Made by a program: the position numbers and the translations under genes. From Gemmatimonas phototrophica (GTDB lineage: Bacteria > Gemmatimonadota > Gemmatimonadetes > Gemmatimonadales > Gemmatimonadaceae), in assembly GCF_000695095.2 (NCBI RefSeq), contig NZ_CP011454.1, positions 806,001-870,000 on the forward strand: a stretch of DNA of 64,000 bases. The letters run 5' to 3'. A model generated the notes under the pieces. The model was not told where the DNA came from. It made no database searches and worked only from the letters and a program-made list of their open reading frames with translations. Shown one piece after another: positions 1 to 64,000 of the stretch (positions are counted from its first letter, which is position 1; each line of letters begins with the position of its first letter).

Positions 1-75
1 GAGCCCTCCACGGTCGCCCTCATGGCCGCCGGTATCCTCGGCCTGGCCGCCGCCGCCCGCCGTCGTCGCGCCTAA
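1..75 (+). CDS. PEP-CTERM sorting-domain protein, C-terminal end only
   Basis: Only the last 24 codons and a TAA stop are inside the window. The reading frame open from base 1 starts with Glu-Pro-Ser-Thr, continues into a hydrophobic stretch of Ala, Gly, Leu and Ile, and ends in an Arg-Arg-Arg-Arg-Ala tail. That order (EPS motif, one membrane helix, basic C-terminus) is the recognition tail of PEP-CTERM proteins, which an exosortase cuts during export. An exosortase and EpsI lie at 32.4-34.1 kb of this window, so the system to process it is present. The rest of the protein lies upstream of the window and its role cannot be stated. A hairpin follows 22 bases after the stop. Confidence 0.85.
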   Translation, partial: EPSTVALMAAGILGLAAAARRRRA

Positions 76-97
76 CCAACTGGTGCCCCGCGTAAAC

Positions 98-125
98 AAA
101 GCGCCCGGCATCTGCCGGGCGCTTT
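98..125 (+). terminator. Rho-independent-type terminator of the PEP-CTERM gene
   Basis: A perfect 13-bp inverted repeat (AAAGCGCCCGGCA / TGCCGGGCGCTTT) with a 2-base loop starts 22 bases after the PEP-CTERM stop. The run of T is short (TTT), but the stem is strong and GC-rich. It is probably the transcription end of the gene entering from the left. Confidence 0.75.
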
Positions 126-226
126 GTGCAACGAGCCACAGGGAGAGGCGGTGTCAGCCCCGAGCCGATCATCACCCCGCTGCGCGTCTCTGAGGGGGCG
201 GTCGGGACACGCGTGGCTGGCATCTC

Positions 227-294
227 AATACTCAAACTCACAGCTCACGGCTTGAGCTTTGAGCTGTGAGTGCGAGTTTTGAGTAATGAGTATT
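227..294. repeat. Imperfect palindrome of ACTCAAACTCACAGCTCA type at the amidohydrolase 3' end
   Basis: A perfect 12-bp stem (ACTCACAGCTCA at 236-247, its complement at 260-271) encloses a 12-base loop. Shorter AACTC/GAGTT-like blocks flank it, so the whole 227-294 stretch is a loose palindrome. It overlaps the stop of the leftward amidohydrolase and could end its transcript, although no T-run follows. A related low-complexity stretch of AACTCAAACTGA units lies at 16110-16168, also just past the stop of a leftward gene. Confidence 0.55.
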
Positions 295-1972
295 ACTTGG
301 CGTACACCAATCGCCCGCCCAGGTAAGTCGCCAGCACGGAGGTGCGCAGCACCATCTCCGCCGGCACCTTCATGATGTCCTGATCGAGAATCACGAAGTC
401 CGCGTACTTCCCCGGCGTAATGCTCCCCATCTCCTGCTCCTGAAAGCCCGCGTACGCCGGCCACAGCGTCATGCTGCGTAGCGCGTCTTCGCGCGACATG
501 CGTTCGGCGGGAAACCAGCCCCCCATGGGCCAGTCGCGCGCGTCCTGCCGGGCAATGCTGGCGTGGAACGAGATGAGCGGGTTCACCTCTTCCACCGGGA
601 AATCCGAACCGTTGGGAATCACCACCCCCGTCTGCAGCAGCGACTGCCACGCGTAGGCGCCGTAGAGCCGAGTGGGCCCCAGCCGCTTGCCAATCCAGTA
701 CATGTCGCTCGTCTGGTGGCTGGCCTGCATGCTGGGAATGACGCCCAGCTGCGCGAAGCGCGGGATGTCGTCCTGATGCAGAATCTGGGCGTGCTCCACG
801 CGGAAGCGATGGTTCGCCATCGGCGTCTTGTCCAACGCCTTTTCGTACGCGTCGAGCACCACGCGGTTGCCACGATCGCCAATGGCGTGCGTGTTGATCT
901 GGAAGCCCGCCTTGAGCCCGGCTTCGGCCACTTCTTGAATGTGCGCCGGCGCCGAGAGCAGCAGGCCGGTGTTGTTGGCGTCGTCGCTGTAGGGCTCCAG
1001 CAGTGCGGCACCGCGCGAGCCCATGGCGCCGTCGGCGTACAGCTTCACGGCGCGCACCCACACTTGCCCGTCGTAGAGCGCCGAGCGTGGGCCCATGCCG
1101 AAGTAGTGCGTGAGGGCGGCCGCGTTGTCGGAGATCATGATGTAGAGGCGCAGGTCGAGCTCTTTCTGCTTGGCCATGTCCTCGTAGAGCTCAATCATTT
1201 CGCGCGACGCGCCGGCGTCGTGCATGCCCACCAGCCCCCAGCGGTGCATGAGCTTCACGGCGTCCTTGTGCATGGCGCGCCACTCTTGAATGGAGGGGGT
1301 GGGCACCTTGCTGCTCACAATGCCTTCGGCGTTGTCCACCAGTACGCCAGTGGGCACGCCCTTGGCATCGCGTACGATCTTGCCGCCGCTCGGCTCCTTC
1401 GTGGCGGCCGTGAGCCCGGCCACCTTCATGGCCGCCATGTTGGCCAGCTGCGCGTGTCCGTCAATGCGTTCCAGCAGCACCGGGTGGTCGGGGAGCGCGG
1501 CGGTGAGTGCGTCGTGTGTGGGGAAGGCGGTGCTCCCCCAGGCGTTCTGGTCCCAGCCGCGCCCAATGATCCACTGCCCCTTGGGGGTGGTTTTGGCGCG
1601 CTCCACCACGCGGGCAATGACCTCGTCGTAGCTCCTGGTGCCTACGAGGTCTACGCTGCGCAGCTTTTTGGCGAGGTTGTTGAAGTGGGCGTGTCCGTCC
1701 ACCATGCCCGGAATGATCGTGCGCCCGCCGGCGTCCACCACCTTGGTGTTGGCGCCCTTGAGGGACGCCGCTTCGCGCGCCGAGCCGGTAAAGACAATGC
1801 GCCCGTTGCGCACGGCGAACGCCTCCACGAGGGGGCGGCTGTCGTCGACGGTATAGACCCGGGCGTTGGTGACAATGAGGTCGGCCGGGGTCTGCTGGGC
1901 CGTGGCGGGCTGGGCCAGCGAGGCGAGGGCAGCGACGGCGAGGGCCGCGGCGCGTGGGGCAGGAGCAAGCAT
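293..1972 (-). CDS. Secreted amidohydrolase, YtcJ-like (amidohydrolase_3 family)
   Basis: A 559-residue metal-dependent amidohydrolase. The ATG at 1972 was chosen because it opens a clear signal peptide (Ala/Leu-rich, ending near Ala-Thr-Ala-Gln-Gln at residues 23-27); the frame is open further upstream but without protein-like sequence. The metal-site motifs come in order: His94-x-His96 in DGHAHF, a Lys in a VKLYADG block, NTHAIGD, RVEHAQ, and GSDFPVE. An N-terminal and C-terminal beta-sandwich (ending in KYADFVILD) bracket the TIM barrel. YtcJ relatives hydrolyse amide or ester bonds of varied substrates; the substrate cannot be read from sequence. It stands alone, with a palindromic repeat array upstream, and is probably periplasmic. 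Confidence 0.85.
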   Translation of the reverse strand: MLAPAPRAAALAVAALASLAQPATAQQTPADLIVTNARVYTVDDSRPLVEAFAVRNGRIVFTGSAREAASLKGANTKVVDAGGRTIIPGMVDGHAHFNNLAKKLRSVDLVGTRSYDEVIARVVERAKTTPKGQWIIGRGWDQNAWGSTAFPTHDALTAALPDHPVLLERIDGHAQLANMAAMKVAGLTAATKEPSGGKIVRDAKGVPTGVLVDNAEGIVSSKVPTPSIQEWRAMHKDAVKLMHRWGLVGMHDAGASREMIELYEDMAKQKELDLRLYIMISDNAAALTHYFGMGPRSALYDGQVWVRAVKLYADGAMGSRGAALLEPYSDDANNTGLLLSAPAHIQEVAEAGLKAGFQINTHAIGDRGNRVVLDAYEKALDKTPMANHRFRVEHAQILHQDDIPRFAQLGVIPSMQASHQTSDMYWIGKRLGPTRLYGAYAWQSLLQTGVVIPNGSDFPVEEVNPLISFHASIARQDARDWPMGGWFPAERMSREDALRSMTLWPAYAGFQEQEMGSITPGKYADFVILDQDIMKVPAEMVLRTSVLATYLGGRLVYAK

Positions 1973-2113
1973 CGGAGCAGTGGGGCCGGAGGGCAGCGCC
2001 GCGGTCGGGTGACCGGCGCACTCCGATGCTATGGCCAGTGATGGGGAAAGTCTACCGGTTTGAGCTGACGTGCTCGGCCTCTCATTGGCCCGGGCTCGTA
2101 GGCTGGCACCGCT

Positions 2114-2290
2114 GAACTGCATGACGAGGACTGTGACGGTGCGGGCGACACACACTCCCCACCTCCGCGAGATCAAAAATCAAAAAAATGAACAACCTCT
2201 CGGCAGCAGTACGCCGCCCGCCTATGCCGGAGCCAGTCCTCGTTTGGACGCCCTGTCCGCCCAATCGGAGCAGTCCTCGTAAGGCAGTTC
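2114..2290. repeat. Palindromic intergenic element, copy A (internally shortened)
   Basis: First of three tandem copies upstream of the amidohydrolase. The family plan is: end box GAACTGC-x3, ACGAGGACTG, 27-base spacer, ACGAGGACTG, a centre of about 100 bases, then the mirror image. Copy A is 177 bp: its left arm has only one ACGAGGACTG and lacks the spacer, exactly the 37 bases that recombination between the two 10-base boxes would remove. The right arm is complete, with CAGTCCTCGT at 2234-2243 and 2271-2280. Confidence 0.85.
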
Positions 2291-2334
2291 CTACGGTGTC
2301 GGCCACTGGCACCAGAGCAAGGGCTGGCACCGCT

Positions 2335-2560
2335 GAACTGCATGACGAGGACTGGGACGAGGACTGGCCCGTGGAGTCGGAGAGGTCGTCCATACGAGGA
2401 CTGCGACGGTGAGGGCGACACACACTCCCCACCTCCGCGAGATCAAAAATCAAAAGAATGAACAACCTCTCGGCAGCAGTACGCCGCCCGCCCATGCCGG
2501 AACCAGTCCTCGTTTGGACGCCCCGTCCGCCCAATCGGAGCAGTCCTCGTAAGGCAGTTC
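2335..2560. repeat. Palindromic intergenic element, copy B (with 12-base duplication)
   Basis: Second tandem copy, separated from copy A by 44 bases that are almost identical to the 43 bases between copies B and C. It is 226 bp, 12 longer than the standard 214, because the first left-arm box is doubled (ACGAGGACTG, GG, ACGAGGACTG at 2345-2366). The right arm is standard and ends in GCAGTTC at 2554-2560. Confidence 0.85.
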
Positions 2561-2603
2561 CTACGGTGTCGGCCACTGGCACCAGAGCAAGGGCTGGATC
2601 GCT

Positions 2604-2817
2604 GAACCGCATGACGAGGACTGCTCCGTGGAGTCGGACAGGGCGTCCAGACGAGGACTGTGACGGTGTGGGCGACACACACTCCCCACCTCCGCGAGAT
2701 CAAAAATCAAAAGAATGAACAACCTCTCGGCAGCAGTACGCCGCCCGCCCATGCCGGAGCCAGTCCTCGTTTGGACGCCCCGTCCGCCCAATCGGAGCAG
2801 TCCTCGTTATGCAGTTC
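2604..2817. repeat. Palindromic intergenic element, copy C (full length, 214 bp)
   Basis: A complete copy: each 57-base arm has a 10-base end box, ACGAGGACTG, a 27-base spacer and a second ACGAGGACTG, around a 100-base centre. The two ends (2604-2623 and 2798-2817) match as inverted repeats at 18 of 20 positions. Outer GGCTGG (2592-2597) and CCAGCC (2827-2832) may extend the palindrome to 241 bp. The centre contains an AT-rich core (GATCAAAAATCAAAAG). Short open frames running through the array repeat with the DNA and are not treated as genes. Confidence 0.88.
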
Positions 2818-2896
2818 CAACCCAAGCCAGCCCCTAACACCAGTCTCGCCGAAGCAGGTGACAAGCAACTGACACGATGCCAGCACACTTGGCACC

Positions 2897-3265
2897 ATGG
2901 AGCTCGCTGAAACCACCAGGGTCATTCTGGCCGCGTTCTTCGACGTCTATCGGCATTTCAATAACCGACTGCCCGAGCCGCATTGCTCCAAAGCCATCGC
3001 CATCTGGCTGGAGGACCATGGCGTGCCCGCCGAGCGCGAGGTGCCGGTTGAGGTGCACTACCGCGGACGCCTGCTCACCACCATGCGCATGGATCTCGTG
3101 GTGAACCAGCAGGTAGTTGTCGAGTGCAAACGCCTCCCGCGCCTGCTCGACACCCACCGACTCCAGCTGCTCGGCTACCTCCGAGGGACACCCTATGAAC
3201 ACGGACTATTGCTGAACTTCGGCCCGTCACCCGATCACCGGCGCGTGGTGTCGCGCAAGCAGTGA
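2897..3265 (+). CDS. GxxExxY-type PD-(D/E)XK nuclease-fold protein
   Basis: A 122-residue protein resembling the PDDEXK_3 / GxxExxY family, small PD-(D/E)XK nuclease-fold proteins of uncertain role. The fold signature is visible: a REVPVEVHYRG strand, then Asp66 in MRMDLVV and Glu76-Cys-Lys78 in VVVECKR (D-x9-E-x-K), and a family-like YLRGTPYEHGLLLNFG strand. The N-terminal GxxExxY motif is degenerate: only an FFDVY stretch remains. Start at ATG 2897; no strong ribosome site is visible. The gene is bracketed by copies of the palindromic element, copy C ending about 80 bases upstream and a truncated copy starting about 40 bases downstream, so it may have been moved or stranded with them. DNA cleavage is inferred from the fold only. 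Confidence 0.75.
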   Translation: MELAETTRVILAAFFDVYRHFNNRLPEPHCSKAIAIWLEDHGVPAEREVPVEVHYRGRLLTTMRMDLVVNQQVVVECKRLPRLLDTHRLQLLGYLRGTPYEHGLLLNFGPSPDHRRVVSRKQ

Positions 3266-3305
3266 GATGGCGGTGGGCCGCTGGCACCGGTGTTGGAGGC
3301 CGTTG

Positions 3306-3394
3306 GTCGCCCGCCCATGCCGGAGCCAGTCCTCGTTCGGACGCGCTCTCCGCCCGCACGGAGCAGTCCTCGTAAAGCCGTGCCAACCCAGCCA
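3306..3394. repeat. Palindromic intergenic element, truncated right half
   Basis: Contains the end of the centre (CGCCCGCCCATGCCGGAG) and a complete right arm: CAGTCCTCGT at 3327-3336, a 27-base spacer, CAGTCCTCGT at 3364-3373, then a tail CCAACCCAGCC like the tail after copy C. The left arm is missing, although GCTGGCACC at 3280-3288 matches the outer flank of copies A and B. It lies between the convergent ends of the GxxExxY gene and the hybrid kinase gene. Confidence 0.78.
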
Positions 3395-3419
3395 ACCCAA
3401 TACACTGGCGCCAGCCGCG

Positions 3420-5573
3420 CTACGTTGCCGGCGCCAGCAACTGGTCCACCGCCGCCACCAGATCGCGCATATCAAAGGGCTTGGCCAGCATGGGGGTGCC
3501 GTCGTCCACGTCGCGTACCAGCTGCTCACTGGCCGAAAAGCCGGTCACGTACAGCACCGCAACCTCGGGACAGCGGGCGCGCAACCAGCGCACCAGCGTC
3601 GGTCCTGATGCGCCCGGCAACACGACGTCGGTCACCACGACATTGATCTGGCCGCTCCGGGCCTCGAACAGCTGTTGCGCCTCGGGTACGTCACCCGCTT
3701 CGAGCACCGTGTAACGCGCGTCGCGCAGCGCTCGCGCGACCACGTGGCGCAACGGTGTGTTGTCTTCCACCAGCAGCACAACACCGCCCGTCGTACTGCC
3801 CCGTGGCCCGGCGCCGGGCGTCTGCACCTGAGGTGGGGCCGGTGCGCTCGCGGGCAGAAAGATCCGAAAGGTGGAGCCGGTGCCCACCGTACTTTCTACC
3901 GTGACCGCCCCCCGCATCTGTGCTGCCAACGACTGCACCATGGCCAATCCAAGCCCGGTGCCCTCCCCCGGGTCTTTCGTGGTAAAGAACGGCTCGAACA
4001 CATGCGGCAGGACCTCGGCGGAAATCCCGCTGCCGCTGTCTTGCACCGTGATGACCACCCACGCCCCATCGTGCGCGGCCACGACCCCAGGGCCCTCCGT
4101 GCCAGCCGCTGCTGCCAGTCGGAGGGTACCACCGGAGGGCATCGCATCACGCGCGTTCAGCGCCAGGTTGAGCAGCATTTGCTCAATGGCACCGCCGTCG
4201 GCACTGGCCGTGAGATCGGACTCCGGCAGTTGCAGCGAGACGCCAATGTGTTCGCCCAACACACGCCGCAGCAGCGCCGTGGTGCGGGTCAGCACGTCGC
4301 CCACCGGAATGCTGGCCACGTGAATCCGTTGCTGCCGGCTTAGGGCAAGCAGCTGTCTCGTGAGCGTGCGGGCCCGCTCCGACGCGTCGTGCACTTCGGC
4401 CAGATCCTGCCGCAATTCCTCGGGAAGCCGCGCATCGGTTAGCAGGAGTTCCGTAATGCCGCCAATCACCGTGAGCAGGTTGTTGAAGTCGTGGGCCACA
4501 CCACCGGCCAGCCGCCCAACGGCTTCCATTTTCTGCGACTGTACGAGCTGCGTCTCGAGGGCCCGCCGATCGGTGACATCCTCCATGACCCCAATGGCTG
4601 TTCGCACGTGCCCCTGTGCATCACGCAGGTAGCGGGCGCGTAGTACGACCTCACGCACCGCGCTGTCGCTGCCACGACAAATGCGGAACATGAACGCGGC
4701 GTCGTCCACACCGCTCAGCCGTGCGGCGGTGCGCTCCTCCTGGAGACGTTCGCGATCAAGGGGGTGCACGAAATGAATCCAGCCGTCGCCACGCAGCTGC
4801 TCGCGCGGCGCATCGTACATGCGCTCCATTGTGCTGTTGATGAACTCCACTTCGCCGGTGCTGGCGGTGCGGAATACCCCCACGGGGATCTGGTCCGTGA
4901 GCAGACGCAGCTGCCGTTCGCTTTCGACCAACGCCCGCTGGGCTTCCGCTCCTTCGCGGTCGGCCACATTCCATCGGGCCCAGAGCACTCCGAACAGGAG
5001 CCCGAGTAGCACAATGGTGCCCGACAGAATGGTGAGCGACCAGCGATTCCGCAGATCGTCACGCTGCAGCGCCTCGCTCCCGCCGCGCGCCACCAGCAGA
5101 TCCACGCTGTCGCACAGGGCCGTGACGTCGGCGTACGCCGAGCGCAAACGCACATTGGTGCCCGGCGCCGCCGGCTGCTGGAGCAGGGTGGAGAAGCGCC
5201 CCACCGACTGAGCGAGACGCTCCACGGCATCACGGAGCGGAGAACCCAGCGGCAGGGCGACGACCGGAAGGACCCCCCGTGACCCTTCACGCCCCCGCTG
5301 CCAGTCGTTGAGCAGCAGTTGTGCCCGTTGAATGGCGCCCGTAATGAGGATGGTGTCCACCGAAGCGTCGCCCCCTTCCGCCCGCGATCGCAGCAGGAAG
5401 GCAGACGATACCTGCATGCGCACGCCACTCGCCAACCGCGCGGATGACGACACGCGTTGCAGCTCGCTCCGTGACGCGAGGTGACGCCATTGCAAGGCCG
5501 CCGCGGCGGCGATGGCGGCCATGAAGATCACCGCCACGATAGGCCAGGCGATCCGACGAAAATTGAGGTTCAT
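3420..5573 (-). CDS. Hybrid sensor histidine kinase with PAS and receiver domains
   Basis: A 717-residue membrane kinase. Two membrane helices (residues about 10-28 and 180-201) flank a periplasmic domain of about 150 residues. A PAS domain (about 217-337, ending in EDVTDRR) follows, then the dimerisation/phosphoacceptor helix with His361 in VAHDFNN, an ATPase domain with the GTGLGLAMV box, and a C-terminal receiver with the expected phosphate acceptor Asp649 in VVVTDVVLP and Lys in AKPF. This architecture autophosphorylates His and passes phosphate to its own receiver. Its ATG overlaps the TGA of the upstream binding-protein gene (ATGA at 5570-5573), which points to translational coupling and a shared sensing role. 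No separate DNA-binding output regulator is next to it. Confidence 0.9.
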   Translation of the reverse strand: MNLNFRRIAWPIVAVIFMAAIAAAAALQWRHLASRSELQRVSSSARLASGVRMQVSSAFLLRSRAEGGDASVDTILITGAIQRAQLLLNDWQRGREGSRGVLPVVALPLGSPLRDAVERLAQSVGRFSTLLQQPAAPGTNVRLRSAYADVTALCDSVDLLVARGGSEALQRDDLRNRWSLTILSGTIVLLGLLFGVLWARWNVADREGAEAQRALVESERQLRLLTDQIPVGVFRTASTGEVEFINSTMERMYDAPREQLRGDGWIHFVHPLDRERLQEERTAARLSGVDDAAFMFRICRGSDSAVREVVLRARYLRDAQGHVRTAIGVMEDVTDRRALETQLVQSQKMEAVGRLAGGVAHDFNNLLTVIGGITELLLTDARLPEELRQDLAEVHDASERARTLTRQLLALSRQQRIHVASIPVGDVLTRTTALLRRVLGEHIGVSLQLPESDLTASADGGAIEQMLLNLALNARDAMPSGGTLRLAAAAGTEGPGVVAAHDGAWVVITVQDSGSGISAEVLPHVFEPFFTTKDPGEGTGLGLAMVQSLAAQMRGAVTVESTVGTGSTFRIFLPASAPAPPQVQTPGAGPRGSTTGGVVLLVEDNTPLRHVVARALRDARYTVLEAGDVPEAQQLFEARSGQINVVVTDVVLPGASGPTLVRWLRARCPEVAVLYVTGFSASEQLVRDVDDGTPMLAKPFDMRDLVAAVDQLLAPAT

Positions 5574-6439
5574 GGCAAGGGGGCCGACGGTGGCCGCTGG
5601 CTATTGGTTGGTTCGTCAAACGTGCTGTCGAACTCGAACCGCTGCTGGACGGCGCGGTGACGCGGGGTACCGAGCACCCGGCCAAGCGCGCGATCAATGG
5701 CGGACCGCAACGTGATGTCGTCCAGTCGCACCGCATAGGCGGGCTGGCCAAGCGCGATGTCGTGCAGCTGTGGATCGTTTGGAAAGGAGAGAGGCACCAC
5801 CTTCAAAGCGGTGCTGTCCGGATGGGTGCGACGGAGCAGCGACAGCGAGACGGTGGACAAGGCGAAGGCATCCGCTTCGCCCGAAATGACGGCCGCGCGC
5901 CCCGTGGTGGGATCGGGCACGGGGCGCAGTTGGCTTGGTGAAAGACCGGCGGCGAGGGCGAGTCGTTCCTCGGCCGCCCCTGCGATGATGGCCAACCGCG
6001 CGGCACGGTTTCGCGCGACGTCGGCCAGCGTGGTCAGGCGAGCCGAATCCGTGGCCCGGATGAGTAACGCGGTGGGGTCACGCAGGGTGGGGCGCGAGAA
6101 CAGGACCGCGCGGGCGCGATCGGGGGTGATGTACATCCCCGCTGCGATGACGTCGAAGTCTCCTTGCTGGAGCTCCAGGATGAGCGACCCGAAGCGGGTG
6201 CCTACCCACTCAATACTGTCGACCCCCAACTCGGCCATGACCAGCCGGAGCAGTTCCGGGCTTTCCCCGGACACCCGTCCGGTTGAATCGACCAAGGCAA
6301 ACGGCGGCTCCACCGCATATCCGACGCGCACAATCCCGGTACGTTGCACGCGGTCCCAGGTGTCGCGTGTCGCGGGTGATGAACACGCCGCACTGCCGAA
6401 TACCAACAGCAGCGCGGTAAAAGCGAGGTGTGGCCGCAA
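5570..6439 (-). CDS. Periplasmic solute-binding lipoprotein, family 3 type
   Basis: A 289-residue extracytoplasmic binding protein of the amino-acid (SBP_bac_3) type, with features such as RVGYAVEPPFALVDSTGRVSGESPELL and the DVIAAGMYITPDRA strand-turn. Residues 1-19 form a lipoprotein signal ending in Gly-Ser-Ala-Ala-Cys19. The start is TTG at 6439, placed so that the basic, hydrophobic signal begins at once; no better ATG is in range. No transporter permease or ATPase is nearby. Its stop overlaps the start of a hybrid histidine kinase gene, so it more likely presents ligand to that sensor than feeds a transporter. The ligand is unknown. Confidence 0.82.
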   Translation of the reverse strand: MRPHLAFTALLLVFGSAACSSPATRDTWDRVQRTGIVRVGYAVEPPFALVDSTGRVSGESPELLRLVMAELGVDSIEWVGTRFGSLILELQQGDFDVIAAGMYITPDRARAVLFSRPTLRDPTALLIRATDSARLTTLADVARNRAARLAIIAGAAEERLALAAGLSPSQLRPVPDPTTGRAAVISGEADAFALSTVSLSLLRRTHPDSTALKVVPLSFPNDPQLHDIALGQPAYAVRLDDITLRSAIDRALGRVLGTPRHRAVQQRFEFDSTFDEPTNSQRPPSAPLP

Positions 6440-6538
6440 GGGATTCTACCGTCCAAAAACTGGAAAATGTGCGGTCGACGAACAAAAATAAGTTAAATCA
6501 TCCGGAATCACAGCAACGGTTTTCGCACGCATTTCCCG

Positions 6539-6575
6539 AAAAAAACCGCCGCACTCCCGGAGGAGTGCGGCGGTT
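6539..6575 (-). terminator. Rho-independent terminator of the fasciclin gene
   Basis: A perfect 14-bp inverted repeat (AACCGCCGCACTCC at 6544-6557, complement at 6562-6575) with a 4-base loop lies 20 bases past the fasciclin stop. Reading leftward it is followed by a run of T (AAAAAA on the plus strand at 6539-6545). Confidence 0.88.
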
Positions 6576-6595
6576 CCTGCCAAAAACCGAGGGGC

Positions 6596-7084
6596 TTACT
6601 TGGCGGGCGGCAGGATCACCGCGTCGATCACGTGGATCACGCCATTGCTGGCCGCAATGTCCGTCTTCACGATGTGGGCCTGGTTGATCATGGGGGTGCT
6701 GCCCATGACGCTGATCTTGGCTTCCGAGCCTTCCACCATCTTGGCGCTCTTGCCGGCGAGCTTGAGGGCGTCGGCGGCCATGACCTTGCCAGCGACCACA
6801 TGGTACAGCAGCACGGCCTTGAGCTTGGCCTTATCGGCGGCGAGGGCCTGAAGCGTGGCGGCCGGGACCTTGGCGAAGGCTTCGTCGGTCGGGGCAAACA
6901 CGGTGAACGGGCCGGGGCCCTGGAGCGTTTCTACGAGACCGGCATCGCCGAGCAGCTTGGCGAGGGTCTTGAACGAGCCCGCGGCGACCGCGACCTCGAC
7001 AATGTTCTTGTCCTGCGCCTGAGCCACGGTCGGGGCGGCGAAGGCCATCACGGCAGCAGCGGCGAGCAGGGAAAGCTTGCGCAT
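6596..7084 (-). CDS. Secreted fasciclin-domain protein
   Basis: A 162-residue protein: signal peptide 1-23 (cut near Ala-Gln-Ala/Gln-Asp), then a single fasciclin (FAS1) domain with the two conserved boxes, [11 protein letters not shown] (H1) and a later block with YHVV and IKTD-like and [13 protein letters not shown] (H2). FAS1 domains act in adhesion and cell-surface contacts; a role in this organism is inferred. The start ATG at 7084 is preceded by a GGAG ribosome site 9 bases away. The gene is monocistronic, with a strong terminator downstream and a palindrome at 7121-7138 in its promoter region. Confidence 0.92.
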
Positions 7085-7120
7085 CGGTTACAGCTCCATG
7101 TAAGCGGGTTCCAGTAGATA

Positions 7121-7138
7121 TAGGACCACCCGGTCCTA
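7121..7138. promoter_or_regulatory. Perfect palindrome in the fasciclin promoter, candidate operator
   Basis: TAGGACC and GGTCCTA form a perfect 7-bp inverted repeat with a 4-base gap, 37-54 bases upstream of the fasciclin ATG. Reading leftward, a TATATCT sequence that could serve as a -10 box follows it directly, so a bound regulator would overlap the promoter. The regulator is unknown. Confidence 0.5.
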
Positions 7139-7249
7139 ACAATGCGTTGAACACGCCTCTGTGGTACCCGGTTCCGGGCAATTTGATCTGTTACAGTCCG
7201 AACAGGTGAGTCCGATCCGCCCGGTTCAGGTATGGGCGCTGGCGGTGAG

Positions 7250-7463
7250 GAACTGCTTTACGAGGACTGGCCCGCGGCGGCGGAAAGGACGTCAAAACGA
7301 GGACTGCGACGGTGCAGGCGACGGGCACTCTCCACCTCCTGATTTTCAATGATTCTTGAAATGAACAGCTTCGCCGCAGCGGTACGGCGCCCGCCCATGC
7401 CGGAGCCAGTCCTCGTTTGCACGCCCTATCTGCTCACACGGAGCAGTCCTCGAAATGCAGTTC
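7250..7463. repeat. Palindromic intergenic element, copy D (full length, 214 bp)
   Basis: A stand-alone copy exactly as long as copy C. The left arm boxes ACGAGGACTG are at 7260-7269 and 7297-7306; the right arm boxes are CAGTCCTCGT at 7407-7416 and CAGTCCTCG(A) at 7444-7453. Both 27-base spacers are present. The centre is diverged from copies A-C in its AT-rich core but keeps the CGCCCGCCCATGCCGGAG edge. It sits between the fasciclin promoter and the 3' end of the EEP-fold gene. Confidence 0.87.
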
Positions 7464-7506
7464 AAACGAGGCCAGCCTAGTAATCGAGCCCGGCCGTCGC
7501 GCCCCC

Positions 7507-8925
7507 TCAGCGACTGAACCGCAAATCGGCCACCACCGGCCGGTGGTCCGACCCCACATCGGGCGCCACCCAGACGCGATCTACGGCGAAGGTGCCGGGG
7601 AGGGTGAGGATATGGTCAATGCGAACCCGCAGCAGCCGCCCCTCGAACTTGGTGTAGCCAAAGCCAAAGCCGCGCGATTCGAAGGCGTTGTTGTACGCGC
7701 CCCAGTACCGTCGGTAAATCGTGCTCTCCACCGGCTGGTTGAAGTCACCGGTGACAATGAGCGGGCCGCGGTCGGAGGTGCGGGCCGCCCACACTGAGGC
7801 GCGCTCAGATTCGCGCAGACGGATTTCGGCGTTGAGGTCCACGCCATCGAGCGCCTGCTGGCTGGGCATCGCGTTCGACATATCGCCGTTGTCGGGAATC
7901 AATCCGTCGTTCCCCACCAACCGCTGCAATCCCTTGCGGGGGGTTTCGAGGTGCAGGTTAACCACCTGAAACGGAGTTGTGGGGTGAGCGATGGCGTGAC
8001 GCACCACCAGCCCCGTGCCACCATAGCCGTATTGTGCTACCCGCTCAAACGCAGCGCGCGGCATGGAGTCGGAGTACACAATGGGCCACTGGCTCGCCGT
8101 GCACAGGTTGCGGTGGCGTACCACGTGATACCCCCCGCGTGCCTCGAGCGCCGCGGCCAGTGTTTCTGAACACTCCTGCACATTGATCACCGAGGGCGAC
8201 AACGCCAGCAGCTGACCGATACGTGGCGTGACCATGGCGCCGCCCTGTGCATTCAGCGTCACCATGCGAATGACCCCGGCTTCCGCGGGAGCGGCCGTGG
8301 TGGCGCTGGGCCATCCGAAACGAAACCCCATGACGCTGTGCACGGCCCACAGCACGGCCACGGTAGCCACCACCGCCGAACGGCGGGCAAATACCAGCCC
8401 CAGTGGCAGCAGCAGCAGTGCTGGCAGCAGCACTACAAAACGCGGGCCATAAGCCAGCAAGGTGGCCGGGAGCCAGTCTTCCGAACTCAGTATGAGTAGC
8501 AGCCAGGTCGCTACCAGCGCGACCGCGTACCCCAACAGGGCAATGCATGTATACCGTCGCAGCGCCATGGGACTGCGCAATTCCCGGCCAATGCCGTCCA
8601 GCAGCAGCAATACCGATTGGCCTGCCCGTCCTACCACTCGGCGCCACGCGCCACTCCCCGATGATCCGCTGCGCGCAGACTTTGCCGACGGTTCACCCCG
8701 CGAGCGGCGCTGTCGTCCCATGACAAATGCATCGGGCACCGCCGCCGGTGAGGCCGACGCGCTTCGTGCTTTCTGCTCGGGTGGGCTTACCTTGGGTCGT
8801 TCAATGCGCACCGGCCTTCCACACAGGCAACGGATTGTTCGCCCAATATGCGCTCTGCTCGTGTGGATGACCTCTCCACACGAGCAGCACACGTCAAACT
8901 GATCAGACGTACCCGAGCTGCTCAC
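7507..8925 (-). CDS. Membrane-anchored EEP-fold (endonuclease/exonuclease/phosphatase) protein with N-terminal zinc ribbon
   Basis: A 472-residue protein in three parts. Residues 10-40 hold Cys13-x2-Cys16 and Cys33-x-Cys35, a small zinc-ribbon-like knot. Residues about 110-200 contain three hydrophobic helices. The C-terminal half is an EEP domain, with TLNAQ, NLHLETP, VTGDFNQP and a final GSDHRPVVADL motif that carry the metal and catalytic residues of the family. Such enzymes cleave phosphodiester or phosphomonoester bonds; many membrane-bound ones act on lipids or extracellular DNA rather than in repair. Start GTG at 8925, six bases after the stop of the upstream YggT gene, so the two probably form an operon. 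Confidence 0.82.
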   Translation of the reverse strand: MSSSGTSDQFDVCCSCGEVIHTSRAHIGRTIRCLCGRPVRIERPKVSPPEQKARSASASPAAVPDAFVMGRQRRSRGEPSAKSARSGSSGSGAWRRVVGRAGQSVLLLLDGIGRELRSPMALRRYTCIALLGYAVALVATWLLLILSSEDWLPATLLAYGPRFVVLLPALLLLPLGLVFARRSAVVATVAVLWAVHSVMGFRFGWPSATTAAPAEAGVIRMVTLNAQGGAMVTPRIGQLLALSPSVINVQECSETLAAALEARGGYHVVRHRNLCTASQWPIVYSDSMPRAAFERVAQYGYGGTGLVVRHAIAHPTTPFQVVNLHLETPRKGLQRLVGNDGLIPDNGDMSNAMPSQQALDGVDLNAEIRLRESERASVWAARTSDRGPLIVTGDFNQPVESTIYRRYWGAYNNAFESRGFGFGYTKFEGRLLRVRIDHILTLPGTFAVDRVWVAPDVGSDHRPVVADLRFSR

Positions 8926-8931
8926 AGCACG

Positions 8932-9528
8932 TTACCGCAACGCGCTCAGCACCACCGTCTCAATGATCCCCAGCCCGAAATAGGCCACCAGCACCGAGAT
9001 GTCGATCATGCCAATGGTGGGAATCACGCTGCGCAGCGGGGCCAGGAACCACTCGGTGAGCACGTACGACCAGCGCCACCACTTGGAGTAGGGACCGCCA
9101 CCCACCCAGCTGGAAATGACCCGCGCAAAGAGGGCAATACGCAGCACGCTGAAGGTCCAGCGCACCAGCAGCATGGCCAGCCCCGCGCCACTTTGCGACG
9201 CGTAGGAGAGCATGATGAACTGGTCGCGCAAAAACTGAATGGCGCTGAGCAACAGCAACCCGCCCAGAATGACCACCGCCAGCCCCCACCAGGGTGCCGC
9301 GTAGGGCGTACCGCCCGCTCGCAACAGGCGCTTCTCCATGGGCGCCACCAAAATGGGGTCAATACGGTCGCGCACGAACCGCGCGAACGGAGAAAAGGGG
9401 GAAATGCGTCGGGTGCGAACTGCCCACGACGTGATAGCCCCAACGCCCGCTACCAACCCCGCACCAAATACCACGGGGCGCAGCAGAGCCAGAATGGTGT
9501 TCAGTACACCGGCAACCGTTTCGATCAT
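8932..9528 (-). CDS. YggT family integral membrane protein
   Basis: A 198-residue protein with four or five membrane helices. The C-terminal half has the YggT pattern: ARVISSWV, a short loop, LTEWFLAPLRSVIPTIGMIDISVLVAYFGL split over two helices with the family Pro-Leu-Arg and Pro. YggT proteins are poorly understood and have been linked to membrane and ion homeostasis in other bacteria. It is the first gene of a two-gene leftward unit with the EEP-fold gene 6 bases downstream. Start ATG at 9528. Confidence 0.82.
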   Translation of the reverse strand: MIETVAGVLNTILALLRPVVFGAGLVAGVGAITSWAVRTRRISPFSPFARFVRDRIDPILVAPMEKRLLRAGGTPYAAPWWGLAVVILGGLLLLSAIQFLRDQFIMLSYASQSGAGLAMLLVRWTFSVLRIALFARVISSWVGGGPYSKWWRWSYVLTEWFLAPLRSVIPTIGMIDISVLVAYFGLGIIETVVLSALR

Positions 9529-9873
9529 GAGCGAAAAGTACCTATCCTCACAAAAGACGCCGGAGTCGCCTCAGCAAGCAGTGTACCCGGCAAGGTTCGA
9601 AGGTTTCCTCAGCGGCAAAGGATGCCTAGGCAATTCGTGTTGAAACCACCTACAATCTAGCGAACTGAAGAATGAAGCGGACTTTAGGGGGCGCGGTAAA
9701 GTGCGCAAGCACAGGGGAACACCGTCTCGGCATTTGTTGCCAACGTGCTGTGGCATTCCAAACAGCGAAACGGTGACTTTCCGGTGACTGTCACGCTCCC
9801 GGTCGTTGCTCTACCGGAGGCAGTTCGTCTACCATTCGTCCATTGCCCCACGCCATGTGCTTTCTGTCACATC
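9529..9873. other. Non-coding gap between divergent YggT and adenylation-domain genes
   Basis: This stretch separates two divergent units and should carry both promoters. The adenylation frame stays open back to a GTG at 9745, so 9745-9873 may be translated, but those residues (Cys- and Pro-rich) do not look like family sequence. No repeat element, RNA gene or clear terminator is seen. Confidence 0.4.
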
Positions 9874-11505
9874 ATGTGCCCTCACTGCATTCCCCGAACG
9901 ATCCCTGCCCCGCCGCCGTCGGCCCAACTCGCGCCAGCCACCCTGGCGCAGGTTGTTGAGGCTACAGCAGCCGAACATGGGGACCGACCGGCGATACAGC
10001 TTGGCACGCGCATAATCGGCTATGCAGAACTGACCGACTTAGCTTCTCGTTGGGCACATGCACTGTGCGATCGAGCGCCGGGGGCACGACGAATAGGAGT
10101 CTTGGGGAGCCGATCCGTTGAGAGCTACGCCGGTGCTTTGGCGGCGTCATGGGCTGGCGCGTGTTTTGTGCCGCTCAACCCACGCCTCCATCGTGAGCGA
10201 CTCGCGCGGGTCATTCGGCTAGCACAATTGGACGCCGTGATCGTGGAGCCGGAGTGGGAAGGACTGCTAAATAACCTTCGCGCCGAACTGATGCCCGCGC
10301 TCCCCGTGTTGTGGCCCTCCGATGCGATGGAATACCACCCTATCCCGGCGGCTACGGCCGAATCGTCAGATCTGGCATACCTTCTCTTCACCTCAGGTAC
10401 GACTGGTGCCCCCAAAGGGGTGGGAGTCACCAACGCCAACGTATTGGCTTATCTGGCAAACGCCCGCGCGCGGTACCCGTTTGCGTCCAATGATCGCTTC
10501 TCTCAGATGTTTGAGCAGTCGTTTGATGTGTCCATTTTCGACCTGTTCGTGGCTTGGTCTTGCGGCGCCTGCGTAGTAGGAATCCCGGCTGAACAGCTCA
10601 TCGCACCGGCATCCTACATTGAAAACGAGGCACTTACAGTCTTTTCGGCGGTTCCGTCGGTGCTGTCGCTAATGCGTCGGCGGCGTGCATTACGGCCCGG
10701 GCGCTTTCCTGCCGTTCGCTACTCAATGTTTATCGGTGAGGCCTTGTCGGTTGAAAATGCGGAGGTCTGGGCCGCTGCAACGCCAAACAGCCTCGTTGAG
10801 AATCATTACGGCCCAACCGAAGTAACGGTCATCTGCTTTGCTCACGTGTGGCGTTCTGCTAATCCCACCTGGCCCGGTCGAATCGTTCCAATTGGGGCGC
10901 CCTTCCCGGGGAATTATGTGACGGTGGTAAATGAAAGAGGGCTTGCAGTAACTCCCGGCGACGCAGGGGAGTTGTGGATTGCCGGTAGCCAGACCGTCCC
11001 AGGGTATTGGAACGATGAGGAGCTTACGGAACGGAAGTTCGTGACCCAGCGCTGCAGCGATGGCGTTGATCGTCTTTTCTATCGGACTGGCGATCTGGTC
11101 AAGGAGCTACCTGGCGGAGAACTCGCGTTCCTGAGCCGCGTGGATGATCAGCTCAAAGTGATGGGGCGCCGAATAGAGCCTGGTGAAATTGAGGCCGTTC
11201 TGCGAACTATTCCGGGAGTAACGGATGCCGTCGTTGTTGGCTGGCCAATCGAGGACGGACAACCGGTAGCCTTGACGGCTTTCGTTTGCAACGAAGCATC
11301 AGAACATGGTCGCGCGTTATCAGCGGCGGATATCATGACGGCCTCCGCTGCACGACTCGAAGCCGTGTTTGTCCCCCGGTACGTACTCTTTGTGGAAAGC
11401 TTCCCGCTCAATGCAAACGGAAAGGTTGACAGGAACGCCTTATTCTCCACGTTATCAGGCAGCGTTGGTCGTGCGGGTAGTTCCCCCATTCCACAGAGTA
11501 GCTGA
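9874..11505 (+). CDS. Freestanding adenylation-domain protein (amino-acid or acyl-activating, NRPS/DltA type)
   Basis: A 543-residue AMP-forming ligase that activates a carboxylate with ATP and loads it on a carrier thiol. The core motifs appear in order: LFTSGTTGAPKGV (residues 172-184), NHYGPTEVTV, GELWIAGS, YRTGDLVKELPGG, a hinge with DDQLKVMGRRIEPGEIE, and the catalytic Lys in NANGKVDRN near the C-terminus. There is no condensation, carrier or thioesterase domain, so it works in trans. The carrier-protein gene begins 3 bases after its stop. The start is uncertain: ATG 9874 fits the family N-terminus, but GTG 9745 is in frame. The closest logic is D-alanine or amino-acid ligases of Dlt-like pathways; the substrate is not assigned. 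Confidence 0.82.
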   Translation: MCPHCIPRTIPAPPPSAQLAPATLAQVVEATAAEHGDRPAIQLGTRIIGYAELTDLASRWAHALCDRAPGARRIGVLGSRSVESYAGALAASWAGACFVPLNPRLHRERLARVIRLAQLDAVIVEPEWEGLLNNLRAELMPALPVLWPSDAMEYHPIPAATAESSDLAYLLFTSGTTGAPKGVGVTNANVLAYLANARARYPFASNDRFSQMFEQSFDVSIFDLFVAWSCGACVVGIPAEQLIAPASYIENEALTVFSAVPSVLSLMRRRRALRPGRFPAVRYSMFIGEALSVENAEVWAAATPNSLVENHYGPTEVTVICFAHVWRSANPTWPGRIVPIGAPFPGNYVTVVNERGLAVTPGDAGELWIAGSQTVPGYWNDEELTERKFVTQRCSDGVDRLFYRTGDLVKELPGGELAFLSRVDDQLKVMGRRIEPGEIEAVLRTIPGVTDAVVVGWPIEDGQPVALTAFVCNEASEHGRALSAADIMTASAARLEAVFVPRYVLFVESFPLNANGKVDRNALFSTLSGSVGRAGSSPIPQSS

Positions 11506-11507
11506 AC

Positions 11508-11738
11508 ATGCAGCCCGTTATTGAACAGGTAATTGCCGACGCCTTGCGTGTGCCGGTGGATGTTGTGGTCGACACACTCCACTACCAGAAGCACCCTCAA
11601 TGGGACTCAGCCAATCATGTTGCGCTTATCGGTGCCCTCGAAGATGCCTATGGTTTCTTCATCGAGGATACCGACATTCCAACGCTCCATTCCGTGGCAG
11701 CAATACGTAACTATGTCGAGCGAAACTCTCTACGCTGA
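11508..11738 (+). CDS. Acyl/peptidyl carrier protein
   Basis: A 76-residue single carrier domain. The phosphopantetheine site is Ser34 in WDSANHV, a variant of the usual D-S-L, with the expected helix pattern around it (VIEQVIADAL at the start, IPTLHSVAAIRNYV at the end). It lies 3 bases after the adenylation gene and its last 26 bases overlap the start of the acyltransferase gene. It should carry the residue activated by the ligase to the transferase. It needs a phosphopantetheinyl transferase encoded elsewhere. Confidence 0.85.
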   Translation: MQPVIEQVIADALRVPVDVVVDTLHYQKHPQWDSANHVALIGALEDAYGFFIEDTDIPTLHSVAAIRNYVERNSLR

Positions 11739-12357
11739 GGCCGCGAGTGCGGCTACGGTTCGCGCTCGCGACTTGCCTGTTGCCAGCAAGGTACTGATAG
11801 CACTTCGGCATCCCTACCGTGCGGCCAACGTCGTAGTGGCGATCGCCAGAGGCGCAAGCTTTCGCCTGTGGTGCAGACTGTTTCGTCCGCGTGTCGAAAT
11901 TGCCCCCGGCCTCCGCTTGTATGGTCGGCTCATCATTCGAGGTCCTGGCCGCGTTACGATTGGGCGGAATGTGGAAGTGCATGGACGGGTGACTCCATGG
12001 ACCAACGAGCGTGATGCCCATATCTCGATTGGAGATGAGACCACGCTCGATGGAACCCGGTTCGGATGCGTGCGTCGAATTGCCGTCGGAAGTCATTGTT
12101 TGCTGTCGACTGCGAGGGTGCTCGACTCGTCGTTCCATTCCCTTGATCGACACTCCGCCAGACTGGACATATTTACTGCTCCGGTCACCATTCATGACGG
12201 CGTTTGGCTCTCCCCTGATTGTGCGATTCTTCCTGGCACTGAAATCGGGGCCTACTCTGTCGTTTCGCTCGGAGCTATTTGCAAAGGGCAATACCCAGAC
12301 CATTCGTTGCTCTTCGGAAACCCGGCGCGAGTAGCGGCTAAGCTGCCAACTGGGTAA
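11713..12357 (+). CDS. Left-handed beta-helix (hexapeptide) acyltransferase
   Basis: A 214-residue transferase of the colanic-acid WcaF / NodL type. The hexapeptide coil is seen in two runs: around APGLRLYGRLIIRGPGRVTIG and later VTIHDGVWLSPDCAILPGTEIGAYS (each a stretch of I/V/L-G-x4 repeats). It ends in the family signature FGNPARV. Such enzymes acetylate or acylate sugar hydroxyls. ATG 11713 was chosen because it lies inside the end of the carrier gene, a coupling-type overlap; the frame is open further upstream but overlaps most of the carrier gene. In this trio it may transfer the carrier-bound group to a glycan, which is inference, since hexapeptide enzymes usually use acyl-CoA. Confidence 0.8.
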   Translation: MSSETLYAEAASAATVRARDLPVASKVLIALRHPYRAANVVVAIARGASFRLWCRLFRPRVEIAPGLRLYGRLIIRGPGRVTIGRNVEVHGRVTPWTNERDAHISIGDETTLDGTRFGCVRRIAVGSHCLLSTARVLDSSFHSLDRHSARLDIFTAPVTIHDGVWLSPDCAILPGTEIGAYSVVSLGAICKGQYPDHSLLFGNPARVAAKLPTG

Positions 12358-12365
12358 CGGACAAG

Positions 12366-13481
12366 TCAGGGCTGAGGCGTTGCATTCATCGCCAGTCGTC
12401 CAAAGGTCGGACCATATCTGAACAACCAGCCAGTTGCGGTATACCGAGTGCCAGCCATCGCCCAAACGCGTTTGGCCTCCGGATCGCACCACACAAGTAC
12501 ACCACTCGTTCCAACGTGCCCGAACGATTGCGGGGACGCCTCTCTCGGAGCCCAGTGAGGTGCCTTCGACCCCCGCAACTCTGGCCCGAGTCCCCACGGA
12601 CACTCCAGCCACTCAACCGAGGCTGAATGAGCAATACCCAGATGCGCGCCAACCTCGCAAAGTCCTCCGCTAAGTTGACCTCCGTCAGGGTCCTGTAAAG
12701 CTAGGATCCGCACCTTCGGAGATAGCATTGCCCCAGCACTCGAAAACTGAAGCGCGACGGTCATGATATCGTCAAGGGTGCCAAATACGCCAGCCCAAGG
12801 AAGCGCCAAGTTGCGCCAAAACTGGGAGTTTATCGGTGCCAGCTCATCGCTTACAACGGTGGCATTCACGCCCACGACACGAACGACGCGTGATGAATCT
12901 GCCTTCTCCATCACAAGAGTAGTGCCGAGCAGAGAATTGATACGCGTCTGAATTACTGACTCAAATGTATCTTCCCATTTCGCCTCCACTATTAATGCCA
13001 GCAAGCCGTACCCCACATCGCTATAGTTTACTCGGTCAGAAGGCGCACTATGCACGTGAAGGCAGGCAGCCCTAATTCTCTCGTGGGATAGCCGCTCATC
13101 GTAGGGCAGTTGGTTTTCAGTAAGGGCTTGTGGAAGTCCTCCGCGGTGTGATAGCAACTGAGCAATAGTGACTGCCTTAAGTGATTCGGAGCAACTTGGC
13201 AGGACATCCGATAGGGTAGACTCAGGTGAAAGTCTTCCCAGATCAATTAATTCAAGTATCAGCAAAGCTACCACCAGCTTCGACGCAGAAGAAAGACAGA
13301 ACAGCGAGTCGAATCCCAGTCGAGTTCCCCGGTTATCAGTCCCGGAATGAATTGCTATGCTTTTCCCTTCGAATGTCCGAATGCCAAGCGAAACACCCGG
13401 CATCCCGAATGGTTGCTCAGGCTTCGCGGTCATCCGCTGCGCGAGACTGGAGAACTCGTTGACAGGAAGAAGTGCCGACAT
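12366..13481 (-). CDS. Serine hydrolase of the beta-lactamase/class C esterase family
   Basis: A 371-residue protein with the penicillin-recognising fold. The active-site tetrad Ser65-Ala-Ser-Lys68 and the second motif Tyr153-Ser-Asp155 (Asp in place of the usual Asn) are visible. The third motif is probably GHVGTSG near the C-terminus, in place of KTG. No signal peptide is seen. Members of this family include esterases, D-amino-peptidases and beta-lactamases. It lies 14 bases after ugd in a leftward operon and converges with the adenylation-carrier-acyltransferase trio, 8 bases apart. A role in removing ester- or amide-linked groups from the same glycan is a guess. Antibiotic hydrolysis is not supported by context. 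Confidence 0.8.
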   Translation of the reverse strand: MSALLPVNEFSSLAQRMTAKPEQPFGMPGVSLGIRTFEGKSIAIHSGTDNRGTRLGFDSLFCLSSASKLVVALLILELIDLGRLSPESTLSDVLPSCSESLKAVTIAQLLSHRGGLPQALTENQLPYDERLSHERIRAACLHVHSAPSDRVNYSDVGYGLLALIVEAKWEDTFESVIQTRINSLLGTTLVMEKADSSRVVRVVGVNATVVSDELAPINSQFWRNLALPWAGVFGTLDDIMTVALQFSSAGAMLSPKVRILALQDPDGGQLSGGLCEVGAHLGIAHSASVEWLECPWGLGPELRGSKAPHWAPREASPQSFGHVGTSGVLVWCDPEAKRVWAMAGTRYTATGWLFRYGPTFGRLAMNATPQP

Positions 13482-13495
13482 TATCCGGTACGGCG

Positions 13496-14800
13496 TTACT
13501 GGCGTCCGATACTGCGATACACGAAGCCTTGCTCACGCATTGCACTCGGTCCATATACGTTACGCAGATCCACAAAGATCTTTTGTGTCATGACGCCACC
13601 CAGCCGTTCCAAATCGAGTCCGCGGAATTCGTTCCACTCTGTTATCAATGCTACCGCATCCGCCCCTTTGGCGGCCTCGTAGGCGTTCCCACACCATGTA
13701 ACGCCCGGCAGCAGTGGCTCCGCTTCGTGCATGGCCGCGGGATCATACGCCCTTACCGTAGCCCCGGCATCCTGCAATGCTGGAACAATGGATAGACTGG
13801 GTGCATCACGCATGTCGTCGGTGTTGGGCTTGAAGGCTACCCCTAGCACGCCAATGGTCTTGCCGCGCACGCTGCCGCCGCAGGCGGCCATGATGCGCCC
13901 CGCCATGGCGCCCTTCCGTCGATCGTTGATCTGCACCACCGTTTCCACCAGCCGCACCGGCGACCCGGCCTCTTGCGCCGTACGCGCGAGGGCCAGCGTG
14001 TCCTTGGGGAAACAGCTCCCGCCGTAGCCCGGGCCCGCGTGCAGGAACTTCTTGCCAATGCGCCCGTCCAACCCCATGCCACGTGCCACGTCACCCACAT
14101 CGGCGCCCAGCTTTTCACAGAGGTCGGCCACCTCGTTGATGAACGTGATCTTGGTGGCCAGAAACGCGTTGGCGGCGTACTTGGTGAGCTCCGCCGTCTC
14201 CAGGCTGGTCATCACAATGGGCGTTTCCAGCAAAAACAGCGGGCGATACAGCTCGCGTAGCACCTCACGCGCGCGATCGGTTTCGCAGCCAATCACCACC
14301 CGGTCCGGGCGCATGAAGTCGCCAATGGCCGAGCCTTCCCGCAGGAACTCCGGGTTGGAGGCCACATCAAAATCTGCCTGCGGGTTGGTTTCCTTGATGA
14401 GATCCGCCACTCGGCGCCCCGTACCCACCGGCACCGTGCTCTTGGTGACCACGACCGTGTAGCCACGCAGCGCCCGCGCCACGTCCATGGCTGCGGCCTC
14501 CACGAAGCGCAGATCGGCATGACCGTCACCACGGCGACTGGGGGTGCCCACCGCCAGGAACACCGCATCGGCCTCGCCAACGGCCTCCGGCAGATTGGTG
14601 GTAAAGCGTAGGCGGCCGCTCTTGATCCCCTTCTGCACCAGATCGTCCAGTCCCGGCTCGTAAATGGGGATTTCCCCGCGCAGCAGGCGCTCAATCTTCT
14701 CGGCGTTCAGATCAACACAGGTGACCGTGGATCCGAACTCGGCAAAGCAGGCGCCAGATACCAGTCCAACGTATCCGGTGCCGATCATGGCGATGTTCAT
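13496..14800 (-). CDS. ugd: UDP-glucose 6-dehydrogenase
   Basis: A 434-residue enzyme that oxidises UDP-glucose to UDP-glucuronate with two NAD+. The N-terminal Rossmann motif GTGYVG is at residues 7-12. The catalytic cysteine is Cys263 in PGYGGSCFPKD, and the central helix, the conserved VGTPSRRGDGHAD and the C-terminal domain with GVAFKPNTDDMRDAPS are all present. Length is normal for the family. It sits between a VanZ gene (18 bases upstream) and a serine hydrolase gene (14 bases downstream) in one leftward operon. It provides the acidic sugar precursor for the surrounding polysaccharide cluster. Confidence 0.95.
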   Translation of the reverse strand: MNIAMIGTGYVGLVSGACFAEFGSTVTCVDLNAEKIERLLRGEIPIYEPGLDDLVQKGIKSGRLRFTTNLPEAVGEADAVFLAVGTPSRRGDGHADLRFVEAAAMDVARALRGYTVVVTKSTVPVGTGRRVADLIKETNPQADFDVASNPEFLREGSAIGDFMRPDRVVIGCETDRAREVLRELYRPLFLLETPIVMTSLETAELTKYAANAFLATKITFINEVADLCEKLGADVGDVARGMGLDGRIGKKFLHAGPGYGGSCFPKDTLALARTAQEAGSPVRLVETVVQINDRRKGAMAGRIMAACGGSVRGKTIGVLGVAFKPNTDDMRDAPSLSIVPALQDAGATVRAYDPAAMHEAEPLLPGVTWCGNAYEAAKGADAVALITEWNEFRGLDLERLGGVMTQKIFVDLRNVYGPSAMREQGFVYRSIGRQ

Positions 14801-14818
14801 GGGGCAGTGTCTCGGTAA

Positions 14819-16102
14819 TCAATGAACGGCAGCGGGACTCTCGCGTCGAGCCCCGTGCGAAAGCTGCCGTTTACGATGTAACAAAGCAAGCAACGCTCCG
14901 GCTCCCATGCAGCTGCACACGAGTAACAGCTCTGCCACTGTGAGCGCGTGTACCTGCTTCCACCACGGCAGGGCCACGAGCGACCCTAACACGGCGAGGC
15001 ATGCGCTTGCGCCCATCCAGCGCCGTTCCGATTTCACGCTCCACCAGCCAACAGGCGCCAGCAGCGCAAACAGCCAGCCGGCCAGCAGCGCAGGCGCCAA
15101 CGGAGACTGCACGGTTACGATTGTCTGAATCAGCGCCCAGCCTAGGATGGGCGAAAGACGTACCGTGCCCGAGCCGGCAAATGCTCCGCGTGATTCAATT
15201 CGCAACGCATCGCTGGTGGCCGTTGCGATAAACGAAAGCGGTCGCGGATCTTTCAGAGACCGGTTGGCGAATGCATTTGGTACATCCGCCACCGGAAATG
15301 CCAGCCCCCAGTCCCACGCGCGACGGCTGACCAGCAATTGTGCATTGTTGCCATGTTTGGCAATCATGAGCAGTGCTGCGCTGTCGTTTGGCAAATGCAC
15401 AAACAACAAGGGCGTGCGCTCCCACGACGGGTCAGTCTGTCGTACCGTGACCCCAGCGTGCAGCGGGGTGAGCTCGCGGTTCACCTGCGAAATGAACGGA
15501 CCGCTCCATCCTTTTGTGAAGTGCGCGGTGTCCACAAACGCCGAATCATTGATCCCCTCGTACCATGGATGCCCGGGGACATGCTCAAAGGGGCTGACTG
15601 ACGTGGCAAAGGCGTCGGTGGTGTTTGGCGTACTCTCGCGAGGGCCGAGTGCCAGCGTGGTGAGCGTGAAGACCGTAATGGTCAGTACCGTCCAGCCAAT
15701 GCTTAGCCGGGCTGCCGAAACTGAGGTCAGCTCACGTTGCGCACGCCACCCATTCAGAAGTGGGACACCCAGCAATCCGCCGAGTGTGTTGGTAATGAGA
15801 TCGGCCACCGCCGCCGATCGCCCCGGTGGAAGCCCAATCGCCTGCATGCTCTCCACGAATACCGAGCCAATCAGTGCTGCGAGCGCCACCCGCCACCAAC
15901 GCCATCCGCGCAACGCCAGCGCAATACCCAAGGGCACAAACAACACCACATTGCTGATGGCATCGGTCAGCCATAGTCCACCACAGCGCACACACCACCG
16001 CGGCGGAATCAGCGCCGCCGGCATCCCCCCAAACGGCAACAGCGTGGCCACGATAATCATGACCACGCCGAAAATGAGGGTCAGTCTCTGAACATTCTTC
16101 AC
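14819..16102 (-). CDS. VanZ-like membrane protein with a large periplasmic insert
   Basis: A 427-residue protein. Residues 1-120 form the VanZ core: four hydrophobic helices including the SNVVLFVPLGIALAL and DLITNTLGGLLG signatures. A fifth helix near 138-155 precedes about 160 soluble residues (roughly 155-320), and four more helices near the C-terminus end in a basic tail. Family members are often about 120-200 residues, so the soluble insert and C-terminal helices are additions. The soluble part has a beta-rich, LamG-like feel (WSGPFISQ, LLFVHLPN), which is a weak impression. VanZ proteins are found in teicoplanin-resistance and exopolysaccharide clusters, and their biochemical role is unclear. 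It is the first gene of a leftward unit with ugd and the serine hydrolase. Start ATG at 16102. Confidence 0.75.
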   Translation of the reverse strand: MKNVQRLTLIFGVVMIIVATLLPFGGMPAALIPPRWCVRCGGLWLTDAISNVVLFVPLGIALALRGWRWWRVALAALIGSVFVESMQAIGLPPGRSAAVADLITNTLGGLLGVPLLNGWRAQRELTSVSAARLSIGWTVLTITVFTLTTLALGPRESTPNTTDAFATSVSPFEHVPGHPWYEGINDSAFVDTAHFTKGWSGPFISQVNRELTPLHAGVTVRQTDPSWERTPLLFVHLPNDSAALLMIAKHGNNAQLLVSRRAWDWGLAFPVADVPNAFANRSLKDPRPLSFIATATSDALRIESRGAFAGSGTVRLSPILGWALIQTIVTVQSPLAPALLAGWLFALLAPVGWWSVKSERRWMGASACLAVLGSLVALPWWKQVHALTVAELLLVCSCMGAGALLALLHRKRQLSHGARRESPAAVH

Positions 16103-16109
16103 GGAAGAA

Positions 16110-16168
16110 CTGACAACTGAAAACTCAAACTGACAGCTGACAACTCAAACTGAAAACTCACAACTCAC
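16110..16168. repeat. Low-complexity AACTCAAACTGA-type repeat between acyl-CoA dehydrogenase and VanZ genes
   Basis: About 60 bases are made of short near-repeats of AACTGACAACTGAAAACTCAAACTGACAG type, split between units such as AACTCAAACTGA and AACTGAAAACTCA. The composition is AC/AT-skewed and unlike its GC-rich surroundings. The stretch lies directly after the acyl-CoA dehydrogenase stop. A related motif with a strong hairpin is at 227-294, also after a leftward gene. Confidence 0.6.
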
Positions 16169-16173
16169 CACCC

Positions 16174-17343
16174 TCACCGCAGCACCGCCTTCGCAATCGT
16201 CTGCAACTGCATATTGCTCGTCCCTTCGTAAATCGTGCCAATTTTCGCGTCCCGGTAGAACTTCTCCACCGGATACTCGCGCGTGTAGCCGTAGCCACCA
16301 AAGAGCTCCACGCACAACGACGTCGCGCGCTCCGCCATCTGCGACGAATACAGCTTGGCCATGGCGCCTTCGCGCGCAATATCCTGACCCGCATCCTTGA
16401 GGCGCGCGGCGTTGTACACCATGAGACGCGCGGCCTCCAGCTCCGTGGCCGCCTGCGCCACCTGAAACTGGATGCCCTGAAACTCCGCCAGCGCTCGGCC
16501 AAACTGCTTGCGCTCCTTGAGATGTGCCACGGCCGCCGAGAGAGCACCCTGGGCCACGCCAATCATCTGTGCCCCAATGCCAATGCGCCCTTCGTTCAGC
16601 GTCTCAATGGCAATCTTGTACCCGGTGCCCACTTCGCCCAGCACGTTTGCATCACTCACGAACGTATTCTCGAAGTGCAGCGACGTGGTGCTCGAGGCGC
16701 AGATGCCCAGCTTGTGCTCCTTCTTGCCTACGGTAAAGCCGGCTGCGCCGCGCTCCACAATGAATGCGGTAATGCCCTTGTAGCCCATGTCGGGGCGGGT
16801 GTTGGCAAACACCACAAATACTTCCGCTTCACCGCCGTTGGTGATCCACGCCTTCGACCCGTTCAGCAGCCAACCACCATCGGTCTTCTCGGCGCGCGTG
16901 GCCAAGCCAAACGCATCGGAGCCAGAGCCCGGCTCTGACAACGCGTAGGCACCAATGGCGCCCGCGGCCATGCGCGGCAGAATGCGCGCGCGCTGTTCGG
17001 CGTTGCCGTAGCGGTACAGCGGGTAGTTCACGAGCGTGTTCTGCACGTCCACCTGAATGGCGGCGCTCGCATCCACCTTGCTGAGCTCTTCCACCGCAAT
17101 GGCCACCATCATGAGTGAGCCGCCGGCGCCGCCATGTTCTTCGGGGAGCTCAATGCCCATGAGGCCGAGCTCCACGAATTTCGCGGTCAGGGCGGGATCT
17201 ATTCGGCCCGCGTCCTCCATGGCACGAACACGTGGCCGCACTTCCGTTTCCGCCAGATCGGCCACGGCCGCGCGGAACAGCTCTTCCTCTTCGGAGAGCA
17301 GGGTGAGCGGGGGACGGGAGAGCTCGAAATTGGGCGCGGTCAT
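16174..17343 (-). CDS. Acyl-CoA dehydrogenase (short/branched-chain type)
   Basis: A 389-residue FAD-dependent dehydrogenase that introduces the alpha-beta double bond in acyl-CoA during fatty- or branched-chain acid breakdown. The FAD-binding motifs YALSEPGSGSDA and WITNGG are in place, the catalytic base is Glu373 in YEGTSN near the C-terminus, and FGGYGYTREYPVEKFYRDAKI (split) is the conserved C-terminal helix pair. Length is normal for the family. The gene stands alone, with a low-complexity repeat downstream. It is a core metabolic gene set among surface-polysaccharide genes, so its position does not suggest a role in the cluster. Confidence 0.92.
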   Translation of the reverse strand: MTAPNFELSRPPLTLLSEEEELFRAAVADLAETEVRPRVRAMEDAGRIDPALTAKFVELGLMGIELPEEHGGAGGSLMMVAIAVEELSKVDASAAIQVDVQNTLVNYPLYRYGNAEQRARILPRMAAGAIGAYALSEPGSGSDAFGLATRAEKTDGGWLLNGSKAWITNGGEAEVFVVFANTRPDMGYKGITAFIVERGAAGFTVGKKEHKLGICASSTTSLHFENTFVSDANVLGEVGTGYKIAIETLNEGRIGIGAQMIGVAQGALSAAVAHLKERKQFGRALAEFQGIQFQVAQAATELEAARLMVYNAARLKDAGQDIAREGAMAKLYSSQMAERATSLCVELFGGYGYTREYPVEKFYRDAKIGTIYEGTSNMQLQTIAKAVLR

Positions 17344-17561
17344 CGCTTCGCCAGTTGGTCGGAGGGCACGGGAGGCACGGGGAGTGCTACCAGTGATTTA
17401 AGGAAGCGCAGCGGCGGGGAAAAGACTGCGGAGGAGAATGCCTGGGGAGAATGTTGGCAAATACGGCGCAATAGCCGAGTTCGGCACAGTGGTTGCCCTG
17501 ATCCTTGCGTGTGACAGAAGTGCCGCTCACGTGACGGATTCTCGCCTTCAGCTGCCGAAAA

Positions 17562-19649
17562 ATGTCAAACTGTTCGCCTGTAACCACTTACAAGCTGCCG
17601 TGCCGCAGTGTTCGCCGCCTGTCCCGGGCGGCGTTGCTGGCATGCGGTTTGGGGGTGTTGCACGCGTGCAGCGGCGCCGATGCACTGTCGCCTGAAGTCG
17701 GCAATCCCTCGGCACCCACACCGGTCCCGTCGGACCCGGTTCGTATTGTGGCCGTTGGTCCGGACACCCTCGTTGCCGGCAGCCTGCTTGTGGTAGAAGG
17801 GGAGAACATTCCCGCCGACGCCGCAGTGACCGTCACGGTGGGCGGCCAGGCATTGCCCATCCGCGCCCAATCGGCCACCCGTTTTGAAGCCCTGTTGCCG
17901 GTAGGCGCTTTTCCCTGTGGGGCCACGGCCGCTCACACGGTGCAGGTGCAGGTGGGGGCGACCGTATTCGAAGCCCGGCGCCCGCTGCGAACGGCCCAGC
18001 GGGTGGCGCTGGAGGCAGGGCAGAGCATCAGCCTGCTGGATGCGCAGCCCTCTCGCTGTGTTGAGCTGGCCCCGGCGGCCGTCGGTGAGAACGCCCGCTA
18101 TGTGGTGGCAGTGGTGAATACCTCTACCACGGCCGGAAATGTGGCCAGCTTTGAGCTGCGTGGCATGAGCGCCGCGGCCTCAGGCGCTCCAGCCAGCGGC
18201 TTCATTGGCGGAGCGACCAGCGGGTTGCTGGCCACCCCGTCCATTCCGCTCTCCACGCCGGCACTCACGGCGGCACGCCGAGTGCTTGAGCAGATGCCGG
18301 CCGCTGAAGCGGCCCACGGTGCGCGGTTGGGCGCACAGCGCTCACGCCTCACGCAGGCTGGCAGCGCGGTGTCAGCCTGGCAACTGGCGCGTAGCCGCTC
18401 TTCGCTGCTGCTGGGGGGAGGCGCCTCAGCCGCCGCCCAGCGGTTTGCCATGGTAGGCGATACGCTCACCCTCATGGCGTCGGCCAGCAGTTGCAATACC
18501 GGCAAGGCCGTTCGCGCGCGGGTGGTGTACGCCGGCAGCAAGGCGGTGGTACTGGAAGACATCACTGCCATGCGTGCCGGCACCATGGATGGGCAGTACC
18601 GCAAAATTGGTGGCGAGTTTGACAGCGTGGTGTACCCGCTGTTGCAGCAGAATATTGGCGACCCGCTGGCCATGAACGCGCAGCTGAGCGGCGATGGCCG
18701 GGTGACCATGTTGTTCACGCGTTTTGTGAACGACTCGCTCCCAGGCACGGCGGCGTTTGTGAACGCCTGCAATTTTTACCCGCGCAGCACCTTTGCCGCG
18801 AGCAACCAGGACGAAGTGTTCTACGCCCGGGTGCCCGGTGCGTGGGAGACGCCCGAGGAATGGCGCCGGGCCATTCGCGCCAGTGTGGTGCACGAGGCCA
18901 AGCATCTGGCCAGCTTTGCCGAGCGCATGTCGCGCGGCGTGCAGTTTGAGGAGCCGTGGCTGGAGGAAGCCACGGCGCGCATTGCCGAGGAGTTGTATGC
19001 CCGCACGTTTCCAGGGGGCGGGAGTTGGAAGGGCAATACCGGCTTTGCCAGCAGTGTAGGGTGCGAGCTCACGCAGTGTGACGACCGGCCGCTGATCATG
19101 TGGAAGCACTTCTCAGTGCTGCATCAGTATTTGCGGGGGGCGGATACGTTGTCGCCGCTGGCTCCTACGGGCGCCAACGACAACACGTATTACGCCAGTG
19201 GCTGGTCGCTGGTGCGGTGGATGGTCGATACGTACGCGTCGAACGAATCCACTTGGCTCAAGGCTCTGGTGCGCGGAGATGGTGGCCTGGTTGGAATGCC
19301 TGGCCTTGTGCAGCGTACCGGGGCATCGGTACCAGCGCTAACCGTTGGCTGGGCGGTGGCCAACCTGCAGGCGTCACAGCGTGAAACCCCAGGGCAGGTC
19401 AATTCGCAGAGTTGGAACCTGGCCGATCACTGGACGGGTATGTCCACGGTTTTCCCGGGGGCGTTTAGCTCGGAACCCATACGAAAAATTACCCCCCCCG
19501 TTCTAGGCGAAGGTGGTATAGTCGTCCGCCAAATCGCACTAGGGGTCAGCTTCTTTGGGGTAACTGCCACAGCATCGGAACCGCTGGTTCTGGGGATTCA
19601 TGGAAGAGAGAGCTACGCCCCCTCATTCGCCATAATACGCAGTCGGTAG
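17562..19649 (+). CDS. Lipoprotein, putative M30-like zinc metallopeptidase
   Basis: A 695-residue secreted protein. The N-terminus is a lipoprotein signal ending in Leu-His-Ala-Cys36, then an Ala/Ser-rich stretch with an IPT-like beta region. A gluzincin signature follows: His444-Glu-Ala-Lys-His448 (HEAKH) and, about 20 residues on, WLEEATARI with candidate third ligand Glu468 or Glu469. The catalytic glutamate is Glu445. M30/hyicolysin-like peptidases share the HExxH...E arrangement, but the family call is tentative because the rest is not recognised. The first residues before the signal could be trimmed by a later start. It probably sits on the outer membrane. The gene is alone, 149 bases before the toroid-formyltransferase gene. 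Confidence 0.6.
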   Translation: MSNCSPVTTYKLPCRSVRRLSRAALLACGLGVLHACSGADALSPEVGNPSAPTPVPSDPVRIVAVGPDTLVAGSLLVVEGENIPADAAVTVTVGGQALPIRAQSATRFEALLPVGAFPCGATAAHTVQVQVGATVFEARRPLRTAQRVALEAGQSISLLDAQPSRCVELAPAAVGENARYVVAVVNTSTTAGNVASFELRGMSAAASGAPASGFIGGATSGLLATPSIPLSTPALTAARRVLEQMPAAEAAHGARLGAQRSRLTQAGSAVSAWQLARSRSSLLLGGGASAAAQRFAMVGDTLTLMASASSCNTGKAVRARVVYAGSKAVVLEDITAMRAGTMDGQYRKIGGEFDSVVYPLLQQNIGDPLAMNAQLSGDGRVTMLFTRFVNDSLPGTAAFVNACNFYPRSTFAASNQDEVFYARVPGAWETPEEWRRAIRASVVHEAKHLASFAERMSRGVQFEEPWLEEATARIAEELYARTFPGGGSWKGNTGFASSVGCELTQCDDRPLIMWKHFSVLHQYLRGADTLSPLAPTGANDNTYYASGWSLVRWMVDTYASNESTWLKALVRGDGGLVGMPGLVQRTGASVPALTVGWAVANLQASQRETPGQVNSQSWNLADHWTGMSTVFPGAFSSEPIRKITPPVLGEGGIVVRQIALGVSFFGVTATASEPLVLGIHGRESYAPSFAIIRSR

Positions 19650-19798
19650 TGCTCGGTATCTCTCAAAGATTTGCTTGGTGGCAGGTAGTATTGGCCACCC
19701 TATATGCTTCATCTTTATTATTGGAACGTTGAGCCGGCTACCATTCTGTGCGCCTAGTATTCAATTAGGCAGCCGATAAAGCATTTGAGGATAGTCAG

Positions 19799-21853
19799 AT
19801 GATCCAAAGAATTAAGCCAATCGCCAGAGTCCTGCGCGATACCGGGTTCTTGCGGTCCGGAAATGCATCACTCCTGCTGAATCAAGTGGTTGGCATCAGG
19901 CGCTATCAGGGTCGGGATATTGACTATGGTGTACATATGCGCGCCGCTGCTGCGTGGCTTGAGCGCGCGCAGGATGCCACGTCTGATGGCGGCATTGTCG
20001 GGCGATACAGCCTCCGCAATGGATGGTCGTCATCGTATCCTGAAACGACGGGATATCTGGTACCTACACTCTTGGCGCTGGCCACATCGCTCAATGCGCC
20101 TCGATTTGTGGAACGCGCCAAGCGCGCCATTGATTTCCTGCTGACGGTCCAGCTGCCAAGCGGTGCGTTCCCTGGCGGAGAGGTCCACGAGAACACCAGC
20201 GTGCCATCGGTCTTCAATACCGGGCAGATTCTCAATGGCTTACAGGCATGGCACGCGCACTCGCACGACCAACGTGTGCTGGATGCGGCAATACGTGCGG
20301 CAGAGTGGCTTTGTACGGTGCAGGATACTGACGGCGCCTGGCGGCAGCATATCTACAATGGCCTGGTCACCACTTACACGACACACGCCTCCTGCTGGCT
20401 CGCGGAGTTTGGCCAATACACGGCCGAGCCGAGATATGTGCGTGCTGCGGAGCGGCACATGGATTGGGCGCTCAGTCATCAGGACGCTGAGACCGGATGG
20501 ATTGATCTCATGGGGTTCTCACCGGACGACCATCGTGCAAGGCAAGGGGTCACGCACACGATTGCCTACACGTTATGGGGGGTGCTGGCAACGGCGGAAG
20601 TCTGTGGCCGCACCGATGCCATTGCTGCTGTTACCAAGGCCGCTGAGGGCATCCTGCGTCGTGTCGAGCTGTCCGGGACATTGCCCGGCATTCTGAACCG
20701 TAATTGGCGTAAGGCGTCTGATTTCACATGCCTGACAGGTAACGCGCAGATGGCACTGATCTTTCTGCGTCTCTATAGCGGCGACAATGATCCAAGAAAA
20801 CTCAACGTGGCCTTGCGACTCATCGATGCCGTCTGCGGGGCACAGCAGCTTGACCATGGCAATCCCGGTGTCCGCGGCGGAATCGCAGGGTCGTTCCCTG
20901 TCTGGGGCAGCTATATCTACGCGTCGCTGCCAAACTGGGCAGCCAAATTTTTCATTGATGCCGTGCTCATGGCCGAGCGTGCGCTGGCAAAGGTGCCCAA
21001 CAGAGAGCCGTCGCCCGTCGAAATCCCAGAACACATTCCACGCGCGCTACCCGAGGTGGTGGCTGCGACGGGGAGCGCGCCACTGCGAATGGTGATGTTG
21101 GCATCGCCGTATGTGCACAAGGTGACGCAAATGGTGGAAACGTGGCGCTCGCTGGGTATTCGCCCCGTTGCCGTGCTCATTGAAGCACCCGCAGCCAAGA
21201 GTCGGCAGGAGCGGCTGCTCACGCGTGCTCGTGACGATGGCTTTGAGCCAATACTCGCACGCCTGCGTGGAAAGTCAGGGCCATCGTGGCCGCTAGGTGA
21301 TGCGGAAGATTGGGAAACGGATGTGAAAGCCTACTGTACCCGCGAGGACATCCCATTTACTACCGTATCGTCATTGTCGGAGCCGGAGGCATTGCAGTTC
21401 ATTCGCTCCCAAACTCCCGATGTGCTTGTCCATGCGGGCGCGGGGCTCTTGCGCGCTCCCCTTTTGGAAATCCCCCGCTTGGGCACCATCAATGCCCACA
21501 TGGGGCAACTCCCGTGGTTCAGGGGCATGAACGTCACGGAGTGGGCCATATTCTCCAAGGCGCAGGTGGGCTGCACGGTGCATCTCATAGATCCCGGTAT
21601 TGATACGGGCGACATTCTGTGCGTGCGTAATGTGGACGTGCAGGGGGCACGCTCTCTCGCGGATGCCCGGAAGCGTGTCGACGCGGCGCAGGTGCAACTG
21701 CTTGGAGAGGTACTCGCGTTTACTGCGCGGTCCGGTATGCTCCCTCCCCGCTTTTCTCAGCAGGTAGCGCAGGGCCGCCAGTACTTCCGCATGCACCCCA
21801 AGCTGCGTGCGATCATGGACGCGGAAATGCGCACGGTGGTAACGTCGTCATAG
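19799..21853 (+). CDS. Alpha/alpha-toroid protein fused to a formyltransferase domain
   Basis: A 684-residue two-domain protein. Residues about 25-400 form repeated helix pairs of the alpha/alpha-toroid class (squalene-cyclase/lyase-like), with motifs such as VQLPSGAFPGG, VQDTDGAWRQH and HQDAETGWIDL. Residues about 415-640 are a formyltransferase: TINAHMGQLPWFRG holds Asn565 and His567, and GIDTGDIL holds Asp602, matching the N-H-D triad spacing of methionyl-tRNA and sugar formyltransferases. Formyl transfer from 10-formyl-tetrahydrofolate to an amino sugar is the likely reaction. GAGG lies 8 bases before ATG 19799. The 3' end overlaps the leftward GT4 gene by 6 bases. The fusion is unusual and the toroid's ligand is not known. 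Confidence 0.78.
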   Translation: MIQRIKPIARVLRDTGFLRSGNASLLLNQVVGIRRYQGRDIDYGVHMRAAAAWLERAQDATSDGGIVGRYSLRNGWSSSYPETTGYLVPTLLALATSLNAPRFVERAKRAIDFLLTVQLPSGAFPGGEVHENTSVPSVFNTGQILNGLQAWHAHSHDQRVLDAAIRAAEWLCTVQDTDGAWRQHIYNGLVTTYTTHASCWLAEFGQYTAEPRYVRAAERHMDWALSHQDAETGWIDLMGFSPDDHRARQGVTHTIAYTLWGVLATAEVCGRTDAIAAVTKAAEGILRRVELSGTLPGILNRNWRKASDFTCLTGNAQMALIFLRLYSGDNDPRKLNVALRLIDAVCGAQQLDHGNPGVRGGIAGSFPVWGSYIYASLPNWAAKFFIDAVLMAERALAKVPNREPSPVEIPEHIPRALPEVVAATGSAPLRMVMLASPYVHKVTQMVETWRSLGIRPVAVLIEAPAAKSRQERLLTRARDDGFEPILARLRGKSGPSWPLGDAEDWETDVKAYCTREDIPFTTVSSLSEPEALQFIRSQTPDVLVHAGAGLLRAPLLEIPRLGTINAHMGQLPWFRGMNVTEWAIFSKAQVGCTVHLIDPGIDTGDILCVRNVDVQGARSLADARKRVDAAQVQLLGEVLAFTARSGMLPPRFSQQVAQGRQYFRMHPKLRAIMDAEMRTVVTSS

Positions 21854-22942
21854 GCCAAGAAAGCGGTCGTAGAGTCGCTCGTAATCGCGCACCATGCGCC
21901 GTATGCCAAACACAGTTTCCACTCGCGTGCGGCCAGCTGTCCCCATCTCGATACGTCGGGTGGGGTCCCTGTGTAGCCGGAGCATGGCCGCCGCCAGTGC
22001 CTCGTGGTCATTGGCGGGTACCAGCAATCCCGATTCGTTGTCGGCAATGACTTCCACGTTGCCACCGACAGCAGTGGCAATGGTGGGAATGCCACATGAC
22101 ATCGCTTCAAGCAACGCGACCGAGACCCCCTCGCGGGTAGAGGGCAGAATCATCATGCCAGCCGTGCGCAGGAGAGCGGGTACGTCTTCAGTCCAGCCAA
22201 GGAAAGTTACGTACTGGTCGAGTGCCAGCTCCGAGCACATGCGCTTCAACATGGCTACCCGGTCCAACGGGCCATCGCCGGCAATGACCAACCGGAAGTC
22301 GGGGGCCTCGCGAACTATACGTTGTGTGGCCCTGAGCAGGCTTTCGGTGTTCTTGTCCGGGCGCAGGCAGCTCACCGAAACAGCAGGTCCGGATGCCACG
22401 GTGTCAGCCGGTGCGGTGGCGAACCGGCTGGTGTCGATACCATTGTACACGGTGAACAGCCGCTTGTCGCCAATGCCCTCCAGCAGGGCCTCGCGCCGGC
22501 TATCCTCAGACACGCAACACACCGCATTCACCAGCGGGCTGATTCTGGCTGCCATGCGTACTTCCTGCTGCTGGTTGGGCGGCAGTCGACCATGGTGGCG
22601 CGTATGAACCACCGTACCAACACCGGCCAGTCGCGCGGCAATGCTCCCATAAATCATGGGGGAATTGTCGTGAGTATGCAGCACCTGGGCACCGAGTCGC
22701 TTCAAGACCCGCGCCAGTGTGGCAATCATCCGAAGGCTGAATCCGGAAGGCTTGTTGAGGGCAATAACTTCGCGTCCCTGCTCCTCGAGCCATTCTCCCG
22801 CGCGGCCGGAGCGGGTGAGCGCCACAAATGCCAGCGAATACCGGGAATCGGCGTGACGGGAAAATTCCCGCTGCAGGGATTCCGCTCCTCCGGAATCGAG
22901 CTGATACGAGAGGTGAACAACGCGTATTGGGAGATTCGCCAT
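21848..22942 (-). CDS. Glycosyltransferase family 4 (GT-B)
   Basis: A 364-residue GT-B enzyme. The N-terminal domain starts RVVHLSYQLDSGGAES, a typical GT4 acceptor-side loop, and the C-terminal domain has the EX7E pair in REGVSVALLEAMSCGIPTIAT, with the GNVEVIADNESGLLV sugar-nucleotide site. It retains the sugar configuration; donor and acceptor cannot be named. The gene ends in a 6-base overlap with the toroid-formyltransferase gene, and is divergent from the next GT4 gene with about 155 bases between. Start ATG at 22942. Confidence 0.9.
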   Translation of the reverse strand: MANLPIRVVHLSYQLDSGGAESLQREFSRHADSRYSLAFVALTRSGRAGEWLEEQGREVIALNKPSGFSLRMIATLARVLKRLGAQVLHTHDNSPMIYGSIAARLAGVGTVVHTRHHGRLPPNQQQEVRMAARISPLVNAVCCVSEDSRREALLEGIGDKRLFTVYNGIDTSRFATAPADTVASGPAVSVSCLRPDKNTESLLRATQRIVREAPDFRLVIAGDGPLDRVAMLKRMCSELALDQYVTFLGWTEDVPALLRTAGMMILPSTREGVSVALLEAMSCGIPTIATAVGGNVEVIADNESGLLVPANDHEALAAAMLRLHRDPTRRIEMGTAGRTRVETVFGIRRMVRDYERLYDRFLGL

Positions 22943-23097
22943 TGGGAACGGTGCTGGTCAACTGGCGGGTGGCCAGTGTGCCGGAAGGAGCACGATATTG
23001 CTGTCCGAAGCGTTTCAATATACAGAATGGGTCACACAATGGCAGCTTCAGCGCGTGTCTCTGCTTACCAATTTCCCCTCTCCAGACGGTGCTTCCG

Positions 23098-24222
23098 TTG
23101 AACCATTCAGCAGTGGCTGACAAAAAGGCCAAGGTTGCCGTGCTGGTGCAACTGGCGCCCCGAAAGCTCGGTTCCATGGAGGACTGGCTGCTTGAGTTCG
23201 TGACACGGTTGGCACGCGACCACCAGGTAGCAGTCGCCACCTATGCCCCCTGTCATCCGCAGGTCGAACTTCGGATCGCCCAATGTGGAGCAAGCTGGCA
23301 TGACCTGTCTCTGGTTGAACGCACTGTCACAAGCGCACGCAAGTGGCTCGCGCAGCATGCGCATGTCGCGCACTTCAGCCTGTTTGCCCCGCGCTCGCGG
23401 GCGGTGGTTGCTGCCTGGAGCATTCCGTCCGTTCGTGTGGTGTTTCAGGACTGCTATTCGTCGCCGTCGGCAGCATACCGGCAGTCGGCACTCTCACGTC
23501 TGCTCGATCGGGTCACTTTTGCCCGGACAGACAAGGTCGTGGCGGTTTCCGAGTACGTGGCGCAGCGCAATCAGCAACGGTTTGGCGTACGCCCGCCGCA
23601 GCTTGAGGTGGTGTACAATGGAGTCGATACGGAGCGCTTTGCCGTGCCCGCTCCTCCCTCAATGTCCAGTCGAACCGTGTGCGTTGCCGCGCTGATTCCG
23701 GACAAGGGTGTCGATGTACTGGTACGTGCCTTTGCTGACTCGCGCCTGAAAAAGGCGACCCTCACCATTGCTGGAGACGGCCCACAGCGGCCAGCGCTTG
23801 AGTTGCTGGCGGCGCAGCTGGGTATTGCGGATCGCATTGAATTTCTGGGCATCCGCGATGACGTCCAGCAAATTGTTGGTAACGCTGCCGTGGTGGTGCA
23901 TCCCGCCATCTGGGGTGAGGCCTTTGGACTAACCATCGCCGAAGCCATGTCGGCGGGAAGGCCGGTGATCGGTTGCAGCGTTGGCGCCGTGCCCGAACTC
24001 GTTACCAATGGCATGGCGGGAATCATTATTCCGCCGGGTGACGCCACGGCCATGGCGACCGCCCTTTCACAGTTGCTTGACGATGCGGCGCTGCGTGACC
24101 GCCTGGGGGGCAACGCACGCGCGCGAGTTGAACACAATTTCACGATGCGCAACTGGGTGGACCAGCATGTGCGAATTGTTGCCGGCCTTTCGAGGGCCGC
24201 ACGCCCAACTGGTCGATTATAG
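23098..24222 (+). CDS. Glycosyltransferase family 4 (GT-B)
   Basis: A 374-residue GT4 enzyme with VAVSEYVAQRNQQRFG, VVYNGVDTERF, ALIPDKGVDVLVRAF and the EX7E stretch WGEAFGLTIAEAMSAGRPVIG. The start is not certain: TTG at 23098 or GTG at 23113 give a natural N-terminus (…KVAVLVQLAP), while the frame is open further upstream without family-like sequence. It runs into the quinoprotein gene 25 bases later. Donor and acceptor unknown. Confidence 0.87.
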   Translation: MNHSAVADKKAKVAVLVQLAPRKLGSMEDWLLEFVTRLARDHQVAVATYAPCHPQVELRIAQCGASWHDLSLVERTVTSARKWLAQHAHVAHFSLFAPRSRAVVAAWSIPSVRVVFQDCYSSPSAAYRQSALSRLLDRVTFARTDKVVAVSEYVAQRNQQRFGVRPPQLEVVYNGVDTERFAVPAPPSMSSRTVCVAALIPDKGVDVLVRAFADSRLKKATLTIAGDGPQRPALELLAAQLGIADRIEFLGIRDDVQQIVGNAAVVVHPAIWGEAFGLTIAEAMSAGRPVIGCSVGAVPELVTNGMAGIIIPPGDATAMATALSQLLDDAALRDRLGGNARARVEHNFTMRNWVDQHVRIVAGLSRAARPTGRL

Positions 24223-24247
24223 TGCCGTCGTTTACCCCAACCAGCCA

Positions 24248-26605
24248 ATGACCCGTAAGAACGCCATTCGCGCCGTCGCGCTGTCTATTGCCGGCGCCAC
24301 CGTTTTGGTGAGCGCCGCCATGCTCATGCCACGCACCCGTGCGGTGATTGACAAGATGCGTGATATTGGTGTTCGAAGCGCGGTGACCAAGGGATGGAAC
24401 CGTGTTCGTCGGTATGGAGTCACTGCGACGTTTAAGGGAGCAATAGGGGCGCCGGTTGATGCCGCGCCCACCGGAGCGTCAACTCTGCAATACTCGCTCT
24501 TCGATCTGCAGCAAAGGCCACCAGTAGACGACTCGGCCGCGCGCCACGCACTTCCAGAGTATGTCGAAATCCCGGCGGTCAATCTGTCGAGCCTGCCACC
24601 AAGTCGCCCCGGCAATCGTCGCTTTGATACGTGGCACCGCAGTGGCGGCGATGACATGTCCACCAAGTATTCCTCGCTCAATCAGATTACCACGCAGAAC
24701 GTACGCTTTCTCCAGCCGGCGTGGAGCTATTCCTCCGGGAGCGATCTTGGTGATTCCACAAAGACCGGGGGCACCACCGTCGAAACCAATCCGATTGTCG
24801 TGGGGAACCGGATGTTTCTCACGGGCCTCGATGGGGACCTGCTGTCCCTTGACGCTGAGACGGGCCGCGAAATCTGGCGTGTGGTGCTGCCCGCTCCTGT
24901 TGCCCGTCGCGGATTGATCTGGGAGCCCAACAACAGTTTTGCCAGTTCGCGTCTGTTCGTGCCAAGCAGCAAGGGCGTGTTTGCCATCAATGCGGCAACT
25001 GGCACAGTTCAGAAAACCTTTGGCAATAACGGCGTAGTCGGGTCGGGCACGTCGCTCATCGCTCCGCTTATCGTCAAAGACCGACTTGTCATTGCTACCC
25101 TCGCACCGGCTCTTGAGGCCTACGACCTCACAACTGGTACGCTTGTTTGGAGCAGATCCTTGTTGCAGCAGCCCGATGGAGCAGCAGGCAGTCTCGCCGG
25201 TGGAGCCCCCTGGGGCGGCATGTCGGCTGACGTAGATCGCCACATGGCGTATGTCACCACTGGCAATCCTCGCCCGGCCCTTATTGGCACCAATCGACCG
25301 GGGAAGAACAATTACACGTGCAGCGTTGTTGCGGTGGATACCAGAACCGGAGCCGTGCGCTGGGCTTTTCAGGAAGTTGAACATGATCTCTGGGATTTTG
25401 ATCTGACCGCGGCACCAGTGCTCACCACCATCACCCGAGAGGGGCGACCGGTTGATGTGGTAGCGGTACTCACCAAGCGCGGCAATACATTGCTGCTTGA
25501 TCGGGACCGGGGACAACCAATATTCGGCTACCGGTTGAAGCGGGCGCCCGTATCCAAAATTCCCGGCGAGCGGACGGCTCCGTACCAGCCGGTGTTTGAC
25601 TTGCCAGAACCGTTTTCACGGCAGGTATTCACCCCCGATCAGATTACGGATCTGTCAGTTTCGGCGCGTCGCACGGTGGAACAAAAACTTCGGGGGGCCA
25701 TCTACGGGTTCTTTGAGCCGCCGGTTATTGGCGGCAAGATTGCCTTATATGGTGTGCATGGGGGTGCCGAGTGGTTTGGCGGTGCGGTGGACCCCACAAA
25801 GGCCATTCTCTATGTACCGTCCAACGAATTGCCATGGGTGATAAGGACGCAGTACACCGACATCAAGGCCACGGCCACCACCGGCGCCGATCTGCCCGGG
25901 CACGATGTGTACAACCGCATGTGTGCCCAATGTCATGGTGTCTCGCGTCGTGGCTCCTTTGAATGGGAGGGCGCGGGCGATGCGTACCTGCCGGCATTGT
26001 CAGGCATTACGGCGTTACGACGCCGGGAGCAGTTGGAGTCGCAGGCATACTTTCGTGAACAGCACGCCGGTACCACGGTGTCAATCGTACCAACAGGGCC
26101 GCAGTTGCAAACACTGTATGCGTACTTTTCCGCGCTGGACAAGCGGAGTGATGCACAGCGCTCCTTTGCCCTGAGTGCCTTCTGGCAGTTGGTTCTCGAC
26201 GAGCGGGGAAACCCTGGAGGCAAGGCTCCCTGGGGCTTGCTCACCGCTCTCGATCTGAACACCGGGAAAAAGATCTGGCAGGTACCCTTTGGGCAGCTGA
26301 ATGGCTTGCGTTCAAACGGCACGTCGGTTCTTGGACTACAGAACATGGGTGGAGTGGCCGTGACGGCGGGCGGCTTGCTCTTTGCTACTGGCACAACGGA
26401 CAACAAGGTGCGCGCATACGCCGCCGCAGACGGGCGGGAACTTTGGTCCTACCAGCTGCCCGCCGCGGGGTCTACCATACCGACGGTCTATTCGGTCAAC
26501 GGAACACAGTATCTGGTCGTGGTCGCAACGGGAGGCGTGTTTCGCGGATTCTCTGGGCGTTCTGATCGCGTGATAGCCTTCAAGCTTCTGAGCTCCCGCC
26601 GTTAG
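24248..26605 (+). CDS. PQQ-type quinoprotein dehydrogenase with fused c-type cytochrome, membrane-anchored
   Basis: A 785-residue exported protein. Start ATG at 24248, 25 bases after the GT4 stop, gives a membrane anchor at residues about 8-27. The body is an eight-bladed-propeller quinoprotein of the glucose/alcohol dehydrogenase type, with blocks such as DLLSLDAETGREIWR, WAFQEVEHDLWDFD and GGAEWFGGAVDP (the latter resembles the glucose-dehydrogenase class). A cytochrome c insert carries Cys559-Ala-Gln-Cys562-His563, so electrons should pass from PQQ to heme. Such enzymes oxidise sugars or alcohols in the periplasm. Its position among glycosyltransferases suggests an oxidising role on the glycan or its precursor, but this is inference; PQQ-binding residues have not been checked one by one. 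Confidence 0.8.
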   Translation: MTRKNAIRAVALSIAGATVLVSAAMLMPRTRAVIDKMRDIGVRSAVTKGWNRVRRYGVTATFKGAIGAPVDAAPTGASTLQYSLFDLQQRPPVDDSAARHALPEYVEIPAVNLSSLPPSRPGNRRFDTWHRSGGDDMSTKYSSLNQITTQNVRFLQPAWSYSSGSDLGDSTKTGGTTVETNPIVVGNRMFLTGLDGDLLSLDAETGREIWRVVLPAPVARRGLIWEPNNSFASSRLFVPSSKGVFAINAATGTVQKTFGNNGVVGSGTSLIAPLIVKDRLVIATLAPALEAYDLTTGTLVWSRSLLQQPDGAAGSLAGGAPWGGMSADVDRHMAYVTTGNPRPALIGTNRPGKNNYTCSVVAVDTRTGAVRWAFQEVEHDLWDFDLTAAPVLTTITREGRPVDVVAVLTKRGNTLLLDRDRGQPIFGYRLKRAPVSKIPGERTAPYQPVFDLPEPFSRQVFTPDQITDLSVSARRTVEQKLRGAIYGFFEPPVIGGKIALYGVHGGAEWFGGAVDPTKAILYVPSNELPWVIRTQYTDIKATATTGADLPGHDVYNRMCAQCHGVSRRGSFEWEGAGDAYLPALSGITALRRREQLESQAYFREQHAGTTVSIVPTGPQLQTLYAYFSALDKRSDAQRSFALSAFWQLVLDERGNPGGKAPWGLLTALDLNTGKKIWQVPFGQLNGLRSNGTSVLGLQNMGGVAVTAGGLLFATGTTDNKVRAYAAADGRELWSYQLPAAGSTIPTVYSVNGTQYLVVVATGGVFRGFSGRSDRVIAFKLLSSRR

Positions 26606-26616
26606 CTGCGCATTAC

Positions 26617-28746
26617 TCAGTTGCGAGTGCTGCCAAACGTTCGTGCCAAACCCTCATTGGCTCCCACTCGGGGCGTCCAGTTCAGGAGGCGCTGCGCCAA
26701 GCTGACGTCAACGGGATGCAGTGGACGTAGCGCGCGGACCCGATAACGAGAGAGAGGAAGCGAGCGTTTGGCGATCTTTGACAGCACATCAACCATACCT
26801 CCCACAGCCAGCAAGACCCACTCCGGTACACGGCGGATCTTGGCAGTTCCGAGAAATGGTCGGGCAGCGGCAAGAAACTGATTCTGATCTACCTTCGCGG
26901 GATCGATGATGTTGATGGCGTGGCCAACAGCCGCATCAGCGGTTGCTGCGCTCAGTAAGGCGTCCACTACATCATCCACGTAAACAAGGGGAAGGGCACG
27001 ACCGCCGTTTCCGGAAATCACCAGGTTGCTGCCAAGTCTGATGACGCCATTGGGTGTCGTACCTTCGGTGCCAGGGCCGAAAATTTGTCCGGGTCGAATG
27101 ACGACGACCTTCAGTCCACGCTCCCTAGCGGCATCAAGCACGATCTTTTCCGCTTCCAGTTTGGCACCGCTGTATACGCCCCGTAGATCCGGGCGTGGTT
27201 CAAACGCAGAGTTTTCCGTGACGGGAACCTTCTGGTCACGTCCCGCGTGATCGAAAATTCCGCACGAACTGACATAGACCAAACGTTCTACACCGTGGCG
27301 TATGCAGGCGTCCACCACGTTCTGCGTTCCGATAACGGTGCCAGCCTGAAACTCGAGCGCTCCCCCCTTCATCGCGGCACCGACATGATACACGGTCCGC
27401 ACGCCGGCAATGGCGCGGTCTACAACATCTGGCTCTCCCAAGCTGCCAATAACCGCGTTTAGCCCAAAGGCGGGTGAGGATGCACTCGCCGGCCGCCGCA
27501 ACAGTACCCTGGGATGTTCCCCAGAATCACGCAGTCGGTGAAGGAGGGCACTCCCCAGGAAGCCGCTCGCACCGGTAACGAGAATTTCCGCAGCCGTAAC
27601 AGGTGCAGTTTTACGAGCGTGCTCAAGAGCGGACTTTGCTTCGTCTGCAGACTGGGAATAGCGGGTTACCAGATCCACGGCGCGGCGCGCCGCATCATGC
27701 GCGACTGGCGGCGGCGCCTTGGTCGCCAATGCTTCGTAGAAGGCGTGTACCGCGTAGTAGATGCCCGCCGAGGGTTTGGACCGTCCCGAGACGACACTCA
27801 GAACATTCGCGGGAATGCCGGCTACACGGCGAATGGCGTGGCGAAAACCATTGATGGCGGCCTGGAGCTGCGCTGGCCCCGGATACGTCGCGTGAAACTC
27901 ACAACGATTAAGGAATCCGTCAACGTGGAGGGCCCCTTTAGTACCGTGTACCCAGAACTCGTTTCGAATGGGGCGCATGTTCCATGACAACAGCACGTTG
28001 GCCGTAGCCTTCCCGCACCGAGCGGAAAGACGCCACTCATCGAACGTGAGCATGGGATCCTTGCCACTGGAATGATGCTCAACATTCATGCTGTCAATTG
28101 GCCCAAGACACTCTTCAATAAGGTACAGGGCATGTACGCCGAGGTCCCTGAAGGGATACGAGCCTTGGGAGTGCACGGCGGTTGGAGGTCCGCCCGCGTA
28201 CGCTGGATAATCAGACCCGCGGAAGTAGGTAAGGCTGACAATTTCTCCACAGTCCCCTCGCTTGAGACGCGCAATAGCGTCGGCAAACAGCGGGTCAAAA
28301 ATCATTGAGTGGTTCACCGACAGAAGCTTGCCAACAGATTGAGCACGCGCAATCATGCGGTCGCACTCCTCAACTGATTCTGCCATGGGCTTCTCCACAA
28401 AAACATGGCAGCCCATGTCCAACGCTTTGAGTGTTTGCTCACAATGACTTGCCGGTGGAGTCAGAATATGAATGACGTCCAGCTTCAGCTTCACGAACTC
28501 ATCAATGCCACTCACTGCGTTCGGAATGTTGAATGTGCCAGCCATTGCCACGGCGCGCGCTACGTCTGGATCACAGATGCCGATGACTGAAACGTGTGGC
28601 AAGTCGCGTAAGGCAATGAGGTGACGGGAGGCGACATAGCCAGCGCCAACCACCCCGACCCTCAAATTACGAGTAACTTCGGAACTCAAAGGAAGAATCT
28701 CACAAGAAGAGAATGTTGACGTCGAAATGAGGAAGTGCCACTGCAT
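26617..28746 (-). CDS. Gfo/Idh/MocA oxidoreductase fused to NAD-dependent epimerase/dehydratase
   Basis: A two-domain enzyme of about 709 residues. The first half is a Gfo/Idh/MocA oxidoreductase: GAGYVASRH nucleotide site and HVFVEKPMAES, which has the conserved Glu-Lys-Pro. The second half is an extended SDR: GASGFLGSALL and the Tyr-x3-Lys of YSGAKLEAEK, with VIRPGQIFGPG. Together they could carry out two consecutive steps on a nucleotide sugar. ATG 28746 is used as the start; a TTG at 28689 sits closer to the first Rossmann strand and may be the true one. It converges with the quinoprotein gene, 11 bases apart. Such bifunctional proteins occur in exopolysaccharide clusters; the substrate is unknown. 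Confidence 0.8.
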   Translation of the reverse strand: MQWHFLISTSTFSSCEILPLSSEVTRNLRVGVVGAGYVASRHLIALRDLPHVSVIGICDPDVARAVAMAGTFNIPNAVSGIDEFVKLKLDVIHILTPPASHCEQTLKALDMGCHVFVEKPMAESVEECDRMIARAQSVGKLLSVNHSMIFDPLFADAIARLKRGDCGEIVSLTYFRGSDYPAYAGGPPTAVHSQGSYPFRDLGVHALYLIEECLGPIDSMNVEHHSSGKDPMLTFDEWRLSARCGKATANVLLSWNMRPIRNEFWVHGTKGALHVDGFLNRCEFHATYPGPAQLQAAINGFRHAIRRVAGIPANVLSVVSGRSKPSAGIYYAVHAFYEALATKAPPPVAHDAARRAVDLVTRYSQSADEAKSALEHARKTAPVTAAEILVTGASGFLGSALLHRLRDSGEHPRVLLRRPASASSPAFGLNAVIGSLGEPDVVDRAIAGVRTVYHVGAAMKGGALEFQAGTVIGTQNVVDACIRHGVERLVYVSSCGIFDHAGRDQKVPVTENSAFEPRPDLRGVYSGAKLEAEKIVLDAARERGLKVVVIRPGQIFGPGTEGTTPNGVIRLGSNLVISGNGGRALPLVYVDDVVDALLSAATADAAVGHAINIIDPAKVDQNQFLAAARPFLGTAKIRRVPEWVLLAVGGMVDVLSKIAKRSLPLSRYRVRALRPLHPVDVSLAQRLLNWTPRVGANEGLARTFGSTRN

Positions 28747-28793
28747 CGATTGAGAGCAGTGGCATTTTGTTTGATTTCTCGTAGGTGGAAGGC

Positions 28794-31037
28794 CTATCTT
28801 GAGCCAAGCCACCGCCAAGACATTTGGTACTGCTGGTTGAACTGTTTGCCCCAGTTGACAAAGGCCTTCTCCGCCCCGCCTTGGAAAACGGCATCTCCGT
28901 AACTTCTGAGCTGAGGATTACGCGTACGTCGATGTAGCCAGCCAATACCATCAAGAAATAGGCCGTTGAGATCCGGTGCAGCGCTAGGTCCACCGTGCCC
29001 CGTACAAGTACCTGAGTAATAATTGAAGGATCGGTCGGACGTACGCCACTGACTCGCGAAAAGAAAATCCACTGCTTTCTGAACCGATGGCTGAATCCGA
29101 ACGTCGGGACTCACGTTGTCATGATATTGGCCTAAAACACCGATCAGGAGTCCGATGGTGTAGTTGGACGCCTCCCCGCATTGGCTTTTGAAACGCCATG
29201 ATCCATCGGTTCGCTGCATGGAAAGCATGTCGCGGAGGTTATTCGCGGCCGCTACCTTGATATCAGCGATGCCAGGTGAGTTCGACGTAGCAAGGGTAGA
29301 TGTCGCTCCAAGCATGATCGAGAGCACTTTTGTCATTAGGACACGAGCATAAACACGGGCGTCCATCCAAGGATGGTCAGGGTTGGTGATACGGACAGTT
29401 GTACCTCGATAGAACTCGATGTTTGATGCTACTCGAAGAATGGTGTTCCGTGTTGAGTCATCACCAGTCAACCAATAATGAACAGCCATGCCATCGATTC
29501 CTGCCTGCCACTCGGGAAGTCCGTAGTTGTTTGGGACGACATATTCATCCCGAAAGCGCCTTGTTAAAAGCGACGCGCGGGCAAACAAGATAGGGTTCCC
29601 GGTACGCGCCCAAAAACCATAAAGGGCGAGAATGCGGTCGTAGAAGTTCGTGCTATACGACGGTTCAGTGCTGGCCGAGTGAATAGCCTCGAACGTGTCA
29701 AACTTGCTTTCATATGTCGTAAAAAAGGTCGGCGAAGTAGGCGACGCACTGCGCGGCAACGTTGGCCCCACAATGCCTGTCGCAATCAACTCCGGCAGAG
29801 ATTCATAGCGCACAATGGCATCGGGCACTGCCGTAACGGGCGCCTTGGGCAACGAGCCTGCGGTCCGTCCCGAAAACTCCAGTAAGACGGGCGCGGTGGC
29901 CGCAGTTGCGGGCACGGTGAACTGAAGCAAAACCGAGCGCAGTGAGCCATCGGGGTGGGTACCGAGCAGCGCCGAGGCGTGACGTGGTATTTCCGTGCCA
30001 TTCACCAGCAGTCGCAGCGAACCTACGTCGGCGGCCCGCAGCCGCCCCGGCGCCATGGGTACGCCGGCCGACACATTAATGGTGGCGGGTACCGTCGCGG
30101 TGAGCACATTCACCCGCAGATTGATCCCTGACTGGCTCCCTGGGGTCGTGACCAGCACGGTCTGCTTGGCCGTAACCGCACCACAGGTGGCCTGCAACTC
30201 TCCGCTCCCTGCCGTACCGCCGGTGACCGTGACCGTCGCGCTGGTGGAACTTCCCAGCAGCAGTACACCCGCCGGCTGCGCCGACCACACAATGGTGGCA
30301 CAGGGAATGGCCGCCCCCTGACTATCCCGGAAGCTGGCTGTTGCCTGGCTCCCCTGTCCATTCACCAGAGAGGCCGGCAGCCCCGTTATCGTGCCGGTGG
30401 ACGCAACCGAGCGCACCACCAGTCGGTGCACGGTGGTACGGCCAAGGGTGGCCACGGAAATGTCTGCCGTTCCGGCGCTCGTAGCCGTTAACGTCCCTTC
30501 GGAATACGACGCTACGGCACCGTTGCTGGTGCTCCAGAGCCCACGCTTGGTGGTCAACCGGCCAAACCGGGCGCTGTTCACCGCTGCCGAGAGCGCGAAT
30601 CGCTGCCCTACCAGTACCGTGTCCGGGAGCCCTTCAATGCGCATACTGCTGATGCTGTCGGGATGCAGCACCCACACCGGGCTCGAACGCGTGCCGGTCG
30701 TGGACGATACGAGTAGCTGGTCGGACGACTGCACCGCCCGTGACGCCACCAGCACACTGTCCCCATTGCGTGACGCCCGCACAGCAAACGACCCGGCCGC
30801 ACTGGCCGCCCGGCCGCGCGCCAGCAGCAGTTTGTCGGTACCGTTCAACAGCACCGTAGCCGCACTGCGGGTGAGCAGAATGACGCTGTCGCCCAAAGCA
30901 GCCGGCGGATCAACCGACAGCAGCTGCGCGCCGGCCGGAAAATCGGCGTAGCTGTCAACGTCATCATTGGCCACGGTGGCCACGGTGTCTGCACCGCACC
31001 CCGCCAGCACCAATGCAATGATGGTCGCACGTGCCAT
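28794..31037 (-). CDS. Outer-surface lipoprotein with Ig-like repeats and C-terminal helical toroid
   Basis: A protein of about 747 residues. ATG 31037 gives a short lipoprotein signal (LVLAGC14). Residues about 30-330 are beta-rich Ig-like repeats of the BIG type (RLTTKRGLWSTSNGAVASY, LTATSAGTADISVATLG). The C-terminal part (about 470-740) is mostly helical and repeats, with MQRTDGSWRFKSQ and FLFASQWRTSDRSFNY resembling the DGSW pattern of alpha/alpha-toroid lyases and hydrolases. The order suggests a surface-anchored protein that binds or processes a polysaccharide; catalytic residues were not identified. The reading frame extends upstream, but those residues look non-coding. A second protein with a toroid is at 19799-21853. 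Confidence 0.65.
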   Translation of the reverse strand: MARATIIALVLAGCGADTVATVANDDVDSYADFPAGAQLLSVDPPAALGDSVILLTRSAATVLLNGTDKLLLARGRAASAAGSFAVRASRNGDSVLVASRAVQSSDQLLVSSTTGTRSSPVWVLHPDSISSMRIEGLPDTVLVGQRFALSAAVNSARFGRLTTKRGLWSTSNGAVASYSEGTLTATSAGTADISVATLGRTTVHRLVVRSVASTGTITGLPASLVNGQGSQATASFRDSQGAAIPCATIVWSAQPAGVLLLGSSTSATVTVTGGTAGSGELQATCGAVTAKQTVLVTTPGSQSGINLRVNVLTATVPATINVSAGVPMAPGRLRAADVGSLRLLVNGTEIPRHASALLGTHPDGSLRSVLLQFTVPATAATAPVLLEFSGRTAGSLPKAPVTAVPDAIVRYESLPELIATGIVGPTLPRSASPTSPTFFTTYESKFDTFEAIHSASTEPSYSTNFYDRILALYGFWARTGNPILFARASLLTRRFRDEYVVPNNYGLPEWQAGIDGMAVHYWLTGDDSTRNTILRVASNIEFYRGTTVRITNPDHPWMDARVYARVLMTKVLSIMLGATSTLATSNSPGIADIKVAAANNLRDMLSMQRTDGSWRFKSQCGEASNYTIGLLIGVLGQYHDNVSPDVRIQPSVQKAVDFLFASQWRTSDRSFNYYSGTCTGHGGPSAAPDLNGLFLDGIGWLHRRTRNPQLRSYGDAVFQGGAEKAFVNWGKQFNQQYQMSWRWLGSR

Positions 31038-31284
31038 GTGACTGAATCCCGATCTAGACGTCTTGGCGCACAGGCCACCGTTCACGACGCGCAGGCTGAA
31101 CATCAGATACTTCCGGTCTGGGGTGCCAACTGCTTGCTCATGAGATAGACGAGGTCTACTGCATGGGGCAACTGGCGTCCTGTGACGGTTGATACCATTT
31201 GGGCCACTATTTTCGTAACATGGGTGAATTCCCCCGTCACGTGAAGAAGAAGTGTGACGGATCCTGCAAACTTCCTCAGGCGCA

Positions 31285-32388
31285 ATGAACGCTCCCCCGC
31301 ATGTGGGTCTGGTTCTTCCATGGTTGGAAATTGGTGGCATGGAGCGGTTCGTCATCTCCCTCGCCGCCGCGCTTTCCTCACGCGGGTGGAGGACCACCAT
31401 TTACTGCACCCAGCGGGGCGGGCCGCTGCTCGCCGCGGCAGCAGACCTCAATATCGAAGCTAAAGTACTGCCTTTCGAAACCAAGTGGGATAATCTGGCG
31501 CCGCGTCGGCTCATTCGGGAAATGCGTGCCGACGGCATACAGCTGGTGCACTCCCAAAACGGCAACTGGCTCGCGGCGGCTGTGGCTGCCAGGTGGCTCA
31601 ATATCCCTCTGCTTCACACCGAACACGGGTTGGAAGGACCGCGGGAGCACTGGAAGTTGGTGCTCCAGAAGCGGGCTGCTGCCGCTCTCACGGGCCGACT
31701 GGTGGCCGTGTCGCAGAGCCTGCAGCGCCAGCTCAAGGATCAGCTTGGGCTTTCGCTCAGTCGTATTCAGGTCATTCCCAACGGCATCGACACCGCCGTT
31801 TACAGGCCGGATGCTGCCGCCCGCCAGAGTCTGCGGCAGGAACTGGGGATAGGCCCCGACACCGTGCTCATTGGTGCACTGGCCCGCTTGCATCCGCTCA
31901 AGGGCATTGATGTGTTGGCCGAAGCGGCGGCACTCATTCCGGCAGAGACGCCGGTGGCCATTGTCGTGGCCGGTGACGGTGATGAGCGGACCCGAGTGGA
32001 GGCCATTGCCGCCCGAAGTGCCGTGCCATTCAAGCTGCTGGGCATGCGCAGTGACATCGCCCGGTTATTGCAGGGGTTCGACGCGCTGGTGCTCCCCTCT
32101 CGCTCCGAGGCACTTCCCATTGCCCTGCTGGAAGGCATGGCGAGCCGCCGACCCATTATTGCCACCTCGGTGGGCGAGATGCCACACATTGTACAGGCCG
32201 GTGCGGGCCTGGTGGTACCACCACAGAACCCCGCCGCTCTGGCGAAGGCCATTGTTGAAATGGTACAACAACACGAACGCCGTGCTGCGTTTGGCAGCAC
32301 GGCGTCGGCAATTGCAGAAGAGCGGTTTGGCATTACCGCCATGGTCGATTCCTACATCCAAGCGTACCACGACCTGCTGAACCGTTAG
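31285..32388 (+). CDS. Glycosyltransferase family 4 (GT-B)
   Basis: A 367-residue GT4 enzyme: VLPWLEIGGMERFV at the N-terminus, VIPNGIDTAVYRPD, ALARLHPLKGIDVL and the EX7E stretch RSEALPIALLEGMASRRPIIATS. The gene starts 247 bases from the divergent lipoprotein gene and ends 36 bases before the convergent epsI. Donor and acceptor are not known. Confidence 0.9.
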   Translation: MNAPPHVGLVLPWLEIGGMERFVISLAAALSSRGWRTTIYCTQRGGPLLAAAADLNIEAKVLPFETKWDNLAPRRLIREMRADGIQLVHSQNGNWLAAAVAARWLNIPLLHTEHGLEGPREHWKLVLQKRAAAALTGRLVAVSQSLQRQLKDQLGLSLSRIQVIPNGIDTAVYRPDAAARQSLRQELGIGPDTVLIGALARLHPLKGIDVLAEAAALIPAETPVAIVVAGDGDERTRVEAIAARSAVPFKLLGMRSDIARLLQGFDALVLPSRSEALPIALLEGMASRRPIIATSVGEMPHIVQAGAGLVVPPQNPAALAKAIVEMVQQHERRAAFGSTASAIAEERFGITAMVDSYIQAYHDLLNR

Positions 32389-32424
32389 CGCGCCCACTAC
32401 GCCAATGGCCGGGACTTACTCAGC

Positions 32425-33093
32425 TCAGCTGCGGGGAGACGCCGGCATTACGGCATCCACCGCCGGAATGAGGCGGGCGGCCACCGACATGGCCACCGAA
32501 TCCGCTCGCTGCACCACGGCCTCGTCGCCCTGGGCAATGTCTTTGGGGGTGCTCAGCGGTACCACAATGCGCACCAGCGCTTCTTCCGTACGTCCGTACG
32601 ACGCCGCATCGCGCAGCAAGTCCCACTTGACCTTGTACTCGTTCGATTCAATACGACCGCGCCCCTGATACCAGTAATACACCAGCGCCCGGCTCCCCTT
32701 GTTGGCGAGCATGACACGGTTCATGGTTTCCCCGGCGCGACCGGAGGGCGCCGCTACCGGCGCCGTGTTGAGAATCTCCCAGCCGGCGCCCGGCAGGCAG
32801 TTCTTGGGCGAGTGAATGGACTTGCCCTGCACCTGACGGTCGTAATATCCCACGTACGCCGTAAAGAGCGCACTCGAATCCATCTCATACGAGCGCAGCA
32901 TGTAGTCGGACATGCCGGCCACACGGCGCTCTTCGTCGGCCACCACGATATCGCGCGCGGTATAGCCGGGAATGTCCATGGACACGTTGTTCATGGGCGC
33001 CTTGGATTCCACCGCGTACTGCTCGCGCATGCCCGATACGAGCAGTACACCCAGCCCGAGCGCCGCTGTTGGCACAAACACCGAGATGCGCAT
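32425..33093 (-). CDS. epsI: EpsI-family exosortase-associated protein
   Basis: A 222-residue protein, DUF3485/EpsI type: a membrane or signal helix at residues about 5-22, then the soluble domain with the family signature HSPKNCLPGAGW and YYWYQGRGR. In many bacteria this domain is fused to the C-terminus of the exosortase; here it is a separate gene. Its ATG follows the exosortase TGA directly (stop 33094-33096, start 33093), so the pair is co-translated. EpsI proteins act in exopolysaccharide production with the PEP-CTERM system, but their enzyme activity is not settled. Confidence 0.9.
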   Translation of the reverse strand: MRISVFVPTAALGLGVLLVSGMREQYAVESKAPMNNVSMDIPGYTARDIVVADEERRVAGMSDYMLRSYEMDSSALFTAYVGYYDRQVQGKSIHSPKNCLPGAGWEILNTAPVAAPSGRAGETMNRVMLANKGSRALVYYWYQGRGRIESNEYKVKWDLLRDAASYGRTEEALVRIVVPLSTPKDIAQGDEAVVQRADSVAMSVAARLIPAVDAVMPASPRS

Positions 33094-34056
33094 TCAGAGA
33101 GCTCCTGTAGCCGTTGGACGCCGCAGCACCAGCCGTTCACCCTGTCCTAGTAACCATGCGGCAATCGACGTGAAAAAGAACGCCGCCCCAAACATCAGCA
33201 TCCCTTCACTGGTGTGCATGAAACCCTGACCCATTTCCGGGCTTACGAACAGCACCAGGAAGCCCGTGAGGAATACCCGGAACCCGTTGATCAGAATGGC
33301 AATGGGAATGGCGATGAGCACCAGCAGCACCCGTGTAGGCCACTTCTCCAGAAACATCGCGCCCAGCAGCACGCCGAGGCTGAGCAACGCGGTCAGTGAC
33401 CGCAACCCACTGCACGCTTCAGCCACGAACAGCTCCTGGCCGGGAATGCGAATCACGTTGCCGCTCATCATGACCGGAATCTCCCGCCATTCCAACAGCG
33501 ATGCCCCAATCTTGGAGGCCGTAAACTGCAGCGGCAGCGCCACCGTGTTCAGAATGACTTCCGGAATGGGGATGCTGAGCGACACCAGCGTAAACGGCAG
33601 CCACCAATGCAACAGCTGCTTGAAGCCGGCGTGCCACACCACCAGGCCACCCAGCGCCATGACCATGCTACCGCGCATCACGAACAGCTCGGCCGCCAAA
33701 TCAGCGGCGTAGCGGAACAGCACCGCCGCGACAATCATGGAAATGCCCAACGCCCTGTTGGGTGAGGTGTTCTTGGCCGAGCCACTCTTGTAGGCAAACC
33801 ACAACGACAACGGAGCCAGCAGCAGCCCGTGCCCTGAATTGGGGTCGTTCCACCAGGCGTCCAGCAACAGGTTGAACGGCTTGGCAAAGAGCAGCGCAAA
33901 CATGACCGCCGTAAGCACATGCGCCGCCAGCTCGGCGGGGGCCAGCGCCTTGGCGTTCGCCACCAAGGCGCGCAGGTCCCGCAGCACCTCGTCCAGCGCC
34001 GAGGGCGCGCTGGGTGAGCTGCTGGAGGCGGGGGCAGTCGTGGCGGGACTCGTCAC
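33094..34056 (-). CDS. Exosortase (PEP-CTERM transpeptidase-like protease)
   Basis: A 320-residue integral membrane protein with about eight helices. The three expected catalytic residues lie in conserved boxes: Cys215 in AEACSGLRS, Arg260 in NGFRVFLTG and His281 in HTSEG. This is the exosortase fold that cleaves at the PEP motif of exported proteins, and a candidate substrate tail is at 1-75. Residues 1-40 are a low-complexity Ser/Ala/Pro/Leu cytoplasmic tail. It is directly upstream of epsI with no gap. Polysaccharide genes flank it on both sides, the usual setting for this system. The exosortase subtype was not assigned. Confidence 0.93.
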   Translation of the reverse strand: MTSPATTAPASSSSPSAPSALDEVLRDLRALVANAKALAPAELAAHVLTAVMFALLFAKPFNLLLDAWWNDPNSGHGLLLAPLSLWFAYKSGSAKNTSPNRALGISMIVAAVLFRYAADLAAELFVMRGSMVMALGGLVVWHAGFKQLLHWWLPFTLVSLSIPIPEVILNTVALPLQFTASKIGASLLEWREIPVMMSGNVIRIPGQELFVAEACSGLRSLTALLSLGVLLGAMFLEKWPTRVLLVLIAIPIAILINGFRVFLTGFLVLFVSPEMGQGFMHTSEGMLMFGAAFFFTSIAAWLLGQGERLVLRRPTATGAL

Positions 34057-34176
34057 GGGGTACTCGGCAAAAGGGGCATACTTGGGAGCTTACGCATTTT
34101 TTGAGTCTTCATGCAGGGACGCCCAACGTGAGCGCCCTGTCACAGTGCCGGAAAGCTACCGTACCCCGTGGTTGGG

Positions 34177-37100
34177 TCAGGTAGCCACCAACGTGGCGGT
34201 AAAACGCGGGTCGTTTACGGTATGACCGGCCCGGGTGGCGTAATCGGCCAACTGGTCGGGGAGTACCTTCCCTACCCCGAAGTAGACACTTTCGGGGCGC
34301 CAGAAGTACCACCCGCTCACGCTGGCCGCCGGATACATGGAAAAACTCTCGGTGAGGGTCATCCCGGTCCGGTCTTCGACCTCTGCTACAGCAAAGAGAG
34401 TGCCCTTCTCCCGGTGGTCCGGGCAGGCCGGGTACCCCGGTGCCGGGCGAATGCCCTGGTACGTCTCCTTGATGAGGCTGTCGTTGTCCAACTGCTCCCC
34501 GGTGGCATACCCCCAGAACTCCGTCCGAACCCGTTGGTGCAGCCGCTCGGCAAACGCCTCGGCAAGCCGGTCGGCCAGCGCCTTGGCCATAATGCTGCCG
34601 TAGTCGTCGTGCGCCGCCTCAAACTCCGCCACCAGGCTTTCCAACCCGTGGCCGGTGGTCACCGCAAAGGCGCCCATATAGTCGAGCACGCCACTGTCAC
34701 GCGGGGCGACAAAGTCGGCCAGGCAATGATTCGGACGACCGTCACCCTTCTTGTCGAGCTGCTGCCGCAGCATGTGTAGCGTTGCTGCAACAGTCTCGCG
34801 GCTGTCGTCGGTATACAACACGATGTCGTCGCCCACCGCGTTGGCCGGCCAGAAGCCAAAGGCGGCCCGGGCCTCTATGCGCTTCTCGCGCTGCATACGC
34901 CCCAGCAGCTCCTGCGCGTCGGCAAAAAGGCTGCGCGCAGTGGCCCCCACCACCGGGTCTTCCAAAATGGCGGGGTAATGCCCCGCCAGCTCCCAGGTCT
35001 GGAAGAACGGCGTCCAGTCGATGTACGGCACCAGGTCTTCCAGCGGATACGGCGCCAGCGTGCGCGGGCCGGTAAAGGTGGGCACCGGCACCGGCACACT
35101 GAGGTCAATTTTTGCCTTGTTGGCGCGTGCGGCTTCAATTGGAATGAGACGCTCCGCCCCCCCACGTGCCGCCCGCGCCTCACGAATGTTGGCGTATTCG
35201 GCGCGCACGCCCTCCACATACGCGCCCCGGCGTTCGTCGGATAGCAGACTGCTGGTAACGCCCACCGCGCGCGAGGCATCGAGCACGTGCACCACTGGGC
35301 CGCTGTATACCGGCTCAATCTTGAGGGCGGTGTGGGCCTTGCTGGTGGTGGCGCCGCCAATGAGCAGCGGAATGGTGAAGCCCTGTCGCTCCATTTCACT
35401 GGCCACAAAGCTCATCTCTTCGAGGCTGGGCGTAATGAGGCCGCTCAGGCCAATCACGTCGGCGTTCACCTCACGGGCCTTATCCAGAATGGCCGCGCAC
35501 GACTGCATGACGCCCATGTCCACCACTTCGTAGCCGTTACACTGCAGCACTACGCCCACGATGTTCTTGCCAATGTCGTGTACGTCGCCCTTTACCGTGG
35601 CCATGAGCACACGCCCCACCGGCTTGGTATCGGCGGTCTTGAGTGCCTCAATGAACGGAATGAGATGCGCCACGGCCTTTTTCATGACGCGCGCACTCTT
35701 CACCACCTGCGGCAGGAACAGCTTGCCGGCGCCAAAGAGGTCACCCACCACGTTCATGCCACGCATGAGCGGCCCTTCAATGACCTCAATGGGGTGGTTC
35801 ACCGTGGCCCGCGCCTCTTCGGTGTCTTCCACCACGAAGGCGTCAATGCCGTGCACCAGTGCGTGTGTGAGCCGTTCGTCTACCGGGAGCCGGCGCCACG
35901 CCACGTCTTCTACCGCCTTGGCGCGCCCCTTTACCTGGTCGGCCACGTCCATGAGCCGTTCGGTGGCATCGGGGCGGCGGTTGAGCACCAAGTCTTCCAC
36001 CCGCTCGCGCAGGTCGGCAGGAATGTCTTCGTACGGGACCAGCTGGCCGGCGTTCACAATGCCCATATCCATACCAGCCTTCACGGCATGGTACAGGAAC
36101 ACGGCGTGAATGGCTTCGCGCAGCGGGTTGTTGCCGCGGAAGGAGAAGCTCACGTTGCTTACACCACCGCTGATCTTTGCGTACGGAAGCGTGGCCTTTA
36201 TTTGCCGAGTGGCTTCAAAGAAGGCGTTGGCATAGTCGGCGTGTTCTTCAATGCCGGTGCCAATGGCAAAAATATTGGGGTCAAAAATGATGTCCTGCGG
36301 CGGGAAGCCCACCCGCTGCGTGAGCAGGTGGTAGGCGCGTGTACAGATCTCCACTTTGCGCGCTACCGTGTCGGCCTGCCCCTGCTCGTCAAAGGCCATC
36401 ACAATCACCGCCGCCCCATACTGCCGCACCAGCCGGGCCTGCCGCAGGAACTCCCCTTCGCCTTCCTTGAGCGATATGGAGTTCACAATGCCCTTGCCCT
36501 GCAGGCACTTGAGCCCCGCCTCAATGACGCTCCACTTGCTGGAGTCCACCATGATGGGCACGCGCGAGATATCGGGCTCGCTGGCCACCAGGTTCAAAAA
36601 GGTGACCATGGCGTGTTGGGCGTCGAGCAGCCCCTCGTCCATGTTCACGTCAATAATCTGGGCGCCGCTCTCCACCTGCTGGCGGGCTACCACCAGCGCC
36701 TCGCTGTAGTTGCCCTCCAGAATGAGCTTGGCGAAGCGCGCCGAACCGGTCACGTTGGTGCGCTCACCCACATTCACGAAGTTCGTGGTGGGGCCTACGG
36801 TAAACGGCTCGAGGCCGCTGAGGCGCAGCAGCGGGTCTACGGTGGGAATGACTCGGGGGTCTACGCCCTCCACGGCCCGGGCAATGGCGCCAATATGCTC
36901 GGGGGTGGTGCCGCAGCAGCCGCCCACGATGTTCAGCAGTCCACTGCGCGCCCACTCGGCAATGTGCTCGGCCATCATCTCCGGCGACTCGTCGTAGCCC
37001 CCGAAGGCGTTGGGGAGCCCGGCGTTGGGATGGGCGCTGATGTGGCAGTCGGCAATGCGGCTGAGCTCCTGCACATAGCCGCGCAGCTGGGCCGCGCCGA

Positions 37101-37875
37101 GGGCGCAGTTGAGGCCAATGGAGACCGGGCGCACATGGGCCATGGAGGCCCAGAACGCCTCGGCCGTCTGCCCCGAGAGGGTGCGGCCGGAGGCGTCGGT
37201 AATGGTGCCCGAAATCATGACCGGGAACCGGGCGCCCGTTTGTTCGAAGTACGTCTCGACCGCGAACAGCGCCGCCTTGGCGTTCAGCGTATCGAAGATC
37301 GTTTCTACCATGAGAATGTCGGCGCCACCGTCTACGAGGCCCCGGGTGGCCTCGAGGTAGGCGTTGACCAGTTCGTCAAAGGTCACATTGCGGGCGCCCG
37401 GGTTCTCCACTTCGGGGGAGATGGAGGCGGTGCGGTTGGTGGGGCCCAGTACGCCGGCCACCCAGCGGGGGCGGGCGGGGTTCTGGGCCTCAAACTCGTC
37501 GCACACCCGGCGGGCGAGGGCGGCCCCGGCCACGTTGAGCTCGTAGGAGAGCGCCTCCATGCCGTAGTCGGCCATGGAGATGGCGTTGGCATTGAAGGTG
37601 TTGGTTTCCAGGATGTCGGCCCCGGCCGCCAGGTACTCCCGGTGCACGCCGGCCACGAGCTCCGGTTGCGTGAGGACGAGGAGATCGTTGTTGCCTTTGA
37701 GATCCCGGTGCCAATCGGCAAAGCGAGTGCCCCGGTAGTCGGCCTCGGTAAGGCGGTGGCGCTGGAGCATGGTGCCCATGGCGCCGTCGAGGACGAGGAT
37801 GCGGGTGGCGAGGGCGGCGGAAAGCTGTGCCGCGCGCGCGTGATTGGTCAGTACGTCAGAGGCGGTATTCGACAT
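34177..37875 (-). CDS. metH: Cobalamin-dependent methionine synthase
   Basis: A 1232-residue, complete four-module enzyme that makes methionine from homocysteine and 5-methyl-tetrahydrofolate. Residues 1-340 are the homocysteine-binding module (DGAMGTML; zinc cysteines in the [13 protein letters not shown] end). About 350-640 bind methyl-tetrahydrofolate. The cobalamin cap and domain follow, with the B12 ligand His in [11 protein letters not shown] near residue 765. The C-terminal third is the SAM reactivation domain with a conserved [14 protein letters not shown] 37875 is used because it gives the first typical residues; the frame is open upstream without family sequence. Its start is only 16 bases from the divergent homocysteine methyltransferase start. 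Confidence 0.95.
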
Positions 37876-37891
37876 ATCTTGAAAGCTATCT

Positions 37892-39796
37892 ATGACTACC
37901 GTTTCTGAGCAGCACATTGCCGCGAATTCCCTGGCCGAGGATTCCCCTCGCGCCGCCTTACTCACGCGCCTGCTCGACCCGGAGCAGGTGGTGATGTTTG
38001 ATGGCGCCATGGGCACCATGCTGTACGCCAGGGGCGTATTCATCAATCAGTGCTACGACGAACTGGTACTGCGCAGTCCGGACCTGGTGCGTGAAGTGCA
38101 CGCCGCGTACGTGAAGGCGGGTGCCGAGGTGGTGGAGACCAACACCTTTGGCGCCAACCGCACCAAGCTGGCGCAGTACGGGTTAGAGGGGCAGGTGGTG
38201 GCCATCAACCAGCGTGCGGCGCAGGTGGCGCGCGAGGCGGCTGGCGAGGCGCGGCTGGTAGCGGGCGCGGTGGGTCCGCTGGGCGTACGGCTAGAACCCT
38301 ATGGCCCTACCAGCCGTGATGAGGCGCGTGGGCTATTCCGTGAGCAGATGCAGGCGCTGGCCAGCGGCGGTGCCGATTGTTTTGTGCTGGAGACGTTCGC
38401 CGACCTCGATGAGCTGGAACAGGCCGTGCTGGCCGCGCGCGAGGTGAACGCCGCCATGCCGGTGATTGCGCAGGCCACCGTAGGGCCGGAACTACGTACG
38501 GCCTTTGGCGCCACACCGGAAGACGTGGCGCGGGTGCTGGACAAGTGGGGCGTGGACGTGATCGGGCTGAACTGCTCAGTGGGTCCGCAAACCATTTTGG
38601 AGGCCATTGAACGCATGGCCGCGGTGACCCACAAGAAGCTCAGCGCCCAGCCCAACGCCGGTATGCCGCGCGATGTGGGCGGGCGCACCATGTACATGGC
38701 CAGCCCGGAGTACATGGCGTCGTACGCGCGCCACCTCATTCAGGCGGGAGCCAAGATCATTGGCGGCTGCTGCGGTACCACCCCTGAGCATGTGAAGGCC
38801 ATGGTGGAGGGGGTGCGCCCACTGTCACCGCGCACACGCGTGCAGGTGGGGGCAACGCGCGAAGCGGAGGTGAGCGGCGAACCGGACAAGAGCCGCGAGC
38901 CGGTACCTCTCGCGCAGCGCTCACGCTTTGGCGCCAAGCTGGCGGCCGGGCAGTTCGTAACCAGCGTGGAGATTGTTCCGCCGCGTGGGGTGGACACTGT
39001 AAAGCTGGAGCATGACGCAGCTGCACTGGCCAAAGCGGGCGTGGACGCCATCAACGTGCCCGACGGACCACGGGCGCAGAGCCGTATGGGGGCCATTGCC
39101 ACCAGTCTCATTATTGAGCGGCATGGCATTGAGGCGGTTACCCACTACGCCTGTCGTGACCGCAACTTGCTGGGGATGCTGAGCGACCTGCTGGGCGCGT
39201 CGGCGCTGGGGCTGCGCAACCTGCTGCTGGTAACTGGTGACCCGCCCAAGATGGGGCCGTATCCTGATGCCACGGCGGTCTTTGACATTGACGCCATTGG
39301 GCTCACGAACCTGGTGCGGAACCTCAACCGCGGCATGGACCCGGGAAACAACCCCATTGGCGACCCGACGCGCTTTGTAATTGGCGTGGGGGTTAACCCG
39401 GTGGCCATTGATCCGGCGCATGAGCTCAAGCGATTCCACTGGAAGGTGGAGGCGGGGGCGGAGTACGCCATTACCCAGCCCGTTTTTGACCCGGCGCAGC
39501 TGGAGTCATTCCTGGAAAGCATTCACGATGTGCGTATTCCCGTGGTGGCGGGCATTTGGCCGCTGGTGAGCGCGCGCAACGCGGAGTTCCTTGCCAACGA
39601 AGTGCCGGGGGTGACAGTGCCTCAGGAGATTCTGGATCGTATGCGCCGGGCCAACGAGAAGAGCAAGGAGCATGCGCTCGCCGAGGGAATTGCGATTGCC
39701 CGTGAGGCGCTGGATCGTGTGCGCGGATCAGTGCAAGGCGTACAGGTGAGCGCGCCGTTCGGGAAGATCGAATACGCACTCGAAGTATTCGGTTAA
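37892..39796 (+). CDS. Bifunctional homocysteine S-methyltransferase / methylenetetrahydrofolate reductase
   Basis: A 634-residue YitJ-like fusion. Residues 25-305 are a homocysteine methyltransferase (DGAMGTML, zinc-site [10 protein letters not shown]). From about 330 on is a 5,10-methylene-tetrahydrofolate reductase with the FAD-site and folate strands ([30 protein letters not shown]). It can make methyl-folate and move a methyl group to homocysteine, backing up MetH. It starts at ATG 37892, with a GAAAG 9 bases upstream, and is divergent from metH with 16 bases between the two starts. The ATP-grasp gene follows 10 bases after its stop, so this gene may lead the next polysaccharide block. 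Confidence 0.92.
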
Positions 39797-39806
39797 TGTC
39801 CAGCTA

Positions 39807-40967
39807 ATGACACATCGACCGTCGGTGCTGATAACAGACTCCAATCTTCGAACGGCACTGTATACGATTCGAAGTCTTGGTCGCAGCGGCTATCGCGTGA
39901 TTGCGATGTCTCCTTCAAGCGCGCGCGAAGATGACCTCGGCGGCTGTTCTCGGTACCTTGCCGAACGCATCGTTTGTCCGAGCGTAGTTACAGACCCCGA
40001 GGCATTTACTGAGGTGCTTATTCGTGAGGCAAGGCGGGCAGATGTAATATTCCCAATTGGAATGCACTCGATTCGTGTAGTCGCGGCACACCTCCCGGAG
40101 TTTGCGTCCGCTAAAACACTGCTCCCTGACCTGAAAACGATTGACCGGGCAGACTATGCACAGCAGTTGCTTCCTTTTGCTGCTTCGATAGGGATTCCCC
40201 AGCCACTTCAGTACAATTTTGAGGATCTAACGGGGGCACGAGCTGGTGCGGAGGTTGTTCGCTATCCCGTTATCGTAAAGGCTGGTATAGAAGGCGCGAT
40301 CGCTCCAAGTGCCCGCTACCGGATCGTCGACAATATGTCAGACTTCGTGAGTGCATTCGAAACGATTGCGCAAATCAGCCCACGACCAATCGTGCAAGAA
40401 ATCGTATCGGGTCGTGTGTATGGCTACGAGGCGTTGTATCAGGGAGGGCGGATGGTTCGTCAATTCTGTCACCGCCGATTACGTCAGTATCCTCTCAAAG
40501 GGGGGCCAAGCACCTATTGCGAAAGCGTAAGGCACCCAGAAGTCATCCGTTTGGGGCGAACACTGTTGGATGCGTTAGCGTGGGACGGACTGGCGATGGT
40601 GGAGTTTATGGTCGATGAATCCACCGGCGCGATCAATTTGATGGAGATTAATCCGCGACCATGGGGGTCCATGGCCCTTCCAATCGTTGCCGGTATCGAT
40701 TTCCCTGTATTGTGGGTTCGGGCGGCGATGGGTGAGTTTCTAGAGCAGGTCGAGGAGTTCCCCGCCGGCGTGCGCATGCGGTTGCTCATGAATGATCTCC
40801 AGGCCGTCGCCAGTCTTGTCCCAGGTGAATCGTCATGGGCCAATCGTTTCGCGCTCCTTGCAAGCGTCTGTGACCCTCGTGTGCATGACGGGATCCTCTC
40901 GTGGAGTGACCCCGTACCCTCATGGCAGTATGTCGTAAAGGCTCTACGACGCGTTGGGCGCTCCTGA
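39807..40967 (+). CDS. ATP-grasp domain protein (carboxylate-amine/thiol ligase-like)
   Basis: A 386-residue ATP-grasp enzyme: an N-terminal Rossmann-like lid (VLITDSNLRTALYTIRSLG), then the grasp domain with VRYPVIVKAGIEGA, IVQEIVSGRVYGYEALY and the metal/substrate strand NLMEINPRPWGSMALP (NxEINPR-type). ATP-grasp proteins ligate a carboxylate to an amine or thiol. The next gene is a PHP-domain protein in a 1-base overlap (TGATG), and a GT4 gene follows in the same way, so the three are probably co-translated. The substrate, for instance an amino-acid or polyamine side group, is not known. Confidence 0.82.
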   Translation: MTHRPSVLITDSNLRTALYTIRSLGRSGYRVIAMSPSSAREDDLGGCSRYLAERIVCPSVVTDPEAFTEVLIREARRADVIFPIGMHSIRVVAAHLPEFASAKTLLPDLKTIDRADYAQQLLPFAASIGIPQPLQYNFEDLTGARAGAEVVRYPVIVKAGIEGAIAPSARYRIVDNMSDFVSAFETIAQISPRPIVQEIVSGRVYGYEALYQGGRMVRQFCHRRLRQYPLKGGPSTYCESVRHPEVIRLGRTLLDALAWDGLAMVEFMVDESTGAINLMEINPRPWGSMALPIVAGIDFPVLWVRAAMGEFLEQVEEFPAGVRMRLLMNDLQAVASLVPGESSWANRFALLASVCDPRVHDGILSWSDPVPSWQYVVKALRRVGRS

Positions 40968-41665
40968 TGATCAAGGTCGATCTCCATCTCCATACCAGCT
41001 GTTCGTACGATTCGGTGCTTCCCCCACGTAGACTCGTAGAACTTGCGCTGCGCAATGACTTCGATGTTATCGCGGTTACGGATCACGATACGATTCTGGG
41101 CGCGCTCAGAACGAGAGACGCGGCAAAGGGGCGCATTCCCGTTATCGTCGGAAGCGAGGTCAAGTCGACAGGCGGAGACATCATCGGACTGTTCCTTACC
41201 CAAGAGATCAATTCGCGAGAGCCACTCGACGTAATCAATGAGATAGAATCTCAGGGTGGGATCGCCGTACTTCCCCACCCATTGCAAGGGCACCGCAACT
41301 TGCCAAAGGAGTGTCTAGGGCGTTTCTCCGCGTATGAGGCCATTAACGGACGCTCGGGTTTATTCAGCCCGGAGACAGCATCGGGTTATGGACTCCCCTG
41401 GGGAAAGCTATCTGGCGCCACTGCACTCGGCGGTAGCGATACCCATCTCGCCAATGACTTTGGTCGGGTCTGGTCGCTTATGGATGCTGAACCCACGGAG
41501 GAGGCCGTTAGGGACGCCCTTAGTGCGGGACGCTCGCAGGCAATGGGGAAGGTAGGCCCCCGGCGGAACTTCCTGATAAGTCAGGGCATAAAGGCCATTA
41601 AGACCCGTGATGTTGGGTTGATGTTCAGGGGTGTGCGGCGTGTGCTAGCCGGGAGACTTCGCTGA
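40967..41665 (+). CDS. PHP-domain metal-dependent phosphoesterase
   Basis: A 232-residue TrpH/YciV-type protein with the PHP metal-site motifs DLHLHTSCSYD (HxH), VTDHDTI and GSDTHLA. Such enzymes hydrolyse phosphate esters using a trinuclear or dinuclear metal centre. ATG 40967 was chosen because it overlaps the stop of the ATP-grasp gene by one base. Its own stop overlaps the GT4 start at 41665. No regulator is next to it. A role in the glycan pathway is inferred from the overlap with neighbours only. Confidence 0.82.
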   Translation: MIKVDLHLHTSCSYDSVLPPRRLVELALRNDFDVIAVTDHDTILGALRTRDAAKGRIPVIVGSEVKSTGGDIIGLFLTQEINSREPLDVINEIESQGGIAVLPHPLQGHRNLPKECLGRFSAYEAINGRSGLFSPETASGYGLPWGKLSGATALGGSDTHLANDFGRVWSLMDAEPTEEAVRDALSAGRSQAMGKVGPRRNFLISQGIKAIKTRDVGLMFRGVRRVLAGRLR

Positions 41666-42822
41666 TGTCTCACCCCATTCGAGTGGTGGCTTTGATTGAA
41701 TCCGACTTCGTTACGGGGCCAGCAAAGAACCTTATAGAATTTGCCAAACGGGCGAGAGTTCGCACTCGTCCTATAGAGCTGACCATCGTTACCTATATCC
41801 GTGGAAAAAATCAGACTGGGAATGCCTTTACGGCAGCCGTTGAAACGGCCGGGATTCCACTTTTTATTCTGAAGGAGTCGCGTCGATACGATCGGTCCGT
41901 AATTCCGCAATTACGGGCTGTCCTCAAGACCGTTGGGCCAGACCTCGTCCAAACACACAATTCTAAATCGCACTTTCTTTCCAGAATCAGTGGAGTCGCA
42001 GCGAAGTATCCGTGGATTGCCTTCCATCACGGGTATACTACCACTGATTTCAAGATGCGTGTGTATCACCAGTTGGATCGCTGGAGTTTGCGGGGGGCAC
42101 GGCACTTGGTGACAGTATGCGAGCCGTTCCGTGAGCACTTGGCAACCTTTGGGATTGACCCTGCTATTATCACCGTGCGTCACAATGCCGTTGACCCGTT
42201 TATTTCGGCGGCCGATGAATTGGTGGAGAAGGTTCGGCAATTTGCGGCATGGAAACCCGGAAATCTTATTGCCGTAAGCATTGGCCGTCTCTCTCGTGAA
42301 AAGGGCCACCAAACGTTGATCGATGCTGTGAAATGCCTTCCAGCAGAAGTACGAAGCCAGTTGACTTTAATCCTTGTAGGAGATGGACCGGAACGAGAGG
42401 CAATTAAGACCTCGATTGGAAACGCAAGTCTTGAGGGCGTCGTCTACCTCGCAGGGCATCAAGACTTTACGCAACCATACCTGTCAGCAGCTGACTTCCT
42501 TGTGTTACCCTCAAACTCCGAAGGTTCGCCAAACGTGCTTTTGGAAGGCATGGCCGCAGGTCTGCCATGTATTGCTACGAAAGTTGGCGGAGTGCCAGAA
42601 TTAACCACCGACATGGAAGACGCCTTGCTGATTCCACCAGGCAACGCCCAGGCCATGTCGCTCGCGATCGAGAAAATCATGGGTGATCAGGTGCTTCGTA
42701 GCGCCCTAGGGAGTGCGGCCCATGAAAGAAGCCGGACATTCAACCGTGAGCATTACGTTGACGAACTCAGCGTGATGTATGAGCAGATCTTTGAGCAGTA
42801 TTGCTCCTGTACTGGTCATTAG
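41665..42822 (+). CDS. Glycosyltransferase family 4 (GT-B)
   Basis: A 385-residue GT4 enzyme. VSIGRLSREKGHQTLIDAV and the EX7E stretch NSEGSPNVLLEGMAAGLPCIATK mark the C-terminal domain; the N-terminal domain starts RVVALIESDFVTGPAKN. It overlaps the PHP gene by one base (TGATG) and continues into the first GT2 gene after 6 bases, so the polysaccharide operon is continuous. Donor and acceptor are unknown. Confidence 0.9.
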   Translation: MSHPIRVVALIESDFVTGPAKNLIEFAKRARVRTRPIELTIVTYIRGKNQTGNAFTAAVETAGIPLFILKESRRYDRSVIPQLRAVLKTVGPDLVQTHNSKSHFLSRISGVAAKYPWIAFHHGYTTTDFKMRVYHQLDRWSLRGARHLVTVCEPFREHLATFGIDPAIITVRHNAVDPFISAADELVEKVRQFAAWKPGNLIAVSIGRLSREKGHQTLIDAVKCLPAEVRSQLTLILVGDGPEREAIKTSIGNASLEGVVYLAGHQDFTQPYLSAADFLVLPSNSEGSPNVLLEGMAAGLPCIATKVGGVPELTTDMEDALLIPPGNAQAMSLAIEKIMGDQVLRSALGSAAHERSRTFNREHYVDELSVMYEQIFEQYCSCTGH

Positions 42823-42828
42823 CAGTTG

Positions 42829-43800
42829 ATGCCAGAGATTTCTGTCGTGGTCCCTTTGTATAACAAGGCAGCGTATATAGACCGCTGCCTAACTTCTATT
42901 TTGGGACAAACCGGTGTGAATTTTGAGGTGCTCGTTGTAGATGATGGCTCGTCAGATAACGGAGCCTCTCTTGTCCTTGAGCATCGGGATCCTCGAATAC
43001 GCCTGATTCGACAGGAGAATGCGGGGCCTGGTCGGGCCAGAAATAGGGGGGCAGAGGAAGCGCGAGCGCCGTATCTCGCTTTTCTCGACGCTGATGACGT
43101 ATGGCATTCTAACTTTCTCTCTGAGAGCTTGGCTTTCGTGCGCGTGCATCCTACTGTTGCGGCGCTCACTTGGGGGCTGCAACTTGAGCCGCGTGGAGTT
43201 ACTACTGAGCGACAATGGAAGGGCAGTGGTATTCCTGAAGGACCCTTTCGGGCCGGTCCAAATACCAGTGCCGCCGTAATCGTGAGTATGCTCACCGTTA
43301 TGCTGCCGTCGTGCACCGTACATGAACGTCGTTCATTCCTTGCGGCAGGTGGATTCTACGATAAGAATCGATGCCTGTTTTCGGAAGATGCCTATCTCTA
43401 CCTAAGGCTCCTCATGCAGCATTCAGTGGCGTTTCAGCCACGACCGCTCGCTATACGGTATGAGGATGCGTCCGAGCTTGCTGTGCAACGCGATGGCATG
43501 CGGCAGGTGGAACCATTCCTGTTGGACCCTGAAAGTATCTACCGCGATACGCCGGTGCCAATGCGGCATCTGTTGGGTGCTGTTTTGACCCGTCGGGCGC
43601 TGAAGACGGCAACGGTCTGTGGCTATTGGGGCAAGTCTGCAATGGCGCGTATGCTGGTCAAGCGATTCATGCAGCCTCAAGACATCATCGCTCGATATGG
43701 CATTTCAGCCTTGATGTCATGCGTAGGAGTCACGGCAATTTTGGGCTGGACACATCGAAACGTGCTGCAGTCGTTGCTCCCAAGCGGCGAGCGTGTTTGA
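42829..43800 (+). CDS. Glycosyltransferase family 2 (GT-A)
   Basis: A 323-residue inverting GT-A enzyme with ISVVVPLYNKAAYI, VVDDGSSD and the DxD-like FLDADDVW metal site. ATG 42829 is preferred over the TTG 3 bases before it. The gene lies 6 bases after the GT4 stop and 12 bases before the next GT2, in the same operon. A hydrophobic stretch near the C-terminus (YGISALMSCVGVTAILGW) may anchor it to the membrane. Confidence 0.9.
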   Translation: MPEISVVVPLYNKAAYIDRCLTSILGQTGVNFEVLVVDDGSSDNGASLVLEHRDPRIRLIRQENAGPGRARNRGAEEARAPYLAFLDADDVWHSNFLSESLAFVRVHPTVAALTWGLQLEPRGVTTERQWKGSGIPEGPFRAGPNTSAAVIVSMLTVMLPSCTVHERRSFLAAGGFYDKNRCLFSEDAYLYLRLLMQHSVAFQPRPLAIRYEDASELAVQRDGMRQVEPFLLDPESIYRDTPVPMRHLLGAVLTRRALKTATVCGYWGKSAMARMLVKRFMQPQDIIARYGISALMSCVGVTAILGWTHRNVLQSLLPSGERV

Positions 43801-43812
43801 TGGAGAGAGCTG

Positions 43813-44721
43813 ATGTCCTCTGATACGCCTCTTGTCAGCGTCATTATTCCGTTTCGGAACGATGAGGCTACGATTATTTCCGCGCTCGACTCGGTATTTC
43901 AGCAAACTTGGCCCGCTGTTGAGGTTTTGCTTTGCGATGACCGGTCAGACGATCGCTCAGTGGAATTGGTTAGGGAGCGGCTTTCGCAGAACAATCGACA
44001 TGAGACCCAACTATTGTTGGCCGTTGGGGCGGGAGCGGCTGCTGCTCGAAATACGGCAATTAAAGCCATGCGCGGAGACTATGCTGCATTCCTTGATGCT
44101 GATGATCTGTGGTTCCCGCAAAAGTTAGAGCGGTGTATGGCCGAGTTGCTGTCGAGGGAGGTTCAGGTCGTCGGTCATGCCGAAGAATGGCGTCGTGAAG
44201 GGCATCCCGTTAAGGTAGTGCGCTATCGTCAGCTGCTAAGCCCGGATGTGCCATTGCCATTGAGCGTGTACCGCCAAAATCCCTTTTCGACGTCGGCCAT
44301 TGTCGTCCGACGGGAGGCGCTCATGGCCGCAGGATCATTCGACGAAAAGCTGCCAAGCGCCGAAGACTATGACTATTGGCTCCGCCTCGTGCTGGTGCCT
44401 GGAGTCCGTGTGTCCATCCTCGATGATGTGCTCGGCGTATACACCCTTCGCGAAGGAAGCGAGAGCTCACGGGTACACGCCAGACACGAGGCCATGCTGA
44501 CCATTGGGGCACGGTACGCGGCAATTGTCGCCGCCGGAAGGCTATTGCCGAAGTTGGAGCATTGGCGATATCGGTCCCGCGTTCGACTCTCGTCGGGGGT
44601 GCGATTTTTTGCGTCGGGGAAAAGAGTGCGGGGCTTGGGACTCGTTGCAGTAGCCTTGTTGCTGTGGCCTTTCCGAGGCGATGTGGTGCGACATCTGCTT
44701 GCTAGGTGGCGCAGCGCATGA
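43813..44721 (+). CDS. Glycosyltransferase family 2 (GT-A)
   Basis: A 302-residue GT-A enzyme with VSVIIPFRNDEATI, LLCDDRSDDRS and FLDADDLWFPQ. A GGAGAG ribosome site precedes ATG 43813. Its last bases overlap the start of the polysaccharide deacetylase gene (ATGA at 44718-44721), which suggests translational coupling of glycosyl transfer and deacetylation genes. It is related in layout to the GT2 gene before it but is not a close duplicate. Confidence 0.9.
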   Translation: MSSDTPLVSVIIPFRNDEATIISALDSVFQQTWPAVEVLLCDDRSDDRSVELVRERLSQNNRHETQLLLAVGAGAAAARNTAIKAMRGDYAAFLDADDLWFPQKLERCMAELLSREVQVVGHAEEWRREGHPVKVVRYRQLLSPDVPLPLSVYRQNPFSTSAIVVRREALMAAGSFDEKLPSAEDYDYWLRLVLVPGVRVSILDDVLGVYTLREGSESSRVHARHEAMLTIGARYAAIVAAGRLLPKLEHWRYRSRVRLSSGVRFFASGKRVRGLGLVAVALLLWPFRGDVVRHLLARWRSA

Positions 44722-45593
44722 GCACTTCCTCGTTCGTCCATGCCTTCACGGTAGACGTGGAGGAGTATTTTCACGTCAATGCGTTCGAACCGTTCATTGA
44801 TCGCTCGGCGTGGGAGACCTTCCCCACTCGAGTCGGAATTGGGATGGATCTGTTGTTGGATATGCTCGCGCGTCACAACGCCACAGCGACCTTTTTTGTG
44901 CTGGGGTGGGTGGCCGAACGTCAACCGGCCATTTTGAAGCGCATTGTGGACGGTGGGCACGAGGTTGCCTCGCACGGTTATTGGCACCGCCGTGTGGTAA
45001 CGGAAACCCCACAGGCGTTTGCCCTGGATGTACGTCGCGCGCGCGACGTCATTGAGCAGATCACTGGAAAGGCCGTTCAGGGCTACCGCGCGCCGAGCTT
45101 CTCCATCATTCGGGCCAGTGAATGGGCACTCGATATTTTGGCAGAGACCGGGCATCTCTACGATTCCAGCCAGTTTCCCATTCGGCGGCCGGGCTACGGT
45201 TCACCGCATGTGGCCCTCAATGCCCATCTCGTAAATACGGCGTCGGGCCCTCTCATGGAGGTACCGTTAACGGTGTGGGAGCTGTTGGGCATGCGACTCC
45301 CGGCCTCTGGCGGCGGGTGGTTTCGGCAATTTCCCGAGTGGGTCACGCTGGCGGCCTTTCGCCATTGTGCGGCCAACGGAAGAGCGGGGAACTTCTACAT
45401 CCACCCTTGGGAGCTGGACGCGCAGCAGCCCAGGCAACCGGTTTCGCTTGTGACCAGCGTGCGACATTACCGTGGCATTGAGGAAACGCCTGCGCGACTG
45501 GAGCGCCTGCTTGGCGCACTCCAATTCCGCAGTATCTGCGAAGTACACAATGCGCTGTTGTCGCAGGTGATGGGAGCGCCGCGGCATGTCTGA
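44718..45593 (+). CDS. Polysaccharide deacetylase of the exosortase-A-associated type
   Basis: A 291-residue NodB-fold enzyme that removes acetyl groups from sugar amines. The motifs are AFTVDVEEYFHV (catalytic Asp and metal Asp), EVASHGYWHRR (metal His pair) and GYRAPSFSII (Arg and Pro). The opening DVEEYFHV string is the hallmark of the deacetylase family that accompanies exosortase clusters. It has no signal peptide visible, so it may act on precursors in the cytoplasm or on the inner-membrane face. ATG 44718 overlaps the previous stop. The FemAB-like gene overlaps its 3' end by 8 bases. Confidence 0.88.
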   Translation: MSTSSFVHAFTVDVEEYFHVNAFEPFIDRSAWETFPTRVGIGMDLLLDMLARHNATATFFVLGWVAERQPAILKRIVDGGHEVASHGYWHRRVVTETPQAFALDVRRARDVIEQITGKAVQGYRAPSFSIIRASEWALDILAETGHLYDSSQFPIRRPGYGSPHVALNAHLVNTASGPLMEVPLTVWELLGMRLPASGGGWFRQFPEWVTLAAFRHCAANGRAGNFYIHPWELDAQQPRQPVSLVTSVRHYRGIEETPARLERLLGALQFRSICEVHNALLSQVMGAPRHV

Positions 45594-46617
45594 TAGCCTC
45601 ACGGTCTCGGTAGCCGGAGTTGCGCCTCAGGATTGGGATGCCTTCATTCACAGCGCTCCCGACGCCAGTCACGCCCACCGGGCGGGTTGGGGTGCCGTGT
45701 TCAGGGAGGTCTTTGGCCACGAGACGCAGTACTGGACGGTGCGCGATGCCGACGGCGGCATCGTCGCGGCCTTGCCCATTACCCTTGTGCGCAGCGCCCT
45801 TTTTGGGCGGCATGCCGTATCTGTGCCGTTCCTCACCTATGGCGGCCCGGTGGGAAGTACGGTTGGGCAGGCGCTCCTGGTTGAGCGTGCCGCGGCGCAG
45901 CTGGCCAAAGAGGGGTACCCCTCCGTGCAGCTCCGTTGTCGAAGAGAAGGCACGCTGCCGTATGTGCCGCACTTTGGGAAAGTCCTGGTCTTGCTGCCTT
46001 TACAGCCAGCTCCCGAATTACAGATGAAAGCGTTCCCGGCCAAACTGCGCAGTCAGCTGCGGCGGGCGGCCAAGGAAGGCGCAACGGCTGGTATTGGGTT
46101 GGATCGTGTGGATGCGTTCCACGCTGTCTTCGCGGAGCATATGCGAGACCTTGGCACCCCTGCCATGCCACGCCGCTTTTTCGCGGCGGTTGCCCGCACC
46201 TTTCCTGAAGAGACGCTGGTGGCCACGGTGGAGCACGAAGGGCTGCCTATTGCCGCCGGGTTTGGTTTCCTGTGGCGCAACGAATTCGAAATCACGTGGG
46301 CGTCCTCACTCATGCGATACAAACGCATGGCGCCCAACATGATGCTGTACTGGACGCTGATGGAGTACTGTATCGGGGCTGGCGTACAGATTTTCAATTT
46401 TGGCCGTTCAACACCGGAAAGCGGACCGCATCAGTTCAAGCGCCAATGGACGGATGTGGAAGAGCCACTGCCGTGGTACGAGGTGGGCAATTCCTCTGCG
46501 GTGGCGCGCCCCCAAAAGGAGTCGCGGCATTTTCAGCTGGCGGCACGTTTGTGGCAAAAACTGCCATTGCCCGTAGCAACGGCGCTTGGGCCGCGTATTG
46601 TCCGCGGTATTCCGTAA
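45586..46617 (+). CDS. FemAB-like peptidyltransferase-fold protein, PEP-CTERM-system-associated type
   Basis: A 343-residue GNAT-fold protein with SHAHRAGWGAVFREVFGHE (split), FPAKLRSQLRRAAKEG and the C-terminal INFGRST box, in the order of the FemAB-related family found beside exosortase loci. FemAB proteins transfer amino acids from aminoacyl-tRNA; the exosortase-associated group has no proven reaction. It overlaps the deacetylase gene by 8 bases and is followed by an aminotransferase gene after 10 bases. In this operon it may add an amino-acid group to the glycan, which is inference. Confidence 0.85.
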   Translation: MSDSLTVSVAGVAPQDWDAFIHSAPDASHAHRAGWGAVFREVFGHETQYWTVRDADGGIVAALPITLVRSALFGRHAVSVPFLTYGGPVGSTVGQALLVERAAAQLAKEGYPSVQLRCRREGTLPYVPHFGKVLVLLPLQPAPELQMKAFPAKLRSQLRRAAKEGATAGIGLDRVDAFHAVFAEHMRDLGTPAMPRRFFAAVARTFPEETLVATVEHEGLPIAAGFGFLWRNEFEITWASSLMRYKRMAPNMMLYWTLMEYCIGAGVQIFNFGRSTPESGPHQFKRQWTDVEEPLPWYEVGNSSAVARPQKESRHFQLAARLWQKLPLPVATALGPRIVRGIP

Positions 46618-46627
46618 GCACGTCACT

Positions 46628-47800
46628 ATGCAATTCCCCTGGAGAGCGCTGCCGCCCGCATTTACGCAGGCTCCCGTTTCCGCATTGCTGGGCCTCCTCA
46701 TTGGCCCGAAGCAACACGCGCACGCCACTTCGGCCTTACCGCAATTACTGTTGCCGCTGCTGGGGGCCAGTCAGGCGGTCTTGTGTGACTCCGGAACATC
46801 TGCACTCCGTATTGCGCTGCAGAGCACCGGCCGCGTAGGGGCGGTGGCCATGCCCGGCTTTGGCTGCTTTGATCTTGCTACGGCGGCCATTGGAGCGGGG
46901 GTTGCGGTCTGCCTGTATGACATCGACCCTAACACGCTGGCGCCAGATCTGGACTCACTGGAAAGTGTACTCCAAAATGGCGCAAGTACCGTTGTTGCGG
47001 CCTCCCTATTTGGCTACGCACCACCAATGCCGGCCATTCGAGCACTGTGCGACCGCTACGGTGCCTTCCTTATTGAGGATATCGCCCAAGGGGCCGGGGC
47101 CAGCGTCAATGACATGGTGTTGGGTTCCTGGGGCGATGCGGCCGTGTTGAGCTTTGGGCGAGGTAAGGGAACCGGCGGCGCGGGTGGTGGAGCGGTGGTA
47201 TTCCGCCAGCCAGTGCATGCCGACAGATATCCGGCGTTGGGAGTGGTGCCCAGCGCAAGAACCGGGTTGGCCGCCTTGGTGGCCCAGCAAGTCCTCAGTC
47301 ATCCTATGCTCTTCCGTCTTCCGAGCCTCCTGCCGTGGTTGCAGCTGGGGGCCACGGTATATCACGAGCCGTGGCCGCCCACAGGAATTACCGAGGCACA
47401 GGCTTGGCTCGCCGAGCAGAGCCTTGAACAGCAAGCCAGATTAACAGCCCAACGGCGGGCAGTCGCCAGCGACATCTTCCGCGCACTGAAAATGTCAGGG
47501 AATGAAGAGCAGGCCATTCGCGTGTTGCCGGGAGCTCAACCGGGATATCTGCGATTTGCCCTGCATCTGGAAAGTGAAGGAGTAGAGCAGCTGTGGGCAT
47601 GGGGGTGTCGGCGTTCGTACCCGGTCGCGCTCTCTCAATTGCCCCCCTTACTGCCCAGCATTACCGGACAGCCCGCCATTCCGGGTGCGCTTGAGGCCGT
47701 AAGGTCAATTGCTACTCTGCCAACACATCGCCACGTTTCCCCGGCTGATTTGAAACGTCTGGAGAAGGTGTTGAGTCGCCCCCTTCGCCTTTTCTCGTGA
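46628..47800 (+). CDS. DegT/DnrJ/EryC1/StrS-type aminotransferase
   Basis: A 390-residue PLP enzyme of the sugar aminotransferase family. The PLP lysine is expected at Lys180 in SFGRGKGTGGAGGG, with the Ser/Gly block CDSGTSALRIAL and VAMPGFGCFD upstream, and a Glu-Asp pair in LIEDIAQGAGA. The C-terminal half is less like the typical family (ITEAQAWLAEQS), so the sugar specificity is not clear. ATG 46628 starts 10 bases after the FemAB-like stop. Such enzymes supply amino sugars that the deacetylase and formyltransferase in this window could modify. Confidence 0.82.
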   Translation: MQFPWRALPPAFTQAPVSALLGLLIGPKQHAHATSALPQLLLPLLGASQAVLCDSGTSALRIALQSTGRVGAVAMPGFGCFDLATAAIGAGVAVCLYDIDPNTLAPDLDSLESVLQNGASTVVAASLFGYAPPMPAIRALCDRYGAFLIEDIAQGAGASVNDMVLGSWGDAAVLSFGRGKGTGGAGGGAVVFRQPVHADRYPALGVVPSARTGLAALVAQQVLSHPMLFRLPSLLPWLQLGATVYHEPWPPTGITEAQAWLAEQSLEQQARLTAQRRAVASDIFRALKMSGNEEQAIRVLPGAQPGYLRFALHLESEGVEQLWAWGCRRSYPVALSQLPPLLPSITGQPAIPGALEAVRSIATLPTHRHVSPADLKRLEKVLSRPLRLFS

Positions 47801-47816
47801 TGCAGGTGTTTGCGTG

Positions 47817-48677
47817 ATGGGTATGCCCCCGGCCAAAGATGTACTGCTCGGCAGCACGAAGGTCGACGAACGGCAACTCGCCCGAGAGGAAGAGTTCTTC
47901 CGGCGGTTGAAACTGCAGAACGGGACGTATAAAACGACGGCGCGCAATCGTATGCCGGAGCTCGATCTTGCCTGTGCTGAACTGCTGCGTGGTACAGTCG
48001 GCGTGCGCATTCTGGATATGGGAGTGTCGTCGGGGGTGACCACGGCAGACCTGCTGCAGGTGATGGCCCAATACACCGACATTGGTGAAATGGTCGCTGC
48101 CGACCTGACCGCCCACGCTAGCCTTCGGCAACTGGGCGCTTTGGGCGTGCTCTACGACGAATCGGGGTATGTGCTGCAGGTTGCCGTGGGAGGCAATGCC
48201 CGTGGCCGACCGCATGATGCTGGGAAGTCCGTGCAAAGCCAAAGTGTGGACCTTTGCATGCGGGGGGCGGGCCGTTTGCTGCAGTGGCTGGGGGTGCCGC
48301 CTGTGCCGCTGCCCCTGATGTCGGCAAGGCTACGGGGCGCTCACGCCGTTCGCTTTGTGTCGCAAGATGTGTTTGTGCGCAACGCTGGGTGGGAGGGCCA
48401 CTTTGATCTTGTACGGGTAGCCAACCTGCTGAACAGGGCCTACTTCTCCGAAGCGCAACTGCAGCAGGCGCTCGCCCACGCCATTGAGTACGTGAAGCCG
48501 ATGGGGTACTTGCTGGTCAATCGAAGTACGGATGATGGATTCAATCACGGAACCATTCTGCAGCGACAGCCGCAGGGCCACCTCAGCGTGGTACAGCGCT
48601 TTGGCAGCGGATCAGAGGTCGAGGCACTAATGGTCGCTGCAACAGGCGCCGGAGGTGGAAGCTTCGCCCCCCTTTGA
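47817..48677 (+). CDS. Class I SAM-dependent methyltransferase-like protein
   Basis: A 286-residue protein with a recognisable SAM motif I (RILDMGVSSGVTTADLL) and a later FDLVRVANLLNRAYF, as in class I methyltransferases. Downstream strands are less typical, and a CheR-like arrangement is possible. It is the last gene of the rightward operon; the O-antigen-ligase gene converges with it 7 bases away. It may methylate a sugar of the repeat unit, but this rests on context. The ATG at 47817 is used; a GTG 3 bases earlier is in frame. Confidence 0.65.
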   Translation: MGMPPAKDVLLGSTKVDERQLAREEEFFRRLKLQNGTYKTTARNRMPELDLACAELLRGTVGVRILDMGVSSGVTTADLLQVMAQYTDIGEMVAADLTAHASLRQLGALGVLYDESGYVLQVAVGGNARGRPHDAGKSVQSQSVDLCMRGAGRLLQWLGVPPVPLPLMSARLRGAHAVRFVSQDVFVRNAGWEGHFDLVRVANLLNRAYFSEAQLQQALAHAIEYVKPMGYLLVNRSTDDGFNHGTILQRQPQGHLSVVQRFGSGSEVEALMVAATGAGGGSFAPL

Positions 48678-48684
48678 TCGGCTT

Positions 48685-50025
48685 TTAACCGCGCAGTTTG
48701 GATGTCGTCACTGATATGGTAACGGCCGGTTGTGGTCTCAGGTTGAACCGGTTGCGAACGAAATGGCGACTACGCGGTGCAACACTGCCAGGCATAACGC
48801 CATTGCGTCGGTCACGTACAAGGACCTCAAACCCGATTATCAGACTGGCCAGTAGCATGAACGCCGGACTCAGTGCCGCCGTAATAAATGCGGCCCCTAC
48901 ACCAAAGGTGCACAGTGCCAAAAAGAGCGCCGACCCTGCTGCTGCAACCCGTTTATCGGGGTGAGCCTTTGGTAGGCCAACGCCAGCTGTTCTTCTCGTA
49001 AACTGAAGTCCACTGCCCAAGAGTGCTAGCAAGGCGCCAACACCAAAAATCCCAAGTTCGGCCGCGCTTTCCACGTACATGCTGTGCGGGGCGGACCACT
49101 TCCATCCACGCTCATAACCATTATCCGCACCCCAGCGCCCTTCGGCAACTTGAAATTGCCCAATCCCAACACCTGTGAGTGGACGCTTAGCAAAGTATAC
49201 GGCACCGCGCTTCCAAATCTCTTGGCGGCCGGAGATTGCGCTGGTGTTGTAGTCTTCTGAGAGCGCGGTGAGTGTGAGTAGACGATCTCTGTATGATTCA
49301 GGTGCAAGAACAATGGCGCCTATGAACGCGGGAATCATAGCTAGCCGCAGCCACGCCGGCGCAAAGCTGCGAGTGGCAAGCACCAGCAACGTGAGCATAG
49401 TTGCTACGGCTAGAAAACCCCCGCGGGAACCAGTTTTTACGACAACAAACATCCCACCTAAAAGCGCTACAAGTCCAATGGCACGCCAAGCAAAACTACG
49501 ATCACGAAGCGTCCAAACGCAGAATGGTAGACAGGTTGCTGTCACTATTGCTAAGTCATTCGGGTCGTACGAGCCGCCGAGACTTACGCGAGCGCCCTCT
49601 CCGTCGGAAATGTCAGCACCAAACCCCGCAGCAATTAGTACAAACTCTACCAGAACAACAGCGGTAGCGGTACGAAATAGTCGTTCGAGATCCTCAATCT
49701 GCCGGATGCTCAGAACCGTAATCATTACAATTGGAATGCTCGCCAGAAAGAACTGCAGCGAAATTTCGATACTTTCAGTGCGGTAATAGCTGAACGGAAC
49801 AGATAGCAGAATTGCCGCACTGAAAGCGGCTAATGCTTTGGCAGGTTTTGTCGTCCACGCCGTTGCAATTCGAGGCAGAGGGTTAGACATGGCGAGCGCT
49901 AGTGCACCAAGAGCCAGCAGTACTTTGGCAACGGGAAGGGAACCCGTAAATGAAGAGAAGGCCTCGTGCAGTCGCCCTACATTGAAGAGCAAAAATGCAA
50001 CTGCCACAACACGAAGAAGACTCAC
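48685..50025 (-). CDS. O-antigen ligase / polysaccharide polymerase-like membrane protein
   Basis: A 446-residue protein with about ten to twelve membrane helices. The Wzy_C-type periplasmic loop contains TGSRGGFLA and, later, APHSMYVESAAELG with the conserved His. Such proteins ligate O-antigen to the lipid A core or polymerise exopolysaccharide. The GTG start at 50025 overlaps the upstream GT4 stop (GTGA, 50022-50025) and is preferred; a TTG at 50055 is in frame upstream. Ligase and polymerase cannot be told apart from sequence, and the cluster has no other obvious polymerase, so it may be the Wzy of this locus. Confidence 0.85.
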   Translation of the reverse strand: MSLLRVVAVAFLLFNVGRLHEAFSSFTGSLPVAKVLLALGALALAMSNPLPRIATAWTTKPAKALAAFSAAILLSVPFSYYRTESIEISLQFFLASIPIVMITVLSIRQIEDLERLFRTATAVVLVEFVLIAAGFGADISDGEGARVSLGGSYDPNDLAIVTATCLPFCVWTLRDRSFAWRAIGLVALLGGMFVVVKTGSRGGFLAVATMLTLLVLATRSFAPAWLRLAMIPAFIGAIVLAPESYRDRLLTLTALSEDYNTSAISGRQEIWKRGAVYFAKRPLTGVGIGQFQVAEGRWGADNGYERGWKWSAPHSMYVESAAELGIFGVGALLALLGSGLQFTRRTAGVGLPKAHPDKRVAAAGSALFLALCTFGVGAAFITAALSPAFMLLASLIIGFEVLVRDRRNGVMPGSVAPRSRHFVRNRFNLRPQPAVTISVTTSKLRG

Positions 50026-51419
50026 GAGGCCAACTCCTGTGAGAATGACGTGCAATTCACTGAAGTAGGTTGCGGTATCCGCAGGACAGAATGTTCTACC
50101 GCACAGAAGAAGGCCTCTGCTTGCCTCCTTGCAGAAAACTCATCGGCCTGGGCCAGCGGTTTCGGACGAACTCCGGTCCGAAACGCGGCGATCTTTTCTT
50201 GCAACACGCGAGCAATTCCAGACACATCATAAGGAAGCACAATATCGGTTCCCGTTGACTCAAGGAGTTGGCGAGTCGCTGTGCCCTCTGGTTCCATCGC
50301 GAGTATCCACGCTGGGAAGTGCAGGTATTCGTACACCTTGCTGGGAATGCAGAGGTGAGCGCCCTGCGGCAGGTTCACAAGCAACGCGGCAGAGGCTAAC
50401 TCCAAATGAAGATTTACCTTGGGCAGGGATGGCAATACCTGAACATATTGTGAGACCCCTGCCAAATCGGCAAGATGTGTAAGCGGGACACTTCCAAATG
50501 AATCCACCTCGCCAATGAACTTTAGCTGAAAGTCCGTTGGCTGAAGTTCGAGAGTTTTTACGACCTCCGCAACCGCCGCCAAAAGGGGCCGCGGGTCCCG
50601 ATCAAGGTAAATGGCGCCAGCATAAGCAGCCACGAACGTCTGCTGAGAATGCCTCGGAAGTACAGGGTCGCCATTGTAGCCATTCCGTACCGTAATGAAA
50701 TCCGTGTTAGGATAAGAACCACGCATCACTTTTTCGGCCAGTGCGGTATTCATGGCGACAAGAGACGCTGCCGAAATTACGCGCCGTTCCAATCGGCCAG
50801 CTAGAATTAACGCAAGTGGAGAGGCCGTATTCTCCTGCATCATATCGATCTGGGCCCACGGATCGCGGAAGTCGACTATAAGCGGCAGGCCGGCCTTTGA
50901 AGCAACACGCCTAGCAATCTCAGCCGCAAAGTGCGGCGGCCCCGATGCGATTACTACATCGTATCTGTTCGTCTCAACCAGTGCTCTCGCGGCACGTTCG
51001 GCGCGTCGACCCCATGGCAGAATTCCGGTGTAGTACTGGTACGCATAGATGGTGCGCCGAAGGCAGTCCAATGAGAGTTCCCAGCGGATATCCTCACGCC
51101 TAACAATTTGCTCGCCGACGGAATTCGAAATGGCAACTCCATCCCTCCCTTGCTCGCCATTCCGGCCAAAGTTGTCGCGAAGCTTCAGTCGAATCAGATG
51201 TACAAATCTTCTGACCTGGCTGAACCAGTGATCAGGGTGTGGCACACCAAACACCCGGACCCCTTTGGCGAACTCGTGCTCGGAGGTATCCAGGCAGAAA
51301 GAAACAACATCGAATTCCCATCCTCGCTCGCCAGCAAGTTCCGTAAAGTCGGCCCATCGCTGTGCGCCAGCCGTGCGGGCGGGTGGGAAGTGGTAACTGA
51401 TCAGCAGTGCTCTAAGCAC
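50022..51419 (-). CDS. Glycosyltransferase family 4-like protein
   Basis: A 465-residue protein with the GT-B pattern of glycosyltransferases that start with ALLISYHFPPARTAGAQRW. PLIVDFRDPWAQ, ITVRNGYNGD and VNLPQGAHLCIPSKVYEYLHF fit the family (the last in place of a strict EX7E). It lies in a leftward pair with the O-antigen-ligase-like gene, which overlaps its stop. About 170 bases of apparent non-coding sequence separate its start from the IS3 element. Donor unknown. Confidence 0.85.
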   Translation of the reverse strand: MLRALLISYHFPPARTAGAQRWADFTELAGERGWEFDVVSFCLDTSEHEFAKGVRVFGVPHPDHWFSQVRRFVHLIRLKLRDNFGRNGEQGRDGVAISNSVGEQIVRREDIRWELSLDCLRRTIYAYQYYTGILPWGRRAERAARALVETNRYDVVIASGPPHFAAEIARRVASKAGLPLIVDFRDPWAQIDMMQENTASPLALILAGRLERRVISAASLVAMNTALAEKVMRGSYPNTDFITVRNGYNGDPVLPRHSQQTFVAAYAGAIYLDRDPRPLLAAVAEVVKTLELQPTDFQLKFIGEVDSFGSVPLTHLADLAGVSQYVQVLPSLPKVNLHLELASAALLVNLPQGAHLCIPSKVYEYLHFPAWILAMEPEGTATRQLLESTGTDIVLPYDVSGIARVLQEKIAAFRTGVRPKPLAQADEFSARRQAEAFFCAVEHSVLRIPQPTSVNCTSFSQELAS

Positions 51420-51627
51420 TGAATAGCTCCTGAAGAGATCACAAAATATGGACGATCTGTAGACGACCCGGCAACCTTGTTCTGTACTTGTGAAGTAGTT
51501 TATTGCTTATCGAAGGGCGGTCTCGCGAAAAATAAGCTCCTAATCGTGCCTCGAGTGCTCAGGAACACCAGGGTTTACCTTGAAGTTGAACTTCACCCGC
51601 TTCAGTAGAGCCATTGAGGTTGGGTTT

Positions 51628-52414
51628 TTAAGCGGCGATGGGTTGGCCGGCGTGCGCCTGCTCAAAGGCTAGCGGGGACCGCTGGCCAAGTGCGGAGTGC
51701 CGCCGGTGCGGGTTGTACCACCCTTCGATGTAGCGGAAGAGCGTGATTCGGGCTTCGGTGTGCGTGGCAAAACGATGTCTCGCGAGGCACTCGACTTCTA
51801 GTGTGGCGAAGAAGCTCTCGGCCATTGCGTTGTCGTACGCATCGCCATTTGAGCCCATCGATGGCCGCACGCCGAGGAGTTTACAGCGCTGCCCAAACGC
51901 AAACGCGCGATATTGCGAGCCTTGATCCGAGTGATGAATCACGTCAGTCGCGCGACGCTGCGTCGCCGCCATATTCAAGGCGTCAAGGACGATGCCGGCA
52001 TGCAGCGTGTCGCGCATGCACCATCCCACGATGCGCCGACTGAAGACATCGAGCACGACGGCGAGGTACAGAAAACCCGCCATCGTCGGGACGTACGTGA
52101 TGTCCGCGACCCAGAGCTGGTTCGGCGCGGTCGCGCGAAACGCCCGTTTAACGAGATCGGGGGCCTGGGGTCTCACGCCGTGGCCGCGTCGGCCCACGCC
52201 GCTTGGAGATGCCCTGCAGGCCCTCGGCGCGCAGCAGGCGAGCGATACGCTTCTGGCCCACGTGATGGCCGGCGTCGCGCAGATCGCCGAGCAGGCGTGC
52301 CGCGCCGTAGGAGCCGTCAGATCGCGCGTGCGCGGCACGAATGACCATGGTCAGTTCGAGGTCCCGCTTCGCCCGACGGGAGAGCGGGCGCTTCCGCCAC
52401 GCGTAGTAGCCACT
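51628..52414 (-). pseudogene. IS3-family transposase orfB, C-terminal part, frameshifted
   Basis: The rve integrase domain is present: WVADITYV (first Asp), HHSDQGSQY (second Asp) and AMAESFFATLEVE (Glu), ending in the HRRHSALGQRSP box. The upstream HTH_21 part (…SGYYAWRKRP to RLLRAEGLQGISKRRG) is in a different frame; the switch lies near 52165-52200, where an insertion or deletion is needed. The N-terminal 20 codons are 2 kb away at 54478-54539, because the IS21 element entered at 52414/52415. The gene is dead by two independent lesions. Confidence 0.88.
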
Positions 52415-52466
52415 TGTCATCACCAATGTGAAATTGCCCAGAATCACCAAGTAGAATTGCACACTT
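52415..52466 (+). repeat. IS21 left terminal repeat
   Basis: Begins TGTCATCACCAATGTGAAATT and includes the inner repeat AAGTAGAATTGCACACTT. It mirrors the right end with moderate identity; the innermost AGAATTGCACACTT is identical to the inner repeat of the right end read on the other strand. Confidence 0.82.
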
Positions 52467-52542
52467 GGGAGCTTTCCTGCGGGGCCCTCCGCGGGCCTCG
52501 TGCCGACGCGACCTTGGTCTCTTCCCGTCGGGGAGGAGACTG

Positions 52543-53574
52543 GTGTACAGCAGGGATACCCTTGTGTTATTACAGCACTTGTTGGAGCAGGGCCTTGGAA
52601 AACGGGCCATTGCCAAGCAGTTAGGGGTGAGCCGCCGGACGGTCCATCATTGGATTGCCACCGGCCAGCTCACGCGGGTGGTGCAGACGGAGGCCCCGCG
52701 GACGACCGTGCCGCGCCCGCAGAAGTTGGACCGGTTCAAGCCGCTGATTCAGGAGCGCCTGGCCGCCTATCCCGCGCTGTCCGCGCAGCGACTGCTGGCC
52801 GAGTGTCGGGCGGCCGGCTACGTGGGCGGGGCGACGCGGCTGCGGGATTATGTGGCCAGCGTACGACCGCGCCCAGAGCCTGAGCCGATTATTCGCTTCG
52901 AGACGGCGCCAGGGCTGCAGGCCCAGTTCGATTTTGCCGAAGTGAAGTTGCCGTGGGGCAAGCGCTACGCGGTCCTTGTGGTGCTCGGGTATTCCCGGAA
53001 GCTGTACGTGGAGTTTGTCCCGCGACAAACCGCGCTCACCGTGATGCAGAGCTTGGAGCGCGCGTTTGCCGACTTCGGTGGCGTCCCCCGAGAGATTCTG
53101 TTTGATCAGCTGAAGGCGGTGATCATCGAGGATCAGCGACCGGACGGCGGCAAGCTGCTCGAAAATGCGGAGTTCGGGCGCTTCGCCGCCCACTGGGGCT
53201 TTCGCATTCGCGCCTGTCGCCCGTATCGCGCGCAGACCAAGGGCAAAGTCGAGAGGCCGGTCAGCTATCTGCGCACGAGCTTTCTGTATGGCCGCGAGTT
53301 TCTGGGCGATGCGGACCTCGCCGATCACTGCGCCCGCTGGCTCACGGACGTCGCCAATATGCGGATCCATGGCACGACGGGCAAGCGCCCAGAGGAGCGC
53401 TTCGCGCGCGACGAGCAGGCGGCGCTACAGCCGCTCGCCCCGCGGCCGTATCGGTCGCTCGTCCTGGTACCCCCGCGCGATGCGGTGACCACGACGCGCA
53501 GCGTACCGCACGTGGCCGTCGAGCGGCGCGCCCTCGCGCACTACGGCGCGCTGCTCGCTGAGGAGGCGTCATGA
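52543..53574 (+). CDS. istA: IS21 transposase IstA
   Basis: A 343-residue DDE transposase. A GGAGGAG ribosome site lies 6-12 bases before GTG 52543, which is why this start was chosen over upstream options; translation then opens with a helix-turn-helix (QHLLEQGLGKRAIAKQLGVS, split over 20). The catalytic domain has AQFDFAEVKLPWG (Asp), ILFDQLKAV (Asp) and TKGKVERPVSYL (Glu). It works with IstB to cut and join the element. It overlaps istB by the ATGA at 53571-53574. Both genes look intact, so the element may still be active. Confidence 0.93.
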   Translation: MYSRDTLVLLQHLLEQGLGKRAIAKQLGVSRRTVHHWIATGQLTRVVQTEAPRTTVPRPQKLDRFKPLIQERLAAYPALSAQRLLAECRAAGYVGGATRLRDYVASVRPRPEPEPIIRFETAPGLQAQFDFAEVKLPWGKRYAVLVVLGYSRKLYVEFVPRQTALTVMQSLERAFADFGGVPREILFDQLKAVIIEDQRPDGGKLLENAEFGRFAAHWGFRIRACRPYRAQTKGKVERPVSYLRTSFLYGREFLGDADLADHCARWLTDVANMRIHGTTGKRPEERFARDEQAALQPLAPRPYRSLVLVPPRDAVTTTRSVPHVAVERRALAHYGALLAEEAS

Positions 53575-54395
53575 GCACGCTGCGCGACCGGCTGCGTGCC
53601 CAGCTCGCGGAGTGCAAGATGCCCGGGGCGTTAGAAGCGGTCGATGACATTCTGCGGCGCATTGATGCGGGCGAGCTGAGCGCGGGCCCGGCGATGGAAG
53701 CGCTGCTCGGCAGCCACATCGCGCTGCGTAATCAGCGGCGGCTGCAGACGGCCATGCGCTGCGCCCGACTGCCGAGTGTGAAAACGCTCGACGACTTCGA
53801 CTTCACCTTTCAGCCGTCAGTGAAGCGCGATCAGCTCGAGAGCTTGCACACGCTGCAGTTTCTCGAGCGCAAAGAGAATGTCGTCTTCCTCGGGCCGCCC
53901 GGCGTCGGCAAAACACACTTGGCGATCAGCCTCGCCGTGCATGCCGCGGAGCGCGGCCGACGCGTGTACTACGCGACGCTGGCCGACTTGATCACATGGC
54001 TCGAAGATGCACAGCAGGCCGGCCATCTCACGCGGCGCCTCCGCACGCTCGTCTCGCCCAGCCTGATGGTCGTCGACGAGATCGGCTACTTACCCATTTC
54101 CCGGACGGGCGCTCAGCTCTTCTTCCAGCTCATGAGCCGACGCTACGAACACGCGTCGACGGTGCTGACCAGCAACAAGTCCTTCGAGGAATGGGGCGAC
54201 GTCTTTGGCGACGAGGTGATGGCCGCGGCCCTGATTGATCGCCTGGTCCACCACTGCCACATCGTCAACATCCGGGGCAACAGCTACCGCATGCGGGAAC
54301 ACCGGGCCCTCGCCTCCCGTCTCGCGCCCGCCACGCCGCCGGCGCCCCCCGAAAGCACCAGCCGCCCCCGCCCCCCACGACGCCAGGAGGCCTGA
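53571..54395 (+). CDS. istB: IS21 helper ATPase IstB
   Basis: A 274-residue AAA+ helper that remodels target DNA for IstA. Walker A is GPPGVGKTH, Walker B is LMVVDEIGYLP and a SNKSFEEWGDVFGDEVMAAALIDRL stretch (split) has the sensor and arginine-finger region. The C-terminal tail is Pro/Arg/Ser-rich and continues to the right terminal repeat. It overlaps istA by 4 bases, so it is translationally coupled. Confidence 0.94.
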   Translation: MSTLRDRLRAQLAECKMPGALEAVDDILRRIDAGELSAGPAMEALLGSHIALRNQRRLQTAMRCARLPSVKTLDDFDFTFQPSVKRDQLESLHTLQFLERKENVVFLGPPGVGKTHLAISLAVHAAERGRRVYYATLADLITWLEDAQQAGHLTRRLRTLVSPSLMVVDEIGYLPISRTGAQLFFQLMSRRYEHASTVLTSNKSFEEWGDVFGDEVMAAALIDRLVHHCHIVNIRGNSYRMREHRALASRLAPATPPAPPESTSRPRPPRRQEA

Positions 54396-54420
54396 CCGAA
54401 CCGGGCTCATCCCCCGCCCA

Positions 54421-54472
54421 AAGTGTGCAATTCTTGTTGGTAAAAGTGTGCAATTCTTACTGGTGTTGACAC
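54421..54472 (-). repeat. IS21 right terminal repeat
   Basis: Two tandem copies of AAGTGTGCAATTCTT (54422-54436 and 54445-54459, the second ending CTTA) precede the TGACA end. In reverse they read TGTCAACACCAGTAAGAATT, matching the left end of the element. Confidence 0.82.
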
Positions 54473-54477
54473 CACTC

Positions 54478-54539
54478 TCGGACACGCCCAACGCACGACA
54501 CATCGTGGTCACCGGGGCCATGGCCTGATTCGCGCTCAC
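54478..54539 (-). pseudogene. IS3-family transposase orfB, N-terminal fragment
   Basis: The first codons of orfB start at GTG 54539, which overlaps the TGA of orfA (GTGA, 54536-54539). They encode QAMAPVTTMCRALGVSESG, and the next codon is cut by the IS21 target duplication. Removing the IS21 joins this to GYYAWRKRP at 52414, restoring the start of the HTH_21 region. Confidence 0.85.
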
Positions 54540-54871
54540 GAACTCGAAGACTCGGGCGGGATTGTCCCCGATTCTCGCGCGAACCAGGCCGCCGCTTTTC
54601 CCAGGATGTCGCGATCGACCTTCAATTGGCGATTCTCGCGACGAAGTCGTTGCAGCTCTGCCCGCTCGTCCGTCGTCAATGTCTCCGGTCGCTCACCATG
54701 GTCTGCGCTGTCCTGAAATACCCAGTTGCGAATGGTTTGCTCTGACGGCTCGAACTCTTTCGCCAGCTCTTTCGGGCTCCATCCGGCACGAGCTAAGGCG
54801 ACAATCTGCTCACGATAGGCCGCCGGATAGGCAGCGGGACGACGGGGCAGCGGGAAATTCCCCTCTCGCAC
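54536..54871 (-). CDS. IS3-family transposase OrfA (helix-turn-helix)
   Basis: A 111-residue protein with a helix-turn-helix (REQIVALARAGWSPKELAKEF, then PSEQTIRNWV) and a heptad of leucines in ELQRLRRENRQLKVDRDILGKAAA (split), the usual OrfA dimerisation zipper. The GTG at 54871 is preferred as start; the frame stays open to 54907 but that is one base beyond the IS end. It looks intact, but its partner OrfB is disrupted, so the element cannot transpose by itself. Confidence 0.85.
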   Translation of the reverse strand: MREGNFPLPRRPAAYPAAYREQIVALARAGWSPKELAKEFEPSEQTIRNWVFQDSADHGERPETLTTDERAELQRLRRENRQLKVDRDILGKAAAWFARESGTIPPESSSS

Positions 54872-55085
54872 AGAGATGGAGGCTCCACCGAAACGGGGCA
54901 ACTTCAATCAGTAACTGGGTCACGTCATTTGTACCTTACCTGCTAAGCGGATAAAATTAAGACGAGCAACCGTGTAAAGCGCACGACCCTCTCGCCGTCT
55001 TGTCAGCAAAAGTAGTAAGGTTCATAGGTTCACGCGCAAAGTTTACATTATCAACAAACGACCACCACAAAACGCCAAGCTTACG

Positions 55086-56288
55086 ATGCTGACCCGATTG
55101 CTGAGATCTGCAATTACCGAAACCTATGAATTTGTAAACCGATGTTTGCCTCCCAGGACTCATGCAACCGCCGTCATTGCCCCGGCATCACAAGGGAGCT
55201 TGGGTGACCAAGCAATACTTCAAGGTCTCCAAGACGGATTTGTGGATCGTGAGAAGTTTGGTGAATTGAATCAGATATGTTTGCCGAACTATCAAGCTAT
55301 TCAACTACGCGGAGTTCAGTCCAGGCTTACTACAATAACTACGTCTCCCTATCGAGATCGGGTAATCCTTTCTGGAACGGCACTGTCTCACTCGAATCTC
55401 GTTGTTGCAGGTGCTGACATCATGGACGGGTACTATAACTCGGGTGATGTCACAATTCGCTGTGAGCTTTTGAATCGCTGGGTTGCTAACGGTAGAAAAG
55501 CTACCCTTGCTGGATTCAGTTTTAACGAAAAGCCCGCACAAGAAGCGGTCGTTGCGCTACAATCACTCGATCCCAGTGTCAGGGTGTTTGCACGCGACCC
55601 TTTATCGCTAGAGCGTCTTCTCGCAAATGGAATCAAGGCAGAACTTTCGGCGGACCTAGCGTTCCTTATGAAGCCCCAAATTGACGCGCAAGCGCATCAC
55701 GAAACGATCGATTTCTTTGAGCGGCAGGCTCATGCGTCGGTAAAGGTGATCGGCGTAAATTTGCATGGCCCGCTTTTCAATGTAGATCACGCGAATCGGG
55801 CGAATGAGACGGCGAAAGCCGTTTCAACGTTTTTGCACAATAATCCTGATTGGTCTGCCTGTTTTGTGCCTCATGACTATCGAGGCGACTGTTCCGATCT
55901 TGACGCGCTTCAGAGTCTTCTGAGACATTGCGATCCAAGCCTATCGTCTCGAATTCATCTTGTGGAAAAAAAGCTATGTGCTTGGGAGGCAAAGTGGATC
56001 GCGCAACAGCTCTCGTTGGCTGTCTCAGGTCGGATGCATTTTGTAATCGCGTGTCTCGGGTCAGGCGTTCCTGCATTAGGCGCGAGCTATCAAGGAAAGT
56101 TTGAAGGTCTCTATCGTCACTTTGGTGTTGATGACATGGCTATTCAAGAGTCCTTCTGGTCCTCATCAGTGAATCTACTCGGAGCAATTGAAAGTGCCGT
56201 CAATCGACGAAAGAACATAAGTGATTCAATCCTCAAGGCTATTCCGGGTGTACGAGCACTTGCACAGCAAAACCTACCTACGTCCTAA
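55086..56288 (+). CDS. Polysaccharide pyruvyl transferase family protein
   Basis: A 400-residue protein of the WcaK/CsaB type. It has the N-terminal GT-B-like strand AVIAPASQGSLGDQAILQG, and the C-terminal SGRMHFVIACLGSGVPALGASYQGKFEG, split across the family's conserved Ser-x-Arg-x-His signature (VSGRMHF). It would transfer pyruvate from phosphoenolpyruvate to a sugar to form a ketal. The gene is clearly AT-richer than the metabolic genes in this window. It lies 180 bases after the IS3 element and ends 270 bases before the next glycosyltransferase. Confidence 0.88.
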   Translation: MLTRLLRSAITETYEFVNRCLPPRTHATAVIAPASQGSLGDQAILQGLQDGFVDREKFGELNQICLPNYQAIQLRGVQSRLTTITTSPYRDRVILSGTALSHSNLVVAGADIMDGYYNSGDVTIRCELLNRWVANGRKATLAGFSFNEKPAQEAVVALQSLDPSVRVFARDPLSLERLLANGIKAELSADLAFLMKPQIDAQAHHETIDFFERQAHASVKVIGVNLHGPLFNVDHANRANETAKAVSTFLHNNPDWSACFVPHDYRGDCSDLDALQSLLRHCDPSLSSRIHLVEKKLCAWEAKWIAQQLSLAVSGRMHFVIACLGSGVPALGASYQGKFEGLYRHFGVDDMAIQESFWSSSVNLLGAIESAVNRRKNISDSILKAIPGVRALAQQNLPTS

Positions 56289-56558
56289 CGAAAGAGGATC
56301 GTCCACAGCTCCGTTAAGCCTAGGTATGTAGAAGCTCTCCCTTAACAGCCTCACTTATTGGGCTCTCAGGCAGTATTTGTCACACTGAATGACCCCATTT
56401 TCAGAAGACTGGCTTCGTTGAGAACAGTCGCCAATGTGTGAAAGTTCAGTGTTTATCGTCAACAAATCATTTGGGCCCTTTTGTACCTTGGTCTTCCACC
56501 CATTCAAACACAATTCGAAGGATCCTTAGAAACCCTTCAGCAAGGTGCACATAAGAAA
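56289..56558. other. AT-rich gap before the GT4 gene
   Basis: No gene or RNA could be recognised. The GT4 frame opens at a TTG at 56481, so 56481-56558 might be translated, but the residues do not look like family sequence and no ribosome site is seen. The stretch should carry the promoter of the GT4 gene. Confidence 0.35.
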
Positions 56559-57809
56559 GTGTCAACACCCAGAAGGCAAAAGCGAATTCTTGCAATCGGA
56601 AGCATGCCGCCCTTCCCGCCTCCATTAACAGGTGCGCAGCAGCGGGTATATAATGTCACAGCAGGACTCGCTAAGCACTATCAAGTTGTACTGATATGTC
56701 CGGAAAGAGCGGAGTATCCGACTGCTCCTTCAGCGCTGTGCTCTGAGTTGGGAATTCAGGAGTACATTGGAGTGCCGTTCTCCTCCAATCGCGGATATTC
56801 ACGTTGGGCGGGTGCGGTAACAACCGCAGCAGCGCTGCTACCACGCGCGGTACCTGCTCACATTGAAGAATCAATCCCTATGCCGCTGCTTCACACGATT
56901 CAAGAGCTGCACATGAAAAGTCCTTTCGACGCGGTTTGGGCTTTCCGCTCGTGGTCTGCAGAACTTGCAAAGCGTGCAGGGCTTCGCTCAATCATTGCGG
57001 ATATTGATGATTTTGAGTCAAGGATTTGGGCACAAGAGATTTCCTCACTCGGAAGCTACGGCCGCAAGCCACTTCATGTTCACCTGGCTAAACGACTTGC
57101 TAAATACGAGGAACGCCTCCACCAACGATTCTCTGCGGCCGTCGTGGTAAAGGAAGAAGATCGTGTGCTAATGACGAAGGAAGCAAATTGCAGGATATTT
57201 TGTGTCCCCAATGGAGCTGCGATTCCAGACGAAGGGTCTCTCATAAGGACATCGGTATCTGCTCCGTCAGCTCTGTTTGTTGGAACGCTCAACTACCAAC
57301 CAAATATTGACTCCATCACATGGTTTGCCGGTGAGATCCTGCCCAAGTTATTGGAGTTGCACCCAATGCTCAAATTCATAGTTGTAGGAAAAGGTCGTCT
57401 CCCTGCGACGGCCTCCTGGGTGAATGATCATCCGCAGGTGGTCATTCACGAATCTCCAGCAACTCTACTACCCTATTACAATTCAGCCACTGTGGCGGTG
57501 GCGCCAATTCGAACTGGTGCAGGAACCCGAATAAAGGTACTTGAGGCGTTGGCTCACAAGTGTCCGCTCGTCGCAACAAGTGAAGCCGTGGCAGGAATTA
57601 ACCTTACAAATGGTGTTCATTTTACTCGAGCTGACGATGTACAGGCTTTCGTTGAGGCATGTAGCAGAATCGTTCAGAACAGACAGCTTCAGTTGGACTT
57701 AGGCGAAGCCGGATACAATTGGGTGTCGCGCTTTGCATCATGGGCGAGAGCTGGAGATGATGCAGCCGCCGCTGTTTCGGCTGTTCTCGCCAAAGGCAAC
57801 GAAGTCTAG
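56559..57809 (+). CDS. Glycosyltransferase family 4 (GT-B)
   Basis: A 416-residue GT4 enzyme beginning RILAIGSMPPFPPPLTGAQQR (split) and carrying VVVKEEDRVLMTKEA, ALFVGTLNYQPNIDSITWF and a C-terminal box RTGAGTRIKVLEALAHKCPLVAT, in which the EX7E motif is reduced to Gly...Glu. GTG 56559 is favoured over TTG 56481 because it lies 8 residues before the first strand. A hairpin overlaps its stop. Donor unknown. Confidence 0.85.
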   Translation: MSTPRRQKRILAIGSMPPFPPPLTGAQQRVYNVTAGLAKHYQVVLICPERAEYPTAPSALCSELGIQEYIGVPFSSNRGYSRWAGAVTTAAALLPRAVPAHIEESIPMPLLHTIQELHMKSPFDAVWAFRSWSAELAKRAGLRSIIADIDDFESRIWAQEISSLGSYGRKPLHVHLAKRLAKYEERLHQRFSAAVVVKEEDRVLMTKEANCRIFCVPNGAAIPDEGSLIRTSVSAPSALFVGTLNYQPNIDSITWFAGEILPKLLELHPMLKFIVVGKGRLPATASWVNDHPQVVIHESPATLLPYYNSATVAVAPIRTGAGTRIKVLEALAHKCPLVATSEAVAGINLTNGVHFTRADDVQAFVEACSRIVQNRQLQLDLGEAGYNWVSRFASWARAGDDAAAAVSAVLAKGNEV

Positions 57810-57821
57810 CCGAACTTCGTT
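57798..57821 (+). terminator. Weak hairpin at the GT4 stop
   Basis: AACGAAGT and ACTTCGTT form a perfect 8-bp stem across the TAG stop, with an 8-base loop. There is no T-run after it, so an RNA-end function is uncertain. Confidence 0.3.
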
Positions 57822-57894
57822 GCGCCCCAACACTAGGGGAAGCGGGTGTGCACCTGTCAATTATACTACTGCCTTCGAACAGCCATGTCAGTGG

Positions 57895-59520
57895 CTATTG
57901 GTAGTCCCTCAAAACGTCAACAATTCGACTGATTCCTTGCTGCTCTCTGACTCCGAAAGCATCAAGCAGTGTTGCAAATTTAAGTCTCATATTTGAGATC
58001 TCCGGAGTTCTAGCCAGAAGAAGTGAATACTTCCGTACGTCCGCCGATAATGTACGGATTTCGCGGCGTCCTTTAGTGGCTACCCACTGATTTTCGAGAG
58101 AGGCTTCTATCTCTAGCGGACAGGCCTCGTGGCCGGGATACGTTTGCCACGGCGTGGATTGCGCGAGTGCTGATAGGCTTCGAAACCATTCCATGTAGAG
58201 TTTATGCCCTAAACGCGCCGATAATGCACAGGAGAAATAGCACTGCAGAACGTTTAGATCATAAAAGGGCAACAGGAAGTGAATCCCGTTCGCTCCCAGG
58301 TTCTCGAAATGAAAGTCGAGATGACGCCGTTGATCATTTAGTGCAAAGAAAGTGAAGCTCGCGCGGTCGTCTGTTACCTTCTGAGCGTCCCGAACCGCTC
58401 GTTCAAGATCCGATCGAATCTCTTCTTGTACAAGTCTTCTATGTTTCCCAGAGAGAAGTAGCACTGGAATTTGAAGGTTGAATCTTTCAAATAGCGCTTC
58501 GGCAACAGGGATTGCGGGATTCGTGAACAGGTCAATTAACTCCTCAGTGCAGTACACGGCGCCTGCGCAGACACTACCTCCATCACCAGACCACGCCCAG
58601 GCCGGCCTAGTCTTCATGTCCGAGCTGTTCAGCGAGTCACCAAGAAGTCCTGCCCAATCAATTCGTCCTCCGGGAGGGCGAGAACTGTAGGAGAATTGCA
58701 CCTTCGCTTCGCGAGCGAAACGTTTAGCAAGCATGAGATCCTGAGTGCCGGCATTAGCGAAACCAAATGTTATTGGATCTACTCCTGACTCAATTAGAGA
58801 GACCACAATTGAGCGTGAGTCAAGGCCGCCGCTCAAAAAAGCGATGTTGGAACCCGTTGCTTTATGTCTTATGTCGATAGCACTTCGAAAGGCTTCACGG
58901 ATAGTTTTAACCTTATCAGAGAGTGCCGCCTCGGAAAGCTCGAGCTCACTCCAGTCAAAGTACCGCGATACGCTGAATCCTTCGATATCAACACGGATGT
59001 GCTCGGCAGGGGCGTTACGCGCGACTCCCTTCAGGATGGTTCTCTCGTTTAGCGGGAATCCGAGCAGACCCGTTTCAATGGCACCAACGATGTCCAGTTC
59101 GTAATCTACGGAATTTGTTGCAGCCTTTATTGACGAGGTTACCCTTAGCTCTTGATGATCATGCGACCTGTAAAATGGCCGTACCCCTAAGGCGTCGCCA
59201 AGGATGACCCCTTCTCCAGAGGCCTTGCATAACAGTAGTGCCGTGAAATTTCCTCTAGACTCGAGTGCTGCCTTTACCGCAATCCGTGAAAGCGATTTAA
59301 CATTAACGTCAGTTACACTGTTGAGCTGACCAGCCTGGAGTGCAAACGCTCCACTGAACTCCTCCGCTACAATGATGGTGAGCTCTTTGGATTGCTCCAT
59401 TCTGATGTCACCCTGGACCGAAATAGTCCAACTCGCGACTGTACCCTTGATCTCAATGCTACGTGTAGCAGAGTTATCACCCGCAATGCCGTTAGAAAGT
59501 GCGATGTGTACGCGCATCAT
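57895..59520 (-). CDS. Asparagine-synthase-like protein lacking the usual N-terminal cysteine
   Basis: A 541-residue protein. Residues about 190-450 form the ATP-pyrophosphatase domain with AFLSGGLDSRSIVV (PP-loop SGGxDS). The N-terminal half is glutaminase-fold-like (GDALGVRPFYRS resembles the GD-x3-GxxPLY box), but Cys2 of the class II amidotransferase is absent: the protein starts Met-Met-Arg. It may therefore use free ammonia or another nitrogen donor, or not be an asparagine synthase at all. Homologues with altered N-termini occur in polysaccharide clusters, often as amidotransferases acting on uronic acids, which fits ugd here. Start ATG 59520. The GT2 gene lies 12 bases upstream. Confidence 0.78.
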   Translation of the reverse strand: MMRVHIALSNGIAGDNSATRSIEIKGTVASWTISVQGDIRMEQSKELTIIVAEEFSGAFALQAGQLNSVTDVNVKSLSRIAVKAALESRGNFTALLLCKASGEGVILGDALGVRPFYRSHDHQELRVTSSIKAATNSVDYELDIVGAIETGLLGFPLNERTILKGVARNAPAEHIRVDIEGFSVSRYFDWSELELSEAALSDKVKTIREAFRSAIDIRHKATGSNIAFLSGGLDSRSIVVSLIESGVDPITFGFANAGTQDLMLAKRFAREAKVQFSYSSRPPGGRIDWAGLLGDSLNSSDMKTRPAWAWSGDGGSVCAGAVYCTEELIDLFTNPAIPVAEALFERFNLQIPVLLLSGKHRRLVQEEIRSDLERAVRDAQKVTDDRASFTFFALNDQRRHLDFHFENLGANGIHFLLPFYDLNVLQCYFSCALSARLGHKLYMEWFRSLSALAQSTPWQTYPGHEACPLEIEASLENQWVATKGRREIRTLSADVRKYSLLLARTPEISNMRLKFATLLDAFGVREQQGISRIVDVLRDYQ

Positions 59521-59532
59521 TGCAGAAGTGGA

Positions 59533-60507
59533 TTAGGGGCGGCCTACTATCAGAAATGCTGAAGACTTCAGTACTTCCAGAATCCCAAAGAATGATGGTT
59601 TTGCGCATAGACTTCGCAGCGCGAGAGTGAGGGAGTCTTTATATAGCCGCTCCTTCCGAAGGTGATAAGCAGCGTCTGCTTCCAGCGCGGCTATACGTGT
59701 CCAGACGGCTCGCTGAAAGCCAGCTTCGCTTTGGAAAAGCGGATGGCGCAGCAGTGAAGTGGTGTACAGGATCCTAGAATAGAGCGCAGCTGTGTCGCGC
59801 CTTGAGTCAAGTCCTGTACCACTACGGCGATAGACTGCAGTTGGGCAAGGCGAAAACGCGACAGTAGCACCAGCGAGCGCGCGCATCATAAAGTCGGCAT
59901 CTTCAGCCACCACGAGCCTTCGATCAAAAGCAATGCCATGATCCTGTAGAGTCTCTCTTTTGAACGCACTCGCGATCACATTGATGGGACAGCCACTATT
60001 GGCTGTAATCGATCCTAGAGCGCTAGCGTTGACTATATGCCAGCGCCCATTGGTTCCTTCAGTGGCTGCGAGGATATCGGACAGCATTCCACGAATGCCT
60101 AGCGCTGATTCGGTACTGCGCTCACCGGTGGTAACATCCTCGAAAAGGTAATCTGTAAAAAGAATGCTCGCAGCCGGAATCGCCTTGAATGCCTCGCCGA
60201 AGAGCCGTCTTCTACCCGGAAGGAAGGTGTCATCACCGTCCAGGAAGCTGACCCACGTTGATTGGGATGCGTCGAGGCCTCTGTTCCTTGCTACAGAGAC
60301 TGACTTGCTGGGAGACCCTGCAATGATCCGGATACGGACGTCTGATCGACTTAGCTGCTTAAGAATGTCGACAGAATCATCAGATGATCCATCGTCTGAG
60401 ATGATGAGTTCATCGTCGTCGTCAAGTTGGTACAGGATGTCCGGAATGCTGTCTTTCAGCAAGCCGCCCTGATTGTAGCATGTTACGACTACCGACAGGT
60501 TTGACAT
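59533..60507 (-). CDS. Glycosyltransferase family 2 (GT-A)
   Basis: A 324-residue GT-A enzyme with LSVVVTCYNQGGLLKDSI, IISDDGSSDDSVD and the DxD-type box SFLDGDDTFLPGRRR. It lies between the ABC flippase gene (5 bases upstream) and the asparagine-synthase-like gene (12 bases downstream) in a leftward operon that also includes the flippase. Donor and acceptor unknown. Confidence 0.9.
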   Translation of the reverse strand: MSNLSVVVTCYNQGGLLKDSIPDILYQLDDDDELIISDDGSSDDSVDILKQLSRSDVRIRIIAGSPSKSVSVARNRGLDASQSTWVSFLDGDDTFLPGRRRLFGEAFKAIPAASILFTDYLFEDVTTGERSTESALGIRGMLSDILAATEGTNGRWHIVNASALGSITANSGCPINVIASAFKRETLQDHGIAFDRRLVVAEDADFMMRALAGATVAFSPCPTAVYRRSGTGLDSRRDTAALYSRILYTTSLLRHPLFQSEAGFQRAVWTRIAALEADAAYHLRKERLYKDSLTLALRSLCAKPSFFGILEVLKSSAFLIVGRP

Positions 60508-60512
60508 TTCTT

Positions 60513-62387
60513 CTAACTCTTTTCGATCGTCTCAATTCCTGCAAGGACTCGAAAGCCTGCATTGTTTGACGAAAGATCCGCGAACGAACCGTCGCCTACT
60601 ACACGCCCTTGATCTAGGACAATAATTCTATCGCAGGCTTCCACCGTCCGTAGCCGATGGGCAATGAGGATGATTGTACGACTCCCACGAAGACCGTTTA
60701 CTGCTTCCATTACAGCGTCCTCAGTGATGCCATCAAGGGCGCTTGTCGCCTCATCAAGAATCAATACCTCTGGAGTATGGTAAAGCGCTCTCGCAATGCC
60801 AATCCTTTGTCTTTGACCACCACTGAGGCGGACGCCGCGCTCGCCAACTACGGAATCAACACCTTTTGGAAGTGATTCGACAAACGACAGGCATTGGGAA
60901 AGTGATAATGCCTGAAGCACCGCGTCTCGATTTATGCTCTCTGGTCGTACGCCGAGTGCAATATTCTCCGCAATCGTCGCATTAGAAAGAAAGACATGTT
61001 GAGGTACATATCCAATCTGTTCACGCCAGCTTGTGAGTCCCAAAGTGTCGAGCGACTGACCGCTTACCAGTATTTGACCCTTCTCAACTGGATAAAGCCC
61101 CAATAGCACGTCGATCAATGTGGTTTTCCCAGACCCTGATCTGCCCACGAAACCAATCGCTTCGCCTCGCTTTATTGAGAGGGATATGCCATTTAGGGCA
61201 GCATGTTGCGCGCCGGGATAAGAAAAGTGCACATCTTTCACAAGCAGGAGTGGCTCAACACGAGGGATCGGACTCTTCTCGTGGGCAGTGTTCTGCGGGA
61301 TATTCTGAGTTGGCGGGATTTCGCTTGTATGAATCCAGGAGCTGTGGAGTTCCATGAGCATAGACTCATGGTATTTAATCTCCATCAGCGAAGCATAAAG
61401 CTGCTGAAATGACGGGATCAAACGAAACGCGACGAACGCAAACAGCGCAAGCGTTGAAATGGCAGAGGCTGCGCTTGTTCCTGATCCATCTGTGAGGGAC
61501 AGGGCAATGAAAATAACTGCCATCATTCCTACAGGCTCAATGACGTTCCGTGGCAATGCACTGGCGAGCGTACTCTGCGCTTGGGTCTTGGCAATAAGTT
61601 TCGCGCTTGCCCTGAAAAGATGAACCGGAAGTTGAGTGCGCTCGAGTACCAAGAGTTCCTTTATGCCACCAAGTGCTTCAATCGCAATACGTGTGCGATT
61701 CGTATACGACTTTGAGGATGCCGCTCCGATTCGGGTCTGCCATTGCTTTAGTATCATAAACAGCAAGGCATAAGTGCCGCCGAACGTAAAAACTGCTATC
61801 GCTGCGGCTGAAGCGGCACGCGAGAGCAAAAGACCCACCAATGCGACAATAACGAGAGTGCGGGATCCAATGACGAGCGTTGCGGTGATGACTCGGGTCA
61901 GAGCGTCAACATTGTTGAACAGAATCTTGGTTAAGGTTGAACTGTCTGTCTTCGCATGAAACAGATATGGCTGACCTAAGAATCGCTCAAACAGCCCCAC
62001 CGATACTTTGGCTCGAAGGCGATTCGCAAAGTATGCCTGATAGGTAGCATTGCTGGCCGAAACAATGCTGTTTAGGAGAACGAAGATGCAAACACTTACT
62101 CCCAGGTAAACGACCTCTTGTCGGGCCGTCTGTGCTCCAAGGTCAGTGAGGTAGCCATGCAAGCGTGGAAGTCGATCAATCTCACTCGGGTCCAGTAGTA
62201 CAGCCATGAATGGCGCAATTGAGGCGACACCAACAAGCTCGGCGAGGGCCGCCGTCATACTCGTGAAGAACAGCGCAATGAGATGCAGCCGGTCTCTTCC
62301 GGTTATGAAAAGCCGAAATACCTCGCCGAGGCCTACTTTGCCCCGAGGGGGAAACTCAACCTGCAGTTCAAGATTCTTGGCGATCAC
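60513..62387 (-). CDS. ABC transporter with fused permease and ATPase (PglK/MsbA-type flippase)
   Basis: A 624-residue half-transporter. Residues about 30-330 hold six membrane helices; the C-terminal 230 residues hold the ATPase with Walker A GRSGSGKTT, the signature LSGGQRQRIG and Walker B VLILDEATSALD, with an H-loop in LIAHRLRT. Two subunits dimerise to work. Family members flip lipid A or lipid-linked oligosaccharides, so it may flip the repeat unit made by the neighbouring glycosyltransferases. GTG 62387 overlaps the citrate synthase stop (GTGA at 62384-62387). Confidence 0.92.
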   Translation of the reverse strand: MIAKNLELQVEFPPRGKVGLGEVFRLFITGRDRLHLIALFFTSMTAALAELVGVASIAPFMAVLLDPSEIDRLPRLHGYLTDLGAQTARQEVVYLGVSVCIFVLLNSIVSASNATYQAYFANRLRAKVSVGLFERFLGQPYLFHAKTDSSTLTKILFNNVDALTRVITATLVIGSRTLVIVALVGLLLSRAASAAAIAVFTFGGTYALLFMILKQWQTRIGAASSKSYTNRTRIAIEALGGIKELLVLERTQLPVHLFRASAKLIAKTQAQSTLASALPRNVIEPVGMMAVIFIALSLTDGSGTSAASAISTLALFAFVAFRLIPSFQQLYASLMEIKYHESMLMELHSSWIHTSEIPPTQNIPQNTAHEKSPIPRVEPLLLVKDVHFSYPGAQHAALNGISLSIKRGEAIGFVGRSGSGKTTLIDVLLGLYPVEKGQILVSGQSLDTLGLTSWREQIGYVPQHVFLSNATIAENIALGVRPESINRDAVLQALSLSQCLSFVESLPKGVDSVVGERGVRLSGGQRQRIGIARALYHTPEVLILDEATSALDGITEDAVMEAVNGLRGSRTIILIAHRLRTVEACDRIIVLDQGRVVGDGSFADLSSNNAGFRVLAGIETIEKS

Positions 62388-63748
62388 TTCCGAATGCTAT
62401 CCTTGCGCGCCCGCGGAAACTTATCCGACAGCGTATCGGTGTACTGACGCTCACCTTCACCAATGTAAATCTGGCGCGGCCGCGCGATCTTCTGCTCCTT
62501 GTCTAGAATCATCTCTTCCCACTGCGCCATCCAGCCGGACACACGCGCCACGGCAAACAATACCGTAAAGAAGTCCGTGGGGAATGCCATGGAGCGATAG
62601 ATGAGCCCCGTATAGAAGTCCACGTTGGGGTACAGCTTGCGCGCAATGAAATAGTCGTCGCTCAAGGCAATGCGCTCCAGCTCCAGCGCAATCTCCAGGT
62701 CCTTGTCCATGCCCACCTGCGCAAACACTTCGTCGGCCAGCTTCTTCACGATGCGTGCCCGCGGGTCGTAGCTCTTGTACACCCGGTGCCCAAAGCCCAT
62801 GAGGCGCTGCTCGCCTTTGCCGCTCTTTACCGCCTCAATGAACGCGGGAATGTTCTTCTTGTCGCCAATGTCGCTGATCATGCGCAACACCGCTTCGTTG
62901 GCGCCACCGTGCAGCGGGCCAAACAGGGCGGCAATGCCACCCGCTACCGCCGAGAACGGGTCAACACCGCTGGAGCCAATGGCGCGCACCGCGCTGGTGC
63001 TGCAATTCTGCTCGTGGTCGGCGTGCAGAATGAAGAGCACTTCCAGTGCCTTCACAAACACCGGGTTGGCTTCGTACTTGGGCTCCGACATGCGCGCTAC
63101 CATGGAGAGGAAGTTCTCCGTGTAGCTCAAATCGTTGTCGGGATAGATGAAGGGCAACCCCTTCACGTGACGGTAGGCAAACGCCGCGATCGTCGGCAGC
63201 TTCGCCATGAGGCGAATCATGCTGATGTAGCGCTGGTGCGGGTCGTGAATGTCGCGCGCCTGCGGGTAGAAGCTCGACAGCGCCGCCGTGGCGCTGCACA
63301 GCATGTTCATGGGGTGCGCGTCGTACCGGAACCCTTCCAGAAACTTGCGGATGTTCTCGTGCACGTACGTGTGGAAGGTGATGTCGTGCACCCAGGTGTC
63401 GTACTGTTTCTGATCGGGCAGGTTGCCGTGACGCAGCAGGTACGCCACTTCCAGAAACGTGGCGTTCTCGGCCAGCTGCTCAATGGGGTAGCCGCGATAG
63501 CGCAGAATGCCCTTGTCGCCATCAATGAAAGTGATGGCGCTGCGGCACGACGCCGTGTTCATGAACGCCGGGTCGTAGCTCAGCGTGCCGAACTCGCCGG
63601 CTTCCCGCTTCACCTGCTTGATGTCGGAGGCGCGAATGTAGGTGTCGCCTTCGGGGCCTTCGGTGCGAATGGGCGCACTGTACGAGGCGCCGGTGCGGCT
63701 GTCGCGAATCTCGAGGGCGTCGGGGGCTGCAGTGGTGGGCTGGCTCAT
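62384..63748 (-). CDS. gltA: Citrate synthase
   Basis: A 454-residue type II-like citrate synthase. ATG 63748 gives a natural N-terminus (MSQPTTAAPD); the frame is open further upstream without family sequence. The catalytic residues are visible: His in PLHGGANEAV, His in MGFGHRVYK near residue 320, and Asp in PNVDFYTG. It condenses acetyl-CoA and oxaloacetate in the first step of the citric acid cycle. Its 3' end overlaps the ABC flippase start, an unusual pairing of core and surface genes. It is GC-rich, unlike the flippase gene after it. Confidence 0.96.
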   Translation of the reverse strand: MSQPTTAAPDALEIRDSRTGASYSAPIRTEGPEGDTYIRASDIKQVKREAGEFGTLSYDPAFMNTASCRSAITFIDGDKGILRYRGYPIEQLAENATFLEVAYLLRHGNLPDQKQYDTWVHDITFHTYVHENIRKFLEGFRYDAHPMNMLCSATAALSSFYPQARDIHDPHQRYISMIRLMAKLPTIAAFAYRHVKGLPFIYPDNDLSYTENFLSMVARMSEPKYEANPVFVKALEVLFILHADHEQNCSTSAVRAIGSSGVDPFSAVAGGIAALFGPLHGGANEAVLRMISDIGDKKNIPAFIEAVKSGKGEQRLMGFGHRVYKSYDPRARIVKKLADEVFAQVGMDKDLEIALELERIALSDDYFIARKLYPNVDFYTGLIYRSMAFPTDFFTVLFAVARVSGWMAQWEEMILDKEQKIARPRQIYIGEGERQYTDTLSDKFPRARKDSIRK

Positions 63749-63865
63749 CGGAGAGTGACTACTCCAGACAACGCTGGGGAGGTGAGCAGGACATCGGGAA
63801 CGCACACTATGTGCGACCGGGGAGTACGTACACCAAAAACTAAGGCCGTGCGCGCCACCGTGAGA

Positions 63866-64000
63866 CTAGGGCCTCGGGGCAAGTCGAACGTCAAAGCCCA
63901 GGGCGGCGCCCGGGCGGCCGGCAATGGACAGATCGCGCAGCTCACTGTCCATAACGGCCAGCATCTGCTGGCACATGGCAATGCCGAGCCCGGCGCTGCT
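63866..64000 (-). CDS. Histidine-kinase-type ATPase domain, C-terminal end only
   Basis: The open frame at the right edge encodes 44 residues, read leftward: AGLGIAMCQQMLAVMDSEL, then GAALGFDVRLAPRP and a TAG stop at 63866-63868. This has the last box (GLG-I) and the closing strand of a histidine kinase ATPase domain. The rest lies outside the window. The stop is about 117 bases from the citrate synthase start. Confidence 0.55.
   Translation of the reverse strand, partial: SSAGLGIAMCQQMLAVMDSELRDLSIAGRPGAALGFDVRLAPRP

Follow-up and report, generated by a model that had tools for sequence, protein, structure and literature searches.

The window analysed here, a stretch of 64,000 nucleotides from Gemmatimonas phototrophica, contains on the plus strand at positions 19799-21853 a single ORF of 684 amino acids, in which an (α/α)6 toroid domain is joined to a formyltransferase (FT) domain. 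A GAGG ribosome-binding motif lies shortly 5′ of its ATG. The toroid comprises 12 helices (residues 43-401; 19925-21001, plus strand) and was recognised in the AlphaFold2 model, by fold matches and by the six-hairpin and SQHop models of Pfam. It is followed by a linker (residues 402-428; 21002-21082, plus strand), delimited from the secondary structure of the model, and by the FT domain (residues 429-684; 21083-21850, plus strand), identified by Pfam PF00551 and by PDB matches to ArnA, Fmt and WbkC. AlphaFold2 modelling of the full-length fusion, based on aligned homologues both fused and separate, predicted both folds with high confidence (mean pLDDT 94.5, pTM 0.93; pLDDT about 98 in the toroid); since the pTM of 0.93 extends across two domains, their relative placement is also predicted with confidence. 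Modelled by itself from one sequence, the toroid gave a poor model (pLDDT 46), which was left out. The preliminary description of this gene, a toroid of some 400 residues fused in one ORF to an FT, was confirmed by Pfam, conservation and the AlphaFold2 model, including the domain boundary, the toroid ending at about residue 401 and the FT beginning at about residue 429.

An assembly error or frameshift as the source of the fusion was ruled out, because the G. phototrophica genome is a single contig of 4.7 Mb and because the fusion was found in one frame in eight other genomes (L034, L035, L036, L037, L038, L042, L047 and L115). A phage origin was also rejected; none of the viral contigs searched encoded a relative, and BFVD yielded only generic fold matches. 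Just upstream of the fusion gene lies a lipoprotein-like ORF of 695 amino acids with a HEAKH motif and no Pfam match (17562-19649, plus strand).

The FT domain matched Formyl_trans_N (PF00551) over residues 509-638 with 59.6 bits against a cut-off of 26.1. The Asn-His-Asp triad proposed from the sequence proved intact: in about 50 homologues N565 and H567 (21491-21499, plus strand) were invariant and D602 (21602-21604, plus strand) was 96% conserved. P572, R575 and G576 were invariant as well. ArnA, Fmt and WbkC ranked as matches in Foldseek searches with the C-terminal domain, and PDB entries 4xcz and 4xd0 (TDP-3-aminoquinovose N-formyltransferase), which we take to be those of QdtF, were among the matches of the FT domain. 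Scores stayed below the equivalog cut-offs of methionyl-tRNA formyltransferase (Fmt, 51 against 201.5 bits) and PurN (44.9 against 150.1 bits), and the fusion protein was far under the cut-off of the ArnA NCBIfam equivalog. PF00551 matched the genome three times, namely in the fusion gene, beside a PurH-like frame and beside an RsmB-like frame; from these neighbours, which were judged by eye, the latter two genes were assigned as PurN and Fmt. The fusion is therefore the sole sugar-type FT of the PF00551 family in the genome, so that the earlier claim of no other sugar FT in the window holds genome-wide for this family. The C-terminal domain is a putative sugar N-formyltransferase, an assignment supported by the exopolysaccharide locus and by the separate PurN and Fmt genes. 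It shares the FT fold, the triad and a polysaccharide locus with the sugar N-formyltransferases WbkC, PseJ, VioF, QdtF and the N-terminal domain of ArnA. Accessory parts known from such enzymes are a decarboxylase in ArnA and ankyrin repeats in QdtF; to our knowledge, no sugar N-formyltransferase described so far has an (α/α)6 toroid as a fused or translationally coupled partner.

The window carries the marks of an exosortase-A (XrtA/PEP-CTERM) polysaccharide locus. The exosortase EpsH is encoded at 33094-34056 (minus strand) together with DUF3485 (32425-33093), and an XrtA-system polysaccharide deacetylase (TIGR03006) and a FemAB protein (TIGR03019), both above the NCBIfam cut-off, at 44706-46617 (plus strand). 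A DegT-type aminotransferase (PF01041; 46586-47800, plus strand) matched several models of sugar aminotransferases weakly; it may supply the amino sugar for formylation, its link to the fusion being drawn by inference. Long ORFs of 868 and 873 amino acids without a Pfam match flank the exosortase genes (28794-31400, minus strand; 35287-37908, plus strand). In the same locus a Gfo/Idh/MocA oxidoreductase and an NAD-dependent epimerase follow each other in one ORF (26617-28818, minus strand), which is an unusual fusion, and an integrase-core (rve) transposase-like ORF lies by the polysaccharide genes (52465-53574, plus strand).

Fold comparison of toroid residues 37-402 with VIA-align placed AGE-type (N-acylglucosamine 2-epimerase/cellobiose 2-epimerase) epimerases and unsaturated glucuronyl hydrolases level at Z about 28-32. 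These families, the AGE/cellobiose 2-epimerases and the GH88/GH105 unsaturated uronyl hydrolases, share the (α/α)6 toroid with the fusion but differ from it in the invariant residues and in its coupling to N-acyltransferases, and the single proteins tested showed no sequence relationship. Pfam models of the toroid clan exceeded their cut-offs in the N-terminal half (SQHop_cyclase_C, 36.7 bits; GH127, 35.3 bits). The best PDB sequence matches of the toroid were partial repeats of squalene-hopene cyclase, and sequence profiles linked it only to such partial repeats and to similar proteins. Lone toroids bear the database label 'Prenyltransferase/squalene oxidase repeat-containing protein', which reflects the repeats only; haloarchaeal plasmid homologues under this label matched the toroid at 39-42% identity. 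Membership in three families was rejected. For squalene-hopene/terpene cyclases the score was 33.4 against 322.7 bits and the DxDD motif was absent from the conserved columns, leaving only the QW repeats; GH127 β-L-arabinofuranosidase passed its cut-off (35.3 bits), but the Cys cluster for Zn is missing, C311 being the lone conserved Cys; and LanC-like cyclases need two Cys and one His as zinc ligands, whereas the toroid has one conserved Cys. At the sequence level the toroid matched no known enzyme family, AGE and GH88 being compared through one protein each; nor was an assigned function found that would make the N-terminal part a known accessory domain, the case that the preliminary description had named as refuting its idea.

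An AGE-type epimerase or isomerase acting on an N-acylated sugar would fit the fold match (Z about 32 over 340 residues, rmsd about 3.2) and the known action of AGE enzymes on N-acyl amino sugars. The Z score is, however, tied with that of the unsaturated glucuronyl hydrolases, PF07221 was not among the Pfam matches of the protein, and profile comparison by hhalign gave a probability of 1.4% for one AGE protein (0.6% for one GH88 protein). H253 on helix 8 is conserved, but a second conserved His on helix 12 is absent in the FT-partnered toroids, which carry N379, W380 and K383 there. Ring opening in AGE-type epimerisation also requires a free reducing end, and we consider an AGE-type activity improbable.

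Conservation pointed to a pocket. In 73/73 FT-partnered toroids, and in nearly all others, 24 positions were identical: Y80, P81, E82, T84, G85, Y86, F139, N140, Y193, H253, Y257 and G261 in the first half and C311, T313, G314, Q317, G360, G364, S365, P367, Y372, W380, K383 and D387 in the second. All 12 AAC(3)-partnered toroids (see below) matched these positions except at S365 and K383. The motif YPETTGY (residues 80-86; 20036-20056), whose Y80, P81, E82, T84, G85 and Y86 were kept in 73/73 and 12/12 toroids, lies at the N-terminus of helix 2; in the toroid alignment it is followed by F139-N140 (20213-20218) at that of helix 4, H253-x-x-x-Y257 (20555-20569) at that of helix 8, C311-x-T313-G314-x-x-Q317 (20729-20749) at that of helix 10, S365-x-P367 to Y372 (20891-20914) and W380-x-x-K383 (20936-20947) at the N-terminus of helix 12, all on the plus strand. 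Most of the 24 positions fall at N-terminal ends of the six inner helices, the place of the active site in (α/α)6 enzymes, which argues for a working pocket in the toroid. Its predicted residues (Y80-P-E82, N140, Y193, H253, Y257, C311, T313, Q317, Y372 and K383) are near-invariant whatever the partner. The search for candidate catalytic residues thus yielded a putative pocket, its geometry being derived from the secondary structure of the model together with conservation, that looks catalytic or ligand-binding; the earlier idea of one polypeptide reading a glycan and formylating it stands as a hypothesis.

The distribution of the toroid was surveyed in the best 80 loci of a genome scan; the query held both domains, so that the pairing rates are biased upward and represent an upper estimate. 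Seven of the 80 loci encoded the toroid-FT fusion in one frame, and in 55 of 73 an FT gene adjoined a separate toroid gene, directly downstream in 53 loci and upstream in two. With start codons placed by homology, the gap to the 53 downstream FT genes was -20 to +68 bases, most of them overlapping the toroid gene. The fusion is hence not singular: toroid and FT form a gene pair that is conserved across phyla, here in fused form. Plasmid searches retrieved only lone toroids or lone FTs and no pair.

Searches with the toroid profile alone, made against the bias of the two-domain query, covered the order of Thauera, the class of Sphingomonas and the Gemmatimonadota. In the order of Thauera the toroid occurred in 17 of 250 genomes, with FT as partner in eight, an AAC(3)-type N-acyltransferase (NAT) in six, neither in three and both in none. 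Four of the six NAT genes were directly downstream of the toroid, in the slot of the FT, and two upstream; the gene immediately upstream of the toroid was CapK in all eight FT cases and in three of the six NAT cases. AAC(3)-type NATs (FrbF, YokD, AAC(3)), which replace the FT as toroid neighbour in a sister clade, are acyl-CoA-dependent and their fold is unrelated to that of FTs. The toroid was rare in the class of Sphingomonas (6/289 genomes). Among 298 Gemmatimonadota genomes, 24 encoded a toroid, as the FT fusion in just two cases, the window and one further genome; most of these toroids had no FT neighbour, which indicates that the toroid can act without FT. A GT4 glycosyltransferase was fused to the toroid in one frame in four loci of a single Gemmatimonadota clade (L008, L129, L131 and L132), including one from the earlier search. 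The toroid is not FT-specific, as AAC(3)-type NAT neighbours and GT4 fusions also occur. Next to three toroids (L088, L128 and L130) FemAB/GNAT-like frames were seen by eye.

The range of partners, and the fusion of the toroid to both FT and GT4, would be expected if the toroid were not catalytic but a recognition or scaffold domain, offering a sugar or lipid-linked glycan to a swappable FT, AAC(3)-type NAT or GT4. QdtF provides a precedent, being a sugar FT whose helical ankyrin-repeat domain binds a second nucleotide sugar. Against this, a scaffold would not need invariant E, H, Y, K, N, Q, T and C at the inner-helix N-termini, and we regard this role as rather unlikely, if the most serious of the alternatives.

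In Proteobacteria the toroid-FT pairs belong to exosortase-A exopolysaccharide operons that run XrtA amidotransferase (TIGR03108), stp2/stp3 GT4s, CapK, toroid, FT and PEP_O_lig_1, the pair lying between CapK and the O-ligase. Around CapK and wzy/O-ligase, the gene order of the psc1 cluster of Rubrivivax gelatinosus S1 agrees with that of these operons (PMC3684757). Unlike the pair-bearing operons, psc1 clusters carry no toroid or FT between CapK and wzy: the published table has no row for either and places wzy directly after CapK in all three species listed (PMC3684757). Since CapK there runs straight into wzy, the pair looks like an insertion that exosortase-A operons can do without (PMC3684757). 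Polysaccharides of this type matter for flocs and biofilms, and a transposon screen in Rubrivivax implicated the psc1 cluster in the formation of biofilms (PMC3684757).

Among 130 toroids placed in a tree, one large clade had mostly FT partners and the other AAC(3) partners. The FT fusion required at least two changes on this tree (in the main clade and in L047), the GT4 fusion one. The toroids closest to that of the window came from MAGs of Planctomycetota and Gemmatimonadaceae. Of 29 genomes from the same genus no further one carried the fusion, and the only other toroid among them belonged to a different clade, from which we conclude that the fusion gene was probably gained horizontally. 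Distances of toroid and FT were correlated over 63 pairs (r=0.96; 0/300 permutations as high), showing that the two are co-inherited. In 30 loci with CapK the toroid-FT correlation was 0.79 against 0.42 for toroid and CapK; in the strictest 22 loci both were about 0.85, so that there the toroid correlates equally with CapK. The QW-type repeats, which match squalene-hopene cyclases, could mean that the toroid is the degenerate relic of a glycoside hydrolase, lyase or terpene cyclase, fused by accident; this is very improbable given a pocket near-invariant across phyla and partners, a fusion kept by distant genomes and pairs that are co-inherited.

Our preferred reading, to which we assign a probability of roughly 0.55, is that the fusion is a bifunctional cytosolic enzyme of exopolysaccharide synthesis whose toroid binds, and probably modifies, the same sugar that the FT formylates. 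As is known for its family, the FT domain would take the formyl group from N10-formyl-tetrahydrofolate and place it on the free amine of an amino sugar that a nucleotide or lipid carries. The toroid would bind the same intermediate in the pocket at the inner-helix N-termini and probably alter it chemically, before or after N-acylation, and fusion or translational coupling would hold both steps in one complex; two consecutive steps on one intermediate are the simplest model. FTs need cytosolic N10-formyl-tetrahydrofolate, which should place the fused toroid in the cytosol too, with nucleotide- or lipid-linked sugars, and not exported polymer, as its substrates. That an acyl-CoA-dependent NAT can take the place of the FT next to this toroid suggests a sugar amine that becomes capped as the feature in common, and the toroid probably works with enzymes capping amino groups on sugars bound for the cell coat. 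The cytosolic site, the shared substrate and a role of the toroid as an enzyme beyond a binding module are what we infer from these patterns. More tentatively, and at less than even odds, the toroid may found a new family of cytosolic enzymes modifying glycan intermediates, with an obligatory N-acylation of their product or substrate, hence the interchangeable formyl-tetrahydrofolate- or acyl-CoA-dependent NATs and, in some lineages, a bifunctional polypeptide.

Both folds are known; what is new is the exchange of partner between FT and AAC(3)-type NAT, and possibly an enzyme family in the toroid. No description of the toroid-FT pairing, the fusion, the acyltransferase exchange or the toroid family was found in the literature covered, which lay mostly outside subscription journals. 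The finding points to N-formyl groups decorating some exosortase-A polymers, and the toroid, conserved but unnamed and with a pocket both specific and near-invariant, is a likely enzyme; the fused protein would let both activities be assayed at once. In several Acidobacteriaceae the toroid-FT pair is followed by a heparinase II/III-like gene and a zinc-dehydrogenase/Gfo-Idh fusion gene (L104, 9921-12119 and 12119-14359).
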